DNA of 64,000 nt from an uncultured SAR116 cluster alpha proteobacterium (GTDB taxonomy: Bacteria; Pseudomonadota; Alphaproteobacteria; Puniceispirillales; Marisalimonadaceae), in assembly GCA_902528415.1 (NCBI GenBank), contig CABZSR010000006.1:1-64000 (forward strand), read 5' to 3'. The position numbers and the translations under genes are program-made. A model generated the notes under the pieces. It was not told the origin of the DNA, ran no database searches, and saw only the letters and a program-made list of their open reading frames with translations. Positions 1-64,000 of this stretch are shown here, one piece after another. The stretch's first letter is position 1, and every line of letters starts with the position of its first letter.

Positions 1-1
1 A

Positions 2-383
2 CTTAAAAAATTGAAAATTGAAAATATTGAAGTATTAGCAGTTTCTAAAGGTATAAAAAGAGATGCAGGAAGAGAAAGCTTTTATACCAAATATAACAAT
101 AAAATTATATTTGAAAAAGATGACACAATTTTATTTTTTCTTCAAAAATTAAGAGATGAAGTTCACAGATACGCCATAACCGGCCATAGACTTAAAAGTA
201 AAAAAAAGATTATTTCAAAACCCATTAGATGAAATAGACGGTATAGGTGCTCAAAGAAAGAAATCATTGCTTGATGAATTCGGTTCGGCAAAAGCTGTTG
301 GAACAGCCAGCTTAAAGGATTTATTAAAAGTTGAAGGAATTAACAAGTCAACAGCACAAAAAGTATTTAACTTTTTTAATTAA
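2..383 (+). CDS. uvrC: UvrABC nuclease subunit C, C-terminal end (5' truncated by window, frameshifted)
   Basis: This is the 3' end of excinuclease subunit C, which makes the incisions in nucleotide excision repair. The first part reads VSKGIKRDAGRE and LRDEVHRYAI, from the end of the RNase H-like nuclease region. It runs in one frame to a stop at 230-232. The expected continuation NPLDEIDGIGAQRKK, then a helix-hairpin-helix tail, is in the next frame and ends at the stop 381-383. The frames join at the run of eight A at 200-207. With seven A the reading would be HRLKSKKRLFQNPLDE, which fits UvrC well. So the gene is broken by a one-base insertion, rescued by slippage, or affected by a sequence error. 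The downstream pgsA-moaD-moaE order is common in alphaproteobacteria and supports the call. Confidence 0.85.
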
Positions 384-454
384 TAATAATTGCTTAACTA
401 TAATAGATTTTACCTTTATTATAATAGAAAATTAGATGTTAAGTAAGGCTGTGA

Positions 455-1057
455 ATGCTAAAAGAAAGTTTAATTAAAAGCACAATACCTAATGGTTTAA
501 CTTTGTTCAGATGTTTAACAGCATTGTTACTTCCTTTAATTGTTATCTATGGCGGTGAAATTGGTGCAGTAATTGCTACTCCTTTGTTAATTTTAGCTGG
601 TATGACTGACTATTTTGATGGTTTTTATGCTAGAAAATATAAAGTTATATCCAATTTTGGAAAAATTCTAGATCCAATTGCTGATAAACTTTTGGTAATT
701 GGATTAATTTTTGCTTTAGCTTCAGAGCATATGTTCGAATATAATTACGCTTTTATACCTGCACTTATAATCGTTTTGAGAGAAATTTTAATTAGCGGTA
801 TGAGAGAAAGTATTGCTGGTTATGATATTAACTTAGAAGTAACCTTTCTTTCAAAATGGAAGACCACAATGCAACTAATTGCCTGTGGCAGTTTTTTAGT
901 TTGGCGAACAAATACTTTTTCCTATAATATCGAAGCGTTAGGCATCATTTCATATACTTTTCTATGGGTTGCAGCCATAATTACTTTGATAACTGGAATT
1001 CAATATATTATGAAATTAGTTTTATTTTTTAAAAATAATAAAAATGAGAGTCAGTAA
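455..1057 (+). CDS. pgsA: CDP-diacylglycerol--glycerol-3-phosphate 3-phosphatidyltransferase
   Basis: PgsA is an inner-membrane enzyme that makes phosphatidylglycerol phosphate from CDP-diacylglycerol and glycerol-3-phosphate, the committed step to phosphatidylglycerol and cardiolipin. The full CDP-alcohol phosphatidyltransferase signature D-x2-D-G-x2-A-R-x8-G-x3-D-x3-D is present at residues 52-77, with Asp52, Asp55, Asp73 and Asp77 as metal and substrate ligands. Several hydrophobic helices follow. The 200-residue length is normal for the family. The stop overlaps the moaD start by one base (taATG), so the two are translationally linked. The ATG at 455 follows a weak AAGG ribosome site. Confidence 0.93.
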   Translation: MLKESLIKSTIPNGLTLFRCLTALLLPLIVIYGGEIGAVIATPLLILAGMTDYFDGFYARKYKVISNFGKILDPIADKLLVIGLIFALASEHMFEYNYAFIPALIIVLREILISGMRESIAGYDINLEVTFLSKWKTTMQLIACGSFLVWRTNTFSYNIEALGIISYTFLWVAAIITLITGIQYIMKLVLFFKNNKNESQ

Positions 1058-1308
1058 TGGTTATAAAATACTTTTCTTGGATTAGAGAACATATTGGTAA
1101 GTCAGAAGAATTTATTGAACTACCTGATAATGTGAAAAACATAAGTGAACTTATTAATTACTTAAATGATTTAAACGATGATTACAAAAAAGTTTTTGTA
1201 AAAAAAGATTTAATTAAAATTGCTGTAAACAGAACATATTGCTCTGTTGAAACAAAAATAAGTAATAATGACGAAATAGCTTTTTTTCCCCCTGTGACAG
1301 GAGGATAA
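1057..1308 (+). CDS. moaD: Molybdopterin synthase sulfur carrier subunit
   Basis: MoaD is a small beta-grasp protein. Its C-terminal glycine is thiocarboxylated and donates sulfur to build the dithiolene of molybdopterin. The protein has 83 residues and ends in FFPPVTGG, the diagnostic double-glycine tail after a conserved PPV segment. It overlaps pgsA by one base and the next gene, moaE, starts on the very next base, so the two synthase subunits are co-translated. A Mo cofactor pathway fits the modBC transporter genes at 25.6-27.4 kb. Confidence 0.93.
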   Translation: MVIKYFSWIREHIGKSEEFIELPDNVKNISELINYLNDLNDDYKKVFVKKDLIKIAVNRTYCSVETKISNNDEIAFFPPVTGG

Positions 1309-1785
1309 ATGGATAAAAAAACAACGATCCCAGTCAAGATCAAAATACAGAATAAAGATTTTGATGTTTCAGAGGAGACTAAAATTTTACGAGAAAATCA
1401 AACAGGTGCAATTGTAAATTTTGTTGGTGTTGTGAGAGGTTTCGACGAAAGAAACAATAGTTTAATTGACTCAATGACACTCGAGCATTATCCTGGAATG
1501 ACTGAATTAGAAATTGAAAAAATTGTTGAACAAAGCTCTAAGAGATGGAATATTACTGGAGTAACTGTAATACATAGAGTTGGAAAATTATTACCTTCAG
1601 ATCAAATTGTTTTTGTTGGTGTGTCTGCAAAACATAGACAAAATGCTTTTGACAGTTGTAATTTTATAATTGATTGGCTAAAAACAAAAGCTACTTTTTG
1701 GAAAATTGAAGAAAATAACAATCAAAAAAAATGGGTTAATTATAATTTGTCTGACGATGAAGCAACAAAAAAATGGGTTGTTTAA
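1309..1785 (+). CDS. moaE: Molybdopterin synthase catalytic subunit
   Basis: MoaE forms the heterotetrameric synthase with MoaD and converts cyclic pyranopterin monophosphate to molybdopterin. The 158-residue protein shows the family segments GAIVNFVGVVRG near residue 33, LEHYPGMTELEIEKI near 58, IHRVGKLLPSDQIVFVGV near 88, and a C-terminal KTKATFWKIEE that carries the conserved lysines. Length is normal. The ATG directly follows the moaD stop, and the GACAGGAGG at the end of moaD acts as the ribosome site. The gene converges on ilvE with seven bases between. Confidence 0.93.
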   Translation: MDKKTTIPVKIKIQNKDFDVSEETKILRENQTGAIVNFVGVVRGFDERNNSLIDSMTLEHYPGMTELEIEKIVEQSSKRWNITGVTVIHRVGKLLPSDQIVFVGVSAKHRQNAFDSCNFIIDWLKTKATFWKIEENNNQKKWVNYNLSDDEATKKWVV

Positions 1786-1792
1786 AATTTTT

Positions 1793-2671
1793 CTAACTAC
1801 CATTAACCAAATCTGAATAAGCTTTTGTCAATTTTAAACAAAATTCAGCTGGTTTAAACTTATAATCTCCAATTGATTGAACTGGAGTAACTTCTGCTGC
1901 TGTACCTGTCAAAAAACATTCTTCAGCCTCAGCCATTTCTTCTGGCATAATTTTTCGTTCAATAATCTCAATACCATTTTCTTTGGCAAGTTTCATTACT
2001 GTTCTTCTTGTAATTCCATCAAGAAAACAGTCAGCTAGTGGCGTATGAAGTTTTCCATCTGGCATTCTGAAAAAAACATTAGCGCCTGTTGCCTCAGCGA
2101 CTTGACCTCTATAATCTAACATTAGTGCGTCACTATAACCTTTTGCTTCTGCTTCATGTTTAGAGAGTGTGCAAATCATGTATAAACCAGCAGCTTTAGC
2201 ATGAACGGGTCCACATTCAGGGCTTGGACGTCTCCACCTAGCAATATCAAGTTTGATCCCTTGCATTTTTTGATCTGGATCGAAATAACTTGGCCATTCC
2301 CAAACAGCAATAGCTACATTTATTTTAGTTGATTGTGCAGAAACAGCCATCATTTCACTACCTCTCCAAACTACTGGTCTTACATAAGCATCTAACAATG
2401 AATTTTTTTCAAGCAAAAGATCTTTTGCTTTTTCTATTTCATTTTTTAAATAAGGTATTTCCATATCAAGTGAATGGGCGGAGTCAAACAACCGTTCAGT
2501 ATGTTTCTTTGTTTCAAAAATTTTACCTTTATATGCTCTTTCACCTTCAAAAACACAACTAGCATAATGTAAACCATGATTTAATACATGAATGTTAGCT
2601 GTTTTCCATTCAACTAAATTTCCATTATGCCATATATAGCCATCACGATTATCAAATGAAAAGTTATCCAA
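1793..2671 (-). CDS. ilvE: Branched-chain amino acid aminotransferase
   Basis: This fold-IV PLP enzyme transfers the amino group between glutamate and the keto acids of valine, leucine and isoleucine. The segment GPVHAKAAGLY carries the Schiff-base lysine at about residue 159, and EATGANVFF and TGTAAEVTPV are further cofactor-binding motifs. The 292-residue length is normal. The start is a TTG at 2671, supported by a perfect AGGAGG at 2680-2685 on the minus strand, eight bases upstream. The gene is divergent from the two-component pair, an arrangement seen in other alphaproteobacteria. Confidence 0.93.
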   Translation of the reverse strand: MDNFSFDNRDGYIWHNGNLVEWKTANIHVLNHGLHYASCVFEGERAYKGKIFETKKHTERLFDSAHSLDMEIPYLKNEIEKAKDLLLEKNSLLDAYVRPVVWRGSEMMAVSAQSTKINVAIAVWEWPSYFDPDQKMQGIKLDIARWRRPSPECGPVHAKAAGLYMICTLSKHEAEAKGYSDALMLDYRGQVAEATGANVFFRMPDGKLHTPLADCFLDGITRRTVMKLAKENGIEIIERKIMPEEMAEAEECFLTGTAAEVTPVQSIGDYKFKPAEFCLKLTKAYSDLVNGS

Positions 2672-2843
2672 GAAAAATTCCTCCTAATTTGCACTTAATT
2701 TATAATCCACATTATAGTTAAATAATCAAATATTAAGAAATAAGTTTTGTAATTAATTAAGTATTTTAGTATTTTTATTTTTTTTAAGGTTTATTACTGA
2801 GTAAATATAATAAATTCAATGTGAACTGACCTGTTTTTGTAAA
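2672..2843. promoter_or_regulatory. Divergent intergenic region between ilvE and the response regulator
   Basis: This AT-rich 172-base spacer must hold promoters for both directions. On the plus strand a perfect TATAAT lies at 2806-2811, upstream of the response regulator, but no good -35 box is seen at normal spacing. The ilvE ribosome site is at 2680-2685. No operator repeat was recognised. Confidence 0.3.
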
Positions 2844-3572
2844 ATGTATAATCAAGATCTAAAAAAATTAAGTTTTCATATTTTAATAATTGATGATGAT
2901 CAAAAAATTAGACAATTACTAAAAAAATTTTTAGAAAATAATAGTTTTAGAGTTTCCGACGCTGAAAATACCCAGCAAGCTAAAAAAATTATGGAAACTT
3001 TAATTTTTGACTTGTTAGTCATCGATATAATGATGCCAGGACAAAATGGTCTGGAATTTTTAAAAGAAATAAGACAAACGAATTCAATACCAACTCTTAT
3101 GTTAACTGCCATGTCAAATCCTGGGGATAGACTTGATGGACTCGAGTATGGGGCAGATGATTACATGACAAAACCATTTGAACCAAGAGAATTATTACTA
3201 AGAATACAAAATATACTTAAAAGACGTCCTGAAAATCTTAATAAAACTAATATTGAAGATAATACTAGATTTGGCCCATTTTCTTTTAATCAAAAATCTT
3301 TAAACTTATATAAAAATGATTTACCGGTTCATCTAACTACATCTGAGCAGAAATTGTTAAATTGTTTTTGTAAATTTCCAAATAAAGCTTTTTCTAGAGA
3401 TGATATTAATGACTCACTTGGTGGTAATATGGAAACTCGATCTATTGACGTGGCAATTGCACGAATAAGACGTAAAATCGAAGATAATCAAAGATACCCC
3501 ATCTATCTGCAAACAGTTAGAGGGATAGGCTGGATGCTACATACTCACGATGACAGAATTAATAATGATTAA
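2844..3572 (+). CDS. OmpR-family response regulator
   Basis: This is a DNA-binding response regulator. The receiver domain (about residues 12-125) has the acidic cluster Asp17-Asp18-Asp19, the phospho-acceptor Asp61 in DIMMPGQNG, Thr88 and Lys110 (YMTKPFEPRE). A winged-helix output domain follows at about residues 140-235, ending in the typical RRKIEDN and LQTVRGIGWML segments. The 242-residue length is normal. The cognate histidine kinase starts 15 bases downstream, and ilvE lies divergently upstream. The regulon cannot be read from the sequence; the pairing resembles EnvZ/OmpR-like systems of alphaproteobacteria. Confidence 0.9.
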   Translation: MYNQDLKKLSFHILIIDDDQKIRQLLKKFLENNSFRVSDAENTQQAKKIMETLIFDLLVIDIMMPGQNGLEFLKEIRQTNSIPTLMLTAMSNPGDRLDGLEYGADDYMTKPFEPRELLLRIQNILKRRPENLNKTNIEDNTRFGPFSFNQKSLNLYKNDLPVHLTTSEQKLLNCFCKFPNKAFSRDDINDSLGGNMETRSIDVAIARIRRKIEDNQRYPIYLQTVRGIGWMLHTHDDRINND

Positions 3573-3587
3573 AAAAAAGTATAAATA

Positions 3588-4898
3588 ATGAGATTACGCA
3601 ACATAACACCAAAAAGTTTATTTGGAAGAATGTTAGCTATTATACTTGTCCCAATAATTCTTGTTCAAATTATTTCCGTGTCAATTTTTTATGAAAGACA
3701 TTGGGATTGGGTATCTAGACATATGTCAAAAAATTTGGCAAAAGATTTAGGTCTATTAATTGATGAGCTTGGGAACGAGCCCTCTAAGAATCAAAGGGCT
3801 TTATCAGCTGTAAGGGCAAGACAATACTTTGATATTATTTTCTACTGGTTGGAAGGGGGTATATTAAAACCTAATCAATCATTTAATGCTAAATTTAAAA
3901 ATTTTCGATCCTCTTTGGAATCTAGAATAAAGGAACCTTTCTATTTATCTACAATTGAGAATTCAAGACAATTTTATGTAGATATACAACTAGCAAATGG
4001 AATAGTAAGAATGCATATAGATAATAAAAGGTTATTTGTTCCTACGGGTATTACTTTTATTATGTGGTCAGTGGGTGCATCAGTGATACTTTTTTCTGTA
4101 GCAATTATTTTTCTAAGAAAACAAGTCAGCCCAATATTAAGACTTGCAAAAGCAGCACGTCAAATTGGTTTTGGAAGGGAAGTAGAAAACTATAATATTG
4201 AGGGTGCAACAGAAGTAAGAATAGCTGGAAGAGCATTTCAAGCAATGAGACATCGAATAAATAAACAAATTTCTGAGAAAACATCACTTTTAGCGGGAGT
4301 AAGTCACGACCTAAAAACTCCATTAACCAGAATGAGACTTCAATTAGCAGTTATGGACAATAAAAAAGAGATTAGGGAAGATTTTGAGAAAGAGCTAATA
4401 GAATTAGAAAAAATGATAGATGGCTATTTAGATTTTGCAAGGAATGAACGAGAAGAGGAAATGGTTGATGCAAGTTTATTTAAGTTACTACAACAAGCCG
4501 CTAAGACGTCTGATCCTAAGGGAGAAAAAATAAATATTGCTGTACCACCAGATAATATTCCAATTTTTCCAATTCAAGTTCAATCAATAAGAAGAGCTCT
4601 GATAAATTTATTTACCAATGCAATTAGATACGCAGGTAAAGCAAATGCCCAAATTCAAATTTTTGATGATCATAGTGAAGTTATAATTGATGATAATGGA
4701 CCAGGAATACCTAGAGATAAAAGAGACGAGGTAGTATTACCGTTTACAAGATTGGATAATTCTAGAAATAATAAAACTGGTGGTACCGGACTAGGTTTAT
4801 CAATTGCCAAGAATTCAGCACTTAATCATGGTGGAGAACTTATTTTGGAAGATAGTCCTTTAGGCGGGTTAAGAGTCAGGTTATTACTACCTTTGTAG
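3588..4898 (+). CDS. EnvZ-type sensor histidine kinase
   Basis: This membrane sensor kinase is expected to phosphorylate the response regulator encoded just upstream. It has an N-terminal transmembrane helix (about 13-36), a periplasmic domain of roughly 115 residues, a second helix (about 154-176), a HAMP-like linker, and a dimerisation domain with the phospho-acceptor His240 in VSHDLKTPLTRMR. The ATPase domain shows the N box (NLFTNAIRYAG), G1 box (DDNGPGIP) and G2 box (GGTGLGLSIAKN). Length is normal for the EnvZ group. The gene converges on the TetR-like gene with no spacer. Confidence 0.9.
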   Translation: MRLRNITPKSLFGRMLAIILVPIILVQIISVSIFYERHWDWVSRHMSKNLAKDLGLLIDELGNEPSKNQRALSAVRARQYFDIIFYWLEGGILKPNQSFNAKFKNFRSSLESRIKEPFYLSTIENSRQFYVDIQLANGIVRMHIDNKRLFVPTGITFIMWSVGASVILFSVAIIFLRKQVSPILRLAKAARQIGFGREVENYNIEGATEVRIAGRAFQAMRHRINKQISEKTSLLAGVSHDLKTPLTRMRLQLAVMDNKKEIREDFEKELIELEKMIDGYLDFARNEREEEMVDASLFKLLQQAAKTSDPKGEKINIAVPPDNIPIFPIQVQSIRRALINLFTNAIRYAGKANAQIQIFDDHSEVIIDDNGPGIPRDKRDEVVLPFTRLDNSRNNKTGGTGLGLSIAKNSALNHGGELILEDSPLGGLRVRLLLPL

Positions 4899-5507
4899 TT
4901 ACTTTTTAATAATACCAGTGAAAAAACCAACATCCACAATATCTTTTAGATATTTATCTAAATATCTCAGAGTTGAATCAAGGTTGTTGTTTTCATCTTT
5001 TAAAAAAACTTCCATTCCTTTTATAAATACAATATTTAAAGCTACAGACTTAATTGTTTTTAAACCACAATTTTGTTTGTTTTCAACTATATCTAAAAGG
5101 TTAAACATAAAAGAATAATTTTGTTGTAAAAGTTTAAAAAAGATTTCAGCTTTACGATCTAATCCTTCACTAAAGATTTTCAAAGCTGGTTTGTACTTCA
5201 AAAGCTTTTCAAACCTTAAAGTTATACCTTCTAAAATTTTGTCATAAGTAGTAGATATTGTATCTTCAAATACATCAGCTTTAAATTCTTTTAAAGCTTC
5301 ATCATCTAGCTTAGTGACAAGTATTTTTAAAAAAAAAAATGGGTTATGAACAAAATCTTTAGGAATTATTTTTCTTGCTTCCTCATAGGAGACTTTACTT
5401 TTCGAACAGATCTCCTCTAGAGTTATTGAGTTTTTATTTCCAGCATTTAAAATTGAAAAATATGTATCGCATAATTTCCATTTTAAAGCTTGATCTTTAT
5501 TTTTCAT
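4899..5507 (-). CDS. TetR-like transcriptional regulator (divergent)
   Basis: The 202-residue protein has an N-terminal helical stretch compatible with a TetR helix-turn-helix (ITLEEICSKSKVSYEEARKIIP, about residues 28-50), followed by a helix-rich C-terminal half as in TetR ligand-binding domains. The match is weak by eye and the family call rests partly on context: in other alphaproteobacteria a TetR-family gene lies beside proC, ybjN and ubiK. It could instead be a regulator-derived protein without DNA-binding activity. It lies eight bases after proC and is probably co-transcribed with it. Confidence 0.55.
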   Translation of the reverse strand: MKNKDQALKWKLCDTYFSILNAGNKNSITLEEICSKSKVSYEEARKIIPKDFVHNPFFFLKILVTKLDDEALKEFKADVFEDTISTTYDKILEGITLRFEKLLKYKPALKIFSEGLDRKAEIFFKLLQQNYSFMFNLLDIVENKQNCGLKTIKSVALNIVFIKGMEVFLKDENNNLDSTLRYLDKYLKDIVDVGFFTGIIKK

Positions 5508-5515
5508 GTAACTAT

Positions 5516-6340
5516 TTAGCCATTAGAATTTAAATCTTTAGCTCTTTTTTTTGCCGCACTAACTGTTTTATTTAATAAATTATATAATCCATAATCTTCA
5601 GATGCAAGTATTTCTAAACCTGCTTCTGTGGTCCCACCAGGACTGGTTACGTTTTCTTTTAGTATCTTGGGATTAATATTTGACATTTCTAACAATTTTG
5701 CCGAACCTATTATAGTTTCTATGGCTAATGCCTTTGCGTTTTTTTTTGATAAACCTTGATTTAGACCTATTTTAGATAATACCTCTGCAAAATAAAAAAC
5801 ATAAGCTGGACCAGACCCAGATATAGCAGTTACAACATCAATAAAAGACTCAGACTCTAAGTAAACTGCCTTTCCAAAAGCGCTTAATAAATCTTGTACA
5901 TCAAGTAATTCTATTTTATCTACATTATTAGTTTTGCAATAACCAGTTACCGCAAAACCTACTGAAGCTGGTAAATTTGGCATTGCTCTAACAAGTTTTA
6001 TATCTTTTTTAAGATTTGACTGAAACCAATCAAAAGAAAGACCAGCAGCGATTGAAATAAATAATGTCTTAGAAAAATTAAGTCTAGAAAAAACCTTAAT
6101 TGCTTCACTCATTTGTTGTGGCTTAACAGCAAGAAAAATTATATCAAGGGTTTCTTTATCAACAAATTTTAACAATTGCTCAAAACTTTCATATAATTTT
6201 ATACCATCATTAACAGCAGCACTTCTTAAAGAAGATTCTTTTTCAACGACAAAGAAATTAAAATTTAAACTTTTGCGCATCCATCCCTTTAAAATGGATG
6301 ATCCCATTTTTCCAAATCCAAATAAAACTACATTCTTCAT
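5516..6340 (-). CDS. proC: Pyrroline-5-carboxylate reductase
   Basis: ProC reduces 1-pyrroline-5-carboxylate to proline with NAD(P)H, the last step of proline synthesis. The N-terminus has the Rossmann motif GFGKMGSSILKG (residues 8-19). The C-terminal dimer domain has SGSGPAYVFYFAEVL and the family signature TSPGGTTEAGLEIL. The 274-residue length is normal. Upstream on the same strand are the ybjN and ubiK genes; downstream is the TetR-like gene. Confidence 0.94.
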   Translation of the reverse strand: MKNVVLFGFGKMGSSILKGWMRKSLNFNFFVVEKESSLRSAAVNDGIKLYESFEQLLKFVDKETLDIIFLAVKPQQMSEAIKVFSRLNFSKTLFISIAAGLSFDWFQSNLKKDIKLVRAMPNLPASVGFAVTGYCKTNNVDKIELLDVQDLLSAFGKAVYLESESFIDVVTAISGSGPAYVFYFAEVLSKIGLNQGLSKKNAKALAIETIIGSAKLLEMSNINPKILKENVTSPGGTTEAGLEILASEDYGLYNLLNKTVSAAKKRAKDLNSNG

Positions 6341-6387
6341 ACTTTACCTAACATATTGTAACAATTATTTTTTGAGCATAATTAGAT

Positions 6388-6885
6388 CTAGGCGTATCCT
6401 TTGACTTCCATAAACATTAATTCAATATAATTCTGATCTCTTTTTTCTGCGTATATTAAATTGTGTGTTGCCAGTGTAAAATTACGAAATAAATAATTTG
6501 TTAAATGTAAATTTTCTTCAATAACAACTTCTATAATTTTATTTTGTAATTTTCCAAAATATAATTTGATTATGTAGAACTTAACTTTGTCGCGTTCCAG
6601 ATCATAAATGAAAAATCCATTTTTAGTTTTTTGATTAACAAAGTTTATCAACTTTTGTAATTCATTTATTTTGTCTCTAGGAACCTCTAAATCTAAGGTA
6701 TAATCGAACTGTATATAATTATAATTATAGTTTACAACTAAATAATAATCAGCAATTTCACCTTGATAATTGAAATAAAAATTTTTATCAGAATTTGAAG
6801 AAATAAACCAATGATATTTTTTGAAAATATTGGATATTTTATGAGTAAAAATTATGTTCTTAAATTCATCATTCATAATATCCAT
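6388..6885 (-). CDS. YbjN domain-containing protein
   Basis: This 165-residue protein resembles the YbjN family found in alphaproteobacteria between ubiK and proC. YbjN proteins have a type III secretion chaperone-like fold and are linked to stress adaptation and motility in enterobacteria, but the biochemical role is unknown. Visible features are alternating aromatic-rich strands (YYLVVNYNYNYIQF), a central FFIYDLERDKVKFY, and a C-terminal ELMFMEVKGYA. No signal peptide or catalytic motif is seen. The identification leans on gene context as well as on similarity. Confidence 0.7.
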   Translation of the reverse strand: MDIMNDEFKNIIFTHKISNIFKKYHWFISSNSDKNFYFNYQGEIADYYLVVNYNYNYIQFDYTLDLEVPRDKINELQKLINFVNQKTKNGFFIYDLERDKVKFYIIKLYFGKLQNKIIEVVIEENLHLTNYLFRNFTLATHNLIYAEKRDQNYIELMFMEVKGYA

Positions 6886-6947
6886 ATATAATATATTTTG
6901 ATAAATATAAAGATTTATATACTACATATTGATTATACAAACAAAAT

Positions 6948-7202
6948 TTACTTTTTGTTTTTTACAATTGTCTTTTTATTTTCTAATTTTGCTTTTAAAA
7001 GATTAAATTCCGAATTTAATTTTTCATGTCTGTCAACAAGAGCTTCAAAATCTTCTCTACTAACAATACCTTGAGAATTAATAAATTTTTCAAACCTACT
7101 TTTAATAATATTATCCACTTCATTTTTTAAATCTGAAAACGTTGAAAGAGCTCCTGTAATAACAGACGCAGTATCTTTTAAAAAAAAATAATTCTTTTTC
7201 AT
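6948..7202 (-). CDS. ubiK: UbiK/BMFP accessory factor
   Basis: The 84-residue protein matches the membrane fusogenic BMFP/UbiK family: an N-terminal amphipathic stretch (about residues 5-40) and a C-terminal coiled coil starting at IVSREDFEALVDRHEKLN. UbiK helps assemble or stabilise the ubiquinone-synthesis complex in proteobacteria; members are trimeric and bind membranes. The gene lies divergent from lgt, the common alphaproteobacterial arrangement, and upstream of ybjN and proC on the same strand. Confidence 0.75.
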   Translation of the reverse strand: MKKNYFFLKDTASVITGALSTFSDLKNEVDNIIKSRFEKFINSQGIVSREDFEALVDRHEKLNSEFNLLKAKLENKKTIVKNKK

Positions 7203-7289
7203 AAATTTGCCTTTAACGAATGGATTTTATAATACTATATTTTAATCATTGTAACATATATACTTTAATTTATTAATTAATTTAATTAA

Positions 7290-8099
7290 ATGTTGTTACA
7301 TATGTTAGATTTTCCAAATATTAACCCTGTAGCTATAGACTTAGGCATAATCAAAATCAGTTGGTACGCTATATCTTACATATGCGGAATTATTTTAAGC
7401 TGGTTTTTAATATTGAAAATTATAAAATTTAAAAATATCAAAATTCGCAATAAAAGTATAAGCGATTTAATTAGTAATTGTATTGTTGGAATTATCTTAG
7501 GAGGAAGATTAGGTTATGTAATATTTTATAATCCTGAGTATTATTTTAATAACATATTAGAAATTTTAAAAATTTGGAATGGTGGGATGTCATTTCACGG
7601 TGGATTTATAGGTGTTGTAATTGCTGTAATTTATTCAAGTAAATCAAGCAAAATACCTTTAATGATTTTTTCTGATTTAATCTCAATAGTTTCACCAATT
7701 GGGATATTTTTTGGAAGAATAGCAAACTTTATCAATGGTGAACTATACGGTAAAGTAACAAATCACAAATTTGGGATGATATTTCCAAAAGGAGGGAATT
7801 TACCAAGACATCCTAGTCAACTTTATGAGGCCTTTTTTGAAGGTTTGATCTTGTTTATTATATTATGGTTGCTGATGAATATGACTAATTTTTTTAAAAT
7901 CAAAGGATTAATGACAGGATGCTTTATATTTTTATATGGACTTTTTCGCTTTTTTGTTGAATTTTTTAGGGAGCCAGATATTCACATTGGATACTTATAC
8001 CTTGATTTTTCAATGGGACAACTCTTGTCATTACCAATGATTATAATTGGCTTATGCTTTATCATTATAATTTATAAAAACAATAAGAATTTAATTTAA
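7290..8099 (+). CDS. lgt: Prolipoprotein diacylglyceryl transferase
   Basis: Lgt is a polytopic inner-membrane enzyme that moves diacylglycerol from phosphatidylglycerol to the lipobox cysteine of prolipoproteins. The signature HGGFIGVV lies near residue 104, and GRIANFINGELYGK near residue 143 holds the essential Arg, Asn and Glu. RHPSQLYEAFFEG and the C-terminal FVEFFREPD are also typical. About seven hydrophobic helices are visible and the 269-residue length is normal. An in-frame ATG four codons downstream (7302) is an alternative start; neither has a clear ribosome site. Confidence 0.93.
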   Translation: MLLHMLDFPNINPVAIDLGIIKISWYAISYICGIILSWFLILKIIKFKNIKIRNKSISDLISNCIVGIILGGRLGYVIFYNPEYYFNNILEILKIWNGGMSFHGGFIGVVIAVIYSSKSSKIPLMIFSDLISIVSPIGIFFGRIANFINGELYGKVTNHKFGMIFPKGGNLPRHPSQLYEAFFEGLILFIILWLLMNMTNFFKIKGLMTGCFIFLYGLFRFFVEFFREPDIHIGYLYLDFSMGQLLSLPMIIIGLCFIIIIYKNNKNLI

Positions 8100-8136
8100 A
8101 TTAATTTTACACTGTAGTTCAAAAGTTAACTAACTC

Positions 8137-8916
8137 ATGTCGATAAAAAAAATACAGCATAAAAATTTAGAAAATAAGCGTTTAAGCTATGGTTTTTTTA
8201 CAAGAAATGGAGGTGTCTCTGAATATCCATTTAATTCACTTAATTGTAGTTTTAATGTTAATGACAATAAAAAAAATGTAAAAGAAAATCTAAGATTAGT
8301 TAGTCACGAACTTAGATTAAAAAAAATAATAAAATTAAATCAAATTCATTCATCTAACGTTTTGATTATTAACCATCAAAATAAAGAAAGAAATTCTCTA
8401 AATGCTGATGGTTTAGTGACTAACTTAACAGGTATAGGTTTATCAATTCTTGGTGCTGACTGTGCACCTATTTTGTTTTATGACGATAAATCAAAAACTA
8501 TCGGCGCCTGTCACGCCGGTTGGCGAGGTGCAATAGATAATATTGTTGAGGCTACAGTAATAAGTATGGTAAAAATTGGGGGAAGTAGAAATAATATAAT
8601 AGCCGTAATTGGTCCAACTATACAAAAACAGTCATATGAAATAAAAGATGATGTAGCAAAAATAGTTAAACAAAGCTTAAGCTTTAAAAGAAATAATTCT
8701 ATTTTATCTCAAATGAATAATAATAAATACTTATTTGATTTACCTTTATTATTAAAAGAGAGTTTAAAAATATCTAAAATCAATAAAATTAGTGATATTA
8801 ATATAAATACATATGATAATAATTTATTTTTCAGTCATAGATATTCTTCTCATCAAAATTCATCAAAAGCAGGCATGACAGGTCGTCATATCTCTGTGAT
8901 TGGAATTTTAGAATAG
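8137..8916 (+). CDS. pgeF: Peptidoglycan editing factor PgeF (laccase-domain, YfiH family)
   Basis: This multicopper-oxidase-like laccase-domain protein belongs to the YfiH/PgeF family. Members are cytoplasmic and in E. coli remove mis-incorporated serine from peptidoglycan precursors; purine-nucleoside activity is reported for relatives. The metal-binding motifs are visible: KLNQIHSSNV near residue 66, GADCAPILFYD near 108, and GACHAGWRGA near 125. The FFTRNGGVS N-terminus and the RYSSHQ segment near the C-terminus are typical. The 259-residue length is normal. It follows lgt by 37 bases and is probably in its operon. Confidence 0.9.
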   Translation: MSIKKIQHKNLENKRLSYGFFTRNGGVSEYPFNSLNCSFNVNDNKKNVKENLRLVSHELRLKKIIKLNQIHSSNVLIINHQNKERNSLNADGLVTNLTGIGLSILGADCAPILFYDDKSKTIGACHAGWRGAIDNIVEATVISMVKIGGSRNNIIAVIGPTIQKQSYEIKDDVAKIVKQSLSFKRNNSILSQMNNNKYLFDLPLLLKESLKISKINKISDININTYDNNLFFSHRYSSHQNSSKAGMTGRHISVIGILE

Positions 8917-8923
8917 GACTAAG

Positions 8924-8989
8924 ATGCCACACTTGATAATTTTTTTTATGTTAATGATTTTTGGGTTATTTATTTTAGTGTTCATATAA
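8924..8989 (+). CDS. Putative 21-residue hydrophobic micropeptide
   Basis: A short ATG-to-TAA frame encodes MPHLIIFFMLMIFGLFILVFI: almost wholly hydrophobic and long enough for one transmembrane helix. It begins seven bases after the pgeF stop and has a weak AGGA upstream in TAGGACTAAG. It could be a membrane micropeptide, or chance translation of AT-rich spacer, where such codons are common. No family is recognised. Confidence 0.25.
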   Translation: MPHLIIFFMLMIFGLFILVFI

Positions 8990-9075
8990 TAAAGGAATAA
9001 TTTAATAAATTTATCTTGCTATAACTTTGTTGAGACTGCTATTAAATTAATGGAATTATCTTGGGATAACACTAA

Positions 9076-10008
9076 ATGAAAATACTGTCTTGCAACTCTA
9101 ATATAAATTTAGCAGAGAGTATTTCTAAGGCACTTAATACTCAACTTGTTAAGGTAGAGGTAAAAAGATTTTCTGACATGGAAGTTTTTGTTGAAGTGCA
9201 AGAAAATGTTAGAGGCGAAGATATGTTCATTATACAGTCAACTTCTTATCCTGCGAATGATAATTTAATGGAATTACTTGTATCATTAGATGCTCTTAGA
9301 AGAGCAAGTGCCAGAAGAATTACAGCAGTCATTCCATACTATGGGTATGCAAGACAAGATAGAAAATCTGGACCAAGAACACCCATTTCCGCAAAATTAG
9401 TTGCAAACCTAATAACTAAAGCTGGTGCAGACAGAATTTTAACCATGGATTTACATGCAGGTCAGATACAAGGTTTTTTTGATATACCTACTGATAATTT
9501 GTTTGCCGCTCCAGTTTTTGTAAAAGATATTGAAGGTAGATATAAAAACAAACCTGTAGTTATTGTCTCTCCAGATGTAGGTGGTGTTGTAAGGGCCAGG
9601 GCTATCGCAAGAAGAATAAATGCTAATTTAGCAATAATTGATAAAAGAAGAGAAAAAGTAGGTTTATCAGAAGTCATGAATATCATTGGTGATGTTTCAA
9701 ATCATCACTGTATAATAGTTGATGATATTATTGATTCTGGAGGAACAATATGTAATGCGGCTCAGGCTCTAATCGACGTAGGCGCATTAAGTGTTGATGC
9801 TTATGTTACTCATGGAGTATTGTCTGGATCAGCTGTTAGTAATATTAGTAACTCCCCTTTAACCTCGCTTGTTACTACTGACTCTATAAAAGCAACAGAG
9901 GCTGTACGCATATCAAGTAATATAAGACAAATTTCTATTGCACCGATTATTGGTGAAGCTATTCGTAGAGTCCACACAGAACAATCTGTATCAAGCCTTT
10001 TTGAATAA
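9076..10008 (+). CDS. prs: Ribose-phosphate pyrophosphokinase
   Basis: Prs transfers pyrophosphate from ATP to ribose 5-phosphate to make PRPP, the precursor of purines, pyrimidines, histidine, tryptophan and NAD. The metal/ATP signature [17 protein letters not shown] starts near residue 125, [16 protein letters not shown] is the flexible loop, and [16 protein letters not shown] near residue 213 is the PRPP-binding loop. The 310-residue length is normal for class I enzymes. It heads the conserved alphaproteobacterial series prs-rplY-pth-ychF. Confidence 0.96.
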
Positions 10009-10062
10009 TTTTTATATTATTTACTTTATATTTTTTAATTAAAACGTTATGAATGCTTTATT

Positions 10063-10086
10063 CTTTTACACCCCTGGAGGTAAAAG
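10063..10086 (+). promoter_or_regulatory. Hairpin in the rplY leader
   Basis: CTTTTAC at 10063-10069 pairs perfectly with GTAAAAG at 10080-10086, giving a seven-base stem in the untranslated region 22 bases before the rplY start. The strong ribosome site AGAAGGAG follows. There is no U-tract, so it is not a simple terminator. It might be an L25 autoregulatory site, as seen for other ribosomal protein leaders, but that is a guess. Confidence 0.3.
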
Positions 10087-10107
10087 ACTTTTAGAAGGAG
10101 ATAATTA

Positions 10108-10749
10108 ATGGATACTATTGATATTAAAGCCGAAGCTCGTAGTCAGGTTGGTAAGGGGTCTTCCAGAGCTGCAAGACGTGCAGGATTAGTTCCTGCAGTT
10201 ATTTATGGAAACAAACAATCTGCTATACCCATAACTTTAGATGCCAATAAATGGCGTCAATTAATGCATAAACCTGGTATTTTTAGCCAACTTATGAATA
10301 TTGAAGTTAATAATGAAAAACATTTTGTATTACCACGTGATATCCAACAACACCCTGTTTCAGAAGAGGCAGAACATGTTGATTTTTTAAGGGTTACCAA
10401 AAATGCAACTGTGGCTGTTGGTATTAACGTAGAATTCTTAAATGAAGATAAATGTACAGGATTAAAAATGGGTGGTGTTCTAAATATAGTAAGAGCACAA
10501 GTAGAACTTAATTGCCCTGCTATCTCAATACCTGAAAAAATAACAGTTGATTTAGAAGGTCTTAACGTTGGTCAAACAATACATATAAGTTCAATAAGTC
10601 TGCCAGAAGGTTGTACTCCTACAATTACAGACAGAGATTTTACAGTAGCAACAATAGCTGCACCAAGAGGTGGTTTAGGTGATGCAGAAGAAGATGAAGA
10701 TAAAGAAGAAACTGACGAAGATACTGAAGATAACAAGAGCGATAGTTAG
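10108..10749 (+). CDS. rplY: 50S ribosomal protein L25 (long, general stress protein Ctc type)
   Basis: L25 binds 5S rRNA in the central protuberance of the large ribosomal subunit. The N-terminal domain (about residues 1-92) shows EARSQVGKGSSRAARRAG and VPAVIYGNKQ. The second, TL5/Ctc-type domain follows (about residues 95-190). The last 30 residues are a strongly acidic Glu/Asp tail, frequent in alphaproteobacterial L25. The 213-residue length fits the long form. A strong AGAAGGAG ribosome site precedes the ATG. Confidence 0.95.
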   Translation: MDTIDIKAEARSQVGKGSSRAARRAGLVPAVIYGNKQSAIPITLDANKWRQLMHKPGIFSQLMNIEVNNEKHFVLPRDIQQHPVSEEAEHVDFLRVTKNATVAVGINVEFLNEDKCTGLKMGGVLNIVRAQVELNCPAISIPEKITVDLEGLNVGQTIHISSISLPEGCTPTITDRDFTVATIAAPRGGLGDAEEDEDKEETDEDTEDNKSDS

Positions 10750-10760
10750 AAATAACTATC
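10741..10760 (+). other. Stable hairpin with GAAA loop at the rplY stop codon
   Basis: GATAGTTA (10741-10748) pairs perfectly with TAACTATC (10753-10760), closing a GAAA tetraloop of the GNRA class. The rplY stop codon lies at the end of the left arm. There is no T-run after it, so it is not a canonical intrinsic terminator. It may stabilise the mRNA end or modulate passage to pth. Confidence 0.4.
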
Positions 10761-10787
10761 ACACATTAATGAATAGTAAACTTTAAA

Positions 10788-11345
10788 ATGTTTCTCATAG
10801 TTGGCTTAGGGAACCCTGGAAGACAATATAATAATAATAGGCACAATATAGGTTTTAAAGTTGTAGATGCAATAAAAGACATTTATAACTTTCCCAAATT
10901 TATTAAAAGATTTGATTCTGAATTTTCAAAATCAGAAATAGATGGAAATATAATTTTCTTAATTAAACCGACAACCTTCATGAATAATTCTGGTATGGCT
11001 GTTAAAGAATTTAAAAATTTCTATAATTTCGATATAAATAAAATATATGTCATACATGACGAAATTGATCTAGATCAAGGTCGTGTGAAAACTAAAATTG
11101 GCGGGGGGCATAATGGACATAACGGTCTTAAAAGCATAGATCAATTAGTTGGTAAGGATTATAATAGGGTCAGAGTAGGAGTTTCTAGACCATCAAAGAT
11201 ATTTGAAAATAAAACAAATGAAAATATTTCAAGTTGGGTGCTTTCTGACTTTTCTTCAGACGAAAAAATTGAATGGGTTGACGACACAATTAATAAAATT
11301 TCAAAAAATATATCTTTATTAATAAATAATAAAGATTGTTTTTAA
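10788..11345 (+). CDS. pth: Peptidyl-tRNA hydrolase
   Basis: Pth cleaves the ester bond of peptidyl-tRNAs released by stalled ribosomes and recycles tRNA. The N-terminal GLGNPGRQYNNNRHNIGF carries the conserved Asn and catalytic His (about His20). KPTTFMNNSG, IYVIHDEIDLDQGRV with the catalytic Asp, and GGGHNGHNGLKSI complete the signature. The 185-residue length is normal. It lies between rplY and ychF, the usual order. Confidence 0.95.
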   Translation: MFLIVGLGNPGRQYNNNRHNIGFKVVDAIKDIYNFPKFIKRFDSEFSKSEIDGNIIFLIKPTTFMNNSGMAVKEFKNFYNFDINKIYVIHDEIDLDQGRVKTKIGGGHNGHNGLKSIDQLVGKDYNRVRVGVSRPSKIFENKTNENISSWVLSDFSSDEKIEWVDDTINKISKNISLLINNKDCF

Positions 11346-11369
11346 AACAAAAAATTTAGGGATAGCTTA

Positions 11370-12467
11370 ATGGGATTTAAATGTGGAATTATTGGTTTGC
11401 CAAATGTTGGTAAATCAACTTTATTTAATGCTCTTACGGAGACAGCAACAGCTGAAGCTGCAAATTATCCTTTTTGTACTATTGAACCTAATACAGGTAT
11501 AGTAGCAGTTCCTGATATTAGACTGAAATTACTATCTGAATTGGCCAAATCTCAAAAGGTAATCCCCGCACAAATGCAATTTGTAGATATAGCTGGACTT
11601 GTAAGTGGAGCTAGTAAGGGTGAAGGTTTGGGGAATAAATTTTTGTCTCACATAAGAGAAGTCGATGCTTTAGTTCATGTATTAAGATGCTTTGAAGATG
11701 CAGATATTACACATGTTGCAAACAGTATAAATCCTCTAAGAGATGCTGAGATTATTGAAACAGAATTAATGTTAGCTGACTTGGAAAGTCTTGATCGCCA
11801 AATTCAAAATTTATCTAAGAAAGCTAAATCTAATGATGTTGGTGCAAAAAATGACCTGCTTCTAATGAAAGAATTGTCAGTTTTTTTATCGGATGGTAAA
11901 CCAATAAGATTAGCTGATTTAACTTTTGATAAAATAAAAAGAATTAAAAATTTTAATTTATTAACATCAAAACCAGTATTATATGCTTGTAATGTAAATG
12001 AAAATGATGCCGCCAAAGGAAATAACTTCACAAAAACTATTTTTGACAAAGCTGGCATTGAAAATTGTGACGCAGTCATAATATCAGGATCAATAGAAGC
12101 TGAAATAGCTATGTTAAATGATAATGAGAAAAATGAATTTCTTAAAGATTTAAATTTAAAAGAATCTGGTCTGTCCAGACTTATTAAAACTGGTTTTAGA
12201 TTATTAGATCTAATAACCTTTTTTACAATCGGTCCGAAGGAGTCTAGAGCCTGGACATTAAAGAATAATTCCACCGCACCAGAGGCAGCCGGTATAATAC
12301 ATACAGATTTTCAAAAAGGATTTATTCGGGCTGAAACAATATCATGTGATGATTATTTAAATTTAAAAAGTGAGCAAGCTGTAAAAGATGCAGGACGAAT
12401 GAGGGTTGAAGGTGCAGATTATGTTGTAAAAGATGGAGATGTTTTTCATTTTAGATTTAATGTTTAA
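11370..12467 (+). CDS. ychF: Redox-regulated ATPase YchF (Obg family)
   Basis: YchF is a conserved ribosome-associated P-loop protein of the Obg family that prefers ATP. The G1 motif GLPNVGKSTLFNAL is at residues 9-22, NYPFCTIEPN follows, and DIAGLVSGASKGEGLGN is G3. The C-terminal TGS domain includes GPKESRAWTLK, GIIHTDFQKGFIRAET and a final ADYVVKDGDVFHFRFNV. The 365-residue length is normal. A GGGATAG site precedes the ATG. Confidence 0.95.
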   Translation: MGFKCGIIGLPNVGKSTLFNALTETATAEAANYPFCTIEPNTGIVAVPDIRLKLLSELAKSQKVIPAQMQFVDIAGLVSGASKGEGLGNKFLSHIREVDALVHVLRCFEDADITHVANSINPLRDAEIIETELMLADLESLDRQIQNLSKKAKSNDVGAKNDLLLMKELSVFLSDGKPIRLADLTFDKIKRIKNFNLLTSKPVLYACNVNENDAAKGNNFTKTIFDKAGIENCDAVIISGSIEAEIAMLNDNEKNEFLKDLNLKESGLSRLIKTGFRLLDLITFFTIGPKESRAWTLKNNSTAPEAAGIIHTDFQKGFIRAETISCDDYLNLKSEQAVKDAGRMRVEGADYVVKDGDVFHFRFNV

Positions 12468-12480
12468 TAGGAGTTAAAGA

Positions 12481-13143
12481 ATGGGCGAGTTTTTAGAACT
12501 TAAAGCAGAAGATAATCATATATTTTCAGCATATATTTCTCAACCTTCAGAAAAGCCAATAGCAGGACTAGTGATATTACAAGAAATATTTGGAGTTAAT
12601 AAACACATTAAAGAAGTTACTGATTTGTACGCAAGTAAAGGTTATCTTACAATAGCTCCTGCATTATTCGATAGAATAGAAAATAATATTGAACTTGAAT
12701 ATGATGAAAATGGTATAAATAAGGGAAGAAAATTAAAAGAATTATGTGATAAAAATGCTCTCAAGGATATTGATGCTACTATTTCAGTTGTGTCTTCTGC
12801 AGGTAAAGTTGGAGTAATAGGTTATTGTTGGGGTGGATCTCTTTCATGGAGGATGGCTTGCCAATCAAATGATTTGTCAGCTTCTGTATGCTATTATGGT
12901 GGTGAAATTCCTAAACTTAAAAGCCTTGAACCAAAATGTGGAGTTTTGGCGCATTTTGGTGAATTAGATCAAGGTATACCAATAGAAAGTGTTGAAGCTT
13001 TTAAGTCAGTCAAACCAGAAGTTGTCACACACACGTATCCAGCAGATCATGGATTTAATTGTGACCATAGGAAGCAGTATTGTCAAATTAGTACTAAAGT
13101 GGCTTTAGACAGAACATTAAAATTTTTAAAAATTAATTTATAA
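12481..13143 (+). CDS. Dienelactone hydrolase family protein
   Basis: This alpha/beta hydrolase has the Cys-nucleophile elbow GYCWGG (Cys116), an acid within the GELDQGIP segment, and the catalytic His in YPADHGFNCD, the triad order of dienelactone hydrolases. Characterised members open the lactone ring of dienelactone in chloroaromatic breakdown, but most paralogues have unknown substrates. The 220-residue length is normal. It follows ychF by 13 bases with a TAGGAG site and converges on petC. Confidence 0.85.
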   Translation: MGEFLELKAEDNHIFSAYISQPSEKPIAGLVILQEIFGVNKHIKEVTDLYASKGYLTIAPALFDRIENNIELEYDENGINKGRKLKELCDKNALKDIDATISVVSSAGKVGVIGYCWGGSLSWRMACQSNDLSASVCYYGGEIPKLKSLEPKCGVLAHFGELDQGIPIESVEAFKSVKPEVVTHTYPADHGFNCDHRKQYCQISTKVALDRTLKFLKINL

Positions 13144-13147
13144 TAAT

Positions 13148-13942
13148 TTATCTATTTTTTATGGGAGCCCAAATTTGCTTCATTGTAAAATATGATAAGA
13201 TGGTAAGCACTAGTAAAAATAAAATAACTGAAATGCCTAGTCTTTTCCTGTCTTCCATCTCAGGTTCTGCTGCCCATGCTAAAAAGGCTGTTACATCTTT
13301 AGCCATTTGATCTGGTGTCGCTTTAGTTCCGTCTGCATATTCAACGCCGTCTTCGTATAAAGGTTGTGGCATACCTATAAGTTTTCCGGGATAATATTTA
13401 TTATAATACATTCCGTCTGGAATTTTTTGTTCATCAGGAGCGTCTACATAACCAGTTAATAAAGCGTGCAAGTAATTAGCACCGTCAGACCTTGCCTTAA
13501 TTATTAATGATAAGTCTGGTGGATAAGCTCCTCCGTTAGCTACACGTGCAGCTTGCTCATTGGGATATGGGGAAACAAATTTATCACTTGGTCTAGCTTC
13601 TCTTTCAACCACCTCTCCATCATCATTGAGAGTGTTAACACTATTTTCAGAGGCAAAAGCCTTAATTTCATCATCATTATAGCCAATTGCTTTTAAATTT
13701 CTGTAAGCTAAAAGTCTCATACCATGACAACCAGCACATACTTCTTTATATACTTGAAGTCCTCTTTGCTGAGACGCACGATCAAAAGTTCCAGTGATAC
13801 CTGAAAAAGACCAATCGAGCTTGGGGAAGGTTATTTTCTCTCCAGCAGCAAAACATATTTGAGAAGAAAAAAATAAGGATAAAATAGTACAAGATTGAAT
13901 TATAAACCTTTTAATTTTCAACCAATAAGGTTTTGCTTTCAT
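13148..13942 (-). CDS. petC: Cytochrome c1 of the bc1 complex
   Basis: Cytochrome c1 takes electrons from the Rieske protein and passes them to soluble cytochrome c. An N-terminal signal peptide (about residues 1-33, ending CFA) precedes the mature protein. The heme-attachment motif CAGCH lies in YKEVCAGCHGMRLLAYRNL. The axial methionine is likely in GKLIGMPQPL. A C-terminal membrane anchor (about residues 241-258) ends in KNR. The 264-residue length is normal. The start directly follows the petB stop, giving the standard petABC order. Confidence 0.95.
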   Translation of the reverse strand: MKAKPYWLKIKRFIIQSCTILSLFFSSQICFAAGEKITFPKLDWSFSGITGTFDRASQQRGLQVYKEVCAGCHGMRLLAYRNLKAIGYNDDEIKAFASENSVNTLNDDGEVVEREARPSDKFVSPYPNEQAARVANGGAYPPDLSLIIKARSDGANYLHALLTGYVDAPDEQKIPDGMYYNKYYPGKLIGMPQPLYEDGVEYADGTKATPDQMAKDVTAFLAWAAEPEMEDRKRLGISVILFLLVLTILSYFTMKQIWAPIKNR

Positions 13943-15193
13943 CTATTTCTTCTCCCTAAAGGCAAAAGCTGAAGCCGGAGACGAACCACTCAAAACTGGC
14001 TCGGATATTGATATTGGTAGAGGTTTTGTTTTTTCAATGTAAGGTAATAATGGGAATAAAATTAAAAAGTGAAAGAAATAATAAGCGGTAGCTATTCTAG
14101 ATAATATAACATAAATACCTTCTGCAGGCATTGCCCCTAAATATCCTAGTAACACACAATCTGCTAAAAGAATCCAAAAAAAGATCTTAAAAATTGGTCT
14201 AAACTGGGAAGACCTTACTGAAGATCTGTCTAGCCAGGGGATTACAAATAATACAGCAATAGAACCAAACATAAATAGAACACCTCCTAATTTATCAGGA
14301 ATTGCTCTAAGGATTGCATAAAAAGGTAGAAAGTACCATTCAGGTACAATGTGGGCAGGGGTCACCATCGGGTTGGCTTCAATGTAATTATCAGGGTGTC
14401 CCATAAAATTTGGAAAAAAGAAAACAGCCGCCGCAAATATCGTTAAAAACACACCTAGTCCAAATAAATCTTTAATAGTGTAATAAGGATTAAATGGCAG
14501 TGTATCTTGAGTACCTTTTACATCAATTCCTATAGGATTATTCGACCCAAATCTATGCAAAGCAACAAGGTGAAGTATTACGACGCCAACAATTACAAAA
14601 GGTAAAACGAAGTGAAGCGAAAAGAAACGGTTAAGGGTTGAATTGTCAACTGAAAATCCTCCCCACAACCATGTTACTATACTTTCTCCAACTAATGGTA
14701 TAGCTGAAAATAAATTAGTTATAACTGTGGCGCCCCAAAAGCTCATTTGTCCCCATGGTAAAACGTAACCCATAAAGGCTGTAGCCATCATTAGTAAAAG
14801 AATTAGCACACCCAAAATCCATAAAAGCTCTCTAGGCGCTTTATAAGAACCATAATAAAGCCCTCGAAAAATATGTATATAAACAACTATAAAAAAGAAG
14901 CTTGCACCATTCATATGTATATATCTAATAAGCCATCCATGATTAACATCTCTCATTATTCGTTCAACAGAATCAAATGCATAATCTACATGAGCTGTAT
15001 AATTCATTGATAAAACAATTCCTGTAATGATCATTGTCACTAGAGCAATACCTGCTAGAGAGCCAAAATTCCAAAAATAGTTTAGGTTTTTTGGAGTTGG
15101 ATAGTGGTTTAACTCATGATCCATAAAAGAAAATATTGGCAACCTATGGTCAATCCATTTAACTACAGGGTTTTTAAATTTAGCCTTCGACAT
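13943..15193 (-). CDS. petB: Cytochrome b of the bc1 complex
   Basis: Cytochrome b is the membrane core of complex III, with the quinol-oxidising Qo and quinone-reducing Qi sites and two b hemes. Hydrophobic helices fill the protein; [21 protein letters not shown] includes the conserved Qo-side region, and [18 protein letters not shown] contains the PEWY motif of the Qo site. Heme-ligand histidines are visible in [15 protein letters not shown] and in the RFFSLHF and VALHRFG segments. The 416-residue length matches full-length bacterial cytochrome b. Confidence 0.96.
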
Positions 15194-15217
15194 TAATTAC
15201 TCCTAATAACAAAAAAA

Positions 15218-15763
15218 TTAACCAATTTTAATTAAAGTGTCTGATAAGAATTCATATGAAGGTACTGCCAAATTTGTAGGGGCAGGCCCTTTTCTAATTC
15301 TACCAGAATGGTCATAGTGAGAGCCATGACAAGGACAAAACCAACCCCCATATTGTCCTTTAACATCGCCTGATTTTTGACCGAGTGGAACACAGCCTAA
15401 ATGTGTGCACACACCAACTAATATTATATATTTTTCATTTGTAACACGATCTGAGTCTTTTTCTGGGTCTCTCATGTCATGTATTGAAGCTTCTTGAGCA
15501 TTCTTAATTTCTTCTGCAGTTCTATGACGTACAAAAACAGGTTTGCCTCTCCACTTAACTGTAATGGCCTGACCTTCTTCTAAAGAAGATAAATCAATTT
15601 CAGTAGACGCAAGGGCTAAAGTGTCAGCAGCGGGATTCATTTGATCAATTAATGGCCATACAAATGAAGCAGCACCAATTCCAGCCATTGCATAAGTTGA
15701 GACAGCTAAAAAATCCCTTTTACCTTCATCTTTGTTGTTTTTTGTTTTTGATTTAGTGGACAT
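15218..15763 (-). CDS. petA: Ubiquinol-cytochrome c reductase iron-sulfur (Rieske) subunit
   Basis: The Rieske protein carries a 2Fe-2S cluster that moves between cytochrome b and cytochrome c1. Both cluster motifs are present: CTHLGC and CPCHGSHYD, giving two Cys and two His ligands plus the disulfide cysteines. The N-terminus [20 protein letters not shown] looks like a Tat-type uncleaved anchor with one arginine replaced by lysine. The 181-residue length is normal. The gene heads petABC; a GACAGGGAG ribosome site precedes the start. Confidence 0.96.
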
Positions 15764-15898
15764 ATATCTCCCTGTCGGTCATTGATATTTATATAAACAT
15801 TCTTTTAAAAAATTTCTAGTCTTTTTCTTTATGAAAAATATTTTTTTTAACTAAATTTTCTCTAATGAAAAATTTGAACATTAATTATTTGTATATAT

Positions 15899-16810
15899 CT
15901 AAATCCAAGAGACTTTTGGAGGCAAACTCATTAGAACTGCTTCTGTATTCCCTCCAGTTCTCAATCCAAAAATTGTACCTCTATCATATAAAAGATTAAA
16001 CTCAACATACCTTCCTCTTTTTATTAATTGAGCTTCCCTATCTTTTTTACTAAATTTTTTTTTAAGTTTATTTTTTATTATTTTTGAATACGAAGATAGA
16101 AATGTTTTGCCAACATCTTTAATAAATAAAAAATCCTTTTCCCAGTTATCATTATTGAGATAATCAAAAAAAATACCCCCAACACCCCTAGCCTCCTCTC
16201 TATGGGGTAAAAAGAAGTACTCATCACACCAGTTTTTAAATTTTGGATAATATGAGTTATCATATCTGTCACAACTAATTTTTAAATCTTGATGGAATAA
16301 TTTCGTAACTTCAAAATCCTCAAAGGTTGGAGTTAAATCTCCACCTCCCCCAAACCAAATCTTTTTATTATCACCTTCACCAGTAACTAATAGTCTGGTA
16401 TTCATGTGTGCTGCAGGAATATGCGGGTTAGTCATATGTGAAACAACTGAGATGCCAGAAGCCCAAAAAGTCCCATTTTCTTCTGCACCTGGAATTTGTT
16501 TTCTAAAGTCCTTAGAAAAATTTCCATGAACTGTTGAAATATTTACACCAACTTTTTCAAAAATTTTACCTTTCATAATCGAAATTATTCCACCACCTCC
16601 ACCTTCTCTTTGCCACTTTTTTTGAACAAAGTTAATTTTTGTATTTTTATTTAATTGACTATTTTCAATTTCTTCAAAAGATTTACAAATTTCATCACGA
16701 AGGCTGGCAAACCAAATGGTTGCCGTCTCTTTTTTATCTTCAAGTAAGTTTGCATTATCAAGACATTTTTGTTTTTGTAATTTAGCTAACATATCTAGTT
16801 TAATTGTCAT
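15899..16810 (-). CDS. hemF: Oxygen-dependent coproporphyrinogen III oxidase
   Basis: HemF oxidatively decarboxylates coproporphyrinogen III to protoporphyrinogen IX in heme synthesis, using O2. Family blocks seen are WQREGGGGGIISIMKG, VSVVSH-like SGISVVSHMTNPHIPAAHMN with the metal/substrate histidines, WFGGGGDLTPTF, PHREEARGVGGIFFD and YVEFNLLYDRGTIFGL with RTGGNTEAVLMSLPP. The 303-residue length is normal. Its first 11 bases overlap the end of cca. Use of the O2-dependent form fits an aerobic organism with a bc1 complex. Confidence 0.95.
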   Translation of the reverse strand: MTIKLDMLAKLQKQKCLDNANLLEDKKETATIWFASLRDEICKSFEEIENSQLNKNTKINFVQKKWQREGGGGGIISIMKGKIFEKVGVNISTVHGNFSKDFRKQIPGAEENGTFWASGISVVSHMTNPHIPAAHMNTRLLVTGEGDNKKIWFGGGGDLTPTFEDFEVTKLFHQDLKISCDRYDNSYYPKFKNWCDEYFFLPHREEARGVGGIFFDYLNNDNWEKDFLFIKDVGKTFLSSYSKIIKNKLKKKFSKKDREAQLIKRGRYVEFNLLYDRGTIFGLRTGGNTEAVLMSLPPKVSWI

Positions 16811-18128
16811 ATCTAATTTCTTTATCTAAGTAACTCTCTAAAAAAATTAAAATATTTTCAGGCGAACTATTAAAATTGTTATTAACCCAAAAATCTTCAG
16901 CTTTAAATATTAAATCATCAATGTTCTTGAAGTAGGTTTTATCTTGTAAATTTTGTATCTTTTTCCTTGTTAAGGTCAATATTGGCCATTCCAAATTAAA
17001 TAAATCAATTTGTTTAATAATTTCAATAGGAAGTACATGTAATAGTCCAAATTTATACCAATTGAATGGGATCCTGTCTTTCATAAAAAAACCTTTATTA
17101 ACCTTATTAATTTTACATCTATATTTCCAAATAAGCTTTAATATATATAATTCTATTTCCTTAGAAGTAAATTTTTTCATAGTATTTTGATTTACTCTAA
17201 GTTCGTTGTTTTTTAATTGTTTAATAAAATTAAGAAATTTAATTTTTCTTTTGTTTAATTCAAACCTTTTAATAATTACGGCACAATTTTCTAAATTATA
17301 TAAGTGCGGCATTACTGTAGATATTAAATCAAGCTTTTCACAATTTATCATATTCAATCCATGTGTTTTGATGTAATTTACTATCTTGAAATCTTTCGTT
17401 ATAAAACCTTCATGCTTATATATTTTGTTACTTTTGTTAAATTTTTTTAGAATGTATTTATCCAATTCTAATTCAACTAACATTGACAAACAAAGTTCAA
17501 AATTTGTAGCCATAAGAATTTTATATAACTCATTTCTAATTCTCATGTTGCTTAATATTGAAATCTTCTTAGCCTTTTTTATAATTTTTTCTTTTAAATT
17601 TTTATCAATATCTATAATAGGAAATGTTCCACAAAAACGGCAAAATCTTAAAATTCTTAAATGGTCCTCTTCTATTTTACTAACAGGATCCCCAATAAAT
17701 CTTAATTTTTTATTAATTATGTCTTTATATCCACCAAATGGGTCAATTAAGTTCCCTTTTTCATCTAAGTATAATGCATTAATTGTAAAATCTCTTCTTT
17801 CTGCGTCTTCATACAAAGTATGAGTGAAGTCAACAAACGCACTCCTTCCAAAACTTATCAAATCTTTTCTAAAGCTTGTAATTTGATATTCTTTATTATT
17901 TAAAATGATAGAGATTGTCTTATATCTTATATTTGTAGCGTTGATCTTAATATTCTTTTTATTAATATTTTCTAAGAATAGATTGATATCAATATTTATT
18001 ACAAAATCTATATCATAAATTTCCTGGTTAATAAGATAATCTCTTATCGCACCACCAACAATCCATGCTTTAGCATTAGCACTTTTTACTATATTAAATA
18101 TAATTTGAATATTTTTATCTTCATTCAT
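16800..18128 (-). CDS. cca: CCA tRNA nucleotidyltransferase / poly(A) polymerase family
   Basis: This class II nucleotidyltransferase adds or repairs the 3' CCA end of tRNAs. The GG motif AWIVGGAIRDYLI lies near residue 20, followed by the catalytic pair in IYDIDFVINI, and RDFTINALYLDEKGNLIDPFGG near residue 115. HLRILRFCRF is the RNA/nucleotide recognition helix. The 442-residue length fits the long alphaproteobacterial form. The gene overlaps hemF downstream by 11 bases and follows the DUF6111 gene by 45 bases. Confidence 0.93.
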   Translation of the reverse strand: MNEDKNIQIIFNIVKSANAKAWIVGGAIRDYLINQEIYDIDFVINIDINLFLENINKKNIKINATNIRYKTISIILNNKEYQITSFRKDLISFGRSAFVDFTHTLYEDAERRDFTINALYLDEKGNLIDPFGGYKDIINKKLRFIGDPVSKIEEDHLRILRFCRFCGTFPIIDIDKNLKEKIIKKAKKISILSNMRIRNELYKILMATNFELCLSMLVELELDKYILKKFNKSNKIYKHEGFITKDFKIVNYIKTHGLNMINCEKLDLISTVMPHLYNLENCAVIIKRFELNKRKIKFLNFIKQLKNNELRVNQNTMKKFTSKEIELYILKLIWKYRCKINKVNKGFFMKDRIPFNWYKFGLLHVLPIEIIKQIDLFNLEWPILTLTRKKIQNLQDKTYFKNIDDLIFKAEDFWVNNNFNSSPENILIFLESYLDKEIRYDN

Positions 18129-18173
18129 AAGATTTTTTAAATCTTGATAAATAATCTAACAGCCTTTTATTTT

Positions 18174-18428
18174 CTATTTAGAAAAGTTACCATCTTTAAC
18201 TCTTCCATCTATGATTGATGGGGGATTATACGAATAACTTGGATTAAAAGCATTTCCTTCCAAATATAAAAAGGAAAATAAAATAAACATACAAAATCCT
18301 ATAATACTTACTAAAGTTGAAACAAATATTGTGTTATTTTTTGTAAGTTTTTTTAAAATATAATTAGTTAAGAAAAAAAGAGCTATTGAAAAAAGTATAG
18401 CTAAAAAAATAATCAAATATCGTCGCAT
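18174..18428 (-). CDS. DUF6111 family small membrane protein
   Basis: An 84-residue protein with two hydrophobic helices (about 4-24 and 36-57), short charged ends and a C-terminal NPPSIIDGRVKDG segment. In other alphaproteobacteria a DUF6111 protein sits between cca and the CoA pyrophosphatase, matching this place. A longer frame from 18494 exists, but the ATG at 18428 has a GAGGGAG ribosome site and makes the overlap with the pyrophosphatase short, so I chose it. Function is unknown. Confidence 0.7.
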   Translation of the reverse strand: MRRYLIIFLAILFSIALFFLTNYILKKLTKNNTIFVSTLVSIIGFCMFILFSFLYLEGNAFNPSYSYNPPSIIDGRVKDGNFSK

Positions 18429-19036
18429 GGCGGAAACTCCCTCAAACCTAATCCTGCAGAAATGGTAACTAGAACTCTTGCTGTCAATCCCCAAATATTT
18501 TCATCATTATAATTTATTTTCCAAGTCATAGTCATGCTTGAATTCACAGGAGGTTTTTCTCTCATATGAAATTTAGGTGATAATAGATGATAAGATTTAG
18601 GATAAAAAATTTTTTCAACTTCATTTAAGTTTGGACTGATTAAACTTTCCCATTCTGAATTTTGTTTCATAATAGCAAGAAATGGTGTAACTACATATCC
18701 TGTTCCTGTATAGAATTTTGGTAATTTTCCAATAATATCATAATTATCTTTAGGGATATTTACTTCTTCTTCGGTTTCTCTTTGGACAGTATCTTTTAAA
18801 TCTTTATCTTCTCTTTCTTTCCTTCCTCCAGGAAATGCTATTTGTCCAGCATGTTTTCTAAGATTATTTTTTCTTTTAGTCATTAAAATTAGACTATTAT
18901 TTTCCACATAATTGTTTACAAATAATATTAGTATACTTGCTTCAGAGTAATTGACAATTGAACGATCTTTATCCCCTGCATTCTTAACACTAGTTATACA
19001 ACTAACAAGATCATTTTTTGATATAGTCTTTATCAT
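18413..19036 (-). CDS. CoA pyrophosphatase (Nudix hydrolase)
   Basis: This Nudix enzyme of the NudL/YeaB group cleaves coenzyme A and related thioesters to 4'-phosphopantetheine and 3',5'-ADP. LRKHAGQIAFPGGRKERED precedes the Nudix catalytic helix VQRETEEEVNI, with the longer loop typical of CoA pyrophosphatases. The 207-residue length is normal. It is first in the minus-strand series pyrophosphatase-DUF6111-cca-hemF and overlaps the next start by 16 bases. Confidence 0.9.
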   Translation of the reverse strand: MIKTISKNDLVSCITSVKNAGDKDRSIVNYSEASILILFVNNYVENNSLILMTKRKNNLRKHAGQIAFPGGRKEREDKDLKDTVQRETEEEVNIPKDNYDIIGKLPKFYTGTGYVVTPFLAIMKQNSEWESLISPNLNEVEKIFYPKSYHLLSPKFHMREKPPVNSSMTMTWKINYNDENIWGLTARVLVTISAGLGLREFPPCDDI

Positions 19037-19113
19037 TAATTTTACTCTAAATAATTATTTTTAAAATATAAATAATGTATTATCATACATGAACAAATAA
19101 TAATGAAAATTTT

Positions 19114-20028
19114 ATGTATATATATTTACCTATAGCTGAACAACCAATTCACTCTTTAGCAATTTTAGGAGTGGGAACATTTCTTGGGCTTATAATGGGT
19201 TTAGTTGGTGTGGGTGGTGGTTTCTTATTAACGCCCATTATGATGTTTTTAGGAATTCCGCCTCCAGTTGCAGTAGCATCTGTTGCAAATCAATTAGTTG
19301 CACCTTCAGTTTCTGGAGTATTGTCACATTGGAAAAGAGGTAATGTTGATTTCAAAATGGGCACAGTTTTACTTTTAGGTGGTGTCGTCGGCTCTTCTAT
19401 AGGAGTTGTGATTTTTAATTTTTTAGGCAAAATCGGACAGCTAGATCTCGTTATTAAATCTTCTTATGTAGTTTTCCTGACTTTAATAGGAAGCTTAATG
19501 TTGTCAGAGTCGTTGAATTTAATTTTACGAAAAAGAAAAGGGAAAGTTTCTAGAGGCAAACTTCATCAACATAATTGGCTTCACGGACTTCCTTTTAAAA
19601 CAAGATTTAGAAAATCAAAATTATATATTTCAGTCTTATTGCCTATTTTTATTGGCATTATAGTGGGTATTCTCGCAGCATTAATGGGTATTGGTGGAGG
19701 GTTTATTATTGTACCTGCGATGATATACCTTTTAGGAATGCCTACTTCTTTAGTGGTCGGTACGTCTCTCTTTCAAATTATATTTGTTGCTGCAAACACA
19801 ACAATTCTACAAGCTTCTCAAAATCAAACAGTTGATATTGTATTAGCATCAATCTTGTTATTAGGGTCAGTAGTAGGAGTACAAGTTGGTTCGAGGTTTA
19901 CCAATATTCTAAAAGGAGAGTATTTGAGATTGATTTTGTCTACCCTTATAATTTTAGTGAGTCTAAAGCTTTTAACGGATTTAATTACAATTCCTTCAGA
20001 CATTTTTTCTGTAATTATAAGTAGGTAA
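19114..20028 (+). CDS. TSUP family transporter (TauE/SafE)
   Basis: A polytopic permease of the TSUP/TauE/SafE family, which moves sulfite, sulfoacetate or other small organosulfur anions. Two internal halves carry the typical GLVGVGGGFLLTPIMMFLGIPPPVAVAS (split here as GLVGVGGGFLL and PPPVAVAS) and GIGGGFIIVPAMIYLLGMPT motifs. About eight hydrophobic helices are seen, and the 304-residue length is normal. The order TSUP-TIGR02186-Usp is conserved in alphaproteobacteria, with the next gene only eight bases downstream. Confidence 0.88.
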   Translation: MYIYLPIAEQPIHSLAILGVGTFLGLIMGLVGVGGGFLLTPIMMFLGIPPPVAVASVANQLVAPSVSGVLSHWKRGNVDFKMGTVLLLGGVVGSSIGVVIFNFLGKIGQLDLVIKSSYVVFLTLIGSLMLSESLNLILRKRKGKVSRGKLHQHNWLHGLPFKTRFRKSKLYISVLLPIFIGIIVGILAALMGIGGGFIIVPAMIYLLGMPTSLVVGTSLFQIIFVAANTTILQASQNQTVDIVLASILLLGSVVGVQVGSRFTNILKGEYLRLILSTLIILVSLKLLTDLITIPSDIFSVIISR

Positions 20029-20035
20029 ATCAAAA

Positions 20036-20785
20036 GTGAAATTTTTAACATCTCTTCACATATTAGTTTTAGCTTTTATTATCTCACATGATGTAAAAGC
20101 CAAAAATCAAATTGTGGCAGACCTTTCTCAAGAAAATGTTAAAATTACCACAGATTTTTTAGGTGCTAAAATACTTTTATTTGGAGCATATGACGGTCAA
20201 AAAGGCGACGATATTATTGTAGTTGTAACTGGTCCAAAAGGACTAGTTACAGTTCAAAAGAAGGAAAAAGTTTTTGGTATTTGGGTGAATACTAAATCAG
20301 TGAATTATATAAACACTCCAAAGTATTTAAACATCTCATCTAACAGGGATATTAATAAAATACTCAACCAAAAAACTCAAAAAATTTCAGAAATTGGGTT
20401 AAATAATCTAAAAATAAGACTTCAACCTGGTAAAAAAGTTCAAAAAGAAAAGGAATGGAGAGAAGCTCTTACAAGAAATATGTTAAAATCAAAATTGTGG
20501 AGCTTGAACGAAAATTCTGTCAGTTTAAATAAAAATGCGTTATTTAGGTCTTATTTAAGTCTTCCATCTAATGTCATTACAGGTCAATTTGAAGTAAAAA
20601 TATTGCATTATCGAAACAGTAAACTTATATCTAAAGAATTGAGTACAATCAACGTTTCTAAGTCAGGAGTCAGCGCAGAAATATATAATATAGCCCAAAA
20701 TTACTCAACATTGTATGGCATTTTTGCTGTTATACTAGCAGTTTTAGTTGGTTGGGGTACCAATCTAATTTTTAGGAAAGTTTGA
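20036..20785 (+). CDS. TIGR02186 family transmembrane protein
   Basis: A 249-residue protein with an N-terminal signal peptide (about residues 1-22, ending VKA), a large extracytoplasmic domain and one C-terminal helix (about residues 225-245). The FGAYDGQKGDDIIVVVTGP block near residue 49 and the central VFGIWVNTKSV are typical of TIGR02186 proteins found next to TSUP permeases. The function is unknown; the context suggests an envelope partner of the transporter. Confidence 0.8.
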   Translation: MKFLTSLHILVLAFIISHDVKAKNQIVADLSQENVKITTDFLGAKILLFGAYDGQKGDDIIVVVTGPKGLVTVQKKEKVFGIWVNTKSVNYINTPKYLNISSNRDINKILNQKTQKISEIGLNNLKIRLQPGKKVQKEKEWREALTRNMLKSKLWSLNENSVSLNKNALFRSYLSLPSNVITGQFEVKILHYRNSKLISKELSTINVSKSGVSAEIYNIAQNYSTLYGIFAVILAVLVGWGTNLIFRKV

Positions 20786-20795
20786 TGAGGAAGTG

Positions 20796-21305
20796 ATGGC
20801 AAAAAAAATAAATGTTAAAACTAAATCTAAAATCCTTAAACCAAGTAATCGTTTATTTTTAGTTGTTGCTGACGATAGTAAGGAATTGCATCAAGCTTTA
20901 TACTATGCAGCTAGAAGAGCAGCTACTGCTGGAGGCGAAATTGCACTTTTCCGCTGCATAGAGCCTATTGAAGGGCAACTATGGGGCGGCGTTACTGAAA
21001 TAATGGAATCTGAATCTGAACAATCAAGTAAAAAATTGCTTAATGAACTTAGTGAATATTGTGAAAAATTAGGAACACCTAAACCACGAACATTTGTTAG
21101 AAAAGGAATTGCGCACGAAGAATTATTTAATTTAATCGATAAAGAGGAGGCCATTAGAGTTTTAGTTTTAGGAGTTTCTACAGAACATGGTAATCCTGGC
21201 CCATTAATAAATTATATAATTAATAAGGGTAGTAATCAATGCAGAGTTCCTATAACTATTGTTCCAGGAAACTTAACTGATGAACAAATCGACGCGCTAG
21301 TATAA
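20796..21305 (+). CDS. Universal stress protein family
   Basis: The 169-residue protein has the UspA fold pattern: an N-terminal strand LFLVVADDSKELHQALYYAARRA, and a C-terminal LVLGVSTEHGNPGP with TIVPGN, related to the G-x2-G-x9-G-S/T ATP loop but degenerate. Usp proteins affect stress survival and sometimes bind ATP. It is third in the TSUP-TIGR02186-Usp series. The ATG at 20796 is preferred over the GTG at 20793 because GAGG is at 20787-20790. Confidence 0.8.
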   Translation: MAKKINVKTKSKILKPSNRLFLVVADDSKELHQALYYAARRAATAGGEIALFRCIEPIEGQLWGGVTEIMESESEQSSKKLLNELSEYCEKLGTPKPRTFVRKGIAHEELFNLIDKEEAIRVLVLGVSTEHGNPGPLINYIINKGSNQCRVPITIVPGNLTDEQIDALV

Positions 21306-21363
21306 AAAGATGTTGATTTTAAATAAGCTAGCCTTATACATTAAAAAATATGGTGAGTGAATT

Positions 21364-21894
21364 ATGTTTAAAAAATTAATTATTATTTTATTAGGGGTAA
21401 TGTGTGTAACAATGGTTAAGCCAACAAAAAAAGCTTCTGCAAATTCAAGTAAATTTATAACTATTGAAACATCTCAAGGTAAAGTTGTAATTGAGACACT
21501 ACCGAAAATTGCTCCTATGCATGTCAAGAGGATAAAGCAATTAGTTAAAAGTGGATTTTACGATGGTATCATTTTTCACAGAGTTATCAAAGGTTTTATG
21601 GCTCAAACCGGTGACCCTGACGGTGTTGGTACAGGTGGCTCAGGACAGAATTTGAAGGCTGAATTTTCTGATTACGAATACAAATACGGAACTGTTGGAA
21701 TGGCCAGATCTATGAGTCCCGACAGTGGGGACAGTCAATTTTTTATTTGTTTTGACGGTTGTAGTCATTTAACTGGCCAATATACTGTTTGGGGGCAAGT
21801 TATTTCTGGAATGGAAGCTGTTGAAAAACTTTCAATAGGAGAGCCACCAAGTAATCCTGACAAAATGATATCAGTAAGACTTGGCAAAAAATAA
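21364..21894 (+). CDS. Periplasmic cyclophilin-type peptidyl-prolyl isomerase
   Basis: Cyclophilins speed cis-trans isomerisation of prolyl bonds during folding. The N-terminus is a signal peptide (about residues 1-27, KKLIIILLGVMCVTM then ASA), so the enzyme acts in the periplasm. The catalytic FHRVIKGFMAQTGDPDG is near residue 63, and GDSQFFICF and YTVWGQVISGME follow. The 176-residue length fits a short bacterial cyclophilin. It converges on pyk with four bases between. Confidence 0.92.
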   Translation: MFKKLIIILLGVMCVTMVKPTKKASANSSKFITIETSQGKVVIETLPKIAPMHVKRIKQLVKSGFYDGIIFHRVIKGFMAQTGDPDGVGTGGSGQNLKAEFSDYEYKYGTVGMARSMSPDSGDSQFFICFDGCSHLTGQYTVWGQVISGMEAVEKLSIGEPPSNPDKMISVRLGKK

Positions 21895-21898
21895 TTAA

Positions 21899-23314
21899 TT
21901 AAATATCAACCACTCTAATAGAATTAGTAGAACCAGAAACACCAAAAGGCATACCTGCAACAACAACTATCGCATCACCTTGTCCTGCTAGTTTTTCAAT
22001 TTTAATTATCTCTCTTGCTTCTTTTATTGCTGCCTCATATCCCTGAACTTTACTAAAAAATGAATAGGCTCCCCAGAGAAGAGATAACTTTCTCTTAACT
22101 TTTACTTCCGGAGTCATAACTACTAGGAGTAAGTTTGGTCGCTCTCTAGCCATTCTAAAGGCGGTGTTTCCAGATGCCGTAAAAGCTACTACCGCCCTAG
22201 CGTTTACTGCCTCTGCTAAACTAACTGCAGAACGAGAAACTGCGTTATAAACATAATTTTCTACTTTTAAATTTTGTGGACCATCACCTGGATGCATTTT
22301 TATATGGTTTTCAGCTGAAAATATTATTCGGTCCATTATTGTGACTGTCTCTATTGGAAATAAGCCTACAGCCGTTTCCGCACTAAGCATAACTGCATCT
22401 GCGCCATCAAATACTGCAGTAGCAACATCTGAAGCTTCTGCTCTAGTTGGAGAAGGAGACTCAATCATAGACTCTAACATTTGCGTAGCTACGATGACAG
22501 GTTTTCCAGCTTGTCTACACTTAAGAATTATATCTTTTTGTATTCCAGGAACCTCTTCTGGAGGAAGTTCAACACCTAGATCACCCCTAGCAACCATTAT
22601 ACCATCACAAGCTCCAATTATTTTATTTAATTGTTTCAGTGCTGATGGCTTTTCTATCTTAGCAATAATAGATGCTTTATCTTCAATATATTTTTTTACC
22701 TCCTCTACATCTCTTAATTTCTGAACGAATGAAAGAGCTATCCAATCAATTTCTTGATTTAAAATGAACTTAAGATCTTCAATATCTTTAGAAGTTAGTG
22801 GGCTTGTATTTAACACTACGTCAGGTAAGTTTACTCCTTTATTACTTTTAATATATCCTCCAACAATAACTTCTGTTTTTATTATATTTTTAGAAATATC
22901 TCTAACTCTAAATTGAAGCTTCCCATCATCCATTAGGATATTTGAGCCAATTGATAAACTCTCATATATTTCATCATGAGATAAATTTACTCTTCTAAAA
23001 TCTCCAATCTCAGTTTTCTTATCAAAGTTATAAGTGCTTCCTTTTATTACTTTAATATCTTCTTTAACTTTACCTATTCTAAATTTTGGACCTTGAAGAT
23101 CTGCCAAGATTGCAACATTACAACCAAGTTCATTTTCAGCTGAACGTATATAAGTAATTCTTTTAAGGTGATCCCCGTGATTACCATGACTAAAGTTCAG
23201 ACGAAAAACATTTACCCCAGCTTTAATTAATGATTTGATGTTTTGAACATCGTCAGTAGCAGTTCCAACAGTAGCTACTATTTTGGTTGATCTTAAATAA
23301 TTTTTATCTCTCAT
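21899..23314 (-). CDS. pyk: Pyruvate kinase
   Basis: Pyruvate kinase makes pyruvate and ATP from phosphoenolpyruvate and ADP, the last glycolytic step. FRLNFSHGNHGDH and ILADLQGPKFRIGKV are N-terminal active-site blocks, IIAKIEKPSAL near residue 218 carries the catalytic lysine, and GIMVARGDLGVELPPEEVP holds the metal-binding residues. MLSAETAVGLFPIETV follows. The C-terminal allosteric domain is complete. The 471-residue length is normal. Confidence 0.96.
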   Translation of the reverse strand: MRDKNYLRSTKIVATVGTATDDVQNIKSLIKAGVNVFRLNFSHGNHGDHLKRITYIRSAENELGCNVAILADLQGPKFRIGKVKEDIKVIKGSTYNFDKKTEIGDFRRVNLSHDEIYESLSIGSNILMDDGKLQFRVRDISKNIIKTEVIVGGYIKSNKGVNLPDVVLNTSPLTSKDIEDLKFILNQEIDWIALSFVQKLRDVEEVKKYIEDKASIIAKIEKPSALKQLNKIIGACDGIMVARGDLGVELPPEEVPGIQKDIILKCRQAGKPVIVATQMLESMIESPSPTRAEASDVATAVFDGADAVMLSAETAVGLFPIETVTIMDRIIFSAENHIKMHPGDGPQNLKVENYVYNAVSRSAVSLAEAVNARAVVAFTASGNTAFRMARERPNLLLVVMTPEVKVKRKLSLLWGAYSFFSKVQGYEAAIKEAREIIKIEKLAGQGDAIVVVAGMPFGVSGSTNSIRVVDI

Positions 23315-23439
23315 AATTAACCTTTTTTAGTAATTCCAATGTTATACATCAAATATTAATAAAATATTAAAATTATTTTTTTAAATAATTAAACTCGGCA
23401 AGCTATTTGCAATCTTCTTTTATAATAGGAGAAATATTA

Positions 23440-23646
23440 ATGGCACAAATTGTTCCCTTTCCACTCGATAGAGTAAGGAAGTCTAAAGAAGAAAATATTT
23501 TTGAAGAAAAACATATTCTCCATATGATAAAGAATATTAGACAAAATTACCCTCCTTCATTGTGGAATACTGTTTACCAACTCACAAAACAAGGCCATAT
23601 AACTGATGAGATTCATGAAGATATTGATATAACTCCAAAAAAATAA
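23440..23646 (+). CDS. Small hypothetical protein
   Basis: A 68-residue protein beginning MAQIVPFPLDRVRKSKEEN and followed by two helical stretches (IFEEKHILHMIKNIRQ and LWNTVYQLTKQGHITDE). No family is recognised and no signal or membrane segment is seen. The frame extends up to 23407, but the ATG at 23440 has an AGGAGA ribosome site eight bases upstream and starts the more compact, plausible product. It is divergent from pyk. Confidence 0.55.
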   Translation: MAQIVPFPLDRVRKSKEENIFEEKHILHMIKNIRQNYPPSLWNTVYQLTKQGHITDEIHEDIDITPKK

Positions 23647-23709
23647 ATTAATATAATTAATTATTAAAAAATAATTTAATCTTAAATAAAATTTAATTAA
23701 GATTAAATC

Positions 23710-24369
23710 ATGAATAAAAATAAACACCCTATTTTATACTCTTTTAGACGTTGTCCATATGCAATGAGGGCAAGACTAGCTATTAAGATTTCGGAAATTT
23801 TTGTAGAAATAAGAGAAATTATGTTAAAGGATAAACCATTAGAGTTTTTAAATTTGTCTCGAAAAGGAACTGTCCCTGTTTTAGTTACTACTTCAGGTAA
23901 AATTTTAGAGGAAAGCCTAGATATAATTTATTGGGCATTAAATAAAAATGATCCAAAAAAATGGTTAGCTAATGGTCATCTTTCACAATATCAAATAAAT
24001 CAACTTTTAGACAATCTTGAAAATGAATTTAAACCAAGCTTAGATAAATATAAATACCCAAATAGATTTGAAAGTGTAGATAAAAATTTTCATAGAGATA
24101 AAAATTTAAGCTTTCTCTGGTATTTAGACGATTTGTTAAAAAAAAATAAGGCTTTAAATTGTTCTCACTTAAGTTTAATAGATTACGCTATATTTCCATT
24201 TATAAGGCAATTTAGAAATGTTGATAGTGAATGGTTTGACTCATTAAATTTAAATTTTTTAAAGAAATGGTTGTTTGAATTAATTGATAGTAATGATTTT
24301 TTATCTATAATGAAAAAATATGAAAAATGGGAACCTACTAATGCTCCCATCTATACAAAATTTTTATAA
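23710..24369 (+). CDS. Glutathione S-transferase family protein
   Basis: The N-terminus has a thioredoxin-like fold with the active-site segment RRCPYAMRARLAI (Cys15), like omega/DHAR-type or Cys-GSTs, followed by GTVPVLV with the cis-proline and EESLDIIYWAL, the gamma-glutamyl binding segment. The C-terminal half is helical. The 219-residue length is normal. Such proteins act as glutathione-dependent thiol transferases or dehalogenases; the substrate is unknown. It ends 22 bases before the thiolase gene. Confidence 0.8.
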   Translation: MNKNKHPILYSFRRCPYAMRARLAIKISEIFVEIREIMLKDKPLEFLNLSRKGTVPVLVTTSGKILEESLDIIYWALNKNDPKKWLANGHLSQYQINQLLDNLENEFKPSLDKYKYPNRFESVDKNFHRDKNLSFLWYLDDLLKKNKALNCSHLSLIDYAIFPFIRQFRNVDSEWFDSLNLNFLKKWLFELIDSNDFLSIMKKYEKWEPTNAPIYTKFL

Positions 24370-24391
24370 AAATAAACTTTGGAGAAGTTTT

Positions 24392-25594
24392 ATGTCAGAA
24401 GCGTTTATATGTGAAGGAACAAGAACCCCTATTGGAAAATTTGGTGGAAGTTTGTCTTCTATAAGAACTGACGACCTAGCTTCTTTACCATTAATCTCAT
24501 TGAAAGAAAAATTAGGCAAAACTGATTGGGAAAATTTAGAAGAAGTTTTTTATGGAAATGCAAATCAAGCTGGAGAAGATAACCGAAATATTGCAAGGAT
24601 GGCACTTCTTCTTGCTGGTTTACCTCATTCTGTTCCAGGTATTACCTTGAACAGATTATGTGCTTCTGGAATGGAAGCAATTTCCAGCGCATCTAGAATG
24701 ATAAAATCAAATGAGGCTGATATGACAATTGCAGGAGGAGCAGAAAGTATGAGTAGAGCCCCTTTTGTTATGCCTAAGGCTAATTCAGCGTTTTCACGAA
24801 ATGCAGAAATTTATGATACTACAATTGGATGGAGATTTGTAAATCCAAAGATGGAGGAAAACTTTGGAATAGATTCGATGCCTGAAACTGCTGAAAATGT
24901 TGCAGAAAAATATCAAATTAGTAGAGAGGACCAAGATAGAATGGCCTTATCTAGTCAACAAAAAGCCGCTAATTCAATTTCCAGTGGCCGATTGGCTAAA
25001 GAAATAACTTCGGTTAAGATTCCTCAAAGAAAAGGTGAACCTATAATTTTTGATAATGATGAGCACCCTAGAGGTACTTCACTTGAAAAACTATCATCAC
25101 TACCGTCACCGTTTCGCCAAAATGGAAGCGTTACTGCAGGAAATGCAAGTGGAGTTAATGACGGTGCAGCTGCAATTATAATTGCTAGTGAAGCTGGTGT
25201 AAAACGAAACCATTTAACACCTAAAGCCAGAATAATTTCAGCAGCAAGTGCTGGAGTTGAGCCAGCATATATGGGTATTGGGCCGGTTCCAGCCTCTATA
25301 AAAGCACTAAAAATCGCTGGTCTAAATATAGAGGATATGGATGTAATTGAGATAAATGAAGCATTTGCTGCTCAGGGTTTGGCGAGTTTACGATCTCTAG
25401 GTATTCAAGACAATGATGAAAGGGTTAATCCTAACGGAGGGGCGATAGCACTTGGTCATCCTTTGGGAATGTCAGGAACAAGATTAATTCTTACAGCTAC
25501 GCAAGAGTTAATAGAAAAAAGCAAAAAATATGCTTTATGTACTATGTGTGTTGGAGTTGGTCAGGGTAGTGCCGTTATAATTGAAAGAGTATAA
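24392..25594 (+). CDS. Acetyl-CoA C-acyltransferase (thiolase)
   Basis: This thiolase cleaves a 3-oxoacyl-CoA with CoA, or runs in the condensing direction. The acyl-accepting Cys90 is in NRLCASGMEAISSA; the C-terminal catalytic motifs are EINEAFAAQ, GGAIALGHPLGMSGTRL and CVGVGQGSA. The 400-residue length is normal. Resemblance to beta-ketoadipyl-CoA thiolases (PcaF) is noted, but the substrate cannot be fixed from sequence. The ATG at 24392 follows GGAG at 24381-24384; an earlier in-frame start at 24320 lies inside the GST gene. Confidence 0.92.
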   Translation: MSEAFICEGTRTPIGKFGGSLSSIRTDDLASLPLISLKEKLGKTDWENLEEVFYGNANQAGEDNRNIARMALLLAGLPHSVPGITLNRLCASGMEAISSASRMIKSNEADMTIAGGAESMSRAPFVMPKANSAFSRNAEIYDTTIGWRFVNPKMEENFGIDSMPETAENVAEKYQISREDQDRMALSSQQKAANSISSGRLAKEITSVKIPQRKGEPIIFDNDEHPRGTSLEKLSSLPSPFRQNGSVTAGNASGVNDGAAAIIIASEAGVKRNHLTPKARIISAASAGVEPAYMGIGPVPASIKALKIAGLNIEDMDVIEINEAFAAQGLASLRSLGIQDNDERVNPNGGAIALGHPLGMSGTRLILTATQELIEKSKKYALCTMCVGVGQGSAVIIERV

Positions 25595-25605
25595 AAAGCT
25601 TTTCA

Positions 25606-26721
25606 TTAATATTGATATGCCTGTCTATCTATAGAGACAGAACTTATATAAATAAAAACTTTTTTGTTTTCAGTTATTTTCATTTTATTTAAATTATAAG
25701 TAGTAATTCTAGCTCTAAGTATTTGTGATGTTTTTTTAATTTTACTCTTCATCAATTTAATTACTAACTCAGAAAAGGCAGTATTTTTTTCAGTATAGAT
25801 CTTTATTATTATTCCCACCAATTCATTTTCTGTAATATGTGTATTAATTTTTACAGGAGAAACAATTATATCTCTGGACCTTATTCTAACCCTTACTATA
25901 TTATTCTCTAGTCCTGGTCTTCCTGGTACAATTAATGATTGTCCATTTACATCTAGTGTTGTCATGTTCATTAATTGATTAGTTTTTATTAAAGTTCCTT
26001 CTAAAACAGAACTTGATTCAAATTTTCCAATTAATCTTTGAAAAGAATTACTATTCAAAATTTTTGATACGCTACCAGAAATTATTTTTTTTCCATTTTT
26101 TATTAAAATGATTTCATCTGCAATTTGAGATATTTCTTCAATAGAATGGGAAACATATAAAATCGGGATTTTAAATTTTTTATTAATCATTTTTAGAAAA
26201 TTTAATAATCTAGCTTTAGTTTTAATATCTAAATCAGACATAGGCTCATCTAAAAGCAAATAATCTGATTGTTTTAATATAGTCCTTGCCAAAGCTACTC
26301 TAAGCTTTTCCCCACCAGATAAATTTTGAGGATACCTATTCAACATAGATCCTAATTCAAGATAATGAATTAATTCTTCTTTGGATAATAAAGTTTGTTC
26401 TAAAGACTTATTTCTTTTAATTGGATAATCAAGATTTTGATTCACACTCATATGTTCAAATAATATAGGGTTTTGGAACATCGTCCCAAAAGGTCTTTTA
26501 TGTGGCGGAAATATTTTTGTATTTTCTAAACTTTTATCATTTAATACTATTTTGGTTTCTAAATGATTTATAAATCCCGATAAGACAGATATAATTGTAC
26601 TTTTACCTGATCCATTAGGTCCATATAAAACTGTAATACCACCAGTATTGAATTCATGTTCAAAGTCTAAGAAAAAATCTCCAACGTATCCTGTTATTTT
26701 AACAAATAAACTAGTTATCAT
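25606..26721 (-). CDS. modC: Molybdate ABC transporter ATP-binding protein
   Basis: ModC is the cytoplasmic ATPase of the molybdate importer. Walker A GPNGSGKS is at residues 34-41, the signature is LSGGEKLRVALART, Walker B is DYLLLDEPMSDLD, and the switch His is in ILYVSHSIEEI. A C-terminal Mop/TOBE-type domain follows (about residues 285-360), as in ModC. The 371-residue length is normal. The 5' end overlaps modB by four bases. No modA lies beside it, which is unusual. Molybdenum use fits moaD and moaE at 1 kb. Confidence 0.9.
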   Translation of the reverse strand: MITSLFVKITGYVGDFFLDFEHEFNTGGITVLYGPNGSGKSTIISVLSGFINHLETKIVLNDKSLENTKIFPPHKRPFGTMFQNPILFEHMSVNQNLDYPIKRNKSLEQTLLSKEELIHYLELGSMLNRYPQNLSGGEKLRVALARTILKQSDYLLLDEPMSDLDIKTKARLLNFLKMINKKFKIPILYVSHSIEEISQIADEIILIKNGKKIISGSVSKILNSNSFQRLIGKFESSSVLEGTLIKTNQLMNMTTLDVNGQSLIVPGRPGLENNIVRVRIRSRDIIVSPVKINTHITENELVGIIIKIYTEKNTAFSELVIKLMKSKIKKTSQILRARITTYNLNKMKITENKKVFIYISSVSIDRQAYQY

Positions 26722-27422
26722 TTAACTTTCACCATCGACCTTTTATTTGAATAAAATAAAGTTAATAAAATTGTAAATGATAAGATTAACATAACGCCTG
26801 CAAGAAAATGAGCTTTTCCAAAAGATAGTTGTTCAACATGATCATAAATGGAGATGGCTATAACTTTTGTTTTTCCGTGGATTCCCCCGCCCACCATTAA
26901 AACAATTCCAAACTCCCCCATTGTATGGGCAAATGAAATAATAAAGGAAGTTAAGAAACCTTTTTTAGACAATGGTACTATAACATTAATAAACGTATCA
27001 AATTTACTTGCCCCTAAACTTTCTGAGGTTTTAAGAGTATCATTACCTATTTTTTCTAATGATGATTGAAGGGGCTGAACCCAAAAAGGAAGGGAATAAA
27101 TAATTGATGCTAAAACAAGTCCATAAAATGAAAAAATAAGTTGTTCGCCTGTTAGTAAGATAAAAAATTTACCTAAGGGTGTGTCTGGACTAAAAAAAAC
27201 TATAAGATAAAAACCAATTACGGTAGGCGGTAAAACTAATGGTAAAGTAACAATTGACTCTAAAAATGGTTTAGCTCTTTTTGATTTAAACGCTAAAAAA
27301 TACGCCAAAGGTGTTCCAATTAACGCTAAGAAAAAACAAGTTGTAAGAGCTAGTTTTAACGTAATTAAAACTGCATTAAAATCTGAGCCTAAAAAATTTA
27401 AAGTATCCATTTTTATAACCAA
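26718..27422 (-). CDS. modB: Molybdate ABC transporter permease
   Basis: ModB is the membrane channel of the molybdate importer. The 234-residue protein has about five to six hydrophobic helices, TLPLVLPPTVIGFYLI near residue 58, and the EAA loop SLGASKFDTFINVIVPL that docks on ModC. FAHTMGEFGIVLMVGG is typical of ModB. An alternative start is the ATG of the fifth codon (27410). It heads the modBC pair and is divergent from an alpha/beta hydrolase gene. Confidence 0.9.
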   Translation of the reverse strand: MVIKMDTLNFLGSDFNAVLITLKLALTTCFFLALIGTPLAYFLAFKSKRAKPFLESIVTLPLVLPPTVIGFYLIVFFSPDTPLGKFFILLTGEQLIFSFYGLVLASIIYSLPFWVQPLQSSLEKIGNDTLKTSESLGASKFDTFINVIVPLSKKGFLTSFIISFAHTMGEFGIVLMVGGGIHGKTKVIAISIYDHVEQLSFGKAHFLAGVMLILSFTILLTLFYSNKRSMVKVK

Positions 27423-27480
27423 TTGTATTTGGTAAAAATTTTAAATAATATGTTGTTTAAGTTATAGATAGGAGCTTCAA

Positions 27481-28368
27481 ATGTCATTTATTAAAACTGA
27501 TGATAAAGTTAAATTATATTATGAAACAGTGGGCAAAGGTGAGCCTATTATATTTGTTCACGAATTTGCAGGTGATTACAGAAGTTGGGAACCACAGGTT
27601 AATTATTTTTCCAGATATAATAAATGTATTACTTATTGTGCAAGAGGCTATCATCCTTCAGAAATTCCCCAAAATGAAACACAATACAGCCAAGAAAGAG
27701 CTTGGCGCGATATAATAAGTGTGATGGATAACTTAAATATACAAAAAGCGAATATTGTAGGTCTATCTATGGGTGGTTTTGCAACTCTTCATTTAGGTAT
27801 CAACGCTCCTCATAGAGTGTCAAGTTTAGTAATAGCAGGTTGCGGATATGGAGCAATTCCAATTGATAAAACTTCATTTAATAAAGAGGCTGATTTTTCT
27901 AATGTTTCTCTTGATACTGCCCAAAATATATTAAATAAGGGTATGGCAAAAGTAGGATCAGAATATGCTTTAGGTCCATCCAGAGTTCAATTTCAAAACA
28001 AAGATCCAAAAGGTTGGCAGTTATTTAATGATCAGTTAATAAAACATGATGCAATCGGTTCAGCTAACACTCTGTTAGGTGTGCAAAACAAAAGACCCAA
28101 TTTGTACGCATTAGAGAAAGAAATAAGTGATATCGAAGCTCCAACGTTTATAATAAACGGTGATGAAGACGATATGTGTCTTGAAGTAGGTTTGTTTCTA
28201 AAGAGAACGATCAAAACTTCTGGTTTGTTGATTGTTCCCAAAACAGGCCATACAATCAATTTAGAAGAACCAGCTTTATTTAATAGCCAATTATTAAAGT
28301 TTTATTCTTCAATTAAAGCATCCACGTGGGGCAAAAGAGACAAAAGAGCAGAAATAATAAAATTTTAA
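27481..28368 (+). CDS. Alpha/beta hydrolase
   Basis: A canonical alpha/beta hydrolase of 295 residues. The nucleophile elbow is GLSMGG (Ser96), the oxyanion region is FVHEFAGDY, a likely acid lies in INGDEDDM, and the catalytic His is in PKTGHTINLEEP. The pattern resembles 3-oxoadipate enol-lactonase-like esterases, but the substrate is unknown. It has a TAGGAG ribosome site, is divergent from modB, and its 3' end overlaps the yajQ end by four bases (convergent). Confidence 0.85.
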   Translation: MSFIKTDDKVKLYYETVGKGEPIIFVHEFAGDYRSWEPQVNYFSRYNKCITYCARGYHPSEIPQNETQYSQERAWRDIISVMDNLNIQKANIVGLSMGGFATLHLGINAPHRVSSLVIAGCGYGAIPIDKTSFNKEADFSNVSLDTAQNILNKGMAKVGSEYALGPSRVQFQNKDPKGWQLFNDQLIKHDAIGSANTLLGVQNKRPNLYALEKEISDIEAPTFIINGDEDDMCLEVGLFLKRTIKTSGLLIVPKTGHTINLEEPALFNSQLLKFYSSIKASTWGKRDKRAEIIKF

Positions 28369-28850
28369 TCTCTAAAATTCTCGTATTGCAATGGATGTTT
28401 AATGTTTAAATCTTTAATTAGTTTTATTGCCGCTTGAAGATCGTCTCTCTTTTTACCTGAGACTCTCACCTCATCACCTTGTATAGATGTTTGAGTTTTA
28501 CTTTTTGAAGATTTAATAACTTTAACAATTTTTTGAGCAATTTCTCTGTCAACACCTTGTTTGATTAATACAACTTGCCTGATTGAATTTCCAGATGCAG
28601 CTTCTGGTTTTTCAAACTCTAATGCTCCTGCATCAACTTTTTTTCTGGTTAAGTGAGTAATAATTAGTTCTTCAACCTGTTTTCTTTTTAAATTGTCGTC
28701 TGCTTTAATTATAATCTTATCGTCTTGTTGTTCAACTTCACAGACGCTCCCTTTAAAATCATATCTAGTATTTATCTCTTTTTTGACACCTTCAAGCGCA
28801 TTTTGAACTGAAGGCATATCTATTTTACTTACTATATCAAAACTAGGCAT
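28365..28850 (-). CDS. YajQ family cyclic-di-GMP-binding protein
   Basis: This 161-residue protein matches the YajQ family: MPSFDIVSKIDMPSVQNAL at the start, TRYDFKGSVCEVEQQDD near residue 32, and the end GDEVRVSGKKRDDLQAAI with a final QYENFRD. YajQ has two ferredoxin-like domains; homologues bind cyclic di-GMP or nucleic acids. The start and length are normal. Confidence 0.93.
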   Translation of the reverse strand: MPSFDIVSKIDMPSVQNALEGVKKEINTRYDFKGSVCEVEQQDDKIIIKADDNLKRKQVEELIITHLTRKKVDAGALEFEKPEAASGNSIRQVVLIKQGVDREIAQKIVKVIKSSKSKTQTSIQGDEVRVSGKKRDDLQAAIKLIKDLNIKHPLQYENFRD

Positions 28851-28985
28851 AATCTATTTCCTCTAATAAAGTTTTATTACAGTATAATATTTAATTCATA
28901 TTTCTCAAACAGTCTAAATAACAGTTGATAGATATTAAGTTAAATTATAAATTATACACATTTGAACTTAAGATTTGAAAATTGA

Positions 28986-29783
28986 ATGGATATTATATTT
29001 AAATTGTTACTTCTTGTACCTGTTATAATAAGTTCATATTTTTTATTTATAAATATAGGAATTTTGTCAATTTTTCCGATTTGGCTTTTGTGCGGCTTAA
29101 TTGACGTTTCAAGACATAAAACAATGAATTTGAAATTAATTAAGGAGTATTTTTTAGGTAAAGGCTTTTTAACGTTTATCTTGTCTCCCTTAAACCTTTT
29201 TGCTGATTTGTTATCATTCAGAAATCTTCATACCTTTAAGCTAGAGGATCTTCCAATAGAACACCAAGACGAAATTAATGCTGTCGTTTCTTTATTTGAT
29301 AAGAATTCTAAAAAAATAACTGACAGATTTAAGGAAAATATTAATGATAATAGAACAATGTTATTTTACAAATGGTATGGCTATAGACTAGATGAGTCCA
29401 TAGACGAGTTTAATAATGATTATAAATATATAAAAACAATTGGAGTGTCTTTATTTAGGCAAAAGACCTCTACCTCAAGACATTTTGGCCCTTTGAGAAT
29501 GACTTATCGTATTTTGTATAATTTTAATAAAGTAAAAAAAGAAGGCTCTTACATAGAAGCTGATGGTCGAATAAACAAATGGAAATATGAACCATTATTT
29601 ATTTTTGATGATACTCTTATTCATCAAAGTTTTAACGAAGAAGAAAATTTGAGATATTGCGCATTCATTGACATTATAAGACCCTCACACTTTGATAATA
29701 TTATGAAATCAATTTTAACTGGTGTGGGTTTTTTATTAAAAAAAACAAGAAGTATTTTTTATAAAAACTGGAAAATGATTTAA
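28986..29783 (+). CDS. Membrane-anchored aspartyl/asparaginyl beta-hydroxylase-like dioxygenase
   Basis: An N-terminal membrane segment (about residues 3-40, perhaps two helices, plus a hydrophobic stretch 58-76) precedes a C-terminal domain resembling Fe(II)/2-oxoglutarate hydroxylases of the AspH/LpxO family. Likely iron ligands are His166 in SRHFGPLRMTYR and His213 in IFDDTLIHQSFNEE, with Arg223 as the 2-oxoglutarate binder, then FIDIIRPS. LpxO members hydroxylate the 2-position of lipid A acyl chains, so an envelope lipid target is plausible. The call is by motif only; the first iron ligand is less certain. It stands between divergent yajQ and the accessory dehydrogenase. Confidence 0.65.
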   Translation: MDIIFKLLLLVPVIISSYFLFINIGILSIFPIWLLCGLIDVSRHKTMNLKLIKEYFLGKGFLTFILSPLNLFADLLSFRNLHTFKLEDLPIEHQDEINAVVSLFDKNSKKITDRFKENINDNRTMLFYKWYGYRLDESIDEFNNDYKYIKTIGVSLFRQKTSTSRHFGPLRMTYRILYNFNKVKKEGSYIEADGRINKWKYEPLFIFDDTLIHQSFNEEENLRYCAFIDIIRPSHFDNIMKSILTGVGFLLKKTRSIFYKNWKMI

Positions 29784-29795
29784 AGAAATTTTGAA

Positions 29796-30935
29796 TTAGG
29801 CATTAGGCATTAAAATTTGTCTAACCACCTCTCCCTTTGATAACTTATCAAAACCTTCATTTAAGTCATCAAATGTTATTTTCCCATCAATTAATTTATC
29901 TACTGGCAGACGTCCTTGTTGAAATAAATTCAAAAATCTAGGGACATCTCTAACTGGAACGCACGAACCCATGTAGCTGCCTAATATTGACTTTTCTTGA
30001 GCAACTAGATCACTGTGGTTAAAACTAAATTGAGTGTTTATTGGAGATAAACCTGCTGTAATAACTGATCCTCCATATCTAATGATTTGATATGCTGTGT
30101 TCATAGCCGGGATAACCCCTGCTAAATCAATTGCATAGTCAACACCTCCATTTGTTAATGCTCTAATCTCATCAATAGTGTCATTGTTTCTGCTATCAAA
30201 GCAATGTGTTGCGCCAAGCTCTTCTGCTCTACTAAATTTTGATGGGTCAATATCTACTGCAATAATAGTTTCTGCTCCCCCAAGTTTTGCACCTATTATA
30301 CCATTAAGTCCAACACCTCCTAAACCAATTATAGCTACTGAATCTCCTGGTCTAATTCTAGCCGTGTTTATTACTGCGCCCACCCCAGTCATAACAGCAC
30401 AGCCAAAAAGAGCTGCATCTTGAATATTAACAGATTTGTCTATTACAACTACAGATCCTCTATCGACAACGTTATATTGTGACATACATGAAATACCTGT
30501 ATGGTGATTAAGTTTATTTCCATCTAAGTCTGAAAGCCTGCTTCCTCCTGACATTAATTCACCTTTTCCTTTAGTAGCTGCTGCAAGCTCACAAACTTGA
30601 GGTCTACCCTCAAGGCATCTTCTGCACCTTCCACATGATGGGGAAAATTGAAAGGCCACATGATCTCCAACCTTTACATCTTTGATTGCACTTCCTAATT
30701 CAACCACTTCTCCCGAGCCTTCATGGCCAATCACTAGAGGTAAAGGCATAACTCTTGAGCCATTAATTACTGACAGATCTGAGTGGCACAATCCTGCTCC
30801 CATCACTTTTACAAGTATTTCATTCTCTAATGGAGGAGCAATTTTAATTTCCTCTATAGACAATGGTTTTGATTCTTTATAGGGCTCTGTTAATTTGTTA
30901 TCTCTAATAACTGCAGCTTTGCATGTAATTGACAT
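29796..30935 (-). CDS. Zinc-dependent alcohol dehydrogenase (nitrile hydratase operon, distal)
   Basis: A class III-like medium-chain dehydrogenase of 379 residues. Catalytic zinc ligands are Cys50 in GLCHSDLS and His71/Glu72 in IGHEGSGEVV; the structural zinc lobe is Cys101, Cys104, Cys107 and Cys115 (CGRCRRC and QVC). The NAD-binding motif is GLGGVGLNG near residue 206. It starts immediately after the nitrile hydratase activator stop, last of seven collinear genes. The substrate is unknown; an alcohol, aldehyde or S-hydroxymethyl adduct are all possible. Confidence 0.88.
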   Translation of the reverse strand: MSITCKAAVIRDNKLTEPYKESKPLSIEEIKIAPPLENEILVKVMGAGLCHSDLSVINGSRVMPLPLVIGHEGSGEVVELGSAIKDVKVGDHVAFQFSPSCGRCRRCLEGRPQVCELAAATKGKGELMSGGSRLSDLDGNKLNHHTGISCMSQYNVVDRGSVVVIDKSVNIQDAALFGCAVMTGVGAVINTARIRPGDSVAIIGLGGVGLNGIIGAKLGGAETIIAVDIDPSKFSRAEELGATHCFDSRNNDTIDEIRALTNGGVDYAIDLAGVIPAMNTAYQIIRYGGSVITAGLSPINTQFSFNHSDLVAQEKSILGSYMGSCVPVRDVPRFLNLFQQGRLPVDKLIDGKITFDDLNEGFDKLSKGEVVRQILMPNA

Positions 30936-31298
30936 TTAAATGCTCCTTTGTTTAATCTTTACCGGCTTACCATGAGGTGTTGACAGATAAGCGTTAGTCC
31001 AATCTTTTTTCAAAAGTGATAAAATATTTGAGTTTCCTAATTTCTTTGAAATAATAATTTCCTCAAGTGCGATCAGCCAACAGTTAAAATAATCATCATT
31101 ACCATCTAAACTATTTATTTCAAGCCTTGATTCATTCAGAGATTTTGCAAAAAATTTAACAAACTCCTTCCAGGAGAAGTTCCCTGTTTCTGATAATTGG
31201 ACTGTAATAGCAAACAACTGACTATGCCAAGGATTTTGAAAAACTACACCATCTTCTATTTTATTTGTAAATGGTAAAATATAATCAAAAGTGTTCAT
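30936..31298 (-). CDS. Nitrile hydratase accessory (activator) protein
   Basis: The 120-residue protein resembles the N-terminal part of nitrile hydratase beta subunits and the small P14K/NHase activator family: FQNPWHSQLFAITVQLSETGNFSWKEFVKFF near residues 20-50 and a conserved helix EEIIISKKLGN. Such proteins deliver cobalt to, or mature, the alpha subunit metal centre. The gene follows the beta subunit gene by 19 bases and is followed without spacer by a zinc dehydrogenase, so it lies within the operon. Confidence 0.85.
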   Translation of the reverse strand: MNTFDYILPFTNKIEDGVVFQNPWHSQLFAITVQLSETGNFSWKEFVKFFAKSLNESRLEINSLDGNDDYFNCWLIALEEIIISKKLGNSNILSLLKKDWTNAYLSTPHGKPVKIKQRSI

Positions 31299-31317
31299 TT
31301 TAATCTCAAATAAATCT

Positions 31318-32055
31318 TTAAGCTTTAATTTTAAGATAGGGTTCCCATAGATCTAAATAAATTTTATCGTTGCCATTTTCTGCTGCAAGCCCCCACAATT
31401 CAGATGCTTTAAACTCTACCGTATATAGAGGCAAAGGATTTTCTCCAATTCCATGCGCATTTTTATCAGGAAAAACGTGAGTGCCATTATAAGAAAATAT
31501 TTTCCCTTCACACCCCATTGCATACGAAGGTAAACGAGTATGACCACCTATAACATTTTCATTAGGATTATATTTCGTGGTTATCACACTATCGCCAATT
31601 TTATGTAAAGGGGTTATATCTGTTTTTCTAAGAGAAGGTCCACCCCACCCCAAAGTTTTTTGAACGTCCTTTGCTAGCCAAGTCCTTTCATCTAATTTAA
31701 CATTTTCTTTCAAATCTTCGGTTGAGTTATCTTCTTGCACTAAACTTATGAACTTCTTTAACTCTTCTATGGAAATCAATTTTTTGTCAACCAGAAGATT
31801 AGTAAGGCCGGCCAACCACTTTTCATAATATGAATAATTCATATAATCCTTTGGTGGCAGGCACTCTCTGTAGTGTCTGCTTACATCTAGGTTCCACTCA
31901 CCAAGTGCTCCAGCAGCGAGTGTTATAGCCCAAGCTTTTGCATGCCATTCATGTTTGAAAGTAGGCTCACTATTTTCAACCTGATTGTTTTTATTTCTAG
32001 GAACTGGTATAGGACCATCTCCATAGCGACCTCCCATATCATGAAGTCTACTCAT
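31318..32055 (-). CDS. Nitrile hydratase subunit beta
   Basis: The beta subunit pairs with alpha to form the nitrile hydratase active site, which adds water to nitriles to make amides. The family N-terminus [17 protein letters not shown] is clear. [24 protein letters not shown] is the barrel region that contacts the metal site, and [12 protein letters not shown] is the C-terminal strand. The 245-residue length is normal. It overlaps alpha by four bases (ATGA type), indicating co-translation. Confidence 0.94.
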
Positions 32056-32699
32056 TTTGAGTTCTCCGGTAAACCTGTTCCAATCATAGAGTTGCGCGTT
32101 ACTAACTCTGCTAACTGCTCTTCATTCATATTTTCCGTTCCGTCTGGTCTTATAGGTAAAACTAAATATCTCAATTCAGCAGTTGAGTCCCAAACTTTAA
32201 TTTCGATTTTTGAATCAATATTTAATCCAAATTCTGAAAGAACTTTTCTAGGTTCTCTTACTGTTCTAGATCTATATTCATCACTCTTATACCATGTTGG
32301 AGGAATACCTAATACTGGCCAGGGATAACAGCTACATAAAGTACAAACTACTACGTTATGAATATCTGCTGTATTCTCAACTACAACCATATTTTCGCCT
32401 TGCCTACCCTGATAACTCAACTCTCTAATGGCTGATGTGGCGTCATCAAGGAGTCTTTTTTTATAATTTTCGTCTACCCATGCCTTGGCTATCACTTTGG
32501 CACCATTTTGTGGGCCTATTCTATTTTCGTAAGTATCTATCAATTCATCTAAGGTTTTTGAGTCTATTAGCCCTTTGCTTAAAAGTAGTGTTTCAATTGC
32601 TTTTACTCTTAATTCCGGATCTGAAGGTAAGTGTGAATGTGCGTCATCTTTTTTATGACCTTGAACTCGATGCAGATTATGATCGTTATTTGAATTCAT
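32052..32699 (-). CDS. Nitrile hydratase subunit alpha (cobalt type)
   Basis: The alpha subunit holds the non-corrin cobalt or non-heme iron centre. The metal-binding sequence is [15 protein letters not shown] with Cys119, Cys122, Ser123 and Cys124. The Thr in CTLC marks the cobalt type; iron enzymes usually have [17 protein letters not shown] and [10 protein letters not shown] follow, as in the family. The 215-residue length is normal. A His-rich leader (residues 9-25) is short but noticeable. It lies 45 bases after the upstream dehydrogenase. Confidence 0.95.
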
Positions 32700-32744
32700 T
32701 TTATTTGCTCACGATTATTAATTTCTTACTTGGTTACATTAATT

Positions 32745-33791
32745 TTATTTAGGGACTAATACTATTCTACCATTGACTTTGCCAGCTCTAAGATCCGACA
32801 TAGCTTGATTTGCTGTTTCTAAATCTTGTTTTTTTACAGGTATAAGTTTAATTTTCCCTGATTTTATAATTTCTACTAATTCTTTTAATTCTCTCAATTC
32901 TCCAACATAAGAACCTCTTAAAGTAATTGATCTCATTGGTACTAAAGGCAAAGACATTTTAAGTGAACCACCATATAATCCAACAACAATGACCATTCCT
33001 CCTTTTTTTATAAGAGATAAGCCAAAGTCAGTTGTCTGAGGCATCCCTACAAAATCAATTGCTGCTACAGCGCCTATTCCTATAATTTTTCTAATTTTTT
33101 CTTCATCTTTAGGAGAAAAAGACTGATCAGCTCCAGCTTCAATTGCTTTTTCTCTTTTTTCTTTATCATTATCTATAACTAATATTTTTGCATTATGAAC
33201 AGCTGGGGATAATAAAATTCCATTTATACCTACCCCACCAGCTCCGATTATTATTATCCAATCGTCAACAGAAGTTTTTGGTATTTTTTTTAATGCACTA
33301 TATGCAGTTAAACCAGAACAGGCATATGGGGCAGCGACAGCTGGATCCATATCTCCGTAAGACACAAGATATTTGCTATCTGGAACAATTATATGATCTG
33401 AATACCCTCCGTTAAGGCGTGCTCCTAAATATTTGGGAGCTTCACATAAAGTTTCATTTTCTTTTTTACATGCTTCACATACTCCACACCCAATCCAAGG
33501 AAAAACAATCCCGCTATCTCCAATATTAACATCTTCTGCCTCTTCACCCATATCAACAACTGATCCTGTAATTTCATGTCCTGGTGTGAACGGTAGTTTT
33601 GTTCCTCTGTCAGCCAAAGTAATTCGCTTTCCATCACCAAGGTCAAAATAACCTTCAGATAAATGAATATCACTATGACAAACGCCGCAAGCGGAAATTT
33701 TTACAAGTATTTCTTTTCCCTGCGGTTTAGGGTTTTCATATTCTCTAAGTTCTAAAGGTTTCCCAAAATCTATGACTTGATAACTTTTCAT
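32745..33791 (-). CDS. Zinc-dependent alcohol dehydrogenase (nitrile hydratase operon, proximal)
   Basis: A medium-chain dehydrogenase of 348 residues, distinct from the distal one. Catalytic zinc ligands are Cys38 in CGVCHSDIH and His72/Glu73 in PGHEITGSVV; structural zinc cysteines are 102, 105, 108 and 116 (CGVCEAC and ETLC). The NAD-binding motif is GAGGVGINGI. YACSGLTAYSALKK resembles formaldehyde- and alcohol-converting members. It follows the lyase gene by 20 bases. The substrate is unknown. Confidence 0.88.
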   Translation of the reverse strand: MKSYQVIDFGKPLELREYENPKPQGKEILVKISACGVCHSDIHLSEGYFDLGDGKRITLADRGTKLPFTPGHEITGSVVDMGEEAEDVNIGDSGIVFPWIGCGVCEACKKENETLCEAPKYLGARLNGGYSDHIIVPDSKYLVSYGDMDPAVAAPYACSGLTAYSALKKIPKTSVDDWIIIIGAGGVGINGILLSPAVHNAKILVIDNDKEKREKAIEAGADQSFSPKDEEKIRKIIGIGAVAAIDFVGMPQTTDFGLSLIKKGGMVIVVGLYGGSLKMSLPLVPMRSITLRGSYVGELRELKELVEIIKSGKIKLIPVKKQDLETANQAMSDLRAGKVNGRIVLVPK

Positions 33792-33811
33792 TTATTATTC
33801 CCTAAAATAAA

Positions 33812-34693
33812 TTAATCTCTTTTAGAAGTTTCATAATTACTAGAAATTTCATAATAGTCGTCAAAACCAACTTTTTGCCTTAAGTCTTTAAAGTCTAATA
33901 AAAATTCAGACCTGTCTTCATCTTTCATCAAAAGATTTAGTGAGTTAGTCATAGCTTTCATAGCGGAACTCATAACTGTTAACGGATAAACTGCAAGCTT
34001 ATAACCTATATCTGCAAGCTCTGTCATAGGTAAATTTGGTGTAATACCACCTTCGACTATATTTGCTATTTTAAATCCTGGAACTTCTTTACAAATGGTT
34101 TTCATTTCATCTTTATTTTTGGGAGCTTCTACAAATAATATATCTGCACCTAATTCATAAAATTTCTGTGCTCTTGAAATAGATTCTTTCAATCCGTGTG
34201 TATGATTGGCATCTGTTCTTGCCATTATTAAAATATCATAGCCTTCACTTCTCATATCACTTGCAGCTCTAATTCGGTCAAAAGCTTCTTCTCTTTCAAC
34301 AACATCTTTACCTGGAGTATGGCCACATCTTTTTGGTGCCAATTGATCCTCAATTAAAATCCCTGCACATCCAGCTTTTGAACATTCTTTTAATGTTCTT
34401 CTCACATTCATTGCATTTCCATAACCAGTGTCACCATCAACTATCATAGGTATATTGATTGCATTACATATATTATTTGCTTGATCAAAAACTTCTGAAA
34501 AAGTCATAAGCCCAAGATCCGGGGAGCCTATTCTTGAAGCTGAAGCTGCAAATCCTGACATGAAAGTAACATCGAATTTCGCTTGCTCAATTAATTTAGC
34601 AGAAAGAGCGTCAAAACATGAAGGAATGGGAATAAAGTCTCTTTCGTTCATGAGAGTTCTTAAAATATCTGTTTGGCTTTTTTTTAAATTCAT
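33812..34693 (-). CDS. Isocitrate lyase/PEP mutase superfamily protein
   Basis: A TIM-barrel enzyme of 293 residues with the superfamily features: VDGDTGYGN (Asp87/Asp89, metal site), EDQLAPKRCGHTPGKDVV with the KRCGH active-site loop and Cys123, and MARTDANHTHGLKE. Members include 2-methylisocitrate lyase, 2,3-dimethylmalate lyase, oxaloacetate decarboxylase and PEP mutase. The KRCGH loop suggests C-C lyase or decarboxylase activity on a small 2- or 3-carbon-branched acid, but the substrate cannot be fixed. It lies 17 bases after the E1-like gene and 20 before the dehydrogenase gene. Confidence 0.8.
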   Translation of the reverse strand: MNLKKSQTDILRTLMNERDFIPIPSCFDALSAKLIEQAKFDVTFMSGFAASASRIGSPDLGLMTFSEVFDQANNICNAINIPMIVDGDTGYGNAMNVRRTLKECSKAGCAGILIEDQLAPKRCGHTPGKDVVEREEAFDRIRAASDMRSEGYDILIMARTDANHTHGLKESISRAQKFYELGADILFVEAPKNKDEMKTICKEVPGFKIANIVEGGITPNLPMTELADIGYKLAVYPLTVMSSAMKAMTNSLNLLMKDEDRSEFLLDFKDLRQKVGFDDYYEISSNYETSKRD

Positions 34694-34710
34694 ACGTTTG
34701 AGGATTTTAT

Positions 34711-36990
34711 TTAATTAAAACTAAACCCTAGGTTAGAAATACTTTGAGAGTCAATGGTAAACTCTTTAAAGAGATCTTCAACTTTTCCTGTTTGCCCAAA
34801 AGAAGAAACACCTAATGGGATAGTTTTATGGCCATTTATAGAACCTATCCAGGATAAAGTCATTGGATGACCATCGATAACTGTTATTATTCTTGTATCC
34901 CTTGGAACGCATTCTAGTAGTAATTCTATATGACTTGTACTATTTTGATTTTTCCATTCATGAAATAATTTATCAGAGCTTGTAATGCTTAGCACCCCTG
35001 AATTTTTAAATTTTTCACCTAACAAAGCTGTAGATTCTATTGCTTCAATTGCAATAGCTCCTTGATAAACAATAATAACTTCTGGATTTGGACCTGGCTT
35101 CTTTAACCAATAGCCTCCCTTGATAATATTATTTTTCAACTCTTTATCTATCTCTCTCATAGGCTGATCAATAGATCTGGTAGTTAATCTCAAGTAAATA
35201 GATCCACCAGCCTCGTCTTGGAGATAATTAAAACCATAATTCATAATTAAAGCTAGTTCATCTGCAAAAGCGGGTTCAAAACTTAAAAGTCCTGGCTGAC
35301 TTATACCAATTAAAGGTGTGCCAATGGACTGATGAGCTCCTCCTTCTGGAGCTAAAGAAATTCCTGATGGGGTCCCAACAATCATAAATCTAGCATCTTG
35401 ATAACAAGCATAATTCATTGCATCTAGTCCCCTAGATATGAAAGGGTCATATACTGTACCAATTGGAAATAACCTCTCACCAAAAAATTCATGAGAAAGT
35501 CCAGCTGCACCTAACATTAAAAAAAGGTTCATCTCAGCAATACCAAGTTCTATATGCTGTCCTTGAGAAGAAAATATCCATTTTTGAGCTGAAGGAATTT
35601 TTCTATCTTTAAAAGTATCTGAACTATCCTTTCTACTAAATAAACCTTTCCTATTTATCCAAGGACCTAAGTTAGTAGAAACAGAGACATCTGGAGAAGT
35701 TGTTAAAATTCTTTGACTAAAGTCAGTATTATTTTTTGCATATTGATCTAAAATTTTACCAAAGGCATTTTGCGTTGAAATTTTTGTTTCCTTAATAAAA
35801 ACGTTTTCATCAACTGATACTTTTTTACATTGATATTTTCTATGCTTTGCTTTTTGAAATGGTAGATTTTTAATATATTTATCCAATTCAACATTATTTT
35901 TTTCATCAGAAAATCTATTCCATTCATCCCCATCAGAAATACCATACTTTAATTTAAAACTATTCATTTGGGCTTTGGTCATCAATCCTGCATGATTATC
36001 TTTATGACCAGCTAAAGGTGTACCCCATCCTTTGATTGTATAGGCAATGAAAGCTGTTGGTTTATCATCTTTTACTTTTTCAAAAACTTTAATCAATGTT
36101 TGGACACAATGACCGCCTAAGTTAGCCATTAAATCTAGAAACTCGCTATCTGTTCTTTTATTTATTAATTCCGAAACAATATCCTGATCGCCAATATCAT
36201 CCAATATTCTTTGCTTAAAAGTAGAACCACCTTCATAAATTAAGGCTGAATAGAGCTGATTTGGACAATCATCAATCCATTTTTTTAATAAATGACCACC
36301 TGGTTCATCAAATGCTTCTTTTTGCAATTTACCATATTTTAAAATAATGAGATTCCAGCCAAAAGCTTCAAAAACAGAACCTAAACGCTCAGATAATCCT
36401 TCATGAACTACTCCGTCTAATGATTGTCTATTATAATCTATTATCCACCAAACATTTCTTAAGTCATGTTTCCATCCTTCTTGAAGACATTCATAAACAT
36501 TACCTTCGTCAAGCTCAGCATCTCCAACTAACGCAATCATCCTTCCTTGAGGTATTTTTTTTCCAAACTGTTTTCTTGAAACATATTCCTGTATAAGTGA
36601 AACAAAGCTGGTCATCGCTACACCTAGCCCAACCGAACCTGTTGAAATGTCAACATCATCAATATCTTTTGTTCTAGAAGGATATGACTGAGCACCTCCA
36701 AAACCTCTAAAATTTTCAATATTTTCTCTAGTTTGCAACCCAGACAAATACTGAATCGCATGAAATACTGGACTAGCGTGTGGTTTTACAGCAACTCTAT
36801 CTTCTGGTCTTAAAATGTTAAAATATAATGCTGTCATTATTGAAACAATTGAGGCAGAACTAGCCTGATGACCTCCTACTTTTAAACCATCTTCATTATT
36901 CCTAAGATGGTTAGCATTATGTATCATCCAACAAGAAAGCCATAAAACCTTCTTCTCAATAATTTTCAATAATTTATTTTTATTTAACAT
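34711..36990 (-). CDS. Transketolase-like / pyruvate dehydrogenase E1-like TPP enzyme
   Basis: A thiamine diphosphate enzyme of 759 residues. The N-terminal domain has GGHQASSASIVSIMTALYF, then the TPP/Mg site GDAELDEGNVYEC, in which GDA replaces the usual GDG, and IDYNRQSLDG. The middle and C-terminal transketolase domains show ELGIAEMNLFLMLGAAGLSH and a final GVSSFGQTG. AceE is longer, near 890 residues, so this belongs to the shorter E1-like family annotated as transketolase-like. No E2 or E3 genes are nearby. It is the first gene of the putative operon, divergent from an Lrp/AsnC regulator. Confidence 0.72.
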   Translation of the reverse strand: MLNKNKLLKIIEKKVLWLSCWMIHNANHLRNNEDGLKVGGHQASSASIVSIMTALYFNILRPEDRVAVKPHASPVFHAIQYLSGLQTRENIENFRGFGGAQSYPSRTKDIDDVDISTGSVGLGVAMTSFVSLIQEYVSRKQFGKKIPQGRMIALVGDAELDEGNVYECLQEGWKHDLRNVWWIIDYNRQSLDGVVHEGLSERLGSVFEAFGWNLIILKYGKLQKEAFDEPGGHLLKKWIDDCPNQLYSALIYEGGSTFKQRILDDIGDQDIVSELINKRTDSEFLDLMANLGGHCVQTLIKVFEKVKDDKPTAFIAYTIKGWGTPLAGHKDNHAGLMTKAQMNSFKLKYGISDGDEWNRFSDEKNNVELDKYIKNLPFQKAKHRKYQCKKVSVDENVFIKETKISTQNAFGKILDQYAKNNTDFSQRILTTSPDVSVSTNLGPWINRKGLFSRKDSSDTFKDRKIPSAQKWIFSSQGQHIELGIAEMNLFLMLGAAGLSHEFFGERLFPIGTVYDPFISRGLDAMNYACYQDARFMIVGTPSGISLAPEGGAHQSIGTPLIGISQPGLLSFEPAFADELALIMNYGFNYLQDEAGGSIYLRLTTRSIDQPMREIDKELKNNIIKGGYWLKKPGPNPEVIIVYQGAIAIEAIESTALLGEKFKNSGVLSITSSDKLFHEWKNQNSTSHIELLLECVPRDTRIITVIDGHPMTLSWIGSINGHKTIPLGVSSFGQTGKVEDLFKEFTIDSQSISNLGFSFN

Positions 36991-37113
36991 TTGAAAAAGT
37001 CTAACACTTTATTAATGAAATAAATGACTAAAGATAACAATTTTACTTTCAATTTTAGTATAATATGCTAATATAAAATTTTTTATAAAATATTTTACTT
37101 TAAAGAGGGTCTT
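36991..37113. promoter_or_regulatory. Divergent promoter region of the E1-like operon and lrp gene
   Basis: An AT-rich 123-base region between the divergent E1-like gene and the Lrp gene. A TATAAT is at 37059-37064 on the plus strand, but no clear -35 box at normal spacing. The GAGGG ribosome site of the Lrp gene is near 37105-37109. Lrp/AsnC proteins commonly bind such divergent regions, including their own. Confidence 0.35.
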
Positions 37114-37581
37114 TTGGGCAATATTGATAGAATAGACCAAAAAATAATATTTTTTCTTCAAAAGGACGGTCGATTAACAAATTTTGATTTAGCTGAAAAG
37201 GTAGGTCTATCTCCATCACCTTGTTTAAGAAGAGTAAAAAGTTTAGAACAAAAAGGTTTAATTGCTGGCTATACTGCAATTATAGATGAAGTATCTTATG
37301 GGTATCCAGTAACAGCATTTGTTTCTGTAAGACTAGAAAATCAAACTGATCAAATCCTAAAGTCATTCGAAAAAGAAATCACATCTTTGGACGCTGTTAT
37401 GGATTGTTGGTTGGTAACAGGAAATAGAGATTATTTACTTAGAGTAGTAGCATCAGACTTAAAAAATTATGAGATTTTTATGAGAGAAGAATTGACTAAA
37501 GTAAAAGGGATTGCTTCTATCGAAACAAACTTTGCTCTAGGTAGAGTTAAAACTAAAAACAACCTACCTTTAAACTCATAA
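37114..37581 (+). CDS. Lrp/AsnC family transcriptional regulator
   Basis: The 155-residue protein has the AsnC-type helix-turn-helix at residues 8-60 (LQKDGRLTNFDLAEKVGLSPSPCLRRVKSLEQKG, split here by position), followed by the RAM ligand-binding domain (YPVTAFVSVRLE, then VTGNRDYLLRVVASD). Lrp proteins respond to amino acids or related small molecules. The start is TTG after an AAAGAGGG site. Its position opposite the E1-like operon makes it the natural candidate regulator. Confidence 0.92.
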   Translation: MGNIDRIDQKIIFFLQKDGRLTNFDLAEKVGLSPSPCLRRVKSLEQKGLIAGYTAIIDEVSYGYPVTAFVSVRLENQTDQILKSFEKEITSLDAVMDCWLVTGNRDYLLRVVASDLKNYEIFMREELTKVKGIASIETNFALGRVKTKNNLPLNS

Positions 37582-37602
37582 TTTAATTAGAAAGTAATAA
37601 AA

Positions 37603-38502
37603 TTGATTGCAGATTTAAAACAAATAAAAGCTGGAGATCTAAATGTAAGCTATTTTGAAACAGGTCCAATAGATGGCGTTCCCGTAATCCTACTGCATGG
37701 TTTTCCTTATGATATTCATTCATACCTTGAAGTGGTCCCTGTTTTATCAAATGCTAGATGTAGAGTAATTGTGCCTTATCTAAGGGGTTATGGAAAAACT
37801 TCATTCTTAGCAAAAAAAACTTTAAGATCTGGTCAACAAGCTGCACTGGGATACGATTTATTAAATTTAATGAATTCAATTAAAATAGATAAAGCCATCT
37901 TAGCTGGCTATGATTGGGGAGGTAGGGCGGCGTGTGTAGTTGCTGCTCTTTACCCAGAAAGATGTATAGGATTAATCTCCTGTAATGGCTATAATATTCA
38001 AGATATAAAAAATTCTTCAAAACCCTCAAATCCAAATACTGAGCAAAAATTATGGTATCAGTACTTTTTTCATAGTGAAAGAGGTCGTTTGGGCTTAATA
38101 AACAGGCGTCATGATTTTATAAAATATCTCTGGCAAACATGGTCACCTTCTTGGGATTTTAATGATGAAATATATGGTTTAAGCAAAAACTCATTTGATA
38201 ATTCTGATTTTGTAGATGTGGTTGTGCATAGCTACAAACATAGATTTGGTATAGTTGCTGGAGATCCAAAATTTAATCTAATTGAAAAAGACTTATCTAA
38301 ACAACCCACAATTTCAGTTCCAAGTATAACTATTGACGGTGAAACTGACGGCGTTTCAGGGTTGTCTAATATTACTAAAATTAAACAAAAATTCTCCTCT
38401 CACGTTAGACATCAAATTCTACCAAACACGGGACATAATGTACCTCAAGAGGATCCTAAAAATTTTTCTAAAGCTGTTCTAGAATTAGCATTTGTTAATT
38501 AA
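37603..38502 (+). CDS. Alpha/beta hydrolase with Asp nucleophile (epoxide hydrolase/dehalogenase-like)
   Basis: A 299-residue alpha/beta hydrolase. The nucleophile elbow is GYDWGG, placing Asp104 where esterases have Ser, as in epoxide hydrolases and haloalkane or haloacetate dehalogenases. LLHGFPYDIHSY is the oxyanion region with HGFP, a likely acid is in DGETDG, and the catalytic His is in PNTGHNVPQEDP. It starts with TTG 21 bases after the Lrp gene, with no good ribosome site, so the start is uncertain. The substrate is not known. Confidence 0.8.
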   Translation: MIADLKQIKAGDLNVSYFETGPIDGVPVILLHGFPYDIHSYLEVVPVLSNARCRVIVPYLRGYGKTSFLAKKTLRSGQQAALGYDLLNLMNSIKIDKAILAGYDWGGRAACVVAALYPERCIGLISCNGYNIQDIKNSSKPSNPNTEQKLWYQYFFHSERGRLGLINRRHDFIKYLWQTWSPSWDFNDEIYGLSKNSFDNSDFVDVVVHSYKHRFGIVAGDPKFNLIEKDLSKQPTISVPSITIDGETDGVSGLSNITKIKQKFSSHVRHQILPNTGHNVPQEDPKNFSKAVLELAFVN

Positions 38503-38505
38503 CAT

Positions 38506-39720
38506 TTATGAATTAGCTATTTGAAGAGGTATACCAAACTCCTTCTGACATATTTCGGCTAAAATTTTTACCCCCTCATCAATTTCTTCTATTGACGGAT
38601 TACCAAAACAAAGTCGAATTTTATGATCTCCACTAGAGTTAATCGACCATTCATTTCCAGGATTTATCGCGACATTGTCTTTTAATGCAAGTTCGTATAA
38701 GCGTGATGTATCCACATTATTAGGTAAATTAATCCACACAAAAATTCCACCAACAGGTTTATTATAATCTGCTGTAGAGCCAAAGTATTTATCTAACGCA
38801 TTGCATATGGCGTCTGACTTTTTTTTAAGTTCATTTCTAAGTTTTTTTATATGGGAATCAAAATTAATTTTACAAAACTCTGCAAGTGCCATTTGCTCCA
38901 ATGATCCACTTCCGGCATCAGTTTTATAAGGGAGTATTCTTGATAAAATACTCCAATCAGCTGTTAAGTATCCCACCCTTAACGCCGGTGCTATAGATTT
39001 TGAAAAAGAGCCACAATATATTACATAACCATCATTATCATAAGATTTTATTGCTGGAGGCCTTTCTTTATCAAAAATAAGATCCGCATAACAATCATCT
39101 TCAAAAATTGGCATTTCAAATTTTTTAGATAATTTTATTAGAGCTTTTCTTTTATCCACAGACATAATAGTGCCTGTTGGATTCTGAATTGTTGGAATAG
39201 TGTAAATAAATCTTGGTCTGATTTTCTTTTTCTTAAGACTTTCTAAGGTTTGTTCTAAAGCCTCAATATTCATTCCATCTTTTTCCAATGGAATACCTAT
39301 CATATTAACGCCTATCCTTCTAAGCCTTGAAATAGTGCCACCATAATTTTCTTCTTCGATTATAACTGTGTCGCCTTTTTTTAAAAATGTTTGATTTACT
39401 AGGTCTAATGCCTGCAACGATCCAGAAACGACTAACAACTCTTTTTCAGAACAGTTAATGCTCGCACTTTTTTTTAATTGTTTTGAAATGAATTGCCTGA
39501 GTGGCAGATATCCCTGGGGACCACTTTCCAATCCATATTTGGCTAATGTTTTTCCCTCTTTTAAAATTATTTTATCTATAGATTCTTTTAAGGATGTAAT
39601 TGGTATGCTTTCATTATCATTATGCCCACCAATAAAGTTAAACTTTGGATAACCCTTCCATTCAATCGCTGGTCCTAAAGCATCTGAGTGTAAAAAACTA
39701 TTAATATTAAACATATTCAC
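38506..39720 (-). CDS. PLP-dependent aminotransferase (class I/II, MocR/LysN-like)
   Basis: A fold-type I aminotransferase of 404 residues. The Schiff-base lysine is in YCGSFSKSIAPALRVGY, near residue 239, with TIPTIQNPTGTIMS, FEDDCYADLIFD and the C-terminal KIRLCFGNP as further family motifs. It resembles 2-aminoadipate aminotransferases (LysN) and the aminotransferase domain of MocR proteins, but lacks the GntR-type DNA-binding domain. Substrate preference is not determined. It converges on the preceding hydrolase with three bases between. Confidence 0.85.
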   Translation of the reverse strand: MNMFNINSFLHSDALGPAIEWKGYPKFNFIGGHNDNESIPITSLKESIDKIILKEGKTLAKYGLESGPQGYLPLRQFISKQLKKSASINCSEKELLVVSGSLQALDLVNQTFLKKGDTVIIEEENYGGTISRLRRIGVNMIGIPLEKDGMNIEALEQTLESLKKKKIRPRFIYTIPTIQNPTGTIMSVDKRKALIKLSKKFEMPIFEDDCYADLIFDKERPPAIKSYDNDGYVIYCGSFSKSIAPALRVGYLTADWSILSRILPYKTDAGSGSLEQMALAEFCKINFDSHIKKLRNELKKKSDAICNALDKYFGSTADYNKPVGGIFVWINLPNNVDTSRLYELALKDNVAINPGNEWSINSSGDHKIRLCFGNPSIEEIDEGVKILAEICQKEFGIPLQIANS

Positions 39721-39808
39721 TCCCCATCTCTCTTAATATTATAATAAAGAAATTTTTTGTAAAATATTTATAAAAATTTATAATTAACTTATTTAAAAAA
39801 GTGTTGTT

Positions 39809-40177
39809 ATGCAATCGATTGAAACATGGATAGTTAAAATTAATTCTAATAAACGATTAATTGAAAAAGGTCGTTGGGTAAATTCAACTTTTACCTTTGG
39901 TATTGGACAAAATGATTATTTATTTGAAATTATTGAAGGTAAAGTTGTCTCCACAACTAAAAGAACAATTTTAACTAGGAGTGGAACTTTTAAAATTCAT
40001 GGGGAAAAAATTGTTTGGGAAAAGCATTGGCTTAATATTCCTCCAAGAGATTATCACGATATTTTTGCTATGCTTGCCAAAAAATTAATTATTATAGACG
40101 GCAATTTGACCCCATTTATGCAAAACCTTCAATATTTTAAAGATCTTATTGCATCAAATAGACAGTCTATAAAGTAG
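39809..40177 (+). CDS. SCP2-like small protein
   Basis: A 122-residue protein beginning MQSIETWIVKINSNKRLIE, with an alternating pattern (TFTFGIGQNDYLFEIIEGKVVS; then IPPRDYHDIFAMLAKKLIIIDGNLTPFM, given by position) that resembles the sterol-carrier-protein SCP2 fold: a five-stranded sheet over a lipid-binding pocket. No signal peptide. The next gene, an alpha/beta hydrolase, starts seven bases later, and the pairing suggests a lipid or hydrophobic substrate carrier. The call is by pattern only. Confidence 0.5.
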   Translation: MQSIETWIVKINSNKRLIEKGRWVNSTFTFGIGQNDYLFEIIEGKVVSTTKRTILTRSGTFKIHGEKIVWEKHWLNIPPRDYHDIFAMLAKKLIIIDGNLTPFMQNLQYFKDLIASNRQSIK

Positions 40178-40184
40178 GTTAACT

Positions 40185-41039
40185 ATGAAAAGTATTAATA
40201 TAGAATTTGAAGATATAATTGGCAGATACTTAAATATAAATGTGGATAACACAAATTACAGAATTTATGTTGAAGAAGCAGGTCAAGGTATTCCTTTACT
40301 ATGTCTTCATACAGCAGGATCAGACGGGCGTCAGTTTCGTCATATTTTAAATGATCAAAAAATAACTAAAAATTTTAGAGTTATTGCTTTTGATCTTCCT
40401 TGGCATGGAAAATCTAACCCTCCAGAAGATTACGAATTAAAGGATTATAAATTAACTACAAGTCTATATAAAAAAATTATAATGTCTTTTTGTGATAATT
40501 ATAAATTAAATGAACCTGTTATTATGGGCTGTTCCATGGGAGGAAGAGTTGTTTTACATCTTGCCTTAGAACATAGTAATTATTTTAAAGCTGTCATTGC
40601 CCTTGAAAGTTCAGATAAACTAGAACCCTACTATGATTTGGACTGGTTATATAGACCTGATATTCATGGTGGATTAATTCAATCTGCATTTGTTTCATCT
40701 CAAATAGCTCCTCAAAGTCCTGATAAATTTAGACACGAGACATTATGGCATTATATGCAAGGAGGCCCTGGGATTTTTAAAGGAGATCTTTACTTTTATT
40801 GGCATGACGGCGATTTTGATGATCGCTCAGGTTTGATAGATACCACAAAATGTCCTGTATATTTATTATCTGGTGAATACGATTGTTCTTGTACTCCTGA
40901 AAGAACTTTAGCAACAGCAAGCAGAATTAAAGGAGCTAAAGCGACCATAATTCCTGGCATAGGACATTTTCCAATGTCAGAAAACCCAGAATTATTTAAA
41001 TCTTATATTTATCCAATTTTAGATGAAATTTTAAAATAA
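40185..41039 (+). CDS. Alpha/beta hydrolase
   Basis: A 284-residue hydrolase with Ser117 in GCSMGGRVV, oxyanion motif LHTAGSDGRQF near residue 41, a likely acid in LSGEYDCSCTPE, and the catalytic His in PGIGHFPMSENPE. An active-site-like FDLPWHGKSNPP follows the first strand. The substrate is unknown. It directly follows the SCP2-like gene, and its 3' end converges on the SDR gene with two bases between. Confidence 0.85.
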   Translation: MKSINIEFEDIIGRYLNINVDNTNYRIYVEEAGQGIPLLCLHTAGSDGRQFRHILNDQKITKNFRVIAFDLPWHGKSNPPEDYELKDYKLTTSLYKKIIMSFCDNYKLNEPVIMGCSMGGRVVLHLALEHSNYFKAVIALESSDKLEPYYDLDWLYRPDIHGGLIQSAFVSSQIAPQSPDKFRHETLWHYMQGGPGIFKGDLYFYWHDGDFDDRSGLIDTTKCPVYLLSGEYDCSCTPERTLATASRIKGAKATIIPGIGHFPMSENPELFKSYIYPILDEILK

Positions 41040-41041
41040 TT

Positions 41042-41818
41042 CTAACCGGCCTTTTCAATATTTCCACAAACACTTACAGCCTGACCAGATATATTCTTCC
41101 CTAAAGGACTACACAAAAAATGCGCTTGTTCAGCTAAATCATCATGTGTAACAAACCTGTTAAGAGACGCACCCGACAAAATTTCATCTTTCATATCATC
41201 AAAAGAAATATTTTTAACTTTGGCTTTTGCTTCTATTACTCGATTTTGTCTTTCACCCTCCACAATCCCAGGCAAAAGAGCATTAGCCCTAATACCCCTA
41301 GGGCCCAATTCAATAGCTAAGCTTTTAACCATCCCTATCACAGCCCACTTTGTTGCTGCATAAGGCAACCGGTATGCAAAACCAACTCTTCCTGCAACTG
41401 ATGAAACTGAAAGGATAGATCCTTCATCATTCATACGAGGAACAATTAATCTCATAGTTTCAAAATGACTAGTTATATTTACCTGAAGACACTCTTGCCA
41501 TCCACCCAAAGTTTGATCGCCAACCCCAGCAGTCTCACCAGCTATTCCTGCATTGTTAACTATTATGTCAACTTCTTTTAAATAATCAAAACCTGCCTCA
41601 ACCATAGATGCAATTATTTGAGTTTGCCTTAAGTCACATAGCATTGCTTTAATATTATCATCAACATCGTTGACTTTATTGACTGCATCTTCATTGATAT
41701 CGCAGACAAATACTTTCGCACCAGCCTTATCAAATCTTTTAGCTATTGCATATCCTATCCCGTCAGCACCAGCAGTTATTAATGCCTTCTTGCCTTCAAG
41801 CAGTCTTTCATAGTTCAT
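41042..41818 (-). CDS. SDR family oxidoreductase
   Basis: A classical short-chain dehydrogenase of 258 residues. The cofactor motif is TAGADGIGYAIAK near residue 16, NNAGIAG follows, and the catalytic set is Ser in SVSSVAGRVG with the Tyr-Lys pair in YAATKWAV. The cofactor tail shows CDINEDAVNK, suggesting NAD use. It is last in the unit dehydrogenase-BKACE-SDR and may reduce or oxidise a hydroxy acid from that pathway, such as acetoacetate/3-hydroxybutyrate. Substrate is unproven. Confidence 0.85.
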   Translation of the reverse strand: MNYERLLEGKKALITAGADGIGYAIAKRFDKAGAKVFVCDINEDAVNKVNDVDDNIKAMLCDLRQTQIIASMVEAGFDYLKEVDIIVNNAGIAGETAGVGDQTLGGWQECLQVNITSHFETMRLIVPRMNDEGSILSVSSVAGRVGFAYRLPYAATKWAVIGMVKSLAIELGPRGIRANALLPGIVEGERQNRVIEAKAKVKNISFDDMKDEILSGASLNRFVTHDDLAEQAHFLCSPLGKNISGQAVSVCGNIEKAG

Positions 41819-41829
41819 ATTTTTACTTT

Positions 41830-42768
41830 CTAATTAATGTTAGTTTTATCCTTACCTTTAAGTCCTAACATTTCTCTTGCTTCATCTGAGGTAGCAACTT
41901 CTAACGAGAGACCTTCAAGTAGATCTCTAACTCTCTTAACTTGATCTGCATTTGTTTTTGCAAGTTTACCTGGCCCGTCCCATAAAGAATCTTCAAGACC
42001 AACACGAACGTGCGAGCCCAGTGAAGCACCTGTTGCATTCATCTTCATTTGAGTTGCACCAGCGCCTACAACAGACCACTCATAACCTACATCGCCAAAG
42101 AGCTTATCTGCAGTTTTCTTCATATGTAATAAATTATCTACATCTGAGCCTATTCCACCCATTATCCCCATTACAAATTGAATAAAGTAGGGCCCTTTCA
42201 GCATCCCTTCTCTATGGAAATGATGTAAATTATACAAATGACCAACATCATAACATTCAAACTCAAACCTAGTGCCATTTTCATAACCAAGTGTCATAAT
42301 ATTTTCTATATCTTCAAACGTATTTCTAAAAAGTGAATGCTTACTTCTTTCAAGCATTTCTGTTTCCCATTTATGTTTAAATTGATTATGTCTTTTAAGC
42401 ATTGGAAAAAGACCAAAATTCATTGATCCCATATTTAATGAAGCAAGCTCTGGTTTAAAGTGCATAGCCGGTTTCATTCTTTCCTCCACAGTCATCTGTG
42501 GGCCTCCACCAGTTGTTATATTTATAACAGCATCACACGAGCTTTGTATAGTTGGAAGAAACTTTTGAAACTCATCAGGATCTTGGGTTGGATGTCCGTC
42601 AACCTCATCCCTTGCGTGAAGATGAAGAACAGCTGCGCCCGCTTCATGAGCTGCCAAAGAATGCTCAATAACTTCTTCAGCTGTTACTGGCAAATACTCT
42701 GACATTGAAGGTGTATGTATTGCTCCAGTCACTGCACAACTTATAATTACTTTTTTATTTTTAGCCAT
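41830..42768 (-). CDS. BKACE beta-keto acid cleavage enzyme (DUF849)
   Basis: BKACE enzymes cleave a beta-keto acid with acetyl-CoA to give acetoacetate and an acyl-CoA; the founder acts on 3-keto-5-aminohexanoate, and others act on dehydrocarnitine. The fold is a zinc TIM barrel. His49 and His51 in LHLHARDEVDGHPTQDP are the likely zinc ligands; TGGGPQMTVEERM and the DSLWDGPGKLAKTNADQV end are typical. The ATG at 42768 has an AGGA site and overlaps the dehydrogenase gene by eight bases; an earlier start at 42792 would overlap more. Length is 312 residues. Confidence 0.88.
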   Translation of the reverse strand: MAKNKKVIISCAVTGAIHTPSMSEYLPVTAEEVIEHSLAAHEAGAAVLHLHARDEVDGHPTQDPDEFQKFLPTIQSSCDAVINITTGGGPQMTVEERMKPAMHFKPELASLNMGSMNFGLFPMLKRHNQFKHKWETEMLERSKHSLFRNTFEDIENIMTLGYENGTRFEFECYDVGHLYNLHHFHREGMLKGPYFIQFVMGIMGGIGSDVDNLLHMKKTADKLFGDVGYEWSVVGAGATQMKMNATGASLGSHVRVGLEDSLWDGPGKLAKTNADQVKRVRDLLEGLSLEVATSDEAREMLGLKGKDKTNIN

Positions 42769-43705
42769 CGTGAATGTCCTCTCTAAGTTCAAGTTTTAAC
42801 TTTCTAATTAATGCAATCATCTTATTTCTTTTTTCTATTCTATTTGATCTTTCAGAATAAGATAATCTCTTTCTTTGCTCATTTTCTAATTTATTTAAAT
42901 AATTTTCAGAGTATTCAGGTACACTATTTTGTTCTCTTGCTAAATTTTGTATACCACTCTTATACCTAGAAAAAGAGTCTTTAATGCCTTCTGGGGCATT
43001 CAAATCCATTATTTCGAAGGGGCCCATAAATGCCCACCTTATTCCTAGTGCATGTTTTAAGGCTATATCTATATCTTCCATCGAAGCATAACCTCCCTCA
43101 TGTAAACGAACAGCTTCGTTTAGTAATGCTCCTTGTAACCTATTTAAAACAAAACCCTCAGTCTCTTTATTAACTACTATTGCTGCGTAGTTAGCTTTTT
43201 TGTATAAGTTAATTGCTTTTCGAACTATTTCATTAGAAGTATAATTACTACCAACAACTTCAACAAAAGGAACAACGTGAGGTGGCAGAGCTGGGTGGGC
43301 ATTTATACATCTATGTTTATGTTCAACATATTCTGATATCTTAGAAATAAGAAGATAAGAAGATGAAGATGCTAAAATAGTGTTTTTAGGAGATAACCTG
43401 TCTAATTCTTTGAAGATTTGCTGTTTTGCATTTAAATCCTCAATTATGCTTTCTTGGATTAAAAGAACGTCTTTACATATTTCGTTAATTGTACAATTAA
43501 GAATAATATTTGATTTGATTTGGTTTACATCAATTTTGGGTTCTAGTATCTTTAAATCTAAAAGTAATTGATCAGATGTTTTTTCAAATTTTTTAATACT
43601 TTCCTGATTTGAATCATAGACAAGACATTTAAATCCTGCATTTGCAAAACCAATTGCCCAACTTGCACCGATTAGACCGGCACCACAAATACCAACATTC
43701 TTCAT
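42761..43705 (-). CDS. 3-hydroxyacyl-CoA dehydrogenase family protein (lambda-crystallin/L-gulonate 3-dehydrogenase-like)
   Basis: A Rossmann dehydrogenase of 314 residues. NAD motif GICGAGLIGASWAIGFANAG is at residues 5-24; ILASSSSYLLIS and RCINAHPALPPHVVPFVEVV hold the catalytic His region, and EGFVLNRLQGALLNEAVRL is the dimer part. The C-terminal half (GIRWAFMGPFEIMDLNAPEG) resembles lambda-crystallin (CRYL1), which oxidises L-gulonate, and related carnitine dehydrogenases. Such enzymes make a 3-keto acid, which BKACE, the next gene, can cleave. The start codon lies only 12 bases after a terminator-like U-run. Confidence 0.85.
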   Translation of the reverse strand: MKNVGICGAGLIGASWAIGFANAGFKCLVYDSNQESIKKFEKTSDQLLLDLKILEPKIDVNQIKSNIILNCTINEICKDVLLIQESIIEDLNAKQQIFKELDRLSPKNTILASSSSYLLISKISEYVEHKHRCINAHPALPPHVVPFVEVVGSNYTSNEIVRKAINLYKKANYAAIVVNKETEGFVLNRLQGALLNEAVRLHEGGYASMEDIDIALKHALGIRWAFMGPFEIMDLNAPEGIKDSFSRYKSGIQNLAREQNSVPEYSENYLNKLENEQRKRLSYSERSNRIEKRNKMIALIRKLKLELREDIHDG

Positions 43706-43716
43706 CTTTTAAACCT

Positions 43717-43748
43717 AAAAAAAACCGCATCAAATTGATGCGGTTTTT
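43717..43748 (-). terminator. Hairpin terminator/attenuator between dctM and the dehydrogenase
   Basis: On the minus strand, just after the dctM stop, AAAAACCGCATC-type sequence forms a stem whose arms are AACCGCATCAA and TTGATGCGGTT (plus-strand 43723-43733 and 43735-43745), extended by A-T pairs, then eight U from A43717-43724. This is a strong intrinsic terminator. The 3' end of the U-run is 12 bases from the next start codon, so any transcript of the downstream genes from upstream must read through it. Confidence 0.8.
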
Positions 43749-43757
43749 AAAATTAAT

Positions 43758-45149
43758 TTAAATTAGCCGCGGAAGCCACAATCCCATTTCAGGTTGGCTT
43801 ATAACTAAGCCAAGGCCAATTAATTGGATTATAACAAATGGTATTACACCTTTATAAATACTTAGTGTAGCGACCTCAGGTGGGGCAACACCTTTTAAGT
43901 AAAATAAAGCAAATCCAAATGGTGGTGTTAAGAATGACGTCTGAAGATTTATCGCCATTAATACCAAAAACCAAACCATTGTCTCTTTCCGTCCATCAAG
44001 ACCAGTAAGCTGAGTTACATGATCACCAAAGTCTAATAAGACAACTAATGGAGCGAAAATAGGAAGAATTATTAGTGTAATCTCAACCCAATCTAAGAAA
44101 AACCCAAGCAAGAATGTCATACCCATAAGTAAAAATAATAGGCCCCAAGACCCAAGACCTGCTTTTTCTATTAATTCTTCAACAATGTAATCACCTCCAA
44201 GTGATCTAAACACATAAGCAAAACATGTTGCACTCAGGATAATCATAAAAACCATAGAAATAGTTAGACCTGAAGAATGAAGAACACTTCTTAACATAGG
44301 AAAAGTAAACTTATTACCTATTATAGCCAGCAATGTTGCACCAAACGCACCAACCGCTCCAGCTTCACTTGGTGTAGCCCAACCTAATAGAATTGAACCT
44401 TTTATTAGTGTGATTAATGCTACTGGTGGAAGAAAAGCTTTAAGAACCATAGAAGGCAATTTTCCTTTTTCATAAACAAGGTCTCCCTCTTTCAGAGCTG
44501 GAGCAACTGTTTTATCAATTGAACACCACACAAAAATAAATATTAAATACATCAATGCTAGTGTTAATCCTGGAATAACGGCACCCATAAATAAGTTACC
44601 AACTGAAACCTGCATAATATCAGCCATGATAATCAACATAATACTTGGGGGAATAAGAATTCCCAAAGTACCCGACGCAGCAATTACTCCTGTTGAAAGT
44701 GCATGACTATATTTATTTTTCAACATTGTAGGTAAAGCCAATGCAGTCATCATAGTCACAGAAGCACCGATAATGCCTGTCATTGCAGCGAGAACTGTTC
44801 CCATTACCGTAACTGACATTGCCAATCCACCAGGAACTTTCCTGAGTAAAATTTGAGTAGTCCTTAATAGATCATTAGCAATACCACTTCTTTCCATCAT
44901 AGTTCCCATAAAAACAAAACTTGGTATCGCAACTAAAATTAGGTTTTCTGCAGAAAATCCCCACATCCGAGGCACGAAGTTGAAAAATTCTGCTATTTTA
45001 AAAACGCCAAATAAATATCCTATAAATCCATAGGTGATCGCTACACCACCCAGTATGAAGCCAACTGGGTAACCTATAAATAAAAGTACTCCCATAGTCA
45101 GAAACATAAATATTGGTAGGTACTCAATTATAATTTCAACAAAATCCAT
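43758..45149 (-). CDS. dctM: TRAP transporter large permease subunit
   Basis: DctM is the large membrane subunit of tripartite ATP-independent periplasmic transporters, which import organic acids with Na+. The 463-residue protein has about 12 hydrophobic helices, and family motifs LAMSVTVMGTVLAAMTGIIGASVTMM, ASGTLGILIPPSIMLIIMADIMQ and FLLGFFLDWVEITLIILPIFAPL are visible (each partly quoted). Substrate specificity comes from DctP. It follows the extra membrane gene by eight bases and is followed by a hairpin. Confidence 0.92.
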   Translation of the reverse strand: MDFVEIIIEYLPIFMFLTMGVLLFIGYPVGFILGGVAITYGFIGYLFGVFKIAEFFNFVPRMWGFSAENLILVAIPSFVFMGTMMERSGIANDLLRTTQILLRKVPGGLAMSVTVMGTVLAAMTGIIGASVTMMTALALPTMLKNKYSHALSTGVIAASGTLGILIPPSIMLIIMADIMQVSVGNLFMGAVIPGLTLALMYLIFIFVWCSIDKTVAPALKEGDLVYEKGKLPSMVLKAFLPPVALITLIKGSILLGWATPSEAGAVGAFGATLLAIIGNKFTFPMLRSVLHSSGLTISMVFMIILSATCFAYVFRSLGGDYIVEELIEKAGLGSWGLLFLLMGMTFLLGFFLDWVEITLIILPIFAPLVVLLDFGDHVTQLTGLDGRKETMVWFLVLMAINLQTSFLTPPFGFALFYLKGVAPPEVATLSIYKGVIPFVIIQLIGLGLVISQPEMGLWLPRLI

Positions 45150-45157
45150 AACCGCTC

Positions 45158-45631
45158 CTATGCTTTCTTTTTATTATTACCTATTTTAAAATCACCATTA
45201 TACCTCTGCCATGCAACTATTCTTGATACTCTCCATCCATATTTTAAAGACAAAAGAAAAAGACAAATAAAAATAGTTAAAGTTAGAAAAGATGAACTAT
45301 TTTTAAGTCCCTCAAAAATACAGAAAACAATAATACCTGCAGGTGCTAAAGATATAATGTAAGAAGCAATTAATTCATATTTTCTCATAACAGAGAAAAT
45401 TGAGTAAATCACCACAACTGACAAAACCAACCATCCCAAATATATTGGGTTATTATTTTCAAAAAATGTTAGAATAGCTGCTAAACCTATAATACCGTAT
45501 AAACTTCCAGTAAAAACTCCATAAGCAGCTAGTTCATATTGTGATTGAGCTAAAGTAAGATCTTTCGCTTCTGTTAAGTAAGGTGTTTTTCGCTTATCAA
45601 AAATATAACCTGGAATCTTAGAGAACCACAT
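45158..45631 (-). CDS. Extra small membrane protein in the TRAP operon
   Basis: A 157-residue protein with about four hydrophobic helices (approximately residues 35-58, 63-84, 90-108 and 113-130), a short N-terminal tail MWFSKIPGYIFDKRK and a basic C-terminus. It lies between dctQ and dctM, where canonical TRAP operons have nothing. It is not recognised as a DctQ paralogue by length or pattern, but that could be a diverged one. Likely co-expressed with the transporter; possibly a subunit or stabiliser. Confidence 0.6.
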   Translation of the reverse strand: MWFSKIPGYIFDKRKTPYLTEAKDLTLAQSQYELAAYGVFTGSLYGIIGLAAILTFFENNNPIYLGWLVLSVVVIYSIFSVMRKYELIASYIISLAPAGIIVFCIFEGLKNSSSFLTLTIFICLFLLSLKYGWRVSRIVAWQRYNGDFKIGNNKKKA

Positions 45632-45662
45632 AACTTAACTCACAATTCTTAATGAAATTAAT

Positions 45663-46274
45663 TTATTTCTTTTCATCATAATCCAGAACCATTAAATCAA
45701 GCCGTTTTTTGTTATCACCCCAAATTACAGCTATAAGCTGTATCATGACTGACATTCCACCAAGGAATAAAAAGAAGTATCCTATTGGAAGAAACGTTTT
45801 AATAATCCATCTATTACTTAAACCAACTAATGAGGCAGAAACTTCTCCAATTTGATATGAGTCAACCATATAAATCCACGAAAAATAAACACAAATTAAT
45901 GTAAAAGGTAACATAAACAATAAATTACCATAAAATTCAACTTTAGCTTTCGACTGGAAATTAAAATTTTCACGAAGAAAATCAACTCTTACATGTCTAT
46001 TATGTGTGTAACCATATCCTAAAACCATACAAAAAACTACTGTATGTAAATGCCATTCCATTTCTTGCATTAATGTTGATTCAAAGAAAGAACCAAAATT
46101 GGCAACCATAAAAATTTGTATCCAAACTAATTTTCTAGCAACCACATCCCACATTGTTATTATAACTAAGGGAACCAATAGCCATGTACTAGCTCTTCCA
46201 GCTCTGTTGACGATTTCTCGTATTTTTTCACTGATAGAAACTAAACCCTGCATATTTTGTTCAGTTAATGCCAT
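45663..46274 (-). CDS. dctQ: TRAP transporter small permease subunit
   Basis: DctQ is the small four-helix membrane subunit of TRAP transporters. The 203-residue protein has four hydrophobic helices, with the segments RASTWLLVPLVIITMWDVVAR, EMEWHLHTVVFCMVLGYGYTHNRHVRVDFLRENF and FLPIGYFFLFLGGMSVMIQL, given by position. The conserved HLHTVVF...HNRHVRVD block is typical of TakP-type small subunits. It follows dctP after a terminator and lies 31 bases before the extra membrane gene. Confidence 0.9.
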   Translation of the reverse strand: MALTEQNMQGLVSISEKIREIVNRAGRASTWLLVPLVIITMWDVVARKLVWIQIFMVANFGSFFESTLMQEMEWHLHTVVFCMVLGYGYTHNRHVRVDFLRENFNFQSKAKVEFYGNLLFMLPFTLICVYFSWIYMVDSYQIGEVSASLVGLSNRWIIKTFLPIGYFFLFLGGMSVMIQLIAVIWGDNKKRLDLMVLDYDEKK

Positions 46275-46350
46275 TATCCCCCTCCAAAATTTATCTAATT
46301 AATAAATAATTAACTTATTAAAGGTGATATTTCAATAAATTTATCTAGAC

Positions 46351-46385
46351 AAAAAAAAGTACACCTATTTTACAATAGGTGTACT
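46351..46385 (-). terminator. Intrinsic terminator after dctP
   Basis: On the minus strand, 14 bases after the dctP stop, a perfect 12-base-pair stem (AGTACACCTATT at 46358-46369 with AATAGGTGTACT at 46374-46385, four-base loop) is followed by eight U (A46351-46358). This is a textbook intrinsic terminator. It lies between dctP and dctQ and would make dctP transcript more abundant than the membrane-subunit transcript, as expected for a binding protein. Confidence 0.9.
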
Positions 46386-46398
46386 CAGTATTTAAATA

Positions 46399-47460
46399 TT
46401 AGTAGTTTTTAGACTTTAAGTAAGCTCTTTGTGACCAAATGCTGTAGTCTTTTCTGAAAGCGTCGTAGCTAGCAGTGATTTCTTTAAATAAAGGATCAGT
46501 TGCTGACTTTTCTTTCACAACTTCTTCCCAAGCTCTCTTGAACTTAGAAATCTCTGAATCAGGCCATGTTACAAATGTTACGCCCTTCTTCTCAAGCTCA
46601 CGCATCGCAGGAACCTGCTTTGCATCAGATCTAACAAGTGCCCACCACATTGTGTCACGACATGCTGTGTTGATAATGCCTTGTTGTGTTTTTGTTAAAC
46701 CACCCCAACCTTTAGTGCTCATTAATAGCTCACCAATTGAAGTCTGCTGATGCCATCCTGGAAAGTAGTTAAACTTAGCTAACTGATAAAAACCATAACT
46801 TAAGTCGTGTGTAGGCATGGAAAACTCAGTTGCATCAATAACACCTTTTTCTAGTGCTGGATAAATATCTCCACCTGCTAGTAGCTGTGTTGACACACCA
46901 ATTTTACTCATAACCATAGCACCAAGTCCAAAGAAACGCATCTTCATTCCTTTTAACTCTTCAACTTTGTTGATTTTCTTTCTAAACCAACCTGAAGTCT
47001 CTGGAGCGTGTGTTAGACAGTTAAGAGCTTTAAGGCCATACTCACCATAAATTCTGTCTTTTAACTGCTGACCTCCACCATATTCCATCCAACCATGGTA
47101 CTCACTTGCACCTGGGCCAAAAGGAACAGCTGTGAAGTAAGAAACTGCAGGAATTTTTCCAGCATGATAACCAGGTGTTGTGTAACCTGCATCTACTGAA
47201 CCGTTCTTAACAGCATCCCAAACTTCTAATGAAGGTACAAGTGCATTTGGCTCGTGGAACCTTAAACGAACGTCACCACCTGAGATTTCTTTAACTTTGT
47301 TAGAAAAATAAACAGCAGCTTCACCGTTAATGGCAACCTGGCTTCCCCAAGTACTTTGCATCTTCCAACGTAACTTGTCACCAGCTTGTGCTGAGATAGC
47401 TACTAAACTAGTTGCAGCTAATGCTACAGCGCCTACGAATAGGCTAGATTTGAATTTCAT
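46399..47460 (-). CDS. dctP: TRAP transporter solute-binding protein (DctP/TakP-like)
   Basis: The periplasmic receptor that captures substrate for DctQM. A signal peptide (MKFKSSLFVGAVALAATSL, cleavage near ISAQA) precedes a mature domain with LRWKMQSTWGS, VWDAVKNGSVDAGYTTPGYHAGK and GGDIYPALEKGVIDATEFSMP. These resemble the TakP/lactate-type group that binds keto acids, hydroxy acids or mannitol-like solutes. The ATG at 47460 has a GGAGG site (47467-47471), so the earlier in-frame start at 47499 was not used. Length is 353 residues. Confidence 0.92.
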   Translation of the reverse strand: MKFKSSLFVGAVALAATSLVAISAQAGDKLRWKMQSTWGSQVAINGEAAVYFSNKVKEISGGDVRLRFHEPNALVPSLEVWDAVKNGSVDAGYTTPGYHAGKIPAVSYFTAVPFGPGASEYHGWMEYGGGQQLKDRIYGEYGLKALNCLTHAPETSGWFRKKINKVEELKGMKMRFFGLGAMVMSKIGVSTQLLAGGDIYPALEKGVIDATEFSMPTHDLSYGFYQLAKFNYFPGWHQQTSIGELLMSTKGWGGLTKTQQGIINTACRDTMWWALVRSDAKQVPAMRELEKKGVTFVTWPDSEISKFKRAWEEVVKEKSATDPLFKEITASYDAFRKDYSIWSQRAYLKSKNY

Positions 47461-47815
47461 AAAATTCCTCCCTAGTATTAAAATAAAGGCTATCATCAAG
47501 TAAGTTTATTATTTCCCCAAAAATAACCCAACCCAAGAAACATTTACTGTTTCCAACTGAGTCGTATCTTCTCAATTATTAAGATAAAGGCAAGAAAAAA
47601 TTAATATATTTTCAAATATTTTTTTTGTCGTGAAAAATTATTTTGTAAATATGATTAATATGTTAACAAATTTTTGTATTTTTTTAATTATGATTAATTT
47701 CTAGTCAGTACTTAAATTTAAAGGCTCAGTTAAAAAATATAAACTTAAATGGAATCATTATACGAAATTTATATTATTAAAGAAAGAAATTTATCAAAAA
47801 TTAGTAAGAGTAATT
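47461..47815. promoter_or_regulatory. 355-base intergenic region upstream of dctP
   Basis: The longest gene-free stretch in the window. It is AT-rich and lies between the dctP start and the end of the uronate dehydrogenase-like gene. It holds the dctP ribosome site at 47467-47471, a direct repeat TATGATTAAT at 47650-47659 and 47689-47698 (39 bases apart), a palindrome GTTAAC at 47662-47667, and a minus-strand TATAAT at 47757-47762 with no good -35 box. These could form a promoter and operator for the TRAP unit; no tRNA or ORF was seen. Confidence 0.4.
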
Positions 47816-48628
47816 TTATTCATCGTCAAAATGACCTGCTGATACAAAATAACCACCATGGGTAGTTACAAGAGGATCTTTCGAATCAATGAAACCGTCA
47901 TTATCTTCTATTTTTTTTCTAAACTCTTCACCATTATCTTTTGGTCTATAAGCAATATGATTGGCATATTTGTTATCGATTAATATAGAATCGTTATTTG
48001 ACACTCCAAAGATTATTGAATGCTGAACATTTGAAGTATTCATACATGATATCACTAGGCTTCTTAAATCATTATAACTTAACCATGTAGATAACATTCT
48101 ATGATCCTTAGGTTCGGCAACACACGAATAAATTCTAATTGAAACTGTCTCTAATTTGTACTTATCCCAATAATATTGCGCTAATGATTCTCCAAAAACT
48201 TTTGATAATCCATAGTTACTGTCTGGCCTTGGCATTACTCTATTATCTATAATCTCTGCTCTTGGATAAAAACCAACAGTATGAACTGAGCTAGCCCATA
48301 TTACTCTCTTCACATTATTTTTTCTGCAACCCTCATATAAATTATACATCCCAATTATATTAGAGTTCAGGACATTGTCCCATGAACCCTCTATGCTTTG
48401 TCCTCCCATATGCACTACACAGTCAATATCTTTTGTAAGTTTAAAAATAGCTTCTGCTGAAGATAAGTCTGCTTGTTGTATTTCTTCATTATCAAATTTT
48501 TTATCTAAATTAGTTTTATCTGAAATTCTTAATAAGTCACATTTTTGAGAAAGTGTCTCTCTTAATTGTTCTCCAAGTGCGCCTGCAGCTCCTGTTAATA
48601 AAATATTTTTATATTTAAATTTAGACAA
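47816..48628 (-). CDS. NAD-dependent epimerase, uronate dehydrogenase-like
   Basis: An extended SDR of 270 residues. The cofactor motif is LLTGAAGALGEQL near residue 10, and the catalytic Tyr-Lys is in YGLSKVFGESLA. VHMGGQSIEGSWDNVLNSNIIGMYNLYEG and RVIWASSVHTVGFY (given by position) match uronate dehydrogenases, which oxidise galacturonate or glucuronate to the aldarolactone. The downstream neighbours include another epimerase and a DapA-family enzyme, which also suits sugar-acid breakdown. The substrate is inferred only. Confidence 0.72.
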   Translation of the reverse strand: MSKFKYKNILLTGAAGALGEQLRETLSQKCDLLRISDKTNLDKKFDNEEIQQADLSSAEAIFKLTKDIDCVVHMGGQSIEGSWDNVLNSNIIGMYNLYEGCRKNNVKRVIWASSVHTVGFYPRAEIIDNRVMPRPDSNYGLSKVFGESLAQYYWDKYKLETVSIRIYSCVAEPKDHRMLSTWLSYNDLRSLVISCMNTSNVQHSIIFGVSNNDSILIDNKYANHIAYRPKDNGEEFRKKIEDNDGFIDSKDPLVTTHGGYFVSAGHFDDE

Positions 48629-48639
48629 TTTATCTCTCC

Positions 48640-49521
48640 TTAAATCTGTTGATTTTTTGAATACTCTCTCCAGAAAGTAAACAATCCCGCTACTATAACT
48701 ATGAAAGCTCCAATTAAAATCTCAGTTTCTAACTTTTCTTTAAAAATTAAAACACCAATTATAGAGACAAAAACTAATTGAAGGTATGTAAATGGTTGCA
48801 ATAAAGAAGCCTCACTATGCTTGAAAGCATTAATCATAAGAAAGTGTCCACCAGCACCAAGCATACAAACAACTAGCAACCATAGCCAATGCAAGGTTTC
48901 TATTGAATTATAAAAAAATGGCCCTATTAAACCAAGTATAACAAAACCAGTGATCCCAGTATAGAAAAGGCTAGTGTCTGGACTGTCTTCACTTGATACA
49001 TATCTGGTCAAAATTTGATAAATCGCAAAGGCAAAAGCACACGCAAGTGCAATTAAAGACAATGGATCAAAAACTTTAGAACCAGGCCTGAGCATAATCA
49101 AGATACCAACAAAACCTACTAAAATTGCACACCATCTTCTCCACCCAACTTTTTCCCCCAAAAAAAATACGGATAATGCGGCTACGATGAGTGGACAACT
49201 TGCAAAAATAGCGTGAGTTTCAATAAGTCCTATTTTTAAAAAAAGATAATGAGCAAAACACATTTCAACCGCTAAAACAGTCCCACGAATAATTTGTATA
49301 ATTTTATACTTACTTTTTGATACAATAATTACACTTTTATTTCCTATACTATTTATTGTGATTACGAATAAAAATAAAAAGAAATATCGAAACATATTAA
49401 TAGTAATAACATTATAATAATCAGTTAAATACCTAGTAAAACCATCCATTAACGAAAGACAAAATATTGCTGACACAATAAAAAGTATGCCCTTAGTATT
49501 TGAAGAAAATTTTGTGGGCAT
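48640..49521 (-). CDS. DMT superfamily transporter (EamA domain)
   Basis: A 293-residue integral membrane protein with about ten hydrophobic helices and two EamA repeats. The second repeat has the typical FAIYQILTRYV and FTYLQLVFVSIIGVLIFKEKLETEI, and the first shows VIIVSK plus the FCLSLMDGFTRYL start. DMT proteins export or import small metabolites. It stands between the uronate dehydrogenase-like and epimerase genes, on the same strand, with gaps of 11 and 22 bases. Confidence 0.85.
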   Translation of the reverse strand: MPTKFSSNTKGILFIVSAIFCLSLMDGFTRYLTDYYNVITINMFRYFFLFLFVITINSIGNKSVIIVSKSKYKIIQIIRGTVLAVEMCFAHYLFLKIGLIETHAIFASCPLIVAALSVFFLGEKVGWRRWCAILVGFVGILIMLRPGSKVFDPLSLIALACAFAFAIYQILTRYVSSEDSPDTSLFYTGITGFVILGLIGPFFYNSIETLHWLWLLVVCMLGAGGHFLMINAFKHSEASLLQPFTYLQLVFVSIIGVLIFKEKLETEILIGAFIVIVAGLFTFWREYSKNQQI

Positions 49522-49543
49522 ATTATTTTTAGCTTTCAGTATT

Positions 49544-50428
49544 TTAATAAAAATTAATTGTTTTATTTATTCCATGATCAAGTGAGGTGTATTTAAAATC
49601 CTTAAAAATTTTAGAAGGCTCTCCTCCAAGAATTTCCTCGACGACACTTATTGGTTTACCATTTAATGTTACTTTTGCATCTGGAATATTTTTTTTAATT
49701 ATTGAAAGAAAATCTTCAACGCTTGCTGTTATTCCATTAACATTGATAGTCAATGCTCCAACAGGAGATTTATCAATTAATCTTTCAACTAAATTTGTAA
49801 CATCTTCAACATATACAAACCCAGCCTTTCCTGAAAAACCTACAGTGTATTTAAGGTTTTGTTTAGCAGCTTTACAAGCCAAGGTGACACCTGCAGTTCC
49901 ACCGATTTCTCTTCCAGGCCCATAAATCACAAATGGCCTTAACCCAACACTGGAAATTAGAGATTCATTAAAATAAGCTCTAGCAATTCCTTCAGCCGCT
50001 AACTTAAAAGCACCATAATGTGTTTCAGGGAATGGATTGTATTTATCTTCGTTACCATAAACTCCACCACTACTAGTATAAATAAGAAATTTAATATTAT
50101 TTCTTTTTATTGCCTCAAAAACATTAATTGAACCTTTAACATTCACTTCTAGCCCCAAAGATGGGTTAGAACTACAATCTGGTGTCATTAAACCTGCTAA
50201 ATTTAAAATATAATCCATATCTTTAGTTGCTTTTAAAACTCCTTCAAAATCAGTAATATCACCCTCAATAAAGTCTATATTATTCAATTCATGACCTATC
50301 AAATTTTTAAGTAATTCTGTTTTAATTCTAAGATCAAATATAGTTATCTTAAGGTTTTTTTTTAAAAGTGATTTTGTAATCCAACTGCCAAGAAAACCAC
50401 TTCCACCAAATATAAGTATGTTTTTCAT
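49544..50428 (-). CDS. NAD-dependent epimerase/dehydratase family protein
   Basis: An extended SDR of 294 residues. The NAD-binding motif is IFGGSGFLGSWI at residues 6-17, with the catalytic Tyr-Lys in ETHYGAFKLAAEG and a FVYVEDV substrate region. The family acts on nucleotide sugars or free sugar acids; the exact substrate is unknown. Its stop precedes the DMT gene by 22 bases and its start abuts the hydrolase stop, so these four minus-strand genes (47.8-51.4 kb) may form one operon. Confidence 0.8.
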   Translation of the reverse strand: MKNILIFGGSGFLGSWITKSLLKKNLKITIFDLRIKTELLKNLIGHELNNIDFIEGDITDFEGVLKATKDMDYILNLAGLMTPDCSSNPSLGLEVNVKGSINVFEAIKRNNIKFLIYTSSGGVYGNEDKYNPFPETHYGAFKLAAEGIARAYFNESLISSVGLRPFVIYGPGREIGGTAGVTLACKAAKQNLKYTVGFSGKAGFVYVEDVTNLVERLIDKSPVGALTINVNGITASVEDFLSIIKKNIPDAKVTLNGKPISVVEEILGGEPSKIFKDFKYTSLDHGINKTINFY

Positions 50429-51385
50429 TTAAGCTCTTCTACTACTTAACATTACTTTTGCAGCACGACCTATTTCTTTTATACATTCGTTTGACTTTGG
50501 AAAATGTTTTGAATTTGATAAAAAGCCATGAATTTGGCCTGGGTATAATTTATAGGTCACTTTATTACCAAAATATTCAAGCCTCTTTTTATATGCTATT
50601 CCCTCATCTAGTAGTGGATCCAACCCTGCCGCAAATATGAACGTTTCTGGCATGTTCTTTAGATTGCCACTAAACAAAGGTGAAGCTTCCCAATTCACTG
50701 ACTCTTTTTTACTTTTTAAATAATGACCAATAAAATAATTCATGGTGTCATACGTCAAAGTCATTCCATCCAAATTTATATCCATTGACTTCATAGTTAA
50801 TGTTAAATCAACACAAGGGTATATTAGAATCTGCCCTTGGATAGGTATAATATTTTTTTTAGAAGAATTAATTGCTAATACAGTAGCTAAATTACCTCCT
50901 GCACTGTCTCCACAAACAAACAAATTATTAAGGTCTATATTAAATTCATTTTCAAAATCCGTTAAAGATTGGAGTACGTCCTTTGATTCAGACAAGGCAT
51001 AAGGAAACTTATACTCTGGAGAAAGGCTGTAATCGACTGCTACAACTATCATTTCTGATTCATTACAAATAGATCTACATGTAAAATCATGTGTCTCTAA
51101 ATTTCCCATTACAAACCCACCACCATGAAAAAAAATGATAATTGGTGTTTTAATATTATCATTGTAATTAATAGGAAAATAGAACCTCACATTAATGTTC
51201 TTGTTAAACCTAGTCCTTATTTTTATATTCTTAAAAGTAGATATTTTTGGAGGCGTCAAATTATCATCTTTTAACTGTCTTAAACGTTCTTCTCTAAGTT
51301 CTTTTGGCTCTAATAAATGATGAAGTTTGGAGTTGTTTTTAACACGTTGCTCAAGGAAAATTTTTGTTTCTTTATCTATTATCAT
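50429..51385 (-). CDS. Alpha/beta hydrolase, hormone-sensitive lipase-type
   Basis: A 318-residue carboxylesterase of the HSL (family IV) group. The oxyanion motif FFHGGGFVMG is near residue 85, and the nucleophile elbow CGDSAGGNLA holds the catalytic Ser. The acid is likely in AAGLDPLLDEG and the His in YPGQIHGFLS. Such enzymes hydrolyse short acyl or lactone esters, which may fit sugar lactones in this block. Its start is divergent from the DapA-family gene. Confidence 0.85.
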   Translation of the reverse strand: MIIDKETKIFLEQRVKNNSKLHHLLEPKELREERLRQLKDDNLTPPKISTFKNIKIRTRFNKNINVRFYFPINYNDNIKTPIIIFFHGGGFVMGNLETHDFTCRSICNESEMIVVAVDYSLSPEYKFPYALSESKDVLQSLTDFENEFNIDLNNLFVCGDSAGGNLATVLAINSSKKNIIPIQGQILIYPCVDLTLTMKSMDINLDGMTLTYDTMNYFIGHYLKSKKESVNWEASPLFSGNLKNMPETFIFAAGLDPLLDEGIAYKKRLEYFGNKVTYKLYPGQIHGFLSNSKHFPKSNECIKEIGRAAKVMLSSRRA

Positions 51386-51490
51386 GATAGTCTTCTAAAT
51401 TTATTTCCTTTGTTTTTTTATCTTAATTTTTATAATTTATTAAATTATACTAATTTAAGAAACAATAAAACTCTAGGGGGGAAGAGAAAC

Positions 51491-52372
51491 ATGACCGAGC
51501 TAAAAGGTATTATCGCGCCTTTCACAACTCCATTTGCTGAAAATGGAGAGATAAACTTAAACTTGATAAAGCCTCAAGTCGATTGGTTGATAGAAAACGG
51601 AGTCCATGGTTTAGCTGCTGGAGGTAGTACAGGTGAAGGTCATGTTTTAAATAGAGACGAATATGTGTCTCTTATGAGAAAAACATCAGAGGCATTAAAC
51701 AATAGAGTACCTTTAGTCGCTGGAATAATTGCCAATTCAACTTCTGAAGTTATAGCTAGAGGCCAATCTGTGAAATCATTGAATGTCTCTGCGCTTCAAA
51801 TAACTCCACCTAGTTATCTATTTAGACCAGATGATGACGCTATAGTTAGACATTTCAAAGAAATACATGAGGAATGCCAAATTCCTATTCTTATTTATAA
51901 CGTTGTCCCGTGGTGTTATTTGTCTCCTGATTTACTTTTAAGAATAATGGATGAGGTTCCAGGTGTGTTAGGGGTCAAACAAAGTGCAGGAGATATGAAA
52001 CTTTTTGCTGATCTAATTAGAAGAGCAAAACCTGAGAATATGATTTTTAGTGCGGTAGACGCACTCCTATACTCTTCATATCAACTTGGTGCTCCTGGAT
52101 CTATAGCTGCAATCTTGACTGCAGCCCCTGGACCATCAGTCAAATTATGGGACGCTGTAATTGCAGAGGATTGGAACGTAGCTAAAAATCTTCATGAAAG
52201 ATTAATGCCATTATGGGATGCAATTGGTTTAGATAATATGCCTTCTTTATGTAAATATGCTCAAAAGCTTCAAGGTCTTGAAAGTGGATTTGCAAGAAGA
52301 CCAACAGCACCAGCTACTGATGATCAAAAAAAGTTGGTTAAAAATGCATTAGTAAATTTAAATTTAATTTAA
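51491..52372 (+). CDS. Dihydrodipicolinate synthase/N-acetylneuraminate lyase family protein
   Basis: A TIM-barrel class I aldolase of 293 residues. GGSTGEGH is the phosphate/carboxylate-binding motif at residues 44-51, Tyr136 is in ILIYNVV, and Lys163 in GVKQSAGD forms the Schiff base. Members include DapA, KDG aldolase and 5-keto-4-deoxyglucarate dehydratase; this one is unassigned. The ATG at 51491 follows a G-rich ribosome site, and a frame from 51317 would run into the divergent hydrolase, so it was rejected. The context suggests sugar-acid rather than lysine metabolism. Confidence 0.85.
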   Translation: MTELKGIIAPFTTPFAENGEINLNLIKPQVDWLIENGVHGLAAGGSTGEGHVLNRDEYVSLMRKTSEALNNRVPLVAGIIANSTSEVIARGQSVKSLNVSALQITPPSYLFRPDDDAIVRHFKEIHEECQIPILIYNVVPWCYLSPDLLLRIMDEVPGVLGVKQSAGDMKLFADLIRRAKPENMIFSAVDALLYSSYQLGAPGSIAAILTAAPGPSVKLWDAVIAEDWNVAKNLHERLMPLWDAIGLDNMPSLCKYAQKLQGLESGFARRPTAPATDDQKKLVKNALVNLNLI

Positions 52373-52414
52373 TGTAGAAGTTTTAGTTAATTAGTTTTTA
52401 GGGAGAGTTATAAA

Positions 52415-53374
52415 TTGAATAAAAATTATCCTGAACCCACAAAATCAATTGAGGTTGCCAAAAATGATCTTAAAAAATGGGGATACTGCCTTTTAGAAAA
52501 CGCTATTCCTACTGATCTTAATAAAAAGGTTTTGGAAAGATTAGTAGAGCAGGCAGCAGCTGAAAAGAAATTAAATATCGCATATGAAGATGGCAGTAAA
52601 ACTAAAAAATGGGGGGAATTTGATAAAAACAAAAACAATACAGGCATCAACCAAAGAGTTTGGATGTTACCTAATAAAGGAAAAGTATTTTTAGAAATTT
52701 TAGAACTGCACAATTATGTCGATTGTATTAAACAGGTAGTTGGTAATGAATATCTAATCTCTAGCTTTGGAGCAAATATAGCTAAGCCAGGAGGCATTGC
52801 CATGGACCTTCATACGGACCAATGGTGGTTGCCTGACCCTGTAAGAAGAAACGAAGATTTTTTACCTTCAGGCTCTATAGACAGAAAAAAATTTAATATA
52901 AAAGTTAATAAGGATATTTCTAATAATAATGAACTTATATCAAGGCCTGCGGTTTCAAATGTATTAATTATGTTAAATGGTATGACTAGAGAAAACGGCG
53001 GTACTTTGATAGTTCCAGGTTCTCACTTATTTGGTCGCCATCCTGATAAAAATATTGATAAAAATATTGAAACTATATCTGCAGAAGGACCTCCAGGCTG
53101 CGCAATAATAACGGATGGTAGAGTGTGGCATGGAACTGGTGCAAATATCTCTAAAGAAGAAAGATTGGCTATATTAATAACTTTTTGTGGTCCACAATTT
53201 AGACCTCAAGAGAATTTTACATTAGGAATAAAAAAAGAAATTTTTTCACAACTCAATGATTATCAAAAAGAATTATTTGGTTTTAAAGTATGGAACGGGT
53301 ATGGAAGAATAGGCAACCCAACAGATACATTTCTAAGCTTTGAAAATGAAGAGATAGGTGAATTAAAAATTTAA
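52415..53374 (+). CDS. Phytanoyl-CoA dioxygenase (PhyH) family protein
   Basis: A 319-residue Fe(II)/2-oxoglutarate oxygenase. The facial triad is His133 and Asp135 in MDLHTDQWW and His239 in GRVWHGTGAN, with Arg250 in KEERLAI as the 2-oxoglutarate anchor. GGTLIVPGSHLFGRH is typical of PhyH proteins. The start is TTG with a GGGAG site. The substrate is unknown; marine PhyH proteins act on diverse small molecules including fatty acids, ectoine and phosphonates. Confidence 0.85.
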   Translation: MNKNYPEPTKSIEVAKNDLKKWGYCLLENAIPTDLNKKVLERLVEQAAAEKKLNIAYEDGSKTKKWGEFDKNKNNTGINQRVWMLPNKGKVFLEILELHNYVDCIKQVVGNEYLISSFGANIAKPGGIAMDLHTDQWWLPDPVRRNEDFLPSGSIDRKKFNIKVNKDISNNNELISRPAVSNVLIMLNGMTRENGGTLIVPGSHLFGRHPDKNIDKNIETISAEGPPGCAIITDGRVWHGTGANISKEERLAILITFCGPQFRPQENFTLGIKKEIFSQLNDYQKELFGFKVWNGYGRIGNPTDTFLSFENEEIGELKI

Positions 53375-53437
53375 ACTATTGCCTTAATTTTATTTAAGGA
53401 TCATATAATCATAATATAATGAATTAAATGGACCCCT

Positions 53438-54658
53438 ATGAATTTTTTAAAACAGAATGCTAGATGGTTGATAGCAACTGCCTTTCTATATTTTTGTTCA
53501 TGTTTTGGACAAACATTTTTTATTTCATTATTTGCAGGAGAAATAAGACTAACATTTGATTTATCTCATGGGGATTGGGGATTTATTTATTCAGGTGGAA
53601 CCTTAGCCTCAGCAATCGCAATGCTAATTTTTGGTGGATATATCGATAAATATAAAATCACTTTAAACATAAAAGTTGTGATTATTTCGCTAAGTTTGCT
53701 TTGCCTATCTATGACATTTATTAATACAGTTTGGCTTCTTCCTTTTATAATTTTTGGATTGAGGTTTTTTGGACAGGGAATGCTTATTCATATACCTGCT
53801 GTTGCTATAGGTAAATGGTATGGCAAAAATAAAGGAAAGGCATTGTCAATTTCAATTATGGGATTTTCACTTGGTGAAGCAATTTTCCCAGTTATATTTG
53901 TAAGTTTATTTGCGATTATAGGTTGGAGAAACAGCTGGATAATTGGAATGATAATATTGTTGTTAATACTTCCAGTCATATTATATCTTCTATCTAACGA
54001 AAGAACACCGAATAGCAAACAGGAGAATATGACTAATCAACTAGGAATGAGTCACAAGCATTGGACAAGAAAAGAAGTTCTTAAAAATTGGGTTTTCTGG
54101 GCGGTAATAGTACCATTTTTAATCCCTCCAATCTTTTCAACCGCATTCTTTTTTAACATGGTTCATCTTACTGAAGTGAAAAACTGGTCCTTAATTTCTT
54201 TTACCGCTTTATTCCCATTCTATACTGGAATGTCGATCTTAACTACTTTGAGTTCAGGGTGGATACTTGACAGATTTGGTGTTGAGAAAATTTTACCATT
54301 CTACCTTATTCCTATGGCGTTAGGTTTACTAATCTTTTCTTATAGTAATACCTACATAAACGCTATTTATGGGCTAGCATGTATAGGAATGACACAAGGT
54401 TTAGCAATGACGATTGGTGGAACCTTTTGGCCAACGTATTATGGAACTAAAAATTTAGGATCCGTTAGATCTTTATCGACATCTACAATGGTTTTTGGAA
54501 CAGCGATTGGCCCTGCCGTTGTCGGCAAACTTTTAGACTTACATATTAATTATGATATAATTTTATTTGGCATGTTTGTGATTGCTGTTGTTGCAAGTAT
54601 ATCTCTAGCCATTACAATGACAAAGGCACCCAAACTATTACCTCAAAATAAAATTTAA
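53438..54658 (+). CDS. MFS transporter
   Basis: A 406-residue major facilitator with about 12 hydrophobic helices. The N-terminal loop IFGGYIDKYK and the later IFGLRFFGQGM match conserved loops, and a second-half SSGWILDRFGVEKILPFYL is typical of the fold. The likely role is uptake of a metabolite, such as an oxidised product from the neighbouring PhyH and aldolase enzymes, but the substrate is unknown. It lies 63 bases after the PhyH gene. Confidence 0.85.
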   Translation: MNFLKQNARWLIATAFLYFCSCFGQTFFISLFAGEIRLTFDLSHGDWGFIYSGGTLASAIAMLIFGGYIDKYKITLNIKVVIISLSLLCLSMTFINTVWLLPFIIFGLRFFGQGMLIHIPAVAIGKWYGKNKGKALSISIMGFSLGEAIFPVIFVSLFAIIGWRNSWIIGMIILLLILPVILYLLSNERTPNSKQENMTNQLGMSHKHWTRKEVLKNWVFWAVIVPFLIPPIFSTAFFFNMVHLTEVKNWSLISFTALFPFYTGMSILTTLSSGWILDRFGVEKILPFYLIPMALGLLIFSYSNTYINAIYGLACIGMTQGLAMTIGGTFWPTYYGTKNLGSVRSLSTSTMVFGTAIGPAVVGKLLDLHINYDIILFGMFVIAVVASISLAITMTKAPKLLPQNKI

Positions 54659-54669
54659 AGGAGTTAGAA

Positions 54670-55119
54670 ATGTTAAACATATACCTTTCAGGTGAAATAC
54701 ATAGTGATTGGCGCCAAGAAATAATAAACTTATGTAATAAAGAAAACTTAGAAATTTCCTTTTCCTCCCCGATTACAAATCATGAAGCGTCGGATAATTG
54801 TGGAGTTCAAATTCTAGGTAACGAAGAAAAAAATTTCTGGAAAGATAACAAAGGTGCAAACATAAATTCTATAAAAACAAGAAAATCAATAAAAGATTGT
54901 GATATTGTTGTTGTTAAATTTGGAGAGAAATATAAGCAATGGAATGCTGCATTTGATGCAGGGTACGCGGCTGCTCTTAATAAATCGATTATAGTAATTC
55001 ATAATGATGAACACCAACATGCACTCAAAGAAGTTGATGCTGCTGCAGCTGCTGTAGCAAAAGACCAACATCAGGTTGTTAGAATTCTCAAATATATAAT
55101 CAAAGAATCATTAGATTAG
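54670..55119 (+). CDS. YtoQ family protein
   Basis: A 149-residue protein whose N-terminus MLNIYLSGEIHSDWRQEI, central FSSPITNHEASDNCG and FGEKYKQWNAAFDAGYAAAL, and C-terminal EVDAAAAAVAKDQHQVV are typical of the YtoQ family (nucleoside 2-deoxyribosyltransferase-like). The function is unknown. It follows the MFS gene by 11 bases with a GGAG site and is probably co-transcribed with it. Confidence 0.85.
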   Translation: MLNIYLSGEIHSDWRQEIINLCNKENLEISFSSPITNHEASDNCGVQILGNEEKNFWKDNKGANINSIKTRKSIKDCDIVVVKFGEKYKQWNAAFDAGYAAALNKSIIVIHNDEHQHALKEVDAAAAAVAKDQHQVVRILKYIIKESLD

Positions 55120-55168
55120 CCGAAACTCTCTAAGGTTAGTTGATAAATAAATAATAAAGAAAAAGTGT

Positions 55169-55633
55169 ATGTTCCACATAATTTTATTTAACCCTGAAAT
55201 TCCTCCTAATACAGGAAATATTATGAGATTAGCCGCCAATACTGGAACAACATTACACTTGATAAAACCGTTAGGTTTTAATCTTAATGACAATACGCTT
55301 AAAAGAGCAGGTCTGGATTACAAAAAGGATGCTGATTTTTTTATTTATGACGGTCTAGACTTATGCTTGAAATCAATAAATTTTAATGAAATTTATGCTT
55401 TTACAAAATTTGCAAAGAAAAATTTTAATAAAGTTAGTTTCAAACAGAATGATTGTTTATTATTTGGTAACGAAACTAGTGGATTGCCTGATGATGTAAT
55501 TAAACAGATAAAAGACACTAATAAATTAAGAATTCCTATGGTTGCTAAAAGTAGAAGTCTTAATCTAAGTAATTCAGTAGCTATAACAATATACGAAGCT
55601 TTAAGACAAAATGCATTTAAGAATTTGGCGTAA
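55169..55633 (+). CDS. trmL: tRNA (cytidine(34)-2'-O)-methyltransferase
   Basis: TrmL methylates the 2'-O of nucleotide 34 in some tRNAs using SAM, through the SPOUT trefoil-knot fold. FHIILFNPEIPPNTGNIMRLAANTG is the N-terminal signature, LFGNETSGLPDDV the central motif, and IPMVAKSRSLNLSNSVAI the knot, each partly quoted. The 154-residue length is normal. Confidence 0.92.
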   Translation: MFHIILFNPEIPPNTGNIMRLAANTGTTLHLIKPLGFNLNDNTLKRAGLDYKKDADFFIYDGLDLCLKSINFNEIYAFTKFAKKNFNKVSFKQNDCLLFGNETSGLPDDVIKQIKDTNKLRIPMVAKSRSLNLSNSVAITIYEALRQNAFKNLA

Positions 55634-55647
55634 GGCAAAGATATTTT

Positions 55648-56292
55648 ATGAGTTTTTTTGAATGGTTAACAATTTTTTTTGTTTGTCTGATAGGTGCTAT
55701 GACACCTGGCCCAAGTTTAATTGTGATTATATATTTAACTAATTCAAAAGATTTCGTTTCAGGATTTGTAGCCTCATTAGCGCATGGATTTGGGATATTT
55801 ATTTATGCTTTAATTTCTATTTTTAGTTTAAGTTTTGTAATTAATTTATTACCCTCCGCCATACCCATTATTCAAATATCGGGTGCTATTTTCCTTATTT
55901 ATTTAGGTTCCAAAATACTATTTTTGAAAATCTCCAAAAGAGTTAGTAATGATAAAACAAAAATACCCGAAACAACAATAGAGTGCATATTTCTTGGATT
56001 AACTACTTCTCTAATAAATCCAAAAATATTAATTTTTTTTACATCTATTTTTAGTCAATTTATTAATCAAGATTATAGTATTTACACAAAGTTTGGAATG
56101 GCCCTCTTAGCAGGAATAATAGACTCAACTTGGTATATCTTAGTTTGCTATTCAGTAAGTATTAAAGTTGTTGAAAATTATATAAAGTCAAAACAGAAAT
56201 TTATTTTTCTTACTTTGGGAACAATTTTGATAATTTTTTCTTTTTATTTAGCTTTTAAAGCAATTAGATATTTCACTTTAATTGCTAATTAA
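55648..56292 (+). CDS. LysE family translocator
   Basis: A 214-residue membrane protein of the LysE/RhtB family, amino acid or homoserine lactone exporters. The N-terminal GAMTPGPSLIVIIY signature is clear, with SGAIFLIYLGSKIL in the third helix and NPKILIFFTSIFSQFI near the middle. About six hydrophobic helices are present. It follows trmL by 14 bases. Its end overlaps the convergent hemY-like gene by 15 bases. Confidence 0.9.
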   Translation: MSFFEWLTIFFVCLIGAMTPGPSLIVIIYLTNSKDFVSGFVASLAHGFGIFIYALISIFSLSFVINLLPSAIPIIQISGAIFLIYLGSKILFLKISKRVSNDKTKIPETTIECIFLGLTTSLINPKILIFFTSIFSQFINQDYSIYTKFGMALLAGIIDSTWYILVCYSVSIKVVENYIKSKQKFIFLTLGTILIIFSFYLAFKAIRYFTLIAN

Positions 56293-57669
56293 ATTTTTGT
56301 CTATTTTCGGAACTAAGTTCGACAAAGAAATACTATCTTGCATTTCAATATCATTCATTTTCATCCAGTTGATAGTACTTAAATTATCACATTTTGGACA
56401 ATGAAGTTCCCACTTATTATTTTTATTCCCACAAGAGGAACAAAAATAATTAAAACCTTCGGCAGCGTTTGCAGCTTTTTCCAAATTATCCTTAACTATT
56501 TCAGGATTATTTTGTGAATTAGCTATATCTGCAAAGGCCTGATAAGCCTTGTTCGTAAGTTTACTTTTAGGGACCTCAGTTAGTAATTTTTCTGCTTCAC
56601 CCCAAATTTTTTCTGTAACTGCAAAACAAGCTATAGCAATTTTAAGATCATCTTTTATGTCTTGAGATGATTTTTTACCTAATAGATTTATTGCTTTTGC
56701 TACACGTGAACCAGATGTTTTTAAATCCCACTTTTTTGACAGCTCATCTAAAACATCATGATTTGAAGTAAGTAAGAAAGTTTTTTCTAGTTGATTAATT
56801 GATTTAGTTTTTGAACCAATCCCCTTGAGCAGATTTGATAATTTTATCGATACTAAGACATGATTAGGTTTTTGTTTAAACGCATCTTTTAAATGATTTG
56901 ATGCTGAATTTATATTTCCTTTTTCTAAATAATTTAAGGCACAGACATAATTTAAATCAGAAGCAATATTTTGGTAGATTTTATGATTTATAAATTTCAT
57001 ATTTTTTAATTTGTTTAGATAAATAAGAGAATTTGTGACATCTCCTATTTTTGCATAAGAAAAAAGTAAAACTTCTAAAATTTGTTTTGATTTTGGCTCA
57101 AATTTAATAGCTTTTTCTGCTTCTTCTAGAATTTCCTTAATATTTTTTTTATCTAATATTGCTTGTCTCATTAAAGCTAAATGACCAACAAATGCTGTTG
57201 AAGACTCAGCAGTAAGTTGCTTAAAGTAATTCTTTGATATTTCTTTTTTATTTGTAGAATTTTCATTTAAGTTTTTGAAAACATCTAAATGTGTGCTTAA
57301 CAATTTACCTAAATTTTTATCTTTAGTGTTTTTGGCTACAAGAGAAGCCTCTTTTGCAGCAGACTCAAATTCTCCGTGACTAGCCAGTAAAAATGCTTTA
57401 ACTAGTTTTTGTTCTACTTTTTTATTGTTATTTACTTCGAATCTTCTAAAAGCTGCCTTTGGAAAATTTAAGAATGCAAGCCAAATTCTATCAATAAAAA
57501 TTATTACAACAGAAAATAATATTAATATTAAAACAAATCGGTCTGTAGGTATTTGAATACCCCATCCCATCCAATTTATAGAGGTTTCACCTTCTGAATT
57601 AGCAAAAAATTCTGACAAGTACCAGATTATTAAAATAAATAAAATTAGTTTGATAATCTTGAAAATCAC
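56278..57669 (-). CDS. HemY-like heme biosynthesis membrane protein
   Basis: A 463-residue protein with two N-terminal hydrophobic helices (about residues 3-22 and 44-62), then the HemY N-terminal segment, a long series of TPR-like helices, and a C-terminal zinc ribbon CSSCGNKNNKWELHCPKC. HemY-like proteins with this ribbon occur in alphaproteobacteria next to a mitofilin-like gene and hemD/hemC. The exact biochemical role is unknown. It starts immediately after the mitofilin-like stop. Confidence 0.82.
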   Translation of the reverse strand: MIFKIIKLILFILIIWYLSEFFANSEGETSINWMGWGIQIPTDRFVLILILFSVVIIFIDRIWLAFLNFPKAAFRRFEVNNNKKVEQKLVKAFLLASHGEFESAAKEASLVAKNTKDKNLGKLLSTHLDVFKNLNENSTNKKEISKNYFKQLTAESSTAFVGHLALMRQAILDKKNIKEILEEAEKAIKFEPKSKQILEVLLFSYAKIGDVTNSLIYLNKLKNMKFINHKIYQNIASDLNYVCALNYLEKGNINSASNHLKDAFKQKPNHVLVSIKLSNLLKGIGSKTKSINQLEKTFLLTSNHDVLDELSKKWDLKTSGSRVAKAINLLGKKSSQDIKDDLKIAIACFAVTEKIWGEAEKLLTEVPKSKLTNKAYQAFADIANSQNNPEIVKDNLEKAANAAEGFNYFCSSCGNKNNKWELHCPKCDNLSTINWMKMNDIEMQDSISLSNLVPKIDKNLISN

Positions 57670-58548
57670 TTACCCACTCTTTTTATCAATTGATAATAAA
57701 AATTTCTCAAGTTTAAAGATAAAGTCTTTAATAGGTACCTTCCAATTATCTGGTAACTTCTTAATCAAAGATAAAAAATTATATAAATTCCCGCTTTTTA
57801 ATTCTAATTCTGCTTTAGTAATCAACCCTCGAGGAGATTGGTCGTTAGAATATTGTCTAAGCATAAAAAAACCTGCTAGGTAATTCTTAATTTTTTCAAA
57901 GTAACTTTGTTCAATTAAGTTTAATTCTTCATTTGAAAAGGATTCTAGATCTTTTTTAGCTAAGAGTTTTTCTATAATATTTTTTGCTTCCATTATAAAT
58001 TCATTTTCAATATTTTTAAAATTTTTATTATTTTCTGAAATATTTACATTATTTCTAATAAAATTATTTTGGGATATTTTATTTTTTGGTTCATCTTTTT
58101 TATCAACAACTTGTTTATATTCTTTTTCTAAAACAAATAATTTAGTCGAGACTTTTTTGAGTTCTTCTTTAACTAACAAAAGAGATTTTTGAAGGTCTTT
58201 TATCTCAATCTTAGCTTCTTCATTTCTATTCAAATCAAAGTTTTTTATATCATTTTTCAATATCTCAATTTCTTGGTTTAAAATATTTATTTTTTTATTT
58301 TCTTTCTCATCTATTTTTTGAATAGTATTTGCTAAGTCATTAATTCTGTTTGTATGTTCTTGAAAAAAATTAGGTAAATAATCCAATATTAACCAAGTTG
58401 ATATCAATACAAAAAACGAAACACTAATGAGAGGTAAAACAAAATTATTAGTTTTAAAAAAACTTATTTTTTGCTGTTCTTTTACAGGTTCCATGTCAAT
58501 GATAGTTTCTTTATCACTCTTATTTCTTTGAGTTTTGGTATCAACCAT
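57670..58548 (-). CDS. Mitofilin-like inner membrane protein (COG4223)
   Basis: A 292-residue protein with a cytoplasmic N-terminal tail, one membrane helix (about residues 34-54), a long coiled coil (about residues 65-160, with IQKIDEKENKKI and LQKSLLLVKEELKKV), and a C-terminal domain ending PIKDFIFKLEKFL. This layout matches alphaproteobacterial homologues of the mitochondrial cristae protein mitofilin/Mic60, encoded beside hemD and hemY. The role in bacteria is membrane organisation, by inference from mitochondria. Confidence 0.72.
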   Translation of the reverse strand: MVDTKTQRNKSDKETIIDMEPVKEQQKISFFKTNNFVLPLISVSFFVLISTWLILDYLPNFFQEHTNRINDLANTIQKIDEKENKKINILNQEIEILKNDIKNFDLNRNEEAKIEIKDLQKSLLLVKEELKKVSTKLFVLEKEYKQVVDKKDEPKNKISQNNFIRNNVNISENNKNFKNIENEFIMEAKNIIEKLLAKKDLESFSNEELNLIEQSYFEKIKNYLAGFFMLRQYSNDQSPRGLITKAELELKSGNLYNFLSLIKKLPDNWKVPIKDFIFKLEKFLLSIDKKSG

Positions 58549-58562
58549 ATTAACATTCCTAA

Positions 58563-59291
58563 TTATTTAGGTAATTCTAATATATAATCTAAGATATCTT
58601 TAGTAAAATTTTTCTTAATTGTTTTAATATTTAGCCAACCAAGGGTTTTAGCTTTTTGAGCTACTTTATTACTATTAACAAATAATGTTGATTTACAATT
58701 AACTTCTTTAAATAAATTATAATTATTTAAAATATCTTTTGTAATTGTGACATTTCTTGATGATAAAATAATTAAATTTAAGCGTTTACAATTGATTAAA
58801 TCTTCTTTAATTGATTGACATAATTTTAAAATTGGTAAGGTTTTATATCCCTCTAATATTTCAATTTTTCTGTTACTCTTTTTTAAAATTTTTTTAAGGT
58901 CAATACTTCTATCTTTAGCTGCAATCCACAACCCAAAATCACTCTGACAAGTGTTTTTTAATATCAATTCGATTAGAGATTGAGAATTACTGTTAGCATT
59001 AAAAACATTACTAAAATTAAGTTCGTTAAGTTTATTCTTGGTTTCTAAACCAATAGTGAAAATTTTAGAAGATTTTGAAAATACTGTTTTATTATTTGAA
59101 ACTATTTTATTAAGAACTTTCGTAGCTTTAGGACTTGTTATAACTGCATAATTATATTCATGATTAACTATATCAGAATTACTAAAATCTTCATATTTTG
59201 TTGAGGTTATAGGAAATGGTTTAGAAAACAGACCTCTTTCATTGAGATAGTCTGAATTTTTTTTTGCATCATTAGTCTCTCTCAGTATCAA
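58563..59291 (-). CDS. hemD: Uroporphyrinogen-III synthase
   Basis: HemD closes hydroxymethylbilane with inversion of ring D to make uroporphyrinogen III. The sequence is poorly conserved in the family; the start MILRETNDAKKNSDYLNERG aligns with the usual ILVTRP-type strand, and the 242-residue length is normal. The identity rests mainly on place: between hemC and the mitofilin-like gene. The listed start is TTG at 59291. An ATT at about 59315 has a perfect AAGGAG six bases upstream, so the true start may be earlier. Confidence 0.75.
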   Translation of the reverse strand: MILRETNDAKKNSDYLNERGLFSKPFPITSTKYEDFSNSDIVNHEYNYAVITSPKATKVLNKIVSNNKTVFSKSSKIFTIGLETKNKLNELNFSNVFNANSNSQSLIELILKNTCQSDFGLWIAAKDRSIDLKKILKKSNRKIEILEGYKTLPILKLCQSIKEDLINCKRLNLIILSSRNVTITKDILNNYNLFKEVNCKSTLFVNSNKVAQKAKTLGWLNIKTIKKNFTKDILDYILELPK

Positions 59292-59331
59292 AGTTAATGT
59301 ATTGGATTTTGAAATCTAAAACTCCTTATTT

Positions 59332-60246
59332 TTATTTATAAATAATTTCACCATTTGCTTTGCTTAATATTTCTGTTCCTAAATTTTTACCCAACAAAAC
59401 TGCGTCTTTTTTTAATCCTACTATTTCTGATTTAACTACCTTAGTTCCATCTAGCCTAGCAATTGCACCATATAATTTTAAACGGTCATTTTCTATTATA
59501 TATGCACTTGCCGAAATAGGAGACTGGCATGAACCATCTAAAGTTTTTAAAAGACTTCTCTCTGCTAAAGTTTCAAAATATGTTTCATTGTCATTAATAT
59601 TCAATAAATAATTATTTAAATCTTTTTCATATTTATTATTTCTATTAGTAGTTGATTGGATTGCAATAGCACCTTGGGTGGCCGCAGGTGGCATTATATC
59701 TGAAGGTATTTGTTTACCAACATTGATTTTTAATCGATCTAAACCCGCCTTAGCTAATATAATTGCATCAAAAATTCCATCTTCTAGCTTTTGAATACGA
59801 GTTTCTACATTTCCTCTTAAAAGTTTTATAACTAGATCTGGTCTATATGATTTAGTAAAAGCAGCTCTTCTGACAGAACTAGTCCCAATTACTGCATTAT
59901 AAGGCAAATCATCTAATGTTGAGTATTTTCCTAACAATATATCGCTTCTGTCTCCTCTTGGAAGAACGGCTGAAATTACAGTGTTTTGGGCTATCTCAGT
60001 TTCCATGTCTTTCATAGAATGAACTGCAATATCCGCAGAACCATCTAAAATAAATTTTTCTAGTTCTTTTATAAAAAGACCTTTTCCTCCAATTTCTGAT
60101 AAGGATTTATTTAAAATTTGGTCTCCAGAAGTAATTACTTCTAATATTTCCGTTTCTATACCTAAATCAAAGTAACTTTTAAGTATCTCTACCTGACATA
60201 GTGCTAACTTTGATTTGCGTGTAGCAATTCTAATTTTTAATTTCAT
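59332..60246 (-). CDS. hemC: Hydroxymethylbilane synthase (porphobilinogen deaminase)
   Basis: HemC polymerises four porphobilinogens into hydroxymethylbilane. The N-terminal IRIATRKSKLALCQVE is clear, and the dipyrromethane cofactor Cys lies in LLKTLDGSCQSPISA. IKELEKFILDGSADIAVHSMKD and VIGTSSVRRAAF are also typical. The 304-residue length is normal. It is upstream of hemD and divergent from tsaD. Confidence 0.95.
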   Translation of the reverse strand: MKLKIRIATRKSKLALCQVEILKSYFDLGIETEILEVITSGDQILNKSLSEIGGKGLFIKELEKFILDGSADIAVHSMKDMETEIAQNTVISAVLPRGDRSDILLGKYSTLDDLPYNAVIGTSSVRRAAFTKSYRPDLVIKLLRGNVETRIQKLEDGIFDAIILAKAGLDRLKINVGKQIPSDIMPPAATQGAIAIQSTTNRNNKYEKDLNNYLLNINDNETYFETLAERSLLKTLDGSCQSPISASAYIIENDRLKLYGAIARLDGTKVVKSEIVGLKKDAVLLGKNLGTEILSKANGEIIYK

Positions 60247-60402
60247 TTTAATTCTATCAAAGTTTAACTAATTAGATCTTACTATTTGACTTGAACATTT
60301 TTAATACAATTATAGTAAATACTAAAAGATACAATATTAATTTATATTTGCGTTATTTAGATTAAAATCTATTTTATATAAAAATTTTGTTTCTTTGGAA
60401 AT
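60247..60402. promoter_or_regulatory. Divergent hemC/tsaD intergenic region
   Basis: A 156-base AT-rich spacer. On the plus strand TTGACT at 60286-60291 and TATAGT at 60311-60316 are 19 bases apart, a somewhat long spacing for a sigma70-type promoter. The hemC promoter in the opposite direction is not obvious. No riboswitch or operator was recognised. Confidence 0.25.
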
Positions 60403-60405
60403 TTG

Positions 60406-61500
60406 ATGAAAAAAAATAATTATAAAAATATTTTGGGTATTGAAACAAGTTGTGATGATACGGCTATTGGAATAGTTACTTCTGAGAAAAGTATCTTGTC
60501 TAATATAGTAATTAATCAAAATTCAAATCTTAATAAGTTTGGTGGAATTGTTCCTGAGATTGCTGCTAGAGATCATTTATCGAATATAGATTATGCAATT
60601 CAAGCAGCTTTTGATAAAGCAAAGTTAGAATTAAATGATATAGATTTAATTACTGCCACAGGAGGTCCTGGCCTAATCGGAGGAGTAATTGTAGGAACGG
60701 TATTTGCTAAATCTTTAGCAATGTCTCTAGATAAGCCATATGTTGCAGTCAACCATCTTGAAGGGCATGCTCTAACCGCACGTTTAACCGATAATGTAAA
60801 ATATCCATATCTATTGCTTTTAGTTTCTGGAGGACATACACAAATAATAGCTGTGTTAGAATATGGGAAATATTTTAGAATGAGTTCTACTCTTGATGAT
60901 GCTGCAGGGGAAACTTTTGATAAAGCAGCAAAGATACTAGACATAGGATTTCCAGGGGGGCCTATGATAGAGAAAATGGCAGTTGATGGAGATCCTAAGA
61001 GCTTTGATTTACCTAAACCAATGTATAAGTCAAAAAATCCTAATTTTTCATTTTCAGGATTGAAGACTGCTTTCAATCAAACTGTTTCAAGGAATAAATT
61101 AAATAAAACAATAACAAAAAATTTATGTGCGAGCATACAAAAATCAATATCTGACTGTCTTGTAGATAGAACTAAATTTGCAATAAGCGAGTTTACAAAA
61201 ATAATTACTAACAAGTCTAATGTTCAATTGGTTGTAGCTGGCGGTGTTGCTTCTAACTTATACATACGTAAGGAATTAAAAAAATTATCTTTAGAAGCAA
61301 ACGCAATTTTTTTTGCACCACCTTTAGATTTATGTACCGATAACGGGGCTATGATTGCTTGGGCTGGCTATGAAAAGTATAATCATGAGGGTGAAACTAA
61401 CTTAGATTTCAAACCTAGACCAAGATGGCCATTAGATCCAGAGGCACATTACATAAATCCAATACAACCAAAAATAGGTAAAAGTGGAGTTAAAGCTTAA
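60406..61500 (+). CDS. tsaD: tRNA N6-adenosine threonylcarbamoyltransferase
   Basis: TsaD transfers the threonylcarbamoyl group to A37 of ANN-decoding tRNAs, with TsaB and TsaE. ILGIETSCDDTAIGIV is the ASKHA N-terminus, the metal motif HLEGH is in VNHLEGHALTAR, and VSGGHTQIIAVL and AAGETFDKAAKILDIG follow. The ATG at 60406 was taken over the TTG at 60403. Length is normal. The gpsA start follows the stop directly. Confidence 0.96.
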   Translation: MKKNNYKNILGIETSCDDTAIGIVTSEKSILSNIVINQNSNLNKFGGIVPEIAARDHLSNIDYAIQAAFDKAKLELNDIDLITATGGPGLIGGVIVGTVFAKSLAMSLDKPYVAVNHLEGHALTARLTDNVKYPYLLLLVSGGHTQIIAVLEYGKYFRMSSTLDDAAGETFDKAAKILDIGFPGGPMIEKMAVDGDPKSFDLPKPMYKSKNPNFSFSGLKTAFNQTVSRNKLNKTITKNLCASIQKSISDCLVDRTKFAISEFTKIITNKSNVQLVVAGGVASNLYIRKELKKLSLEANAIFFAPPLDLCTDNGAMIAWAGYEKYNHEGETNLDFKPRPRWPLDPEAHYINPIQPKIGKSGVKA

Positions 61501-62484
61501 ATGTCTTCTTATTCAAATATATGTTTTTTTGGTGGTGGGGCATGGGGCCAAGCTTTAGCTATTACACTTGCTTCGCTTGGAAACAAATCAACACTGATAG
61601 TTTCTGACAAATTCCGAGAAGTAGATATTAATAATCATGTATCAAAAAGATTTCCTCAAGCTAAGTTAAGCCATCTCATAAAAGCGTCGATAGATAAGAG
61701 TCAAACAATCAAAGGATGTGATTTAATTTTTATCACAACAGAAAGTAAAAGGGTATTAGATACAATTAATCAGATTGCTTTTTTATCAAATAAAAACATT
61801 CACGTTGTTATTACATCAAAAGGTTTTGCAACGAGTACAGGAGAAACATTTAGTGAAATTGTTGAAAGTGATTTTCCAGATATGAACTTATCTATATTAA
61901 CAGGACCAACCTTTGCTGATGAGATTGCTAATAATCAACCTGCTGCTGCTGTTATTGCAAATAAGGTTATTGAACAGGCTAACTCAATTTCTAAATTGTT
62001 CCATAATTCAAATCTTAGATTATATCCTAGTAATGATCCGCAAGGAGTGTCCATTGCAGGAGCCGTTAAAAATATAATTGCAATTGGAGCTGGTATTATT
62101 GAAGGTTTAGGATTAGGCGATAACGCAAAAGCTGCTTTAATTACAAGAGGCATTTCTGAAACATCCGAATTAATTAAAAAAGCAGGAGGAAATTATAATT
62201 CTGCCTTTGGTCTGGCAGGTATAGGAGATATGTCTTTAACATGCAGTGGTCCACATTCAAGAAATATGGCATATGGAATGAAATTTGTGAAAAATAATAA
62301 TGAACCACCAAAAGAACTTGTGGAAGGTTTAAACGCAATAAATGCCACTATTGCATTATCTGAAAAACTAGATTTAGAGCTACCTATAATGACCTCTATT
62401 AAAAAAATACTAAACAAAGAGACTAATATAGATGAGATAATAAAAAAACTATTATCAAGACCAATTAAAAATGAATTTATTTAA
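61501..62484 (+). CDS. gpsA: Glycerol-3-phosphate dehydrogenase (NAD(P)+)
   Basis: GpsA reduces dihydroxyacetone phosphate to glycerol-3-phosphate for phospholipids. The Rossmann motif is FFGGGAWGQALAITLA near residue 10. LTGPTFADEIANNQPAA and GAVKNIIAIGAGIIEGLGLGDN hold catalytic Lys residues, and TRGISETSEL follows. The 327-residue length is normal. It directly abuts tsaD. Confidence 0.95.
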   Translation: MSSYSNICFFGGGAWGQALAITLASLGNKSTLIVSDKFREVDINNHVSKRFPQAKLSHLIKASIDKSQTIKGCDLIFITTESKRVLDTINQIAFLSNKNIHVVITSKGFATSTGETFSEIVESDFPDMNLSILTGPTFADEIANNQPAAAVIANKVIEQANSISKLFHNSNLRLYPSNDPQGVSIAGAVKNIIAIGAGIIEGLGLGDNAKAALITRGISETSELIKKAGGNYNSAFGLAGIGDMSLTCSGPHSRNMAYGMKFVKNNNEPPKELVEGLNAINATIALSEKLDLELPIMTSIKKILNKETNIDEIIKKLLSRPIKNEFI

Positions 62485-62501
62485 TTTATTTCAGAACAAC
62501 A

Positions 62502-62876
62502 TTACTCAGTTAGTTTTTTTTCTCTGTTAATAAAATATAGATTTCTTGCGTAAATAAAAACACCAACTGACTGACCAGCAATTATGACGGGATCCTGCCT
62601 CCAAATTGCATAGGTTAATAAAACTAATCCACCAGATATTGAAAAATACCAAAAAGCAACAGGTATAATTGATCTTCCCGCATTTTCACTACTAAGCCAT
62701 TGAATTATAAAACGAGTAGCGAACAAAGCTTGTCCGCCAAAACCAATTGTTATCATTATGGCTTCAGGATGGTTCGTTAAATAAGGCTCTAAAAAAGGTA
62801 ACAAATATATTATAATTTCATTTAGATTAAGAGCAATTTTTTCAATTTGCATTGACAAGAACGAAATGAAGTTCAT
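62502..62876 (-). CDS. Lipid-A-disaccharide synthase N-terminal domain (LAB_N) protein
   Basis: A 124-residue integral membrane protein with three to four helices. The IGFGGQALFATRFIIQWLSSE and FWYFSISGGLVLLTYAIWRQDPVIIAGQ segments (partly quoted) match the LAB_N domain found in alphaproteobacteria next to GT2 and GT39 genes. Its role is likely as a membrane partner in lipid-linked sugar transfer. It converges on gpsA. Confidence 0.82.
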   Translation of the reverse strand: MNFISFLSMQIEKIALNLNEIIIYLLPFLEPYLTNHPEAIMITIGFGGQALFATRFIIQWLSSENAGRSIIPVAFWYFSISGGLVLLTYAIWRQDPVIIAGQSVGVFIYARNLYFINREKKLTE

Positions 62877-62885
62877 TTGAAATCC

Positions 62886-63620
62886 CTAATCATTAAAAAT
62901 TTCTATAGAAGAAGTGTTTTTAGGCATCCTTTTTCTTAACCAAATTACACCTAAGACGTCAAAAATTCCAACTAACAGTCTTCCTATATTAGTATAGTTA
63001 GAACTGCCAACTGCCCTTTCTCTATGATTTACATTAAATTCTAAAACATTTGCTCCTTCTCTTGAAGCAAGAGCAGATAAAAATCTGTGCATGTGATCAA
63101 AGTAAGGCAGTTTTATAAATAATTCTTTATGAAATACTTTGATGCCACATCCTGAATCTGGGTGTTTATCTTTAAGTAAAAAAATTCGACAGTATTTCGC
63201 AAATGATGATGCCCATAACTTTGGCTTGCTATCTTTTCTATTAACTCTGACACCTCCAATTAAAGTAAGTTCATTTTTATACTTTTTAATTTTCTCTATC
63301 ATTTCCTTAAGATCAGAAGGATCATTTTGTCCATCACCATCTAATGTTGCTATTAATGGTGACTTAGATGCTATTACTCCTGAACGCAATGCAGCAGATT
63401 GGCCTTGGCTAATTTTATGGCTTATTATCCTCAATCTTTTATTTTTTTTTAAATTATTTTTTAATTCTTTTTCAGTATTATCTATAGAGCCATCGTTTAC
63501 ATAAATTATTTCATAGTTTTTTGATTTTAATGATTGTTCAATTTCCTTGATTAACCGATCAATATTACCAGCTTCATTTTTTACTGGGATAACTATAGAT
63601 ATTTCAGTTTTATTAGTCAT
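62886..63620 (-). CDS. Family 2 glycosyltransferase (dolichol-phosphate mannosyltransferase-like)
   Basis: A 244-residue GT2 enzyme without a C-terminal membrane domain. The nucleotide-sugar fold begins SIVIPVKNEAGNIDRLIKEI, the metal-binding region is TLDGDGQNDPSD near residue 92, and GGVRVNRKDS with DSGCGIKVFHKELF follow. It resembles polyprenyl-phosphate mannosyl/glucosyltransferases, which charge the lipid carrier for a GT39 enzyme. The neighbours LAB_N and GT39 on the same strand support this. Confidence 0.9.
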   Translation of the reverse strand: MTNKTEISIVIPVKNEAGNIDRLIKEIEQSLKSKNYEIIYVNDGSIDNTEKELKNNLKKNKRLRIISHKISQGQSAALRSGVIASKSPLIATLDGDGQNDPSDLKEMIEKIKKYKNELTLIGGVRVNRKDSKPKLWASSFAKYCRIFLLKDKHPDSGCGIKVFHKELFIKLPYFDHMHRFLSALASREGANVLEFNVNHRERAVGSSNYTNIGRLLVGIFDVLGVIWLRKRMPKNTSSIEIFND

Positions 63621-63664
63621 AGTTAGTTTTATTCTAATTTAGATAATAGCAATCAATAGCTACT

Positions 63665-64000
63665 TTAATTAGATTGGTCAAACATTTGATTTTCATAAAT
63701 ATTAATTTCTACATGTCTTCCTTTTGCTATATTATATCCTCTTACAGTATCTACAATTTTTACTTTTAAATTCAACTCTTGTGTTGCTTCTAAAAATTCA
63801 CCGAGCGAACTTTTTTCTATCAAACTAATATTTTTTTTACCCTCAGCCATAAATATTGCTGCTTCGTGAGGTTTAGATAATAAAACATTACCCTTTAATA
63901 AGAAAACTAAACTCGGTTCATGATAACCAGCAGAGGTTATAGTTTCAGGATTAATAAGTTCTATCTTATTGGCAAGAATTTTACTTGGAAATAAATAGTC
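63665..64000 (-). CDS. Family 39 glycosyltransferase, C-terminal end (cut by window)
   Basis: The 3' end of a longer gene whose start lies beyond the window. The visible 111 residues include ETITSAGYHEPSLVFLLKGN, a typical segment of ArnT/dolichyl-phosphate-mannose-protein-type GT39 transferases, and the end RGYNIAKGRHVEINIYENQ. Such enzymes move a sugar from a polyprenyl-phosphate to lipid A, protein or another envelope acceptor. The neighbours LAB_N and GT2 fit that pathway. Confidence 0.75.
   Translation of the reverse strand, partial: DYLFPSKILANKIELINPETITSAGYHEPSLVFLLKGNVLLSKPHEAAIFMAEGKKNISLIEKSSLGEFLEATQELNLKVKIVDTVRGYNIAKGRHVEINIYENQMFDQSN

Follow-up and report, generated by a model that had tools for sequence, protein, structure and literature searches.

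An Lrp-linked nitrile hydratase operon in an uncultured SAR116-type family hints at linked use of amino-acid-derived aldehydes and nitriles

The window, a stretch of 64,000 nucleotides, belongs to a SAR116-type family that includes SCGC AAA536-G10. Seven open reading frames occupy the minus strand between positions 29796 and 36990. Their families were assigned using Pfam and NCBIfam. These genes, and the features next to them, are listed below.

29796..30935, minus strand: ADH2, zinc alcohol dehydrogenase (top solved matches: alcohol dehydrogenases of classes I and III)
30936..31298, minus strand: nitrile hydratase (NHase) activator, an accessory protein (TIGR03889, 74.5 bits against a cut-off of 46)
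31318..32055, minus strand: NHase beta (above the equivalog cut-off; P. putida-aligned residues and GHTR kept)
32052..32699, minus strand: cobalt-type NHase alpha (CTLCSC; above the NCBI equivalog cut-off)
32745..33791, minus strand: ADH1, zinc alcohol dehydrogenase (top solved match is the NAD-dependent alcohol dehydrogenase 2eer)
33812..34693, minus strand: isocitrate lyase/PEP mutase-family lyase with a KRCGH motif (member of an insert, outside the core)
34711..36990, minus strand: thiamine-type E1/transketolase-like enzyme of 759 aa (called MdeB-like from the gene neighbourhoods seen in other alphaproteobacteria)
37056..37070, minus strand: site fitting the E. coli Lrp box consensus without mismatch, between the Lrp and E1 genes (1 such match in 64 kb)
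37114..37581, plus strand: Lrp/AsnC regulator, divergent (Pfam/NCBIfam)
37603..38502, plus strand: alpha/beta hydrolase following the Lrp gene (present in 25 of 34 relatives)
38506..39720, minus strand: class I/II aminotransferase, a convergent neighbour (present in 33 of 34 relatives)

The first-pass annotation had described a tightly spaced minus-strand cluster of seven genes. All seven reading frames were confirmed, in place, strand and family, and the gaps between them range from −4 to +45 bases. In reading order, the gaps are 17 (E1 to lyase), 20 (lyase to ADH1), 45 (ADH1 to alpha), −4 (alpha to beta), 19 (beta to activator) and 0 bases (activator to ADH2). A scan for promoter and terminator consensus sequences gave matches at chance level only.

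The assignment of a cobalt-type NHase also held. NHase alpha scored 308.3 bits against an NCBI equivalog cut-off of 249.85, and NHase beta 207.4 bits against 152.2; the activator likewise exceeded its cut-off. The CTLCSC motif, the mark of cobalt-type enzymes, is present in all 41 family alphas. Residues R52, E56, Y68, Y69 and W72 of beta (P. putida numbering), together with GHTR, presumably have functional roles in NHase; all are kept in the 40 family betas found. Across four genera, identity between the betas falls to about 50%. Thiocyanate hydrolase was rejected, since the gamma subunit model TIGR03887 gave 189.2 bits against a cut-off of 291.45. Position 71 of beta is lysine here and histidine in P. 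putida. This was dismissed as a sign of changed substrate because 15 of 37 other betas also carry lysine.

We compared gene order in related genomes, the check proposed with the first-pass annotation. The comparison covered 41 family loci from four genera, 39 of them on contigs that reach the E1 gene. The order E1-ADH1-alpha-beta-activator-ADH2 was kept in all 39, with or without an insert; the ADH2 match was partial at one locus (L052). Linkage of the core genes is far beyond chance. Furthermore, ADH1- or ADH2-type genes lay within 5 kb of NHase at 29 of 29 family loci, compared with 0 of 51 other NHase loci. The lyase gene was found at only 26 of the 39 loci, often alongside a TRAP transporter. 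Hence, six of the seven genes form the core; the earlier description of a seven-gene operon stands for these six, whereas the lyase belongs to an insert.

The insert varies in extent. DctPQM and the lyase lie between E1 and ADH1 at 14 of the 39 loci, and at 13 both transporter and lyase are absent with the core order kept. In the window, the lyase is present and the TRAP transporter is not. In two of the four genera the insert is missing from every locus that reaches E1 (11 of 11). Thus, a lyase-based pathway is not the conserved function, which changes the earlier reading of the lyase as a pathway partner. The DctPQM-lyase cassette apparently entered the operon and was then partly lost again. 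The lyase itself scored 253 bits against the methylisocitrate lyase (PrpB) model TIGR02317, below the cut-off of 354.4, and its top solved match is petal death protein.

These loci bear on a different reading, in which the operon serves hydroxyacids and 2-oxoacids. The TRAP transporter would import a malate-like acid, the lyase would cleave it, E1 would use the resulting 2-oxoacid, and NHase would be peripheral. The 14 loci with the complete cassette are consistent with this scheme. So are two genomes that link DctPQM-lyase with E1: G155, a single-contig genome of 1.2 Mb, has an AceE-type E1, DctP, DctQ, DctM and the lyase in one string, and G438, a genome from the same taxonomic order, carries DctPQM-lyase close to Lrp-E1. 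Against it stand the 13 loci with neither transporter nor lyase, and the window's own operon, which has no transporter. We regard this reading as improbable.

The Lrp gene is divergent from E1 in all 34 relatives whose contig reaches it. The E. coli Lrp box consensus was that given in PMC5554404. The only perfect match in the 64 kb window (0.09 expected) falls inside the Lrp-E1 gap. With at most one mismatch, a box occurs in 23 of 35 such gaps, compared with 2.1% of base-shuffled gaps, the gaps being related and not independent; the remaining 12 need two mismatches. Some members of the genus have their best site at a different position. The consensus box, and a linkage that holds in all four genera, strengthen the earlier suggestion that a divergent Lrp may respond to an amino-acid-like signal.

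The E1 enzyme scored 170.7 bits against the homodimeric pyruvate dehydrogenase E1 (aceE) model TIGR00759, where the cut-off is 859.9. Its alignment to E. coli AceE starts only at AceE residue 93, with the GIxE glutamate and the GDx...N stretch kept. The N-terminus of AceE binds E2. Each of 10 genomes has 1-2 genes of E2 type. The P. putida genes mdeR-mdeA-mdeB make up a methionine gamma-lyase locus, and MdeB acts on 2-oxobutyrate. Relatives of the E1 (49-65% identity) were found in 131 of 385 alphaproteobacterial genomes. At 14 of 20 loci fetched, a divergent Lrp gene lay within 3 kb of the relative; the other 6 showed no Lrp gene. A gamma-lyase-type gene directly preceded E1 at 4 of the 20, with one further partial match, and the one such gene tested exceeds the NCBI methionine gamma-lyase cut-off. 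An annotated Sulfitobacter plasmid carries Lrp, methionine gamma-lyase and E1. No methionine gamma-lyase is found in the operon, and none of 10 family genomes has a match above the TIGR01328 cut-off. In PMC10256816, aceE/mdeB and mdeA are placed under methionine catabolism.

The top solved match of ADH1, 2eer, is of archaeal origin. Twelve loci with relatives of ADH1 and ADH2 in other genomes, nine neighbour proteins being typed for three of them, did not point to a pathway. The first-pass annotation had raised a cyanohydrin or hydroxynitrile pathway. Here, aldehydes from E1 would combine with HCN to give cyanohydrins, NHase would convert these to 2-hydroxyamides, and an ADH would oxidise the product. 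Aldehyde and alcohol enzymes do lie on both sides of NHase, but we found no specific support for the idea and consider it distinctly improbable.

An amidase is missing from the operon, whereas the genome does carry amidase-signature genes. Using tblastn with five amidase examples, a search of limited sensitivity, no amidase was detected within 5 kb of NHase at any of 29 family loci. At 37 of the 51 NHase loci outside the family, tblastn of the same limited sensitivity likewise detected none within 5 kb; NHase without a nearby amidase is not rare. Outside the operon, there are six amidase-signature genes in the window's genome and 5-10 in each of nine relatives, with split matches joined. Hence, the route from nitrile through amide to acid might be finished in trans. 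Of the ~130 aa reading frames adjoining four of the amidases, three belong to different families and one has no match. An FmdA-type amidase elsewhere in the genome was rejected (0 of 10 genomes). Aldoxime dehydratase (PF13816) was matched in 0 of 10 genomes, but control genomes were unmatched as well.

NHase genes also occur outside the family. Five Chloroflexota (SAR202) records carry alpha, beta and activator sequences that nest within this SAR116-type genus. None of the other operon genes was found on the available flanks of these records, of which three have one flank shorter than 1.5 kb. The genus is the probable source from which these five records acquired their NHase genes, without the rest of the operon. 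Phage cargo was rejected as the carrier, since no relative appeared in viral_contigs (pattern-based scan) or phages. In the SAR202 records NHase occurs apart from the operon partners; it can therefore do without them, and a common promoter may be all that joins them here. On that reading, an independent nitrile-scavenging NHase would sit inside an mde-derived 2-oxoacid operon, co-regulated with it and outside its pathway. The DctPQM-lyase cassette apparently joined the same operon, and other SAR116 genomes have NHase elsewhere, for example by an amidase-looking gene (read by eye) or an FmdA-like gene (score under the cut-off). Conversely, the order ADH1-alpha-beta-activator-ADH2 is kept in four genera despite NHase beta identities down to ~50%. 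We think promoter sharing somewhat unlikely.

Our preferred explanation, held tentatively and at less than even confidence, is a single Lrp-controlled catabolic operon for amino-acid-derived compounds minus one carbon, with a nitrile branch. It builds directly on gene content, order, conservation, the cobalt motif, the kept residues, the Lrp consensus box and the amidase-signature genes elsewhere. An amino acid would be converted to a 2-oxoacid, perhaps by the linked aminotransferase. The MdeB-like thiamine enzyme would then strip CO2 to give an aldehyde, or an acyl group with a borrowed E2, and ADH1 and ADH2 would interconvert aldehyde and alcohol. Cobalt NHase would turn the matching nitrile into an amide, and an amidase coded elsewhere would release the acid. 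Lrp would sense the amino-acid signal and bind the box between its own gene and E1. Co-transcription, Lrp binding, every substrate, the aldehyde as E1 product and a single shared pathway are what we infer. Several observations count against this explanation. The evident partner of related E1s, methionine gamma-lyase, is missing here, and 6 of the 20 related E1 loci showed no Lrp gene. The DctPQM-lyase insert shows that the operon admits other genes, SAR202 records have NHase without the partners, relatives of the two ADHs pointed to no pathway, and 12 of the 35 Lrp-E1 gaps need two mismatches for a box.

A more novel reading would have the operon salvage amino acids that hypobromite or haloperoxidases have damaged in seawater. 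From an amino acid, this chemistry can yield a nitrile and an aldehyde, each with one carbon less. The nitrile would go to NHase, the aldehyde to the two ADHs, and a 2-oxoacid leading to the same aldehyde to E1; the signal for Lrp would be the parent amino acid. We rate this as very improbable. If true, plankton would have a pathway devoted to nitriles of algal or abiotic origin, and its nitrile part would have crossed phyla to SAR202.

We know of no established natural NHase substrate in the open sea. In this uncultured marine family, the operon joins NHase to enzymes of 2-oxoacid and aldehyde type and to a regulator of Lrp type, and thereby provides testable candidate substrates. It hints at linked use of amino-acid-derived aldehydes and nitriles. 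The apparent lone spread of NHase genes to SAR202 suggests that nitrile use is valuable at sea. Among the titles and abstract openings listed on NHase in marine bacteria, SAR11 and TRAP transporters, MdeB, the Lrp consensus and haloperoxidases, none concerned this operon.

The arrangement, absent from the other NHase loci examined, resembles three known systems in part. As in cobalt NHase operons (nthA-nthB-activator), alpha, beta and activator are in the same order, with CTLCSC and the beta residues kept; here, however, two zinc ADHs and E1 flank them, an Lrp gene is divergent and no amidase adjoins. With the mde locus it shares the divergent Lrp and an E1 subfamily found beside methionine gamma-lyase in some genomes, but NHase and ADHs stand in place of that lyase. 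The Ehrlich pathway runs from amino acid to 2-oxoacid, aldehyde and alcohol. Its aminotransferase, thiamine-type 2-oxoacid enzyme and ADH all have linked counterparts here, whereas here the AceE/MdeB type represents the thiamine enzyme, there is an additional nitrile branch, and the activities are predicted.

The first-pass annotation described a seven-gene operon around a nitrile hydratase (NHase), and this was borne out by the open reading frames (ORFs), their strand, the short gaps between them and their family assignments. The features, assigned with Pfam and NCBIfam, are listed below.

29796-36990, minus strand: seven ORFs with intergenic gaps of -4 to +45 bases, comprising
minus strand: E1/transketolase-like enzyme, 759 aa (thiamine-type; E1)
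minus strand: isocitrate lyase/PEP mutase-family lyase
minus strand: zinc ADH (ADH1)
minus strand: NHase alpha and NHase beta
minus strand: NHase accessory protein (activator)
minus strand: zinc ADH (ADH2)

NHase alpha, beta and the accessory protein pass NCBIfam equivalog cut-offs, and alpha carries the motif CTLCSC, which we take to indicate the cobalt type. Convergent to ADH2 is an aspartyl/asparaginyl beta-hydroxylase-like gene (28986-29783), present in family loci that extend that far. The operon's other side faces a divergent Lrp/AsnC regulator gene, beyond which lie an alpha/beta hydrolase gene and, in convergent orientation, an aminotransferase gene. A separate block (41042-47499) encodes an SDR, a beta-keto acid cleavage enzyme, a 3-hydroxyacyl-CoA-dehydrogenase-fold protein, DctM and DctP; presumably, it resembles a carnitine-type catabolic cluster.

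The window lies on contig 6 of its genome (1.72 Mb, 73% complete), which belongs to a SAR116-type family with SCGC AAA536-G10, whose NHase alpha is 99% identical. NHase alpha occurs in 42 of 58 family genomes, in all six with completeness ≥90% and contamination ≤5%, and in 82/136 genomes of the order. The family comparison covers 41 loci. Of these, 29 come from named records and were placed by matches to the window's genes rather than by taxonomy (20 are titled SAR116 cluster); the other 12 are every NHase locus found in genomes of two further genera. One record titled Lewinella (L049), a 3.2 kb contig, is probably mis-binned. The order E1-DctPQM-lyase-ADH1-alpha-beta-activator-ADH2, with TRAP transporter genes, was found at 14 loci. 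The lyase without the transporter, as in the window, was found at 12, and E1-ADH1-alpha-beta-activator-ADH2, lacking both, at 13; contig ends cut off the remaining two. At one locus (L052) the ADH2 match is partial. Because of these three architectures, we regard E1-ADH1-NHase-activator-ADH2 as the core and the transporter and lyase as an insert. Hence, six of the seven genes first proposed as an operon hold together across relatives, and the lyase, with or without the transporter, does not belong to that core.

DctPQM and the lyase appear to form a separate module. They occur together near Lrp-E1 in G438, a genome of the same order as the window's. In G155, a single-contig 1.2 Mb genome, an AceE-type E1-DctP-DctQ-DctM-lyase string is present (L203, 7204-13596); here the module adjoins a 2-oxoacid E1. 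The window's lyase has the motif KRCGH. Its nearest solved structure is petal death protein, followed by a phosphorylmutase-named protein, dimethylmalate lyase and methylisocitrate lyases.

NHase neighbourhoods were compared for the best 80 of 101 loci (29 family, 51 others). An ADH1- or ADH2-type gene lay within 5 kb of alpha at 29/29 family loci versus 0/51 others, with weak ADH matches more than 7 kb away at two of the latter (L091, L108). Conversely, amidase-signature genes lay within 5 kb at 0/29 family loci and at least 14/51 others, a lower bound because several non-family loci have short flanks and the search was tblastn with five example amidases. Thus, the absence of a nearby amidase is not rare, whereas the ADH flanks are distinctive. 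The conserved core is apparently an NHase context not met before, although its component enzymes are all of known kinds.

The window's genome has six amidase-signature genes elsewhere; one of them passes an NCBI cut-off for amidases, and all six fall below the one for GatA. In nine relatives the matches number 6-11 per genome (5-10 genes once split matches are joined), of which the top matches, in frames of 488-498 aa, may be GatA. FmdA was found in none of these 10 genomes. A count of 5-10 amidase-signature genes per genome may be high for such small genomes.

Five Chloroflexota records (L038-L042; two titled SAR202) encode an NHase alpha that shares 84-87% identity with that of the window, accompanied by beta and activator. 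No other operon genes were found on their available flanks, one of which is shorter than 1.5 kb in three of the five. In trees of chosen representatives, these sequences nest in the window's genus with support of 99/96 (alpha, 40 rows) and 100/99 (beta, 37 rows). Most likely, the NHase unit was transferred alone, outwards from the window's genus across phyla. Elsewhere, at L182 (5757-11397, genome G270), alpha adjoins a 157-aa NHase-beta-N-type protein and a 97-aa ORF, perhaps a three-subunit NHase; MetX-like, FmdA-like and, judged by eye, molybdopterin-oxidoreductase-looking genes are also present. L189 (G481, about 8100-11400) has two longer than usual NHase-alpha-like frames of ~330 aa, and four genomes of its genus each have two such matches.

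The divergent Lrp gene is present in all 34 family loci that extend to it; five others stop within 50 bases of E1. Among these 34, the aminotransferase is found in 33 (the sole miss has 342 bases remaining) and the alpha/beta hydrolase in 25. The E. coli Lrp consensus is YAGHAWATTWTDCTR, as given in PMC5554404. Its sole perfect match in 64 kb (37056-37070; 0.09 expected across the whole window) falls within the Lrp-E1 intergenic gap. For 35 such gaps, including the window's, the best site was perfect in 4, had one mismatch in 19 and two in 12, and 2.1% of base-shuffled gaps had a site with at most one mismatch; these counts are support, not proof, because the gaps are related and site position varies. 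The likeliest reading of the operon, though a tentative one, is that Lrp controls a route handling 2-oxoacids, aldehydes and nitriles derived from amino acids. The main rival, only slightly less likely, is that the genes share a promoter but not a pathway.

The Lrp-controlled route would draw on E1. Alignment of E1 to E. coli AceE begins at AceE residue 93, and the GIxE glutamate and GDx...N stretch are retained. The AceE N-terminus binds E2, and 10 genomes carry one or two E2-type genes each. Together, the late start of the match and the few E2-type genes make release of a free aldehyde by E1 plausible. The boldest reading, salvage of nitriles and aldehydes made by haloperoxidases, is improbable but builds on established chemistry. 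Bromoperoxidase yields both nitriles and aldehydes. But et al. in 2012, cited in PMC13054786, reportedly converted amino acids to nitriles with vanadium chloroperoxidase. A literature search on nitriles, haloperoxidases, amino acids and seawater gave no paper that appeared to address such salvage.

Some E1 match occurs in 356/385 alphaproteobacterial genomes, and relatives at 49-65% identity, some fragmentary, in 131/385, not counting the window's own. At 20 fetched loci of these relatives, a divergent Lrp lay within 3 kb in 14 and was not found in six. A gamma-lyase-type gene immediately precedes E1 in four, with a partial match at a fifth; the one neighbour checked passes the NCBI methionine gamma-lyase cut-off. 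A Mesorhizobium plasmid has Lrp and E1 without methionine gamma-lyase, and a Sulfitobacter plasmid is annotated with Lrp, methionine gamma-lyase and E1 in that order. The Sulfitobacter layout is that of mdeR-mdeA-mdeB in P. putida, where MdeB acts on 2-oxobutyrate. Methionine catabolism entries in PMC10256816 include aceE/mdeB and mdeA. No gamma-lyase exceeded the cut-off in 10 family genomes (best score 262.7 versus 549.7 bits), so the E1 substrate supply in the family has probably changed.
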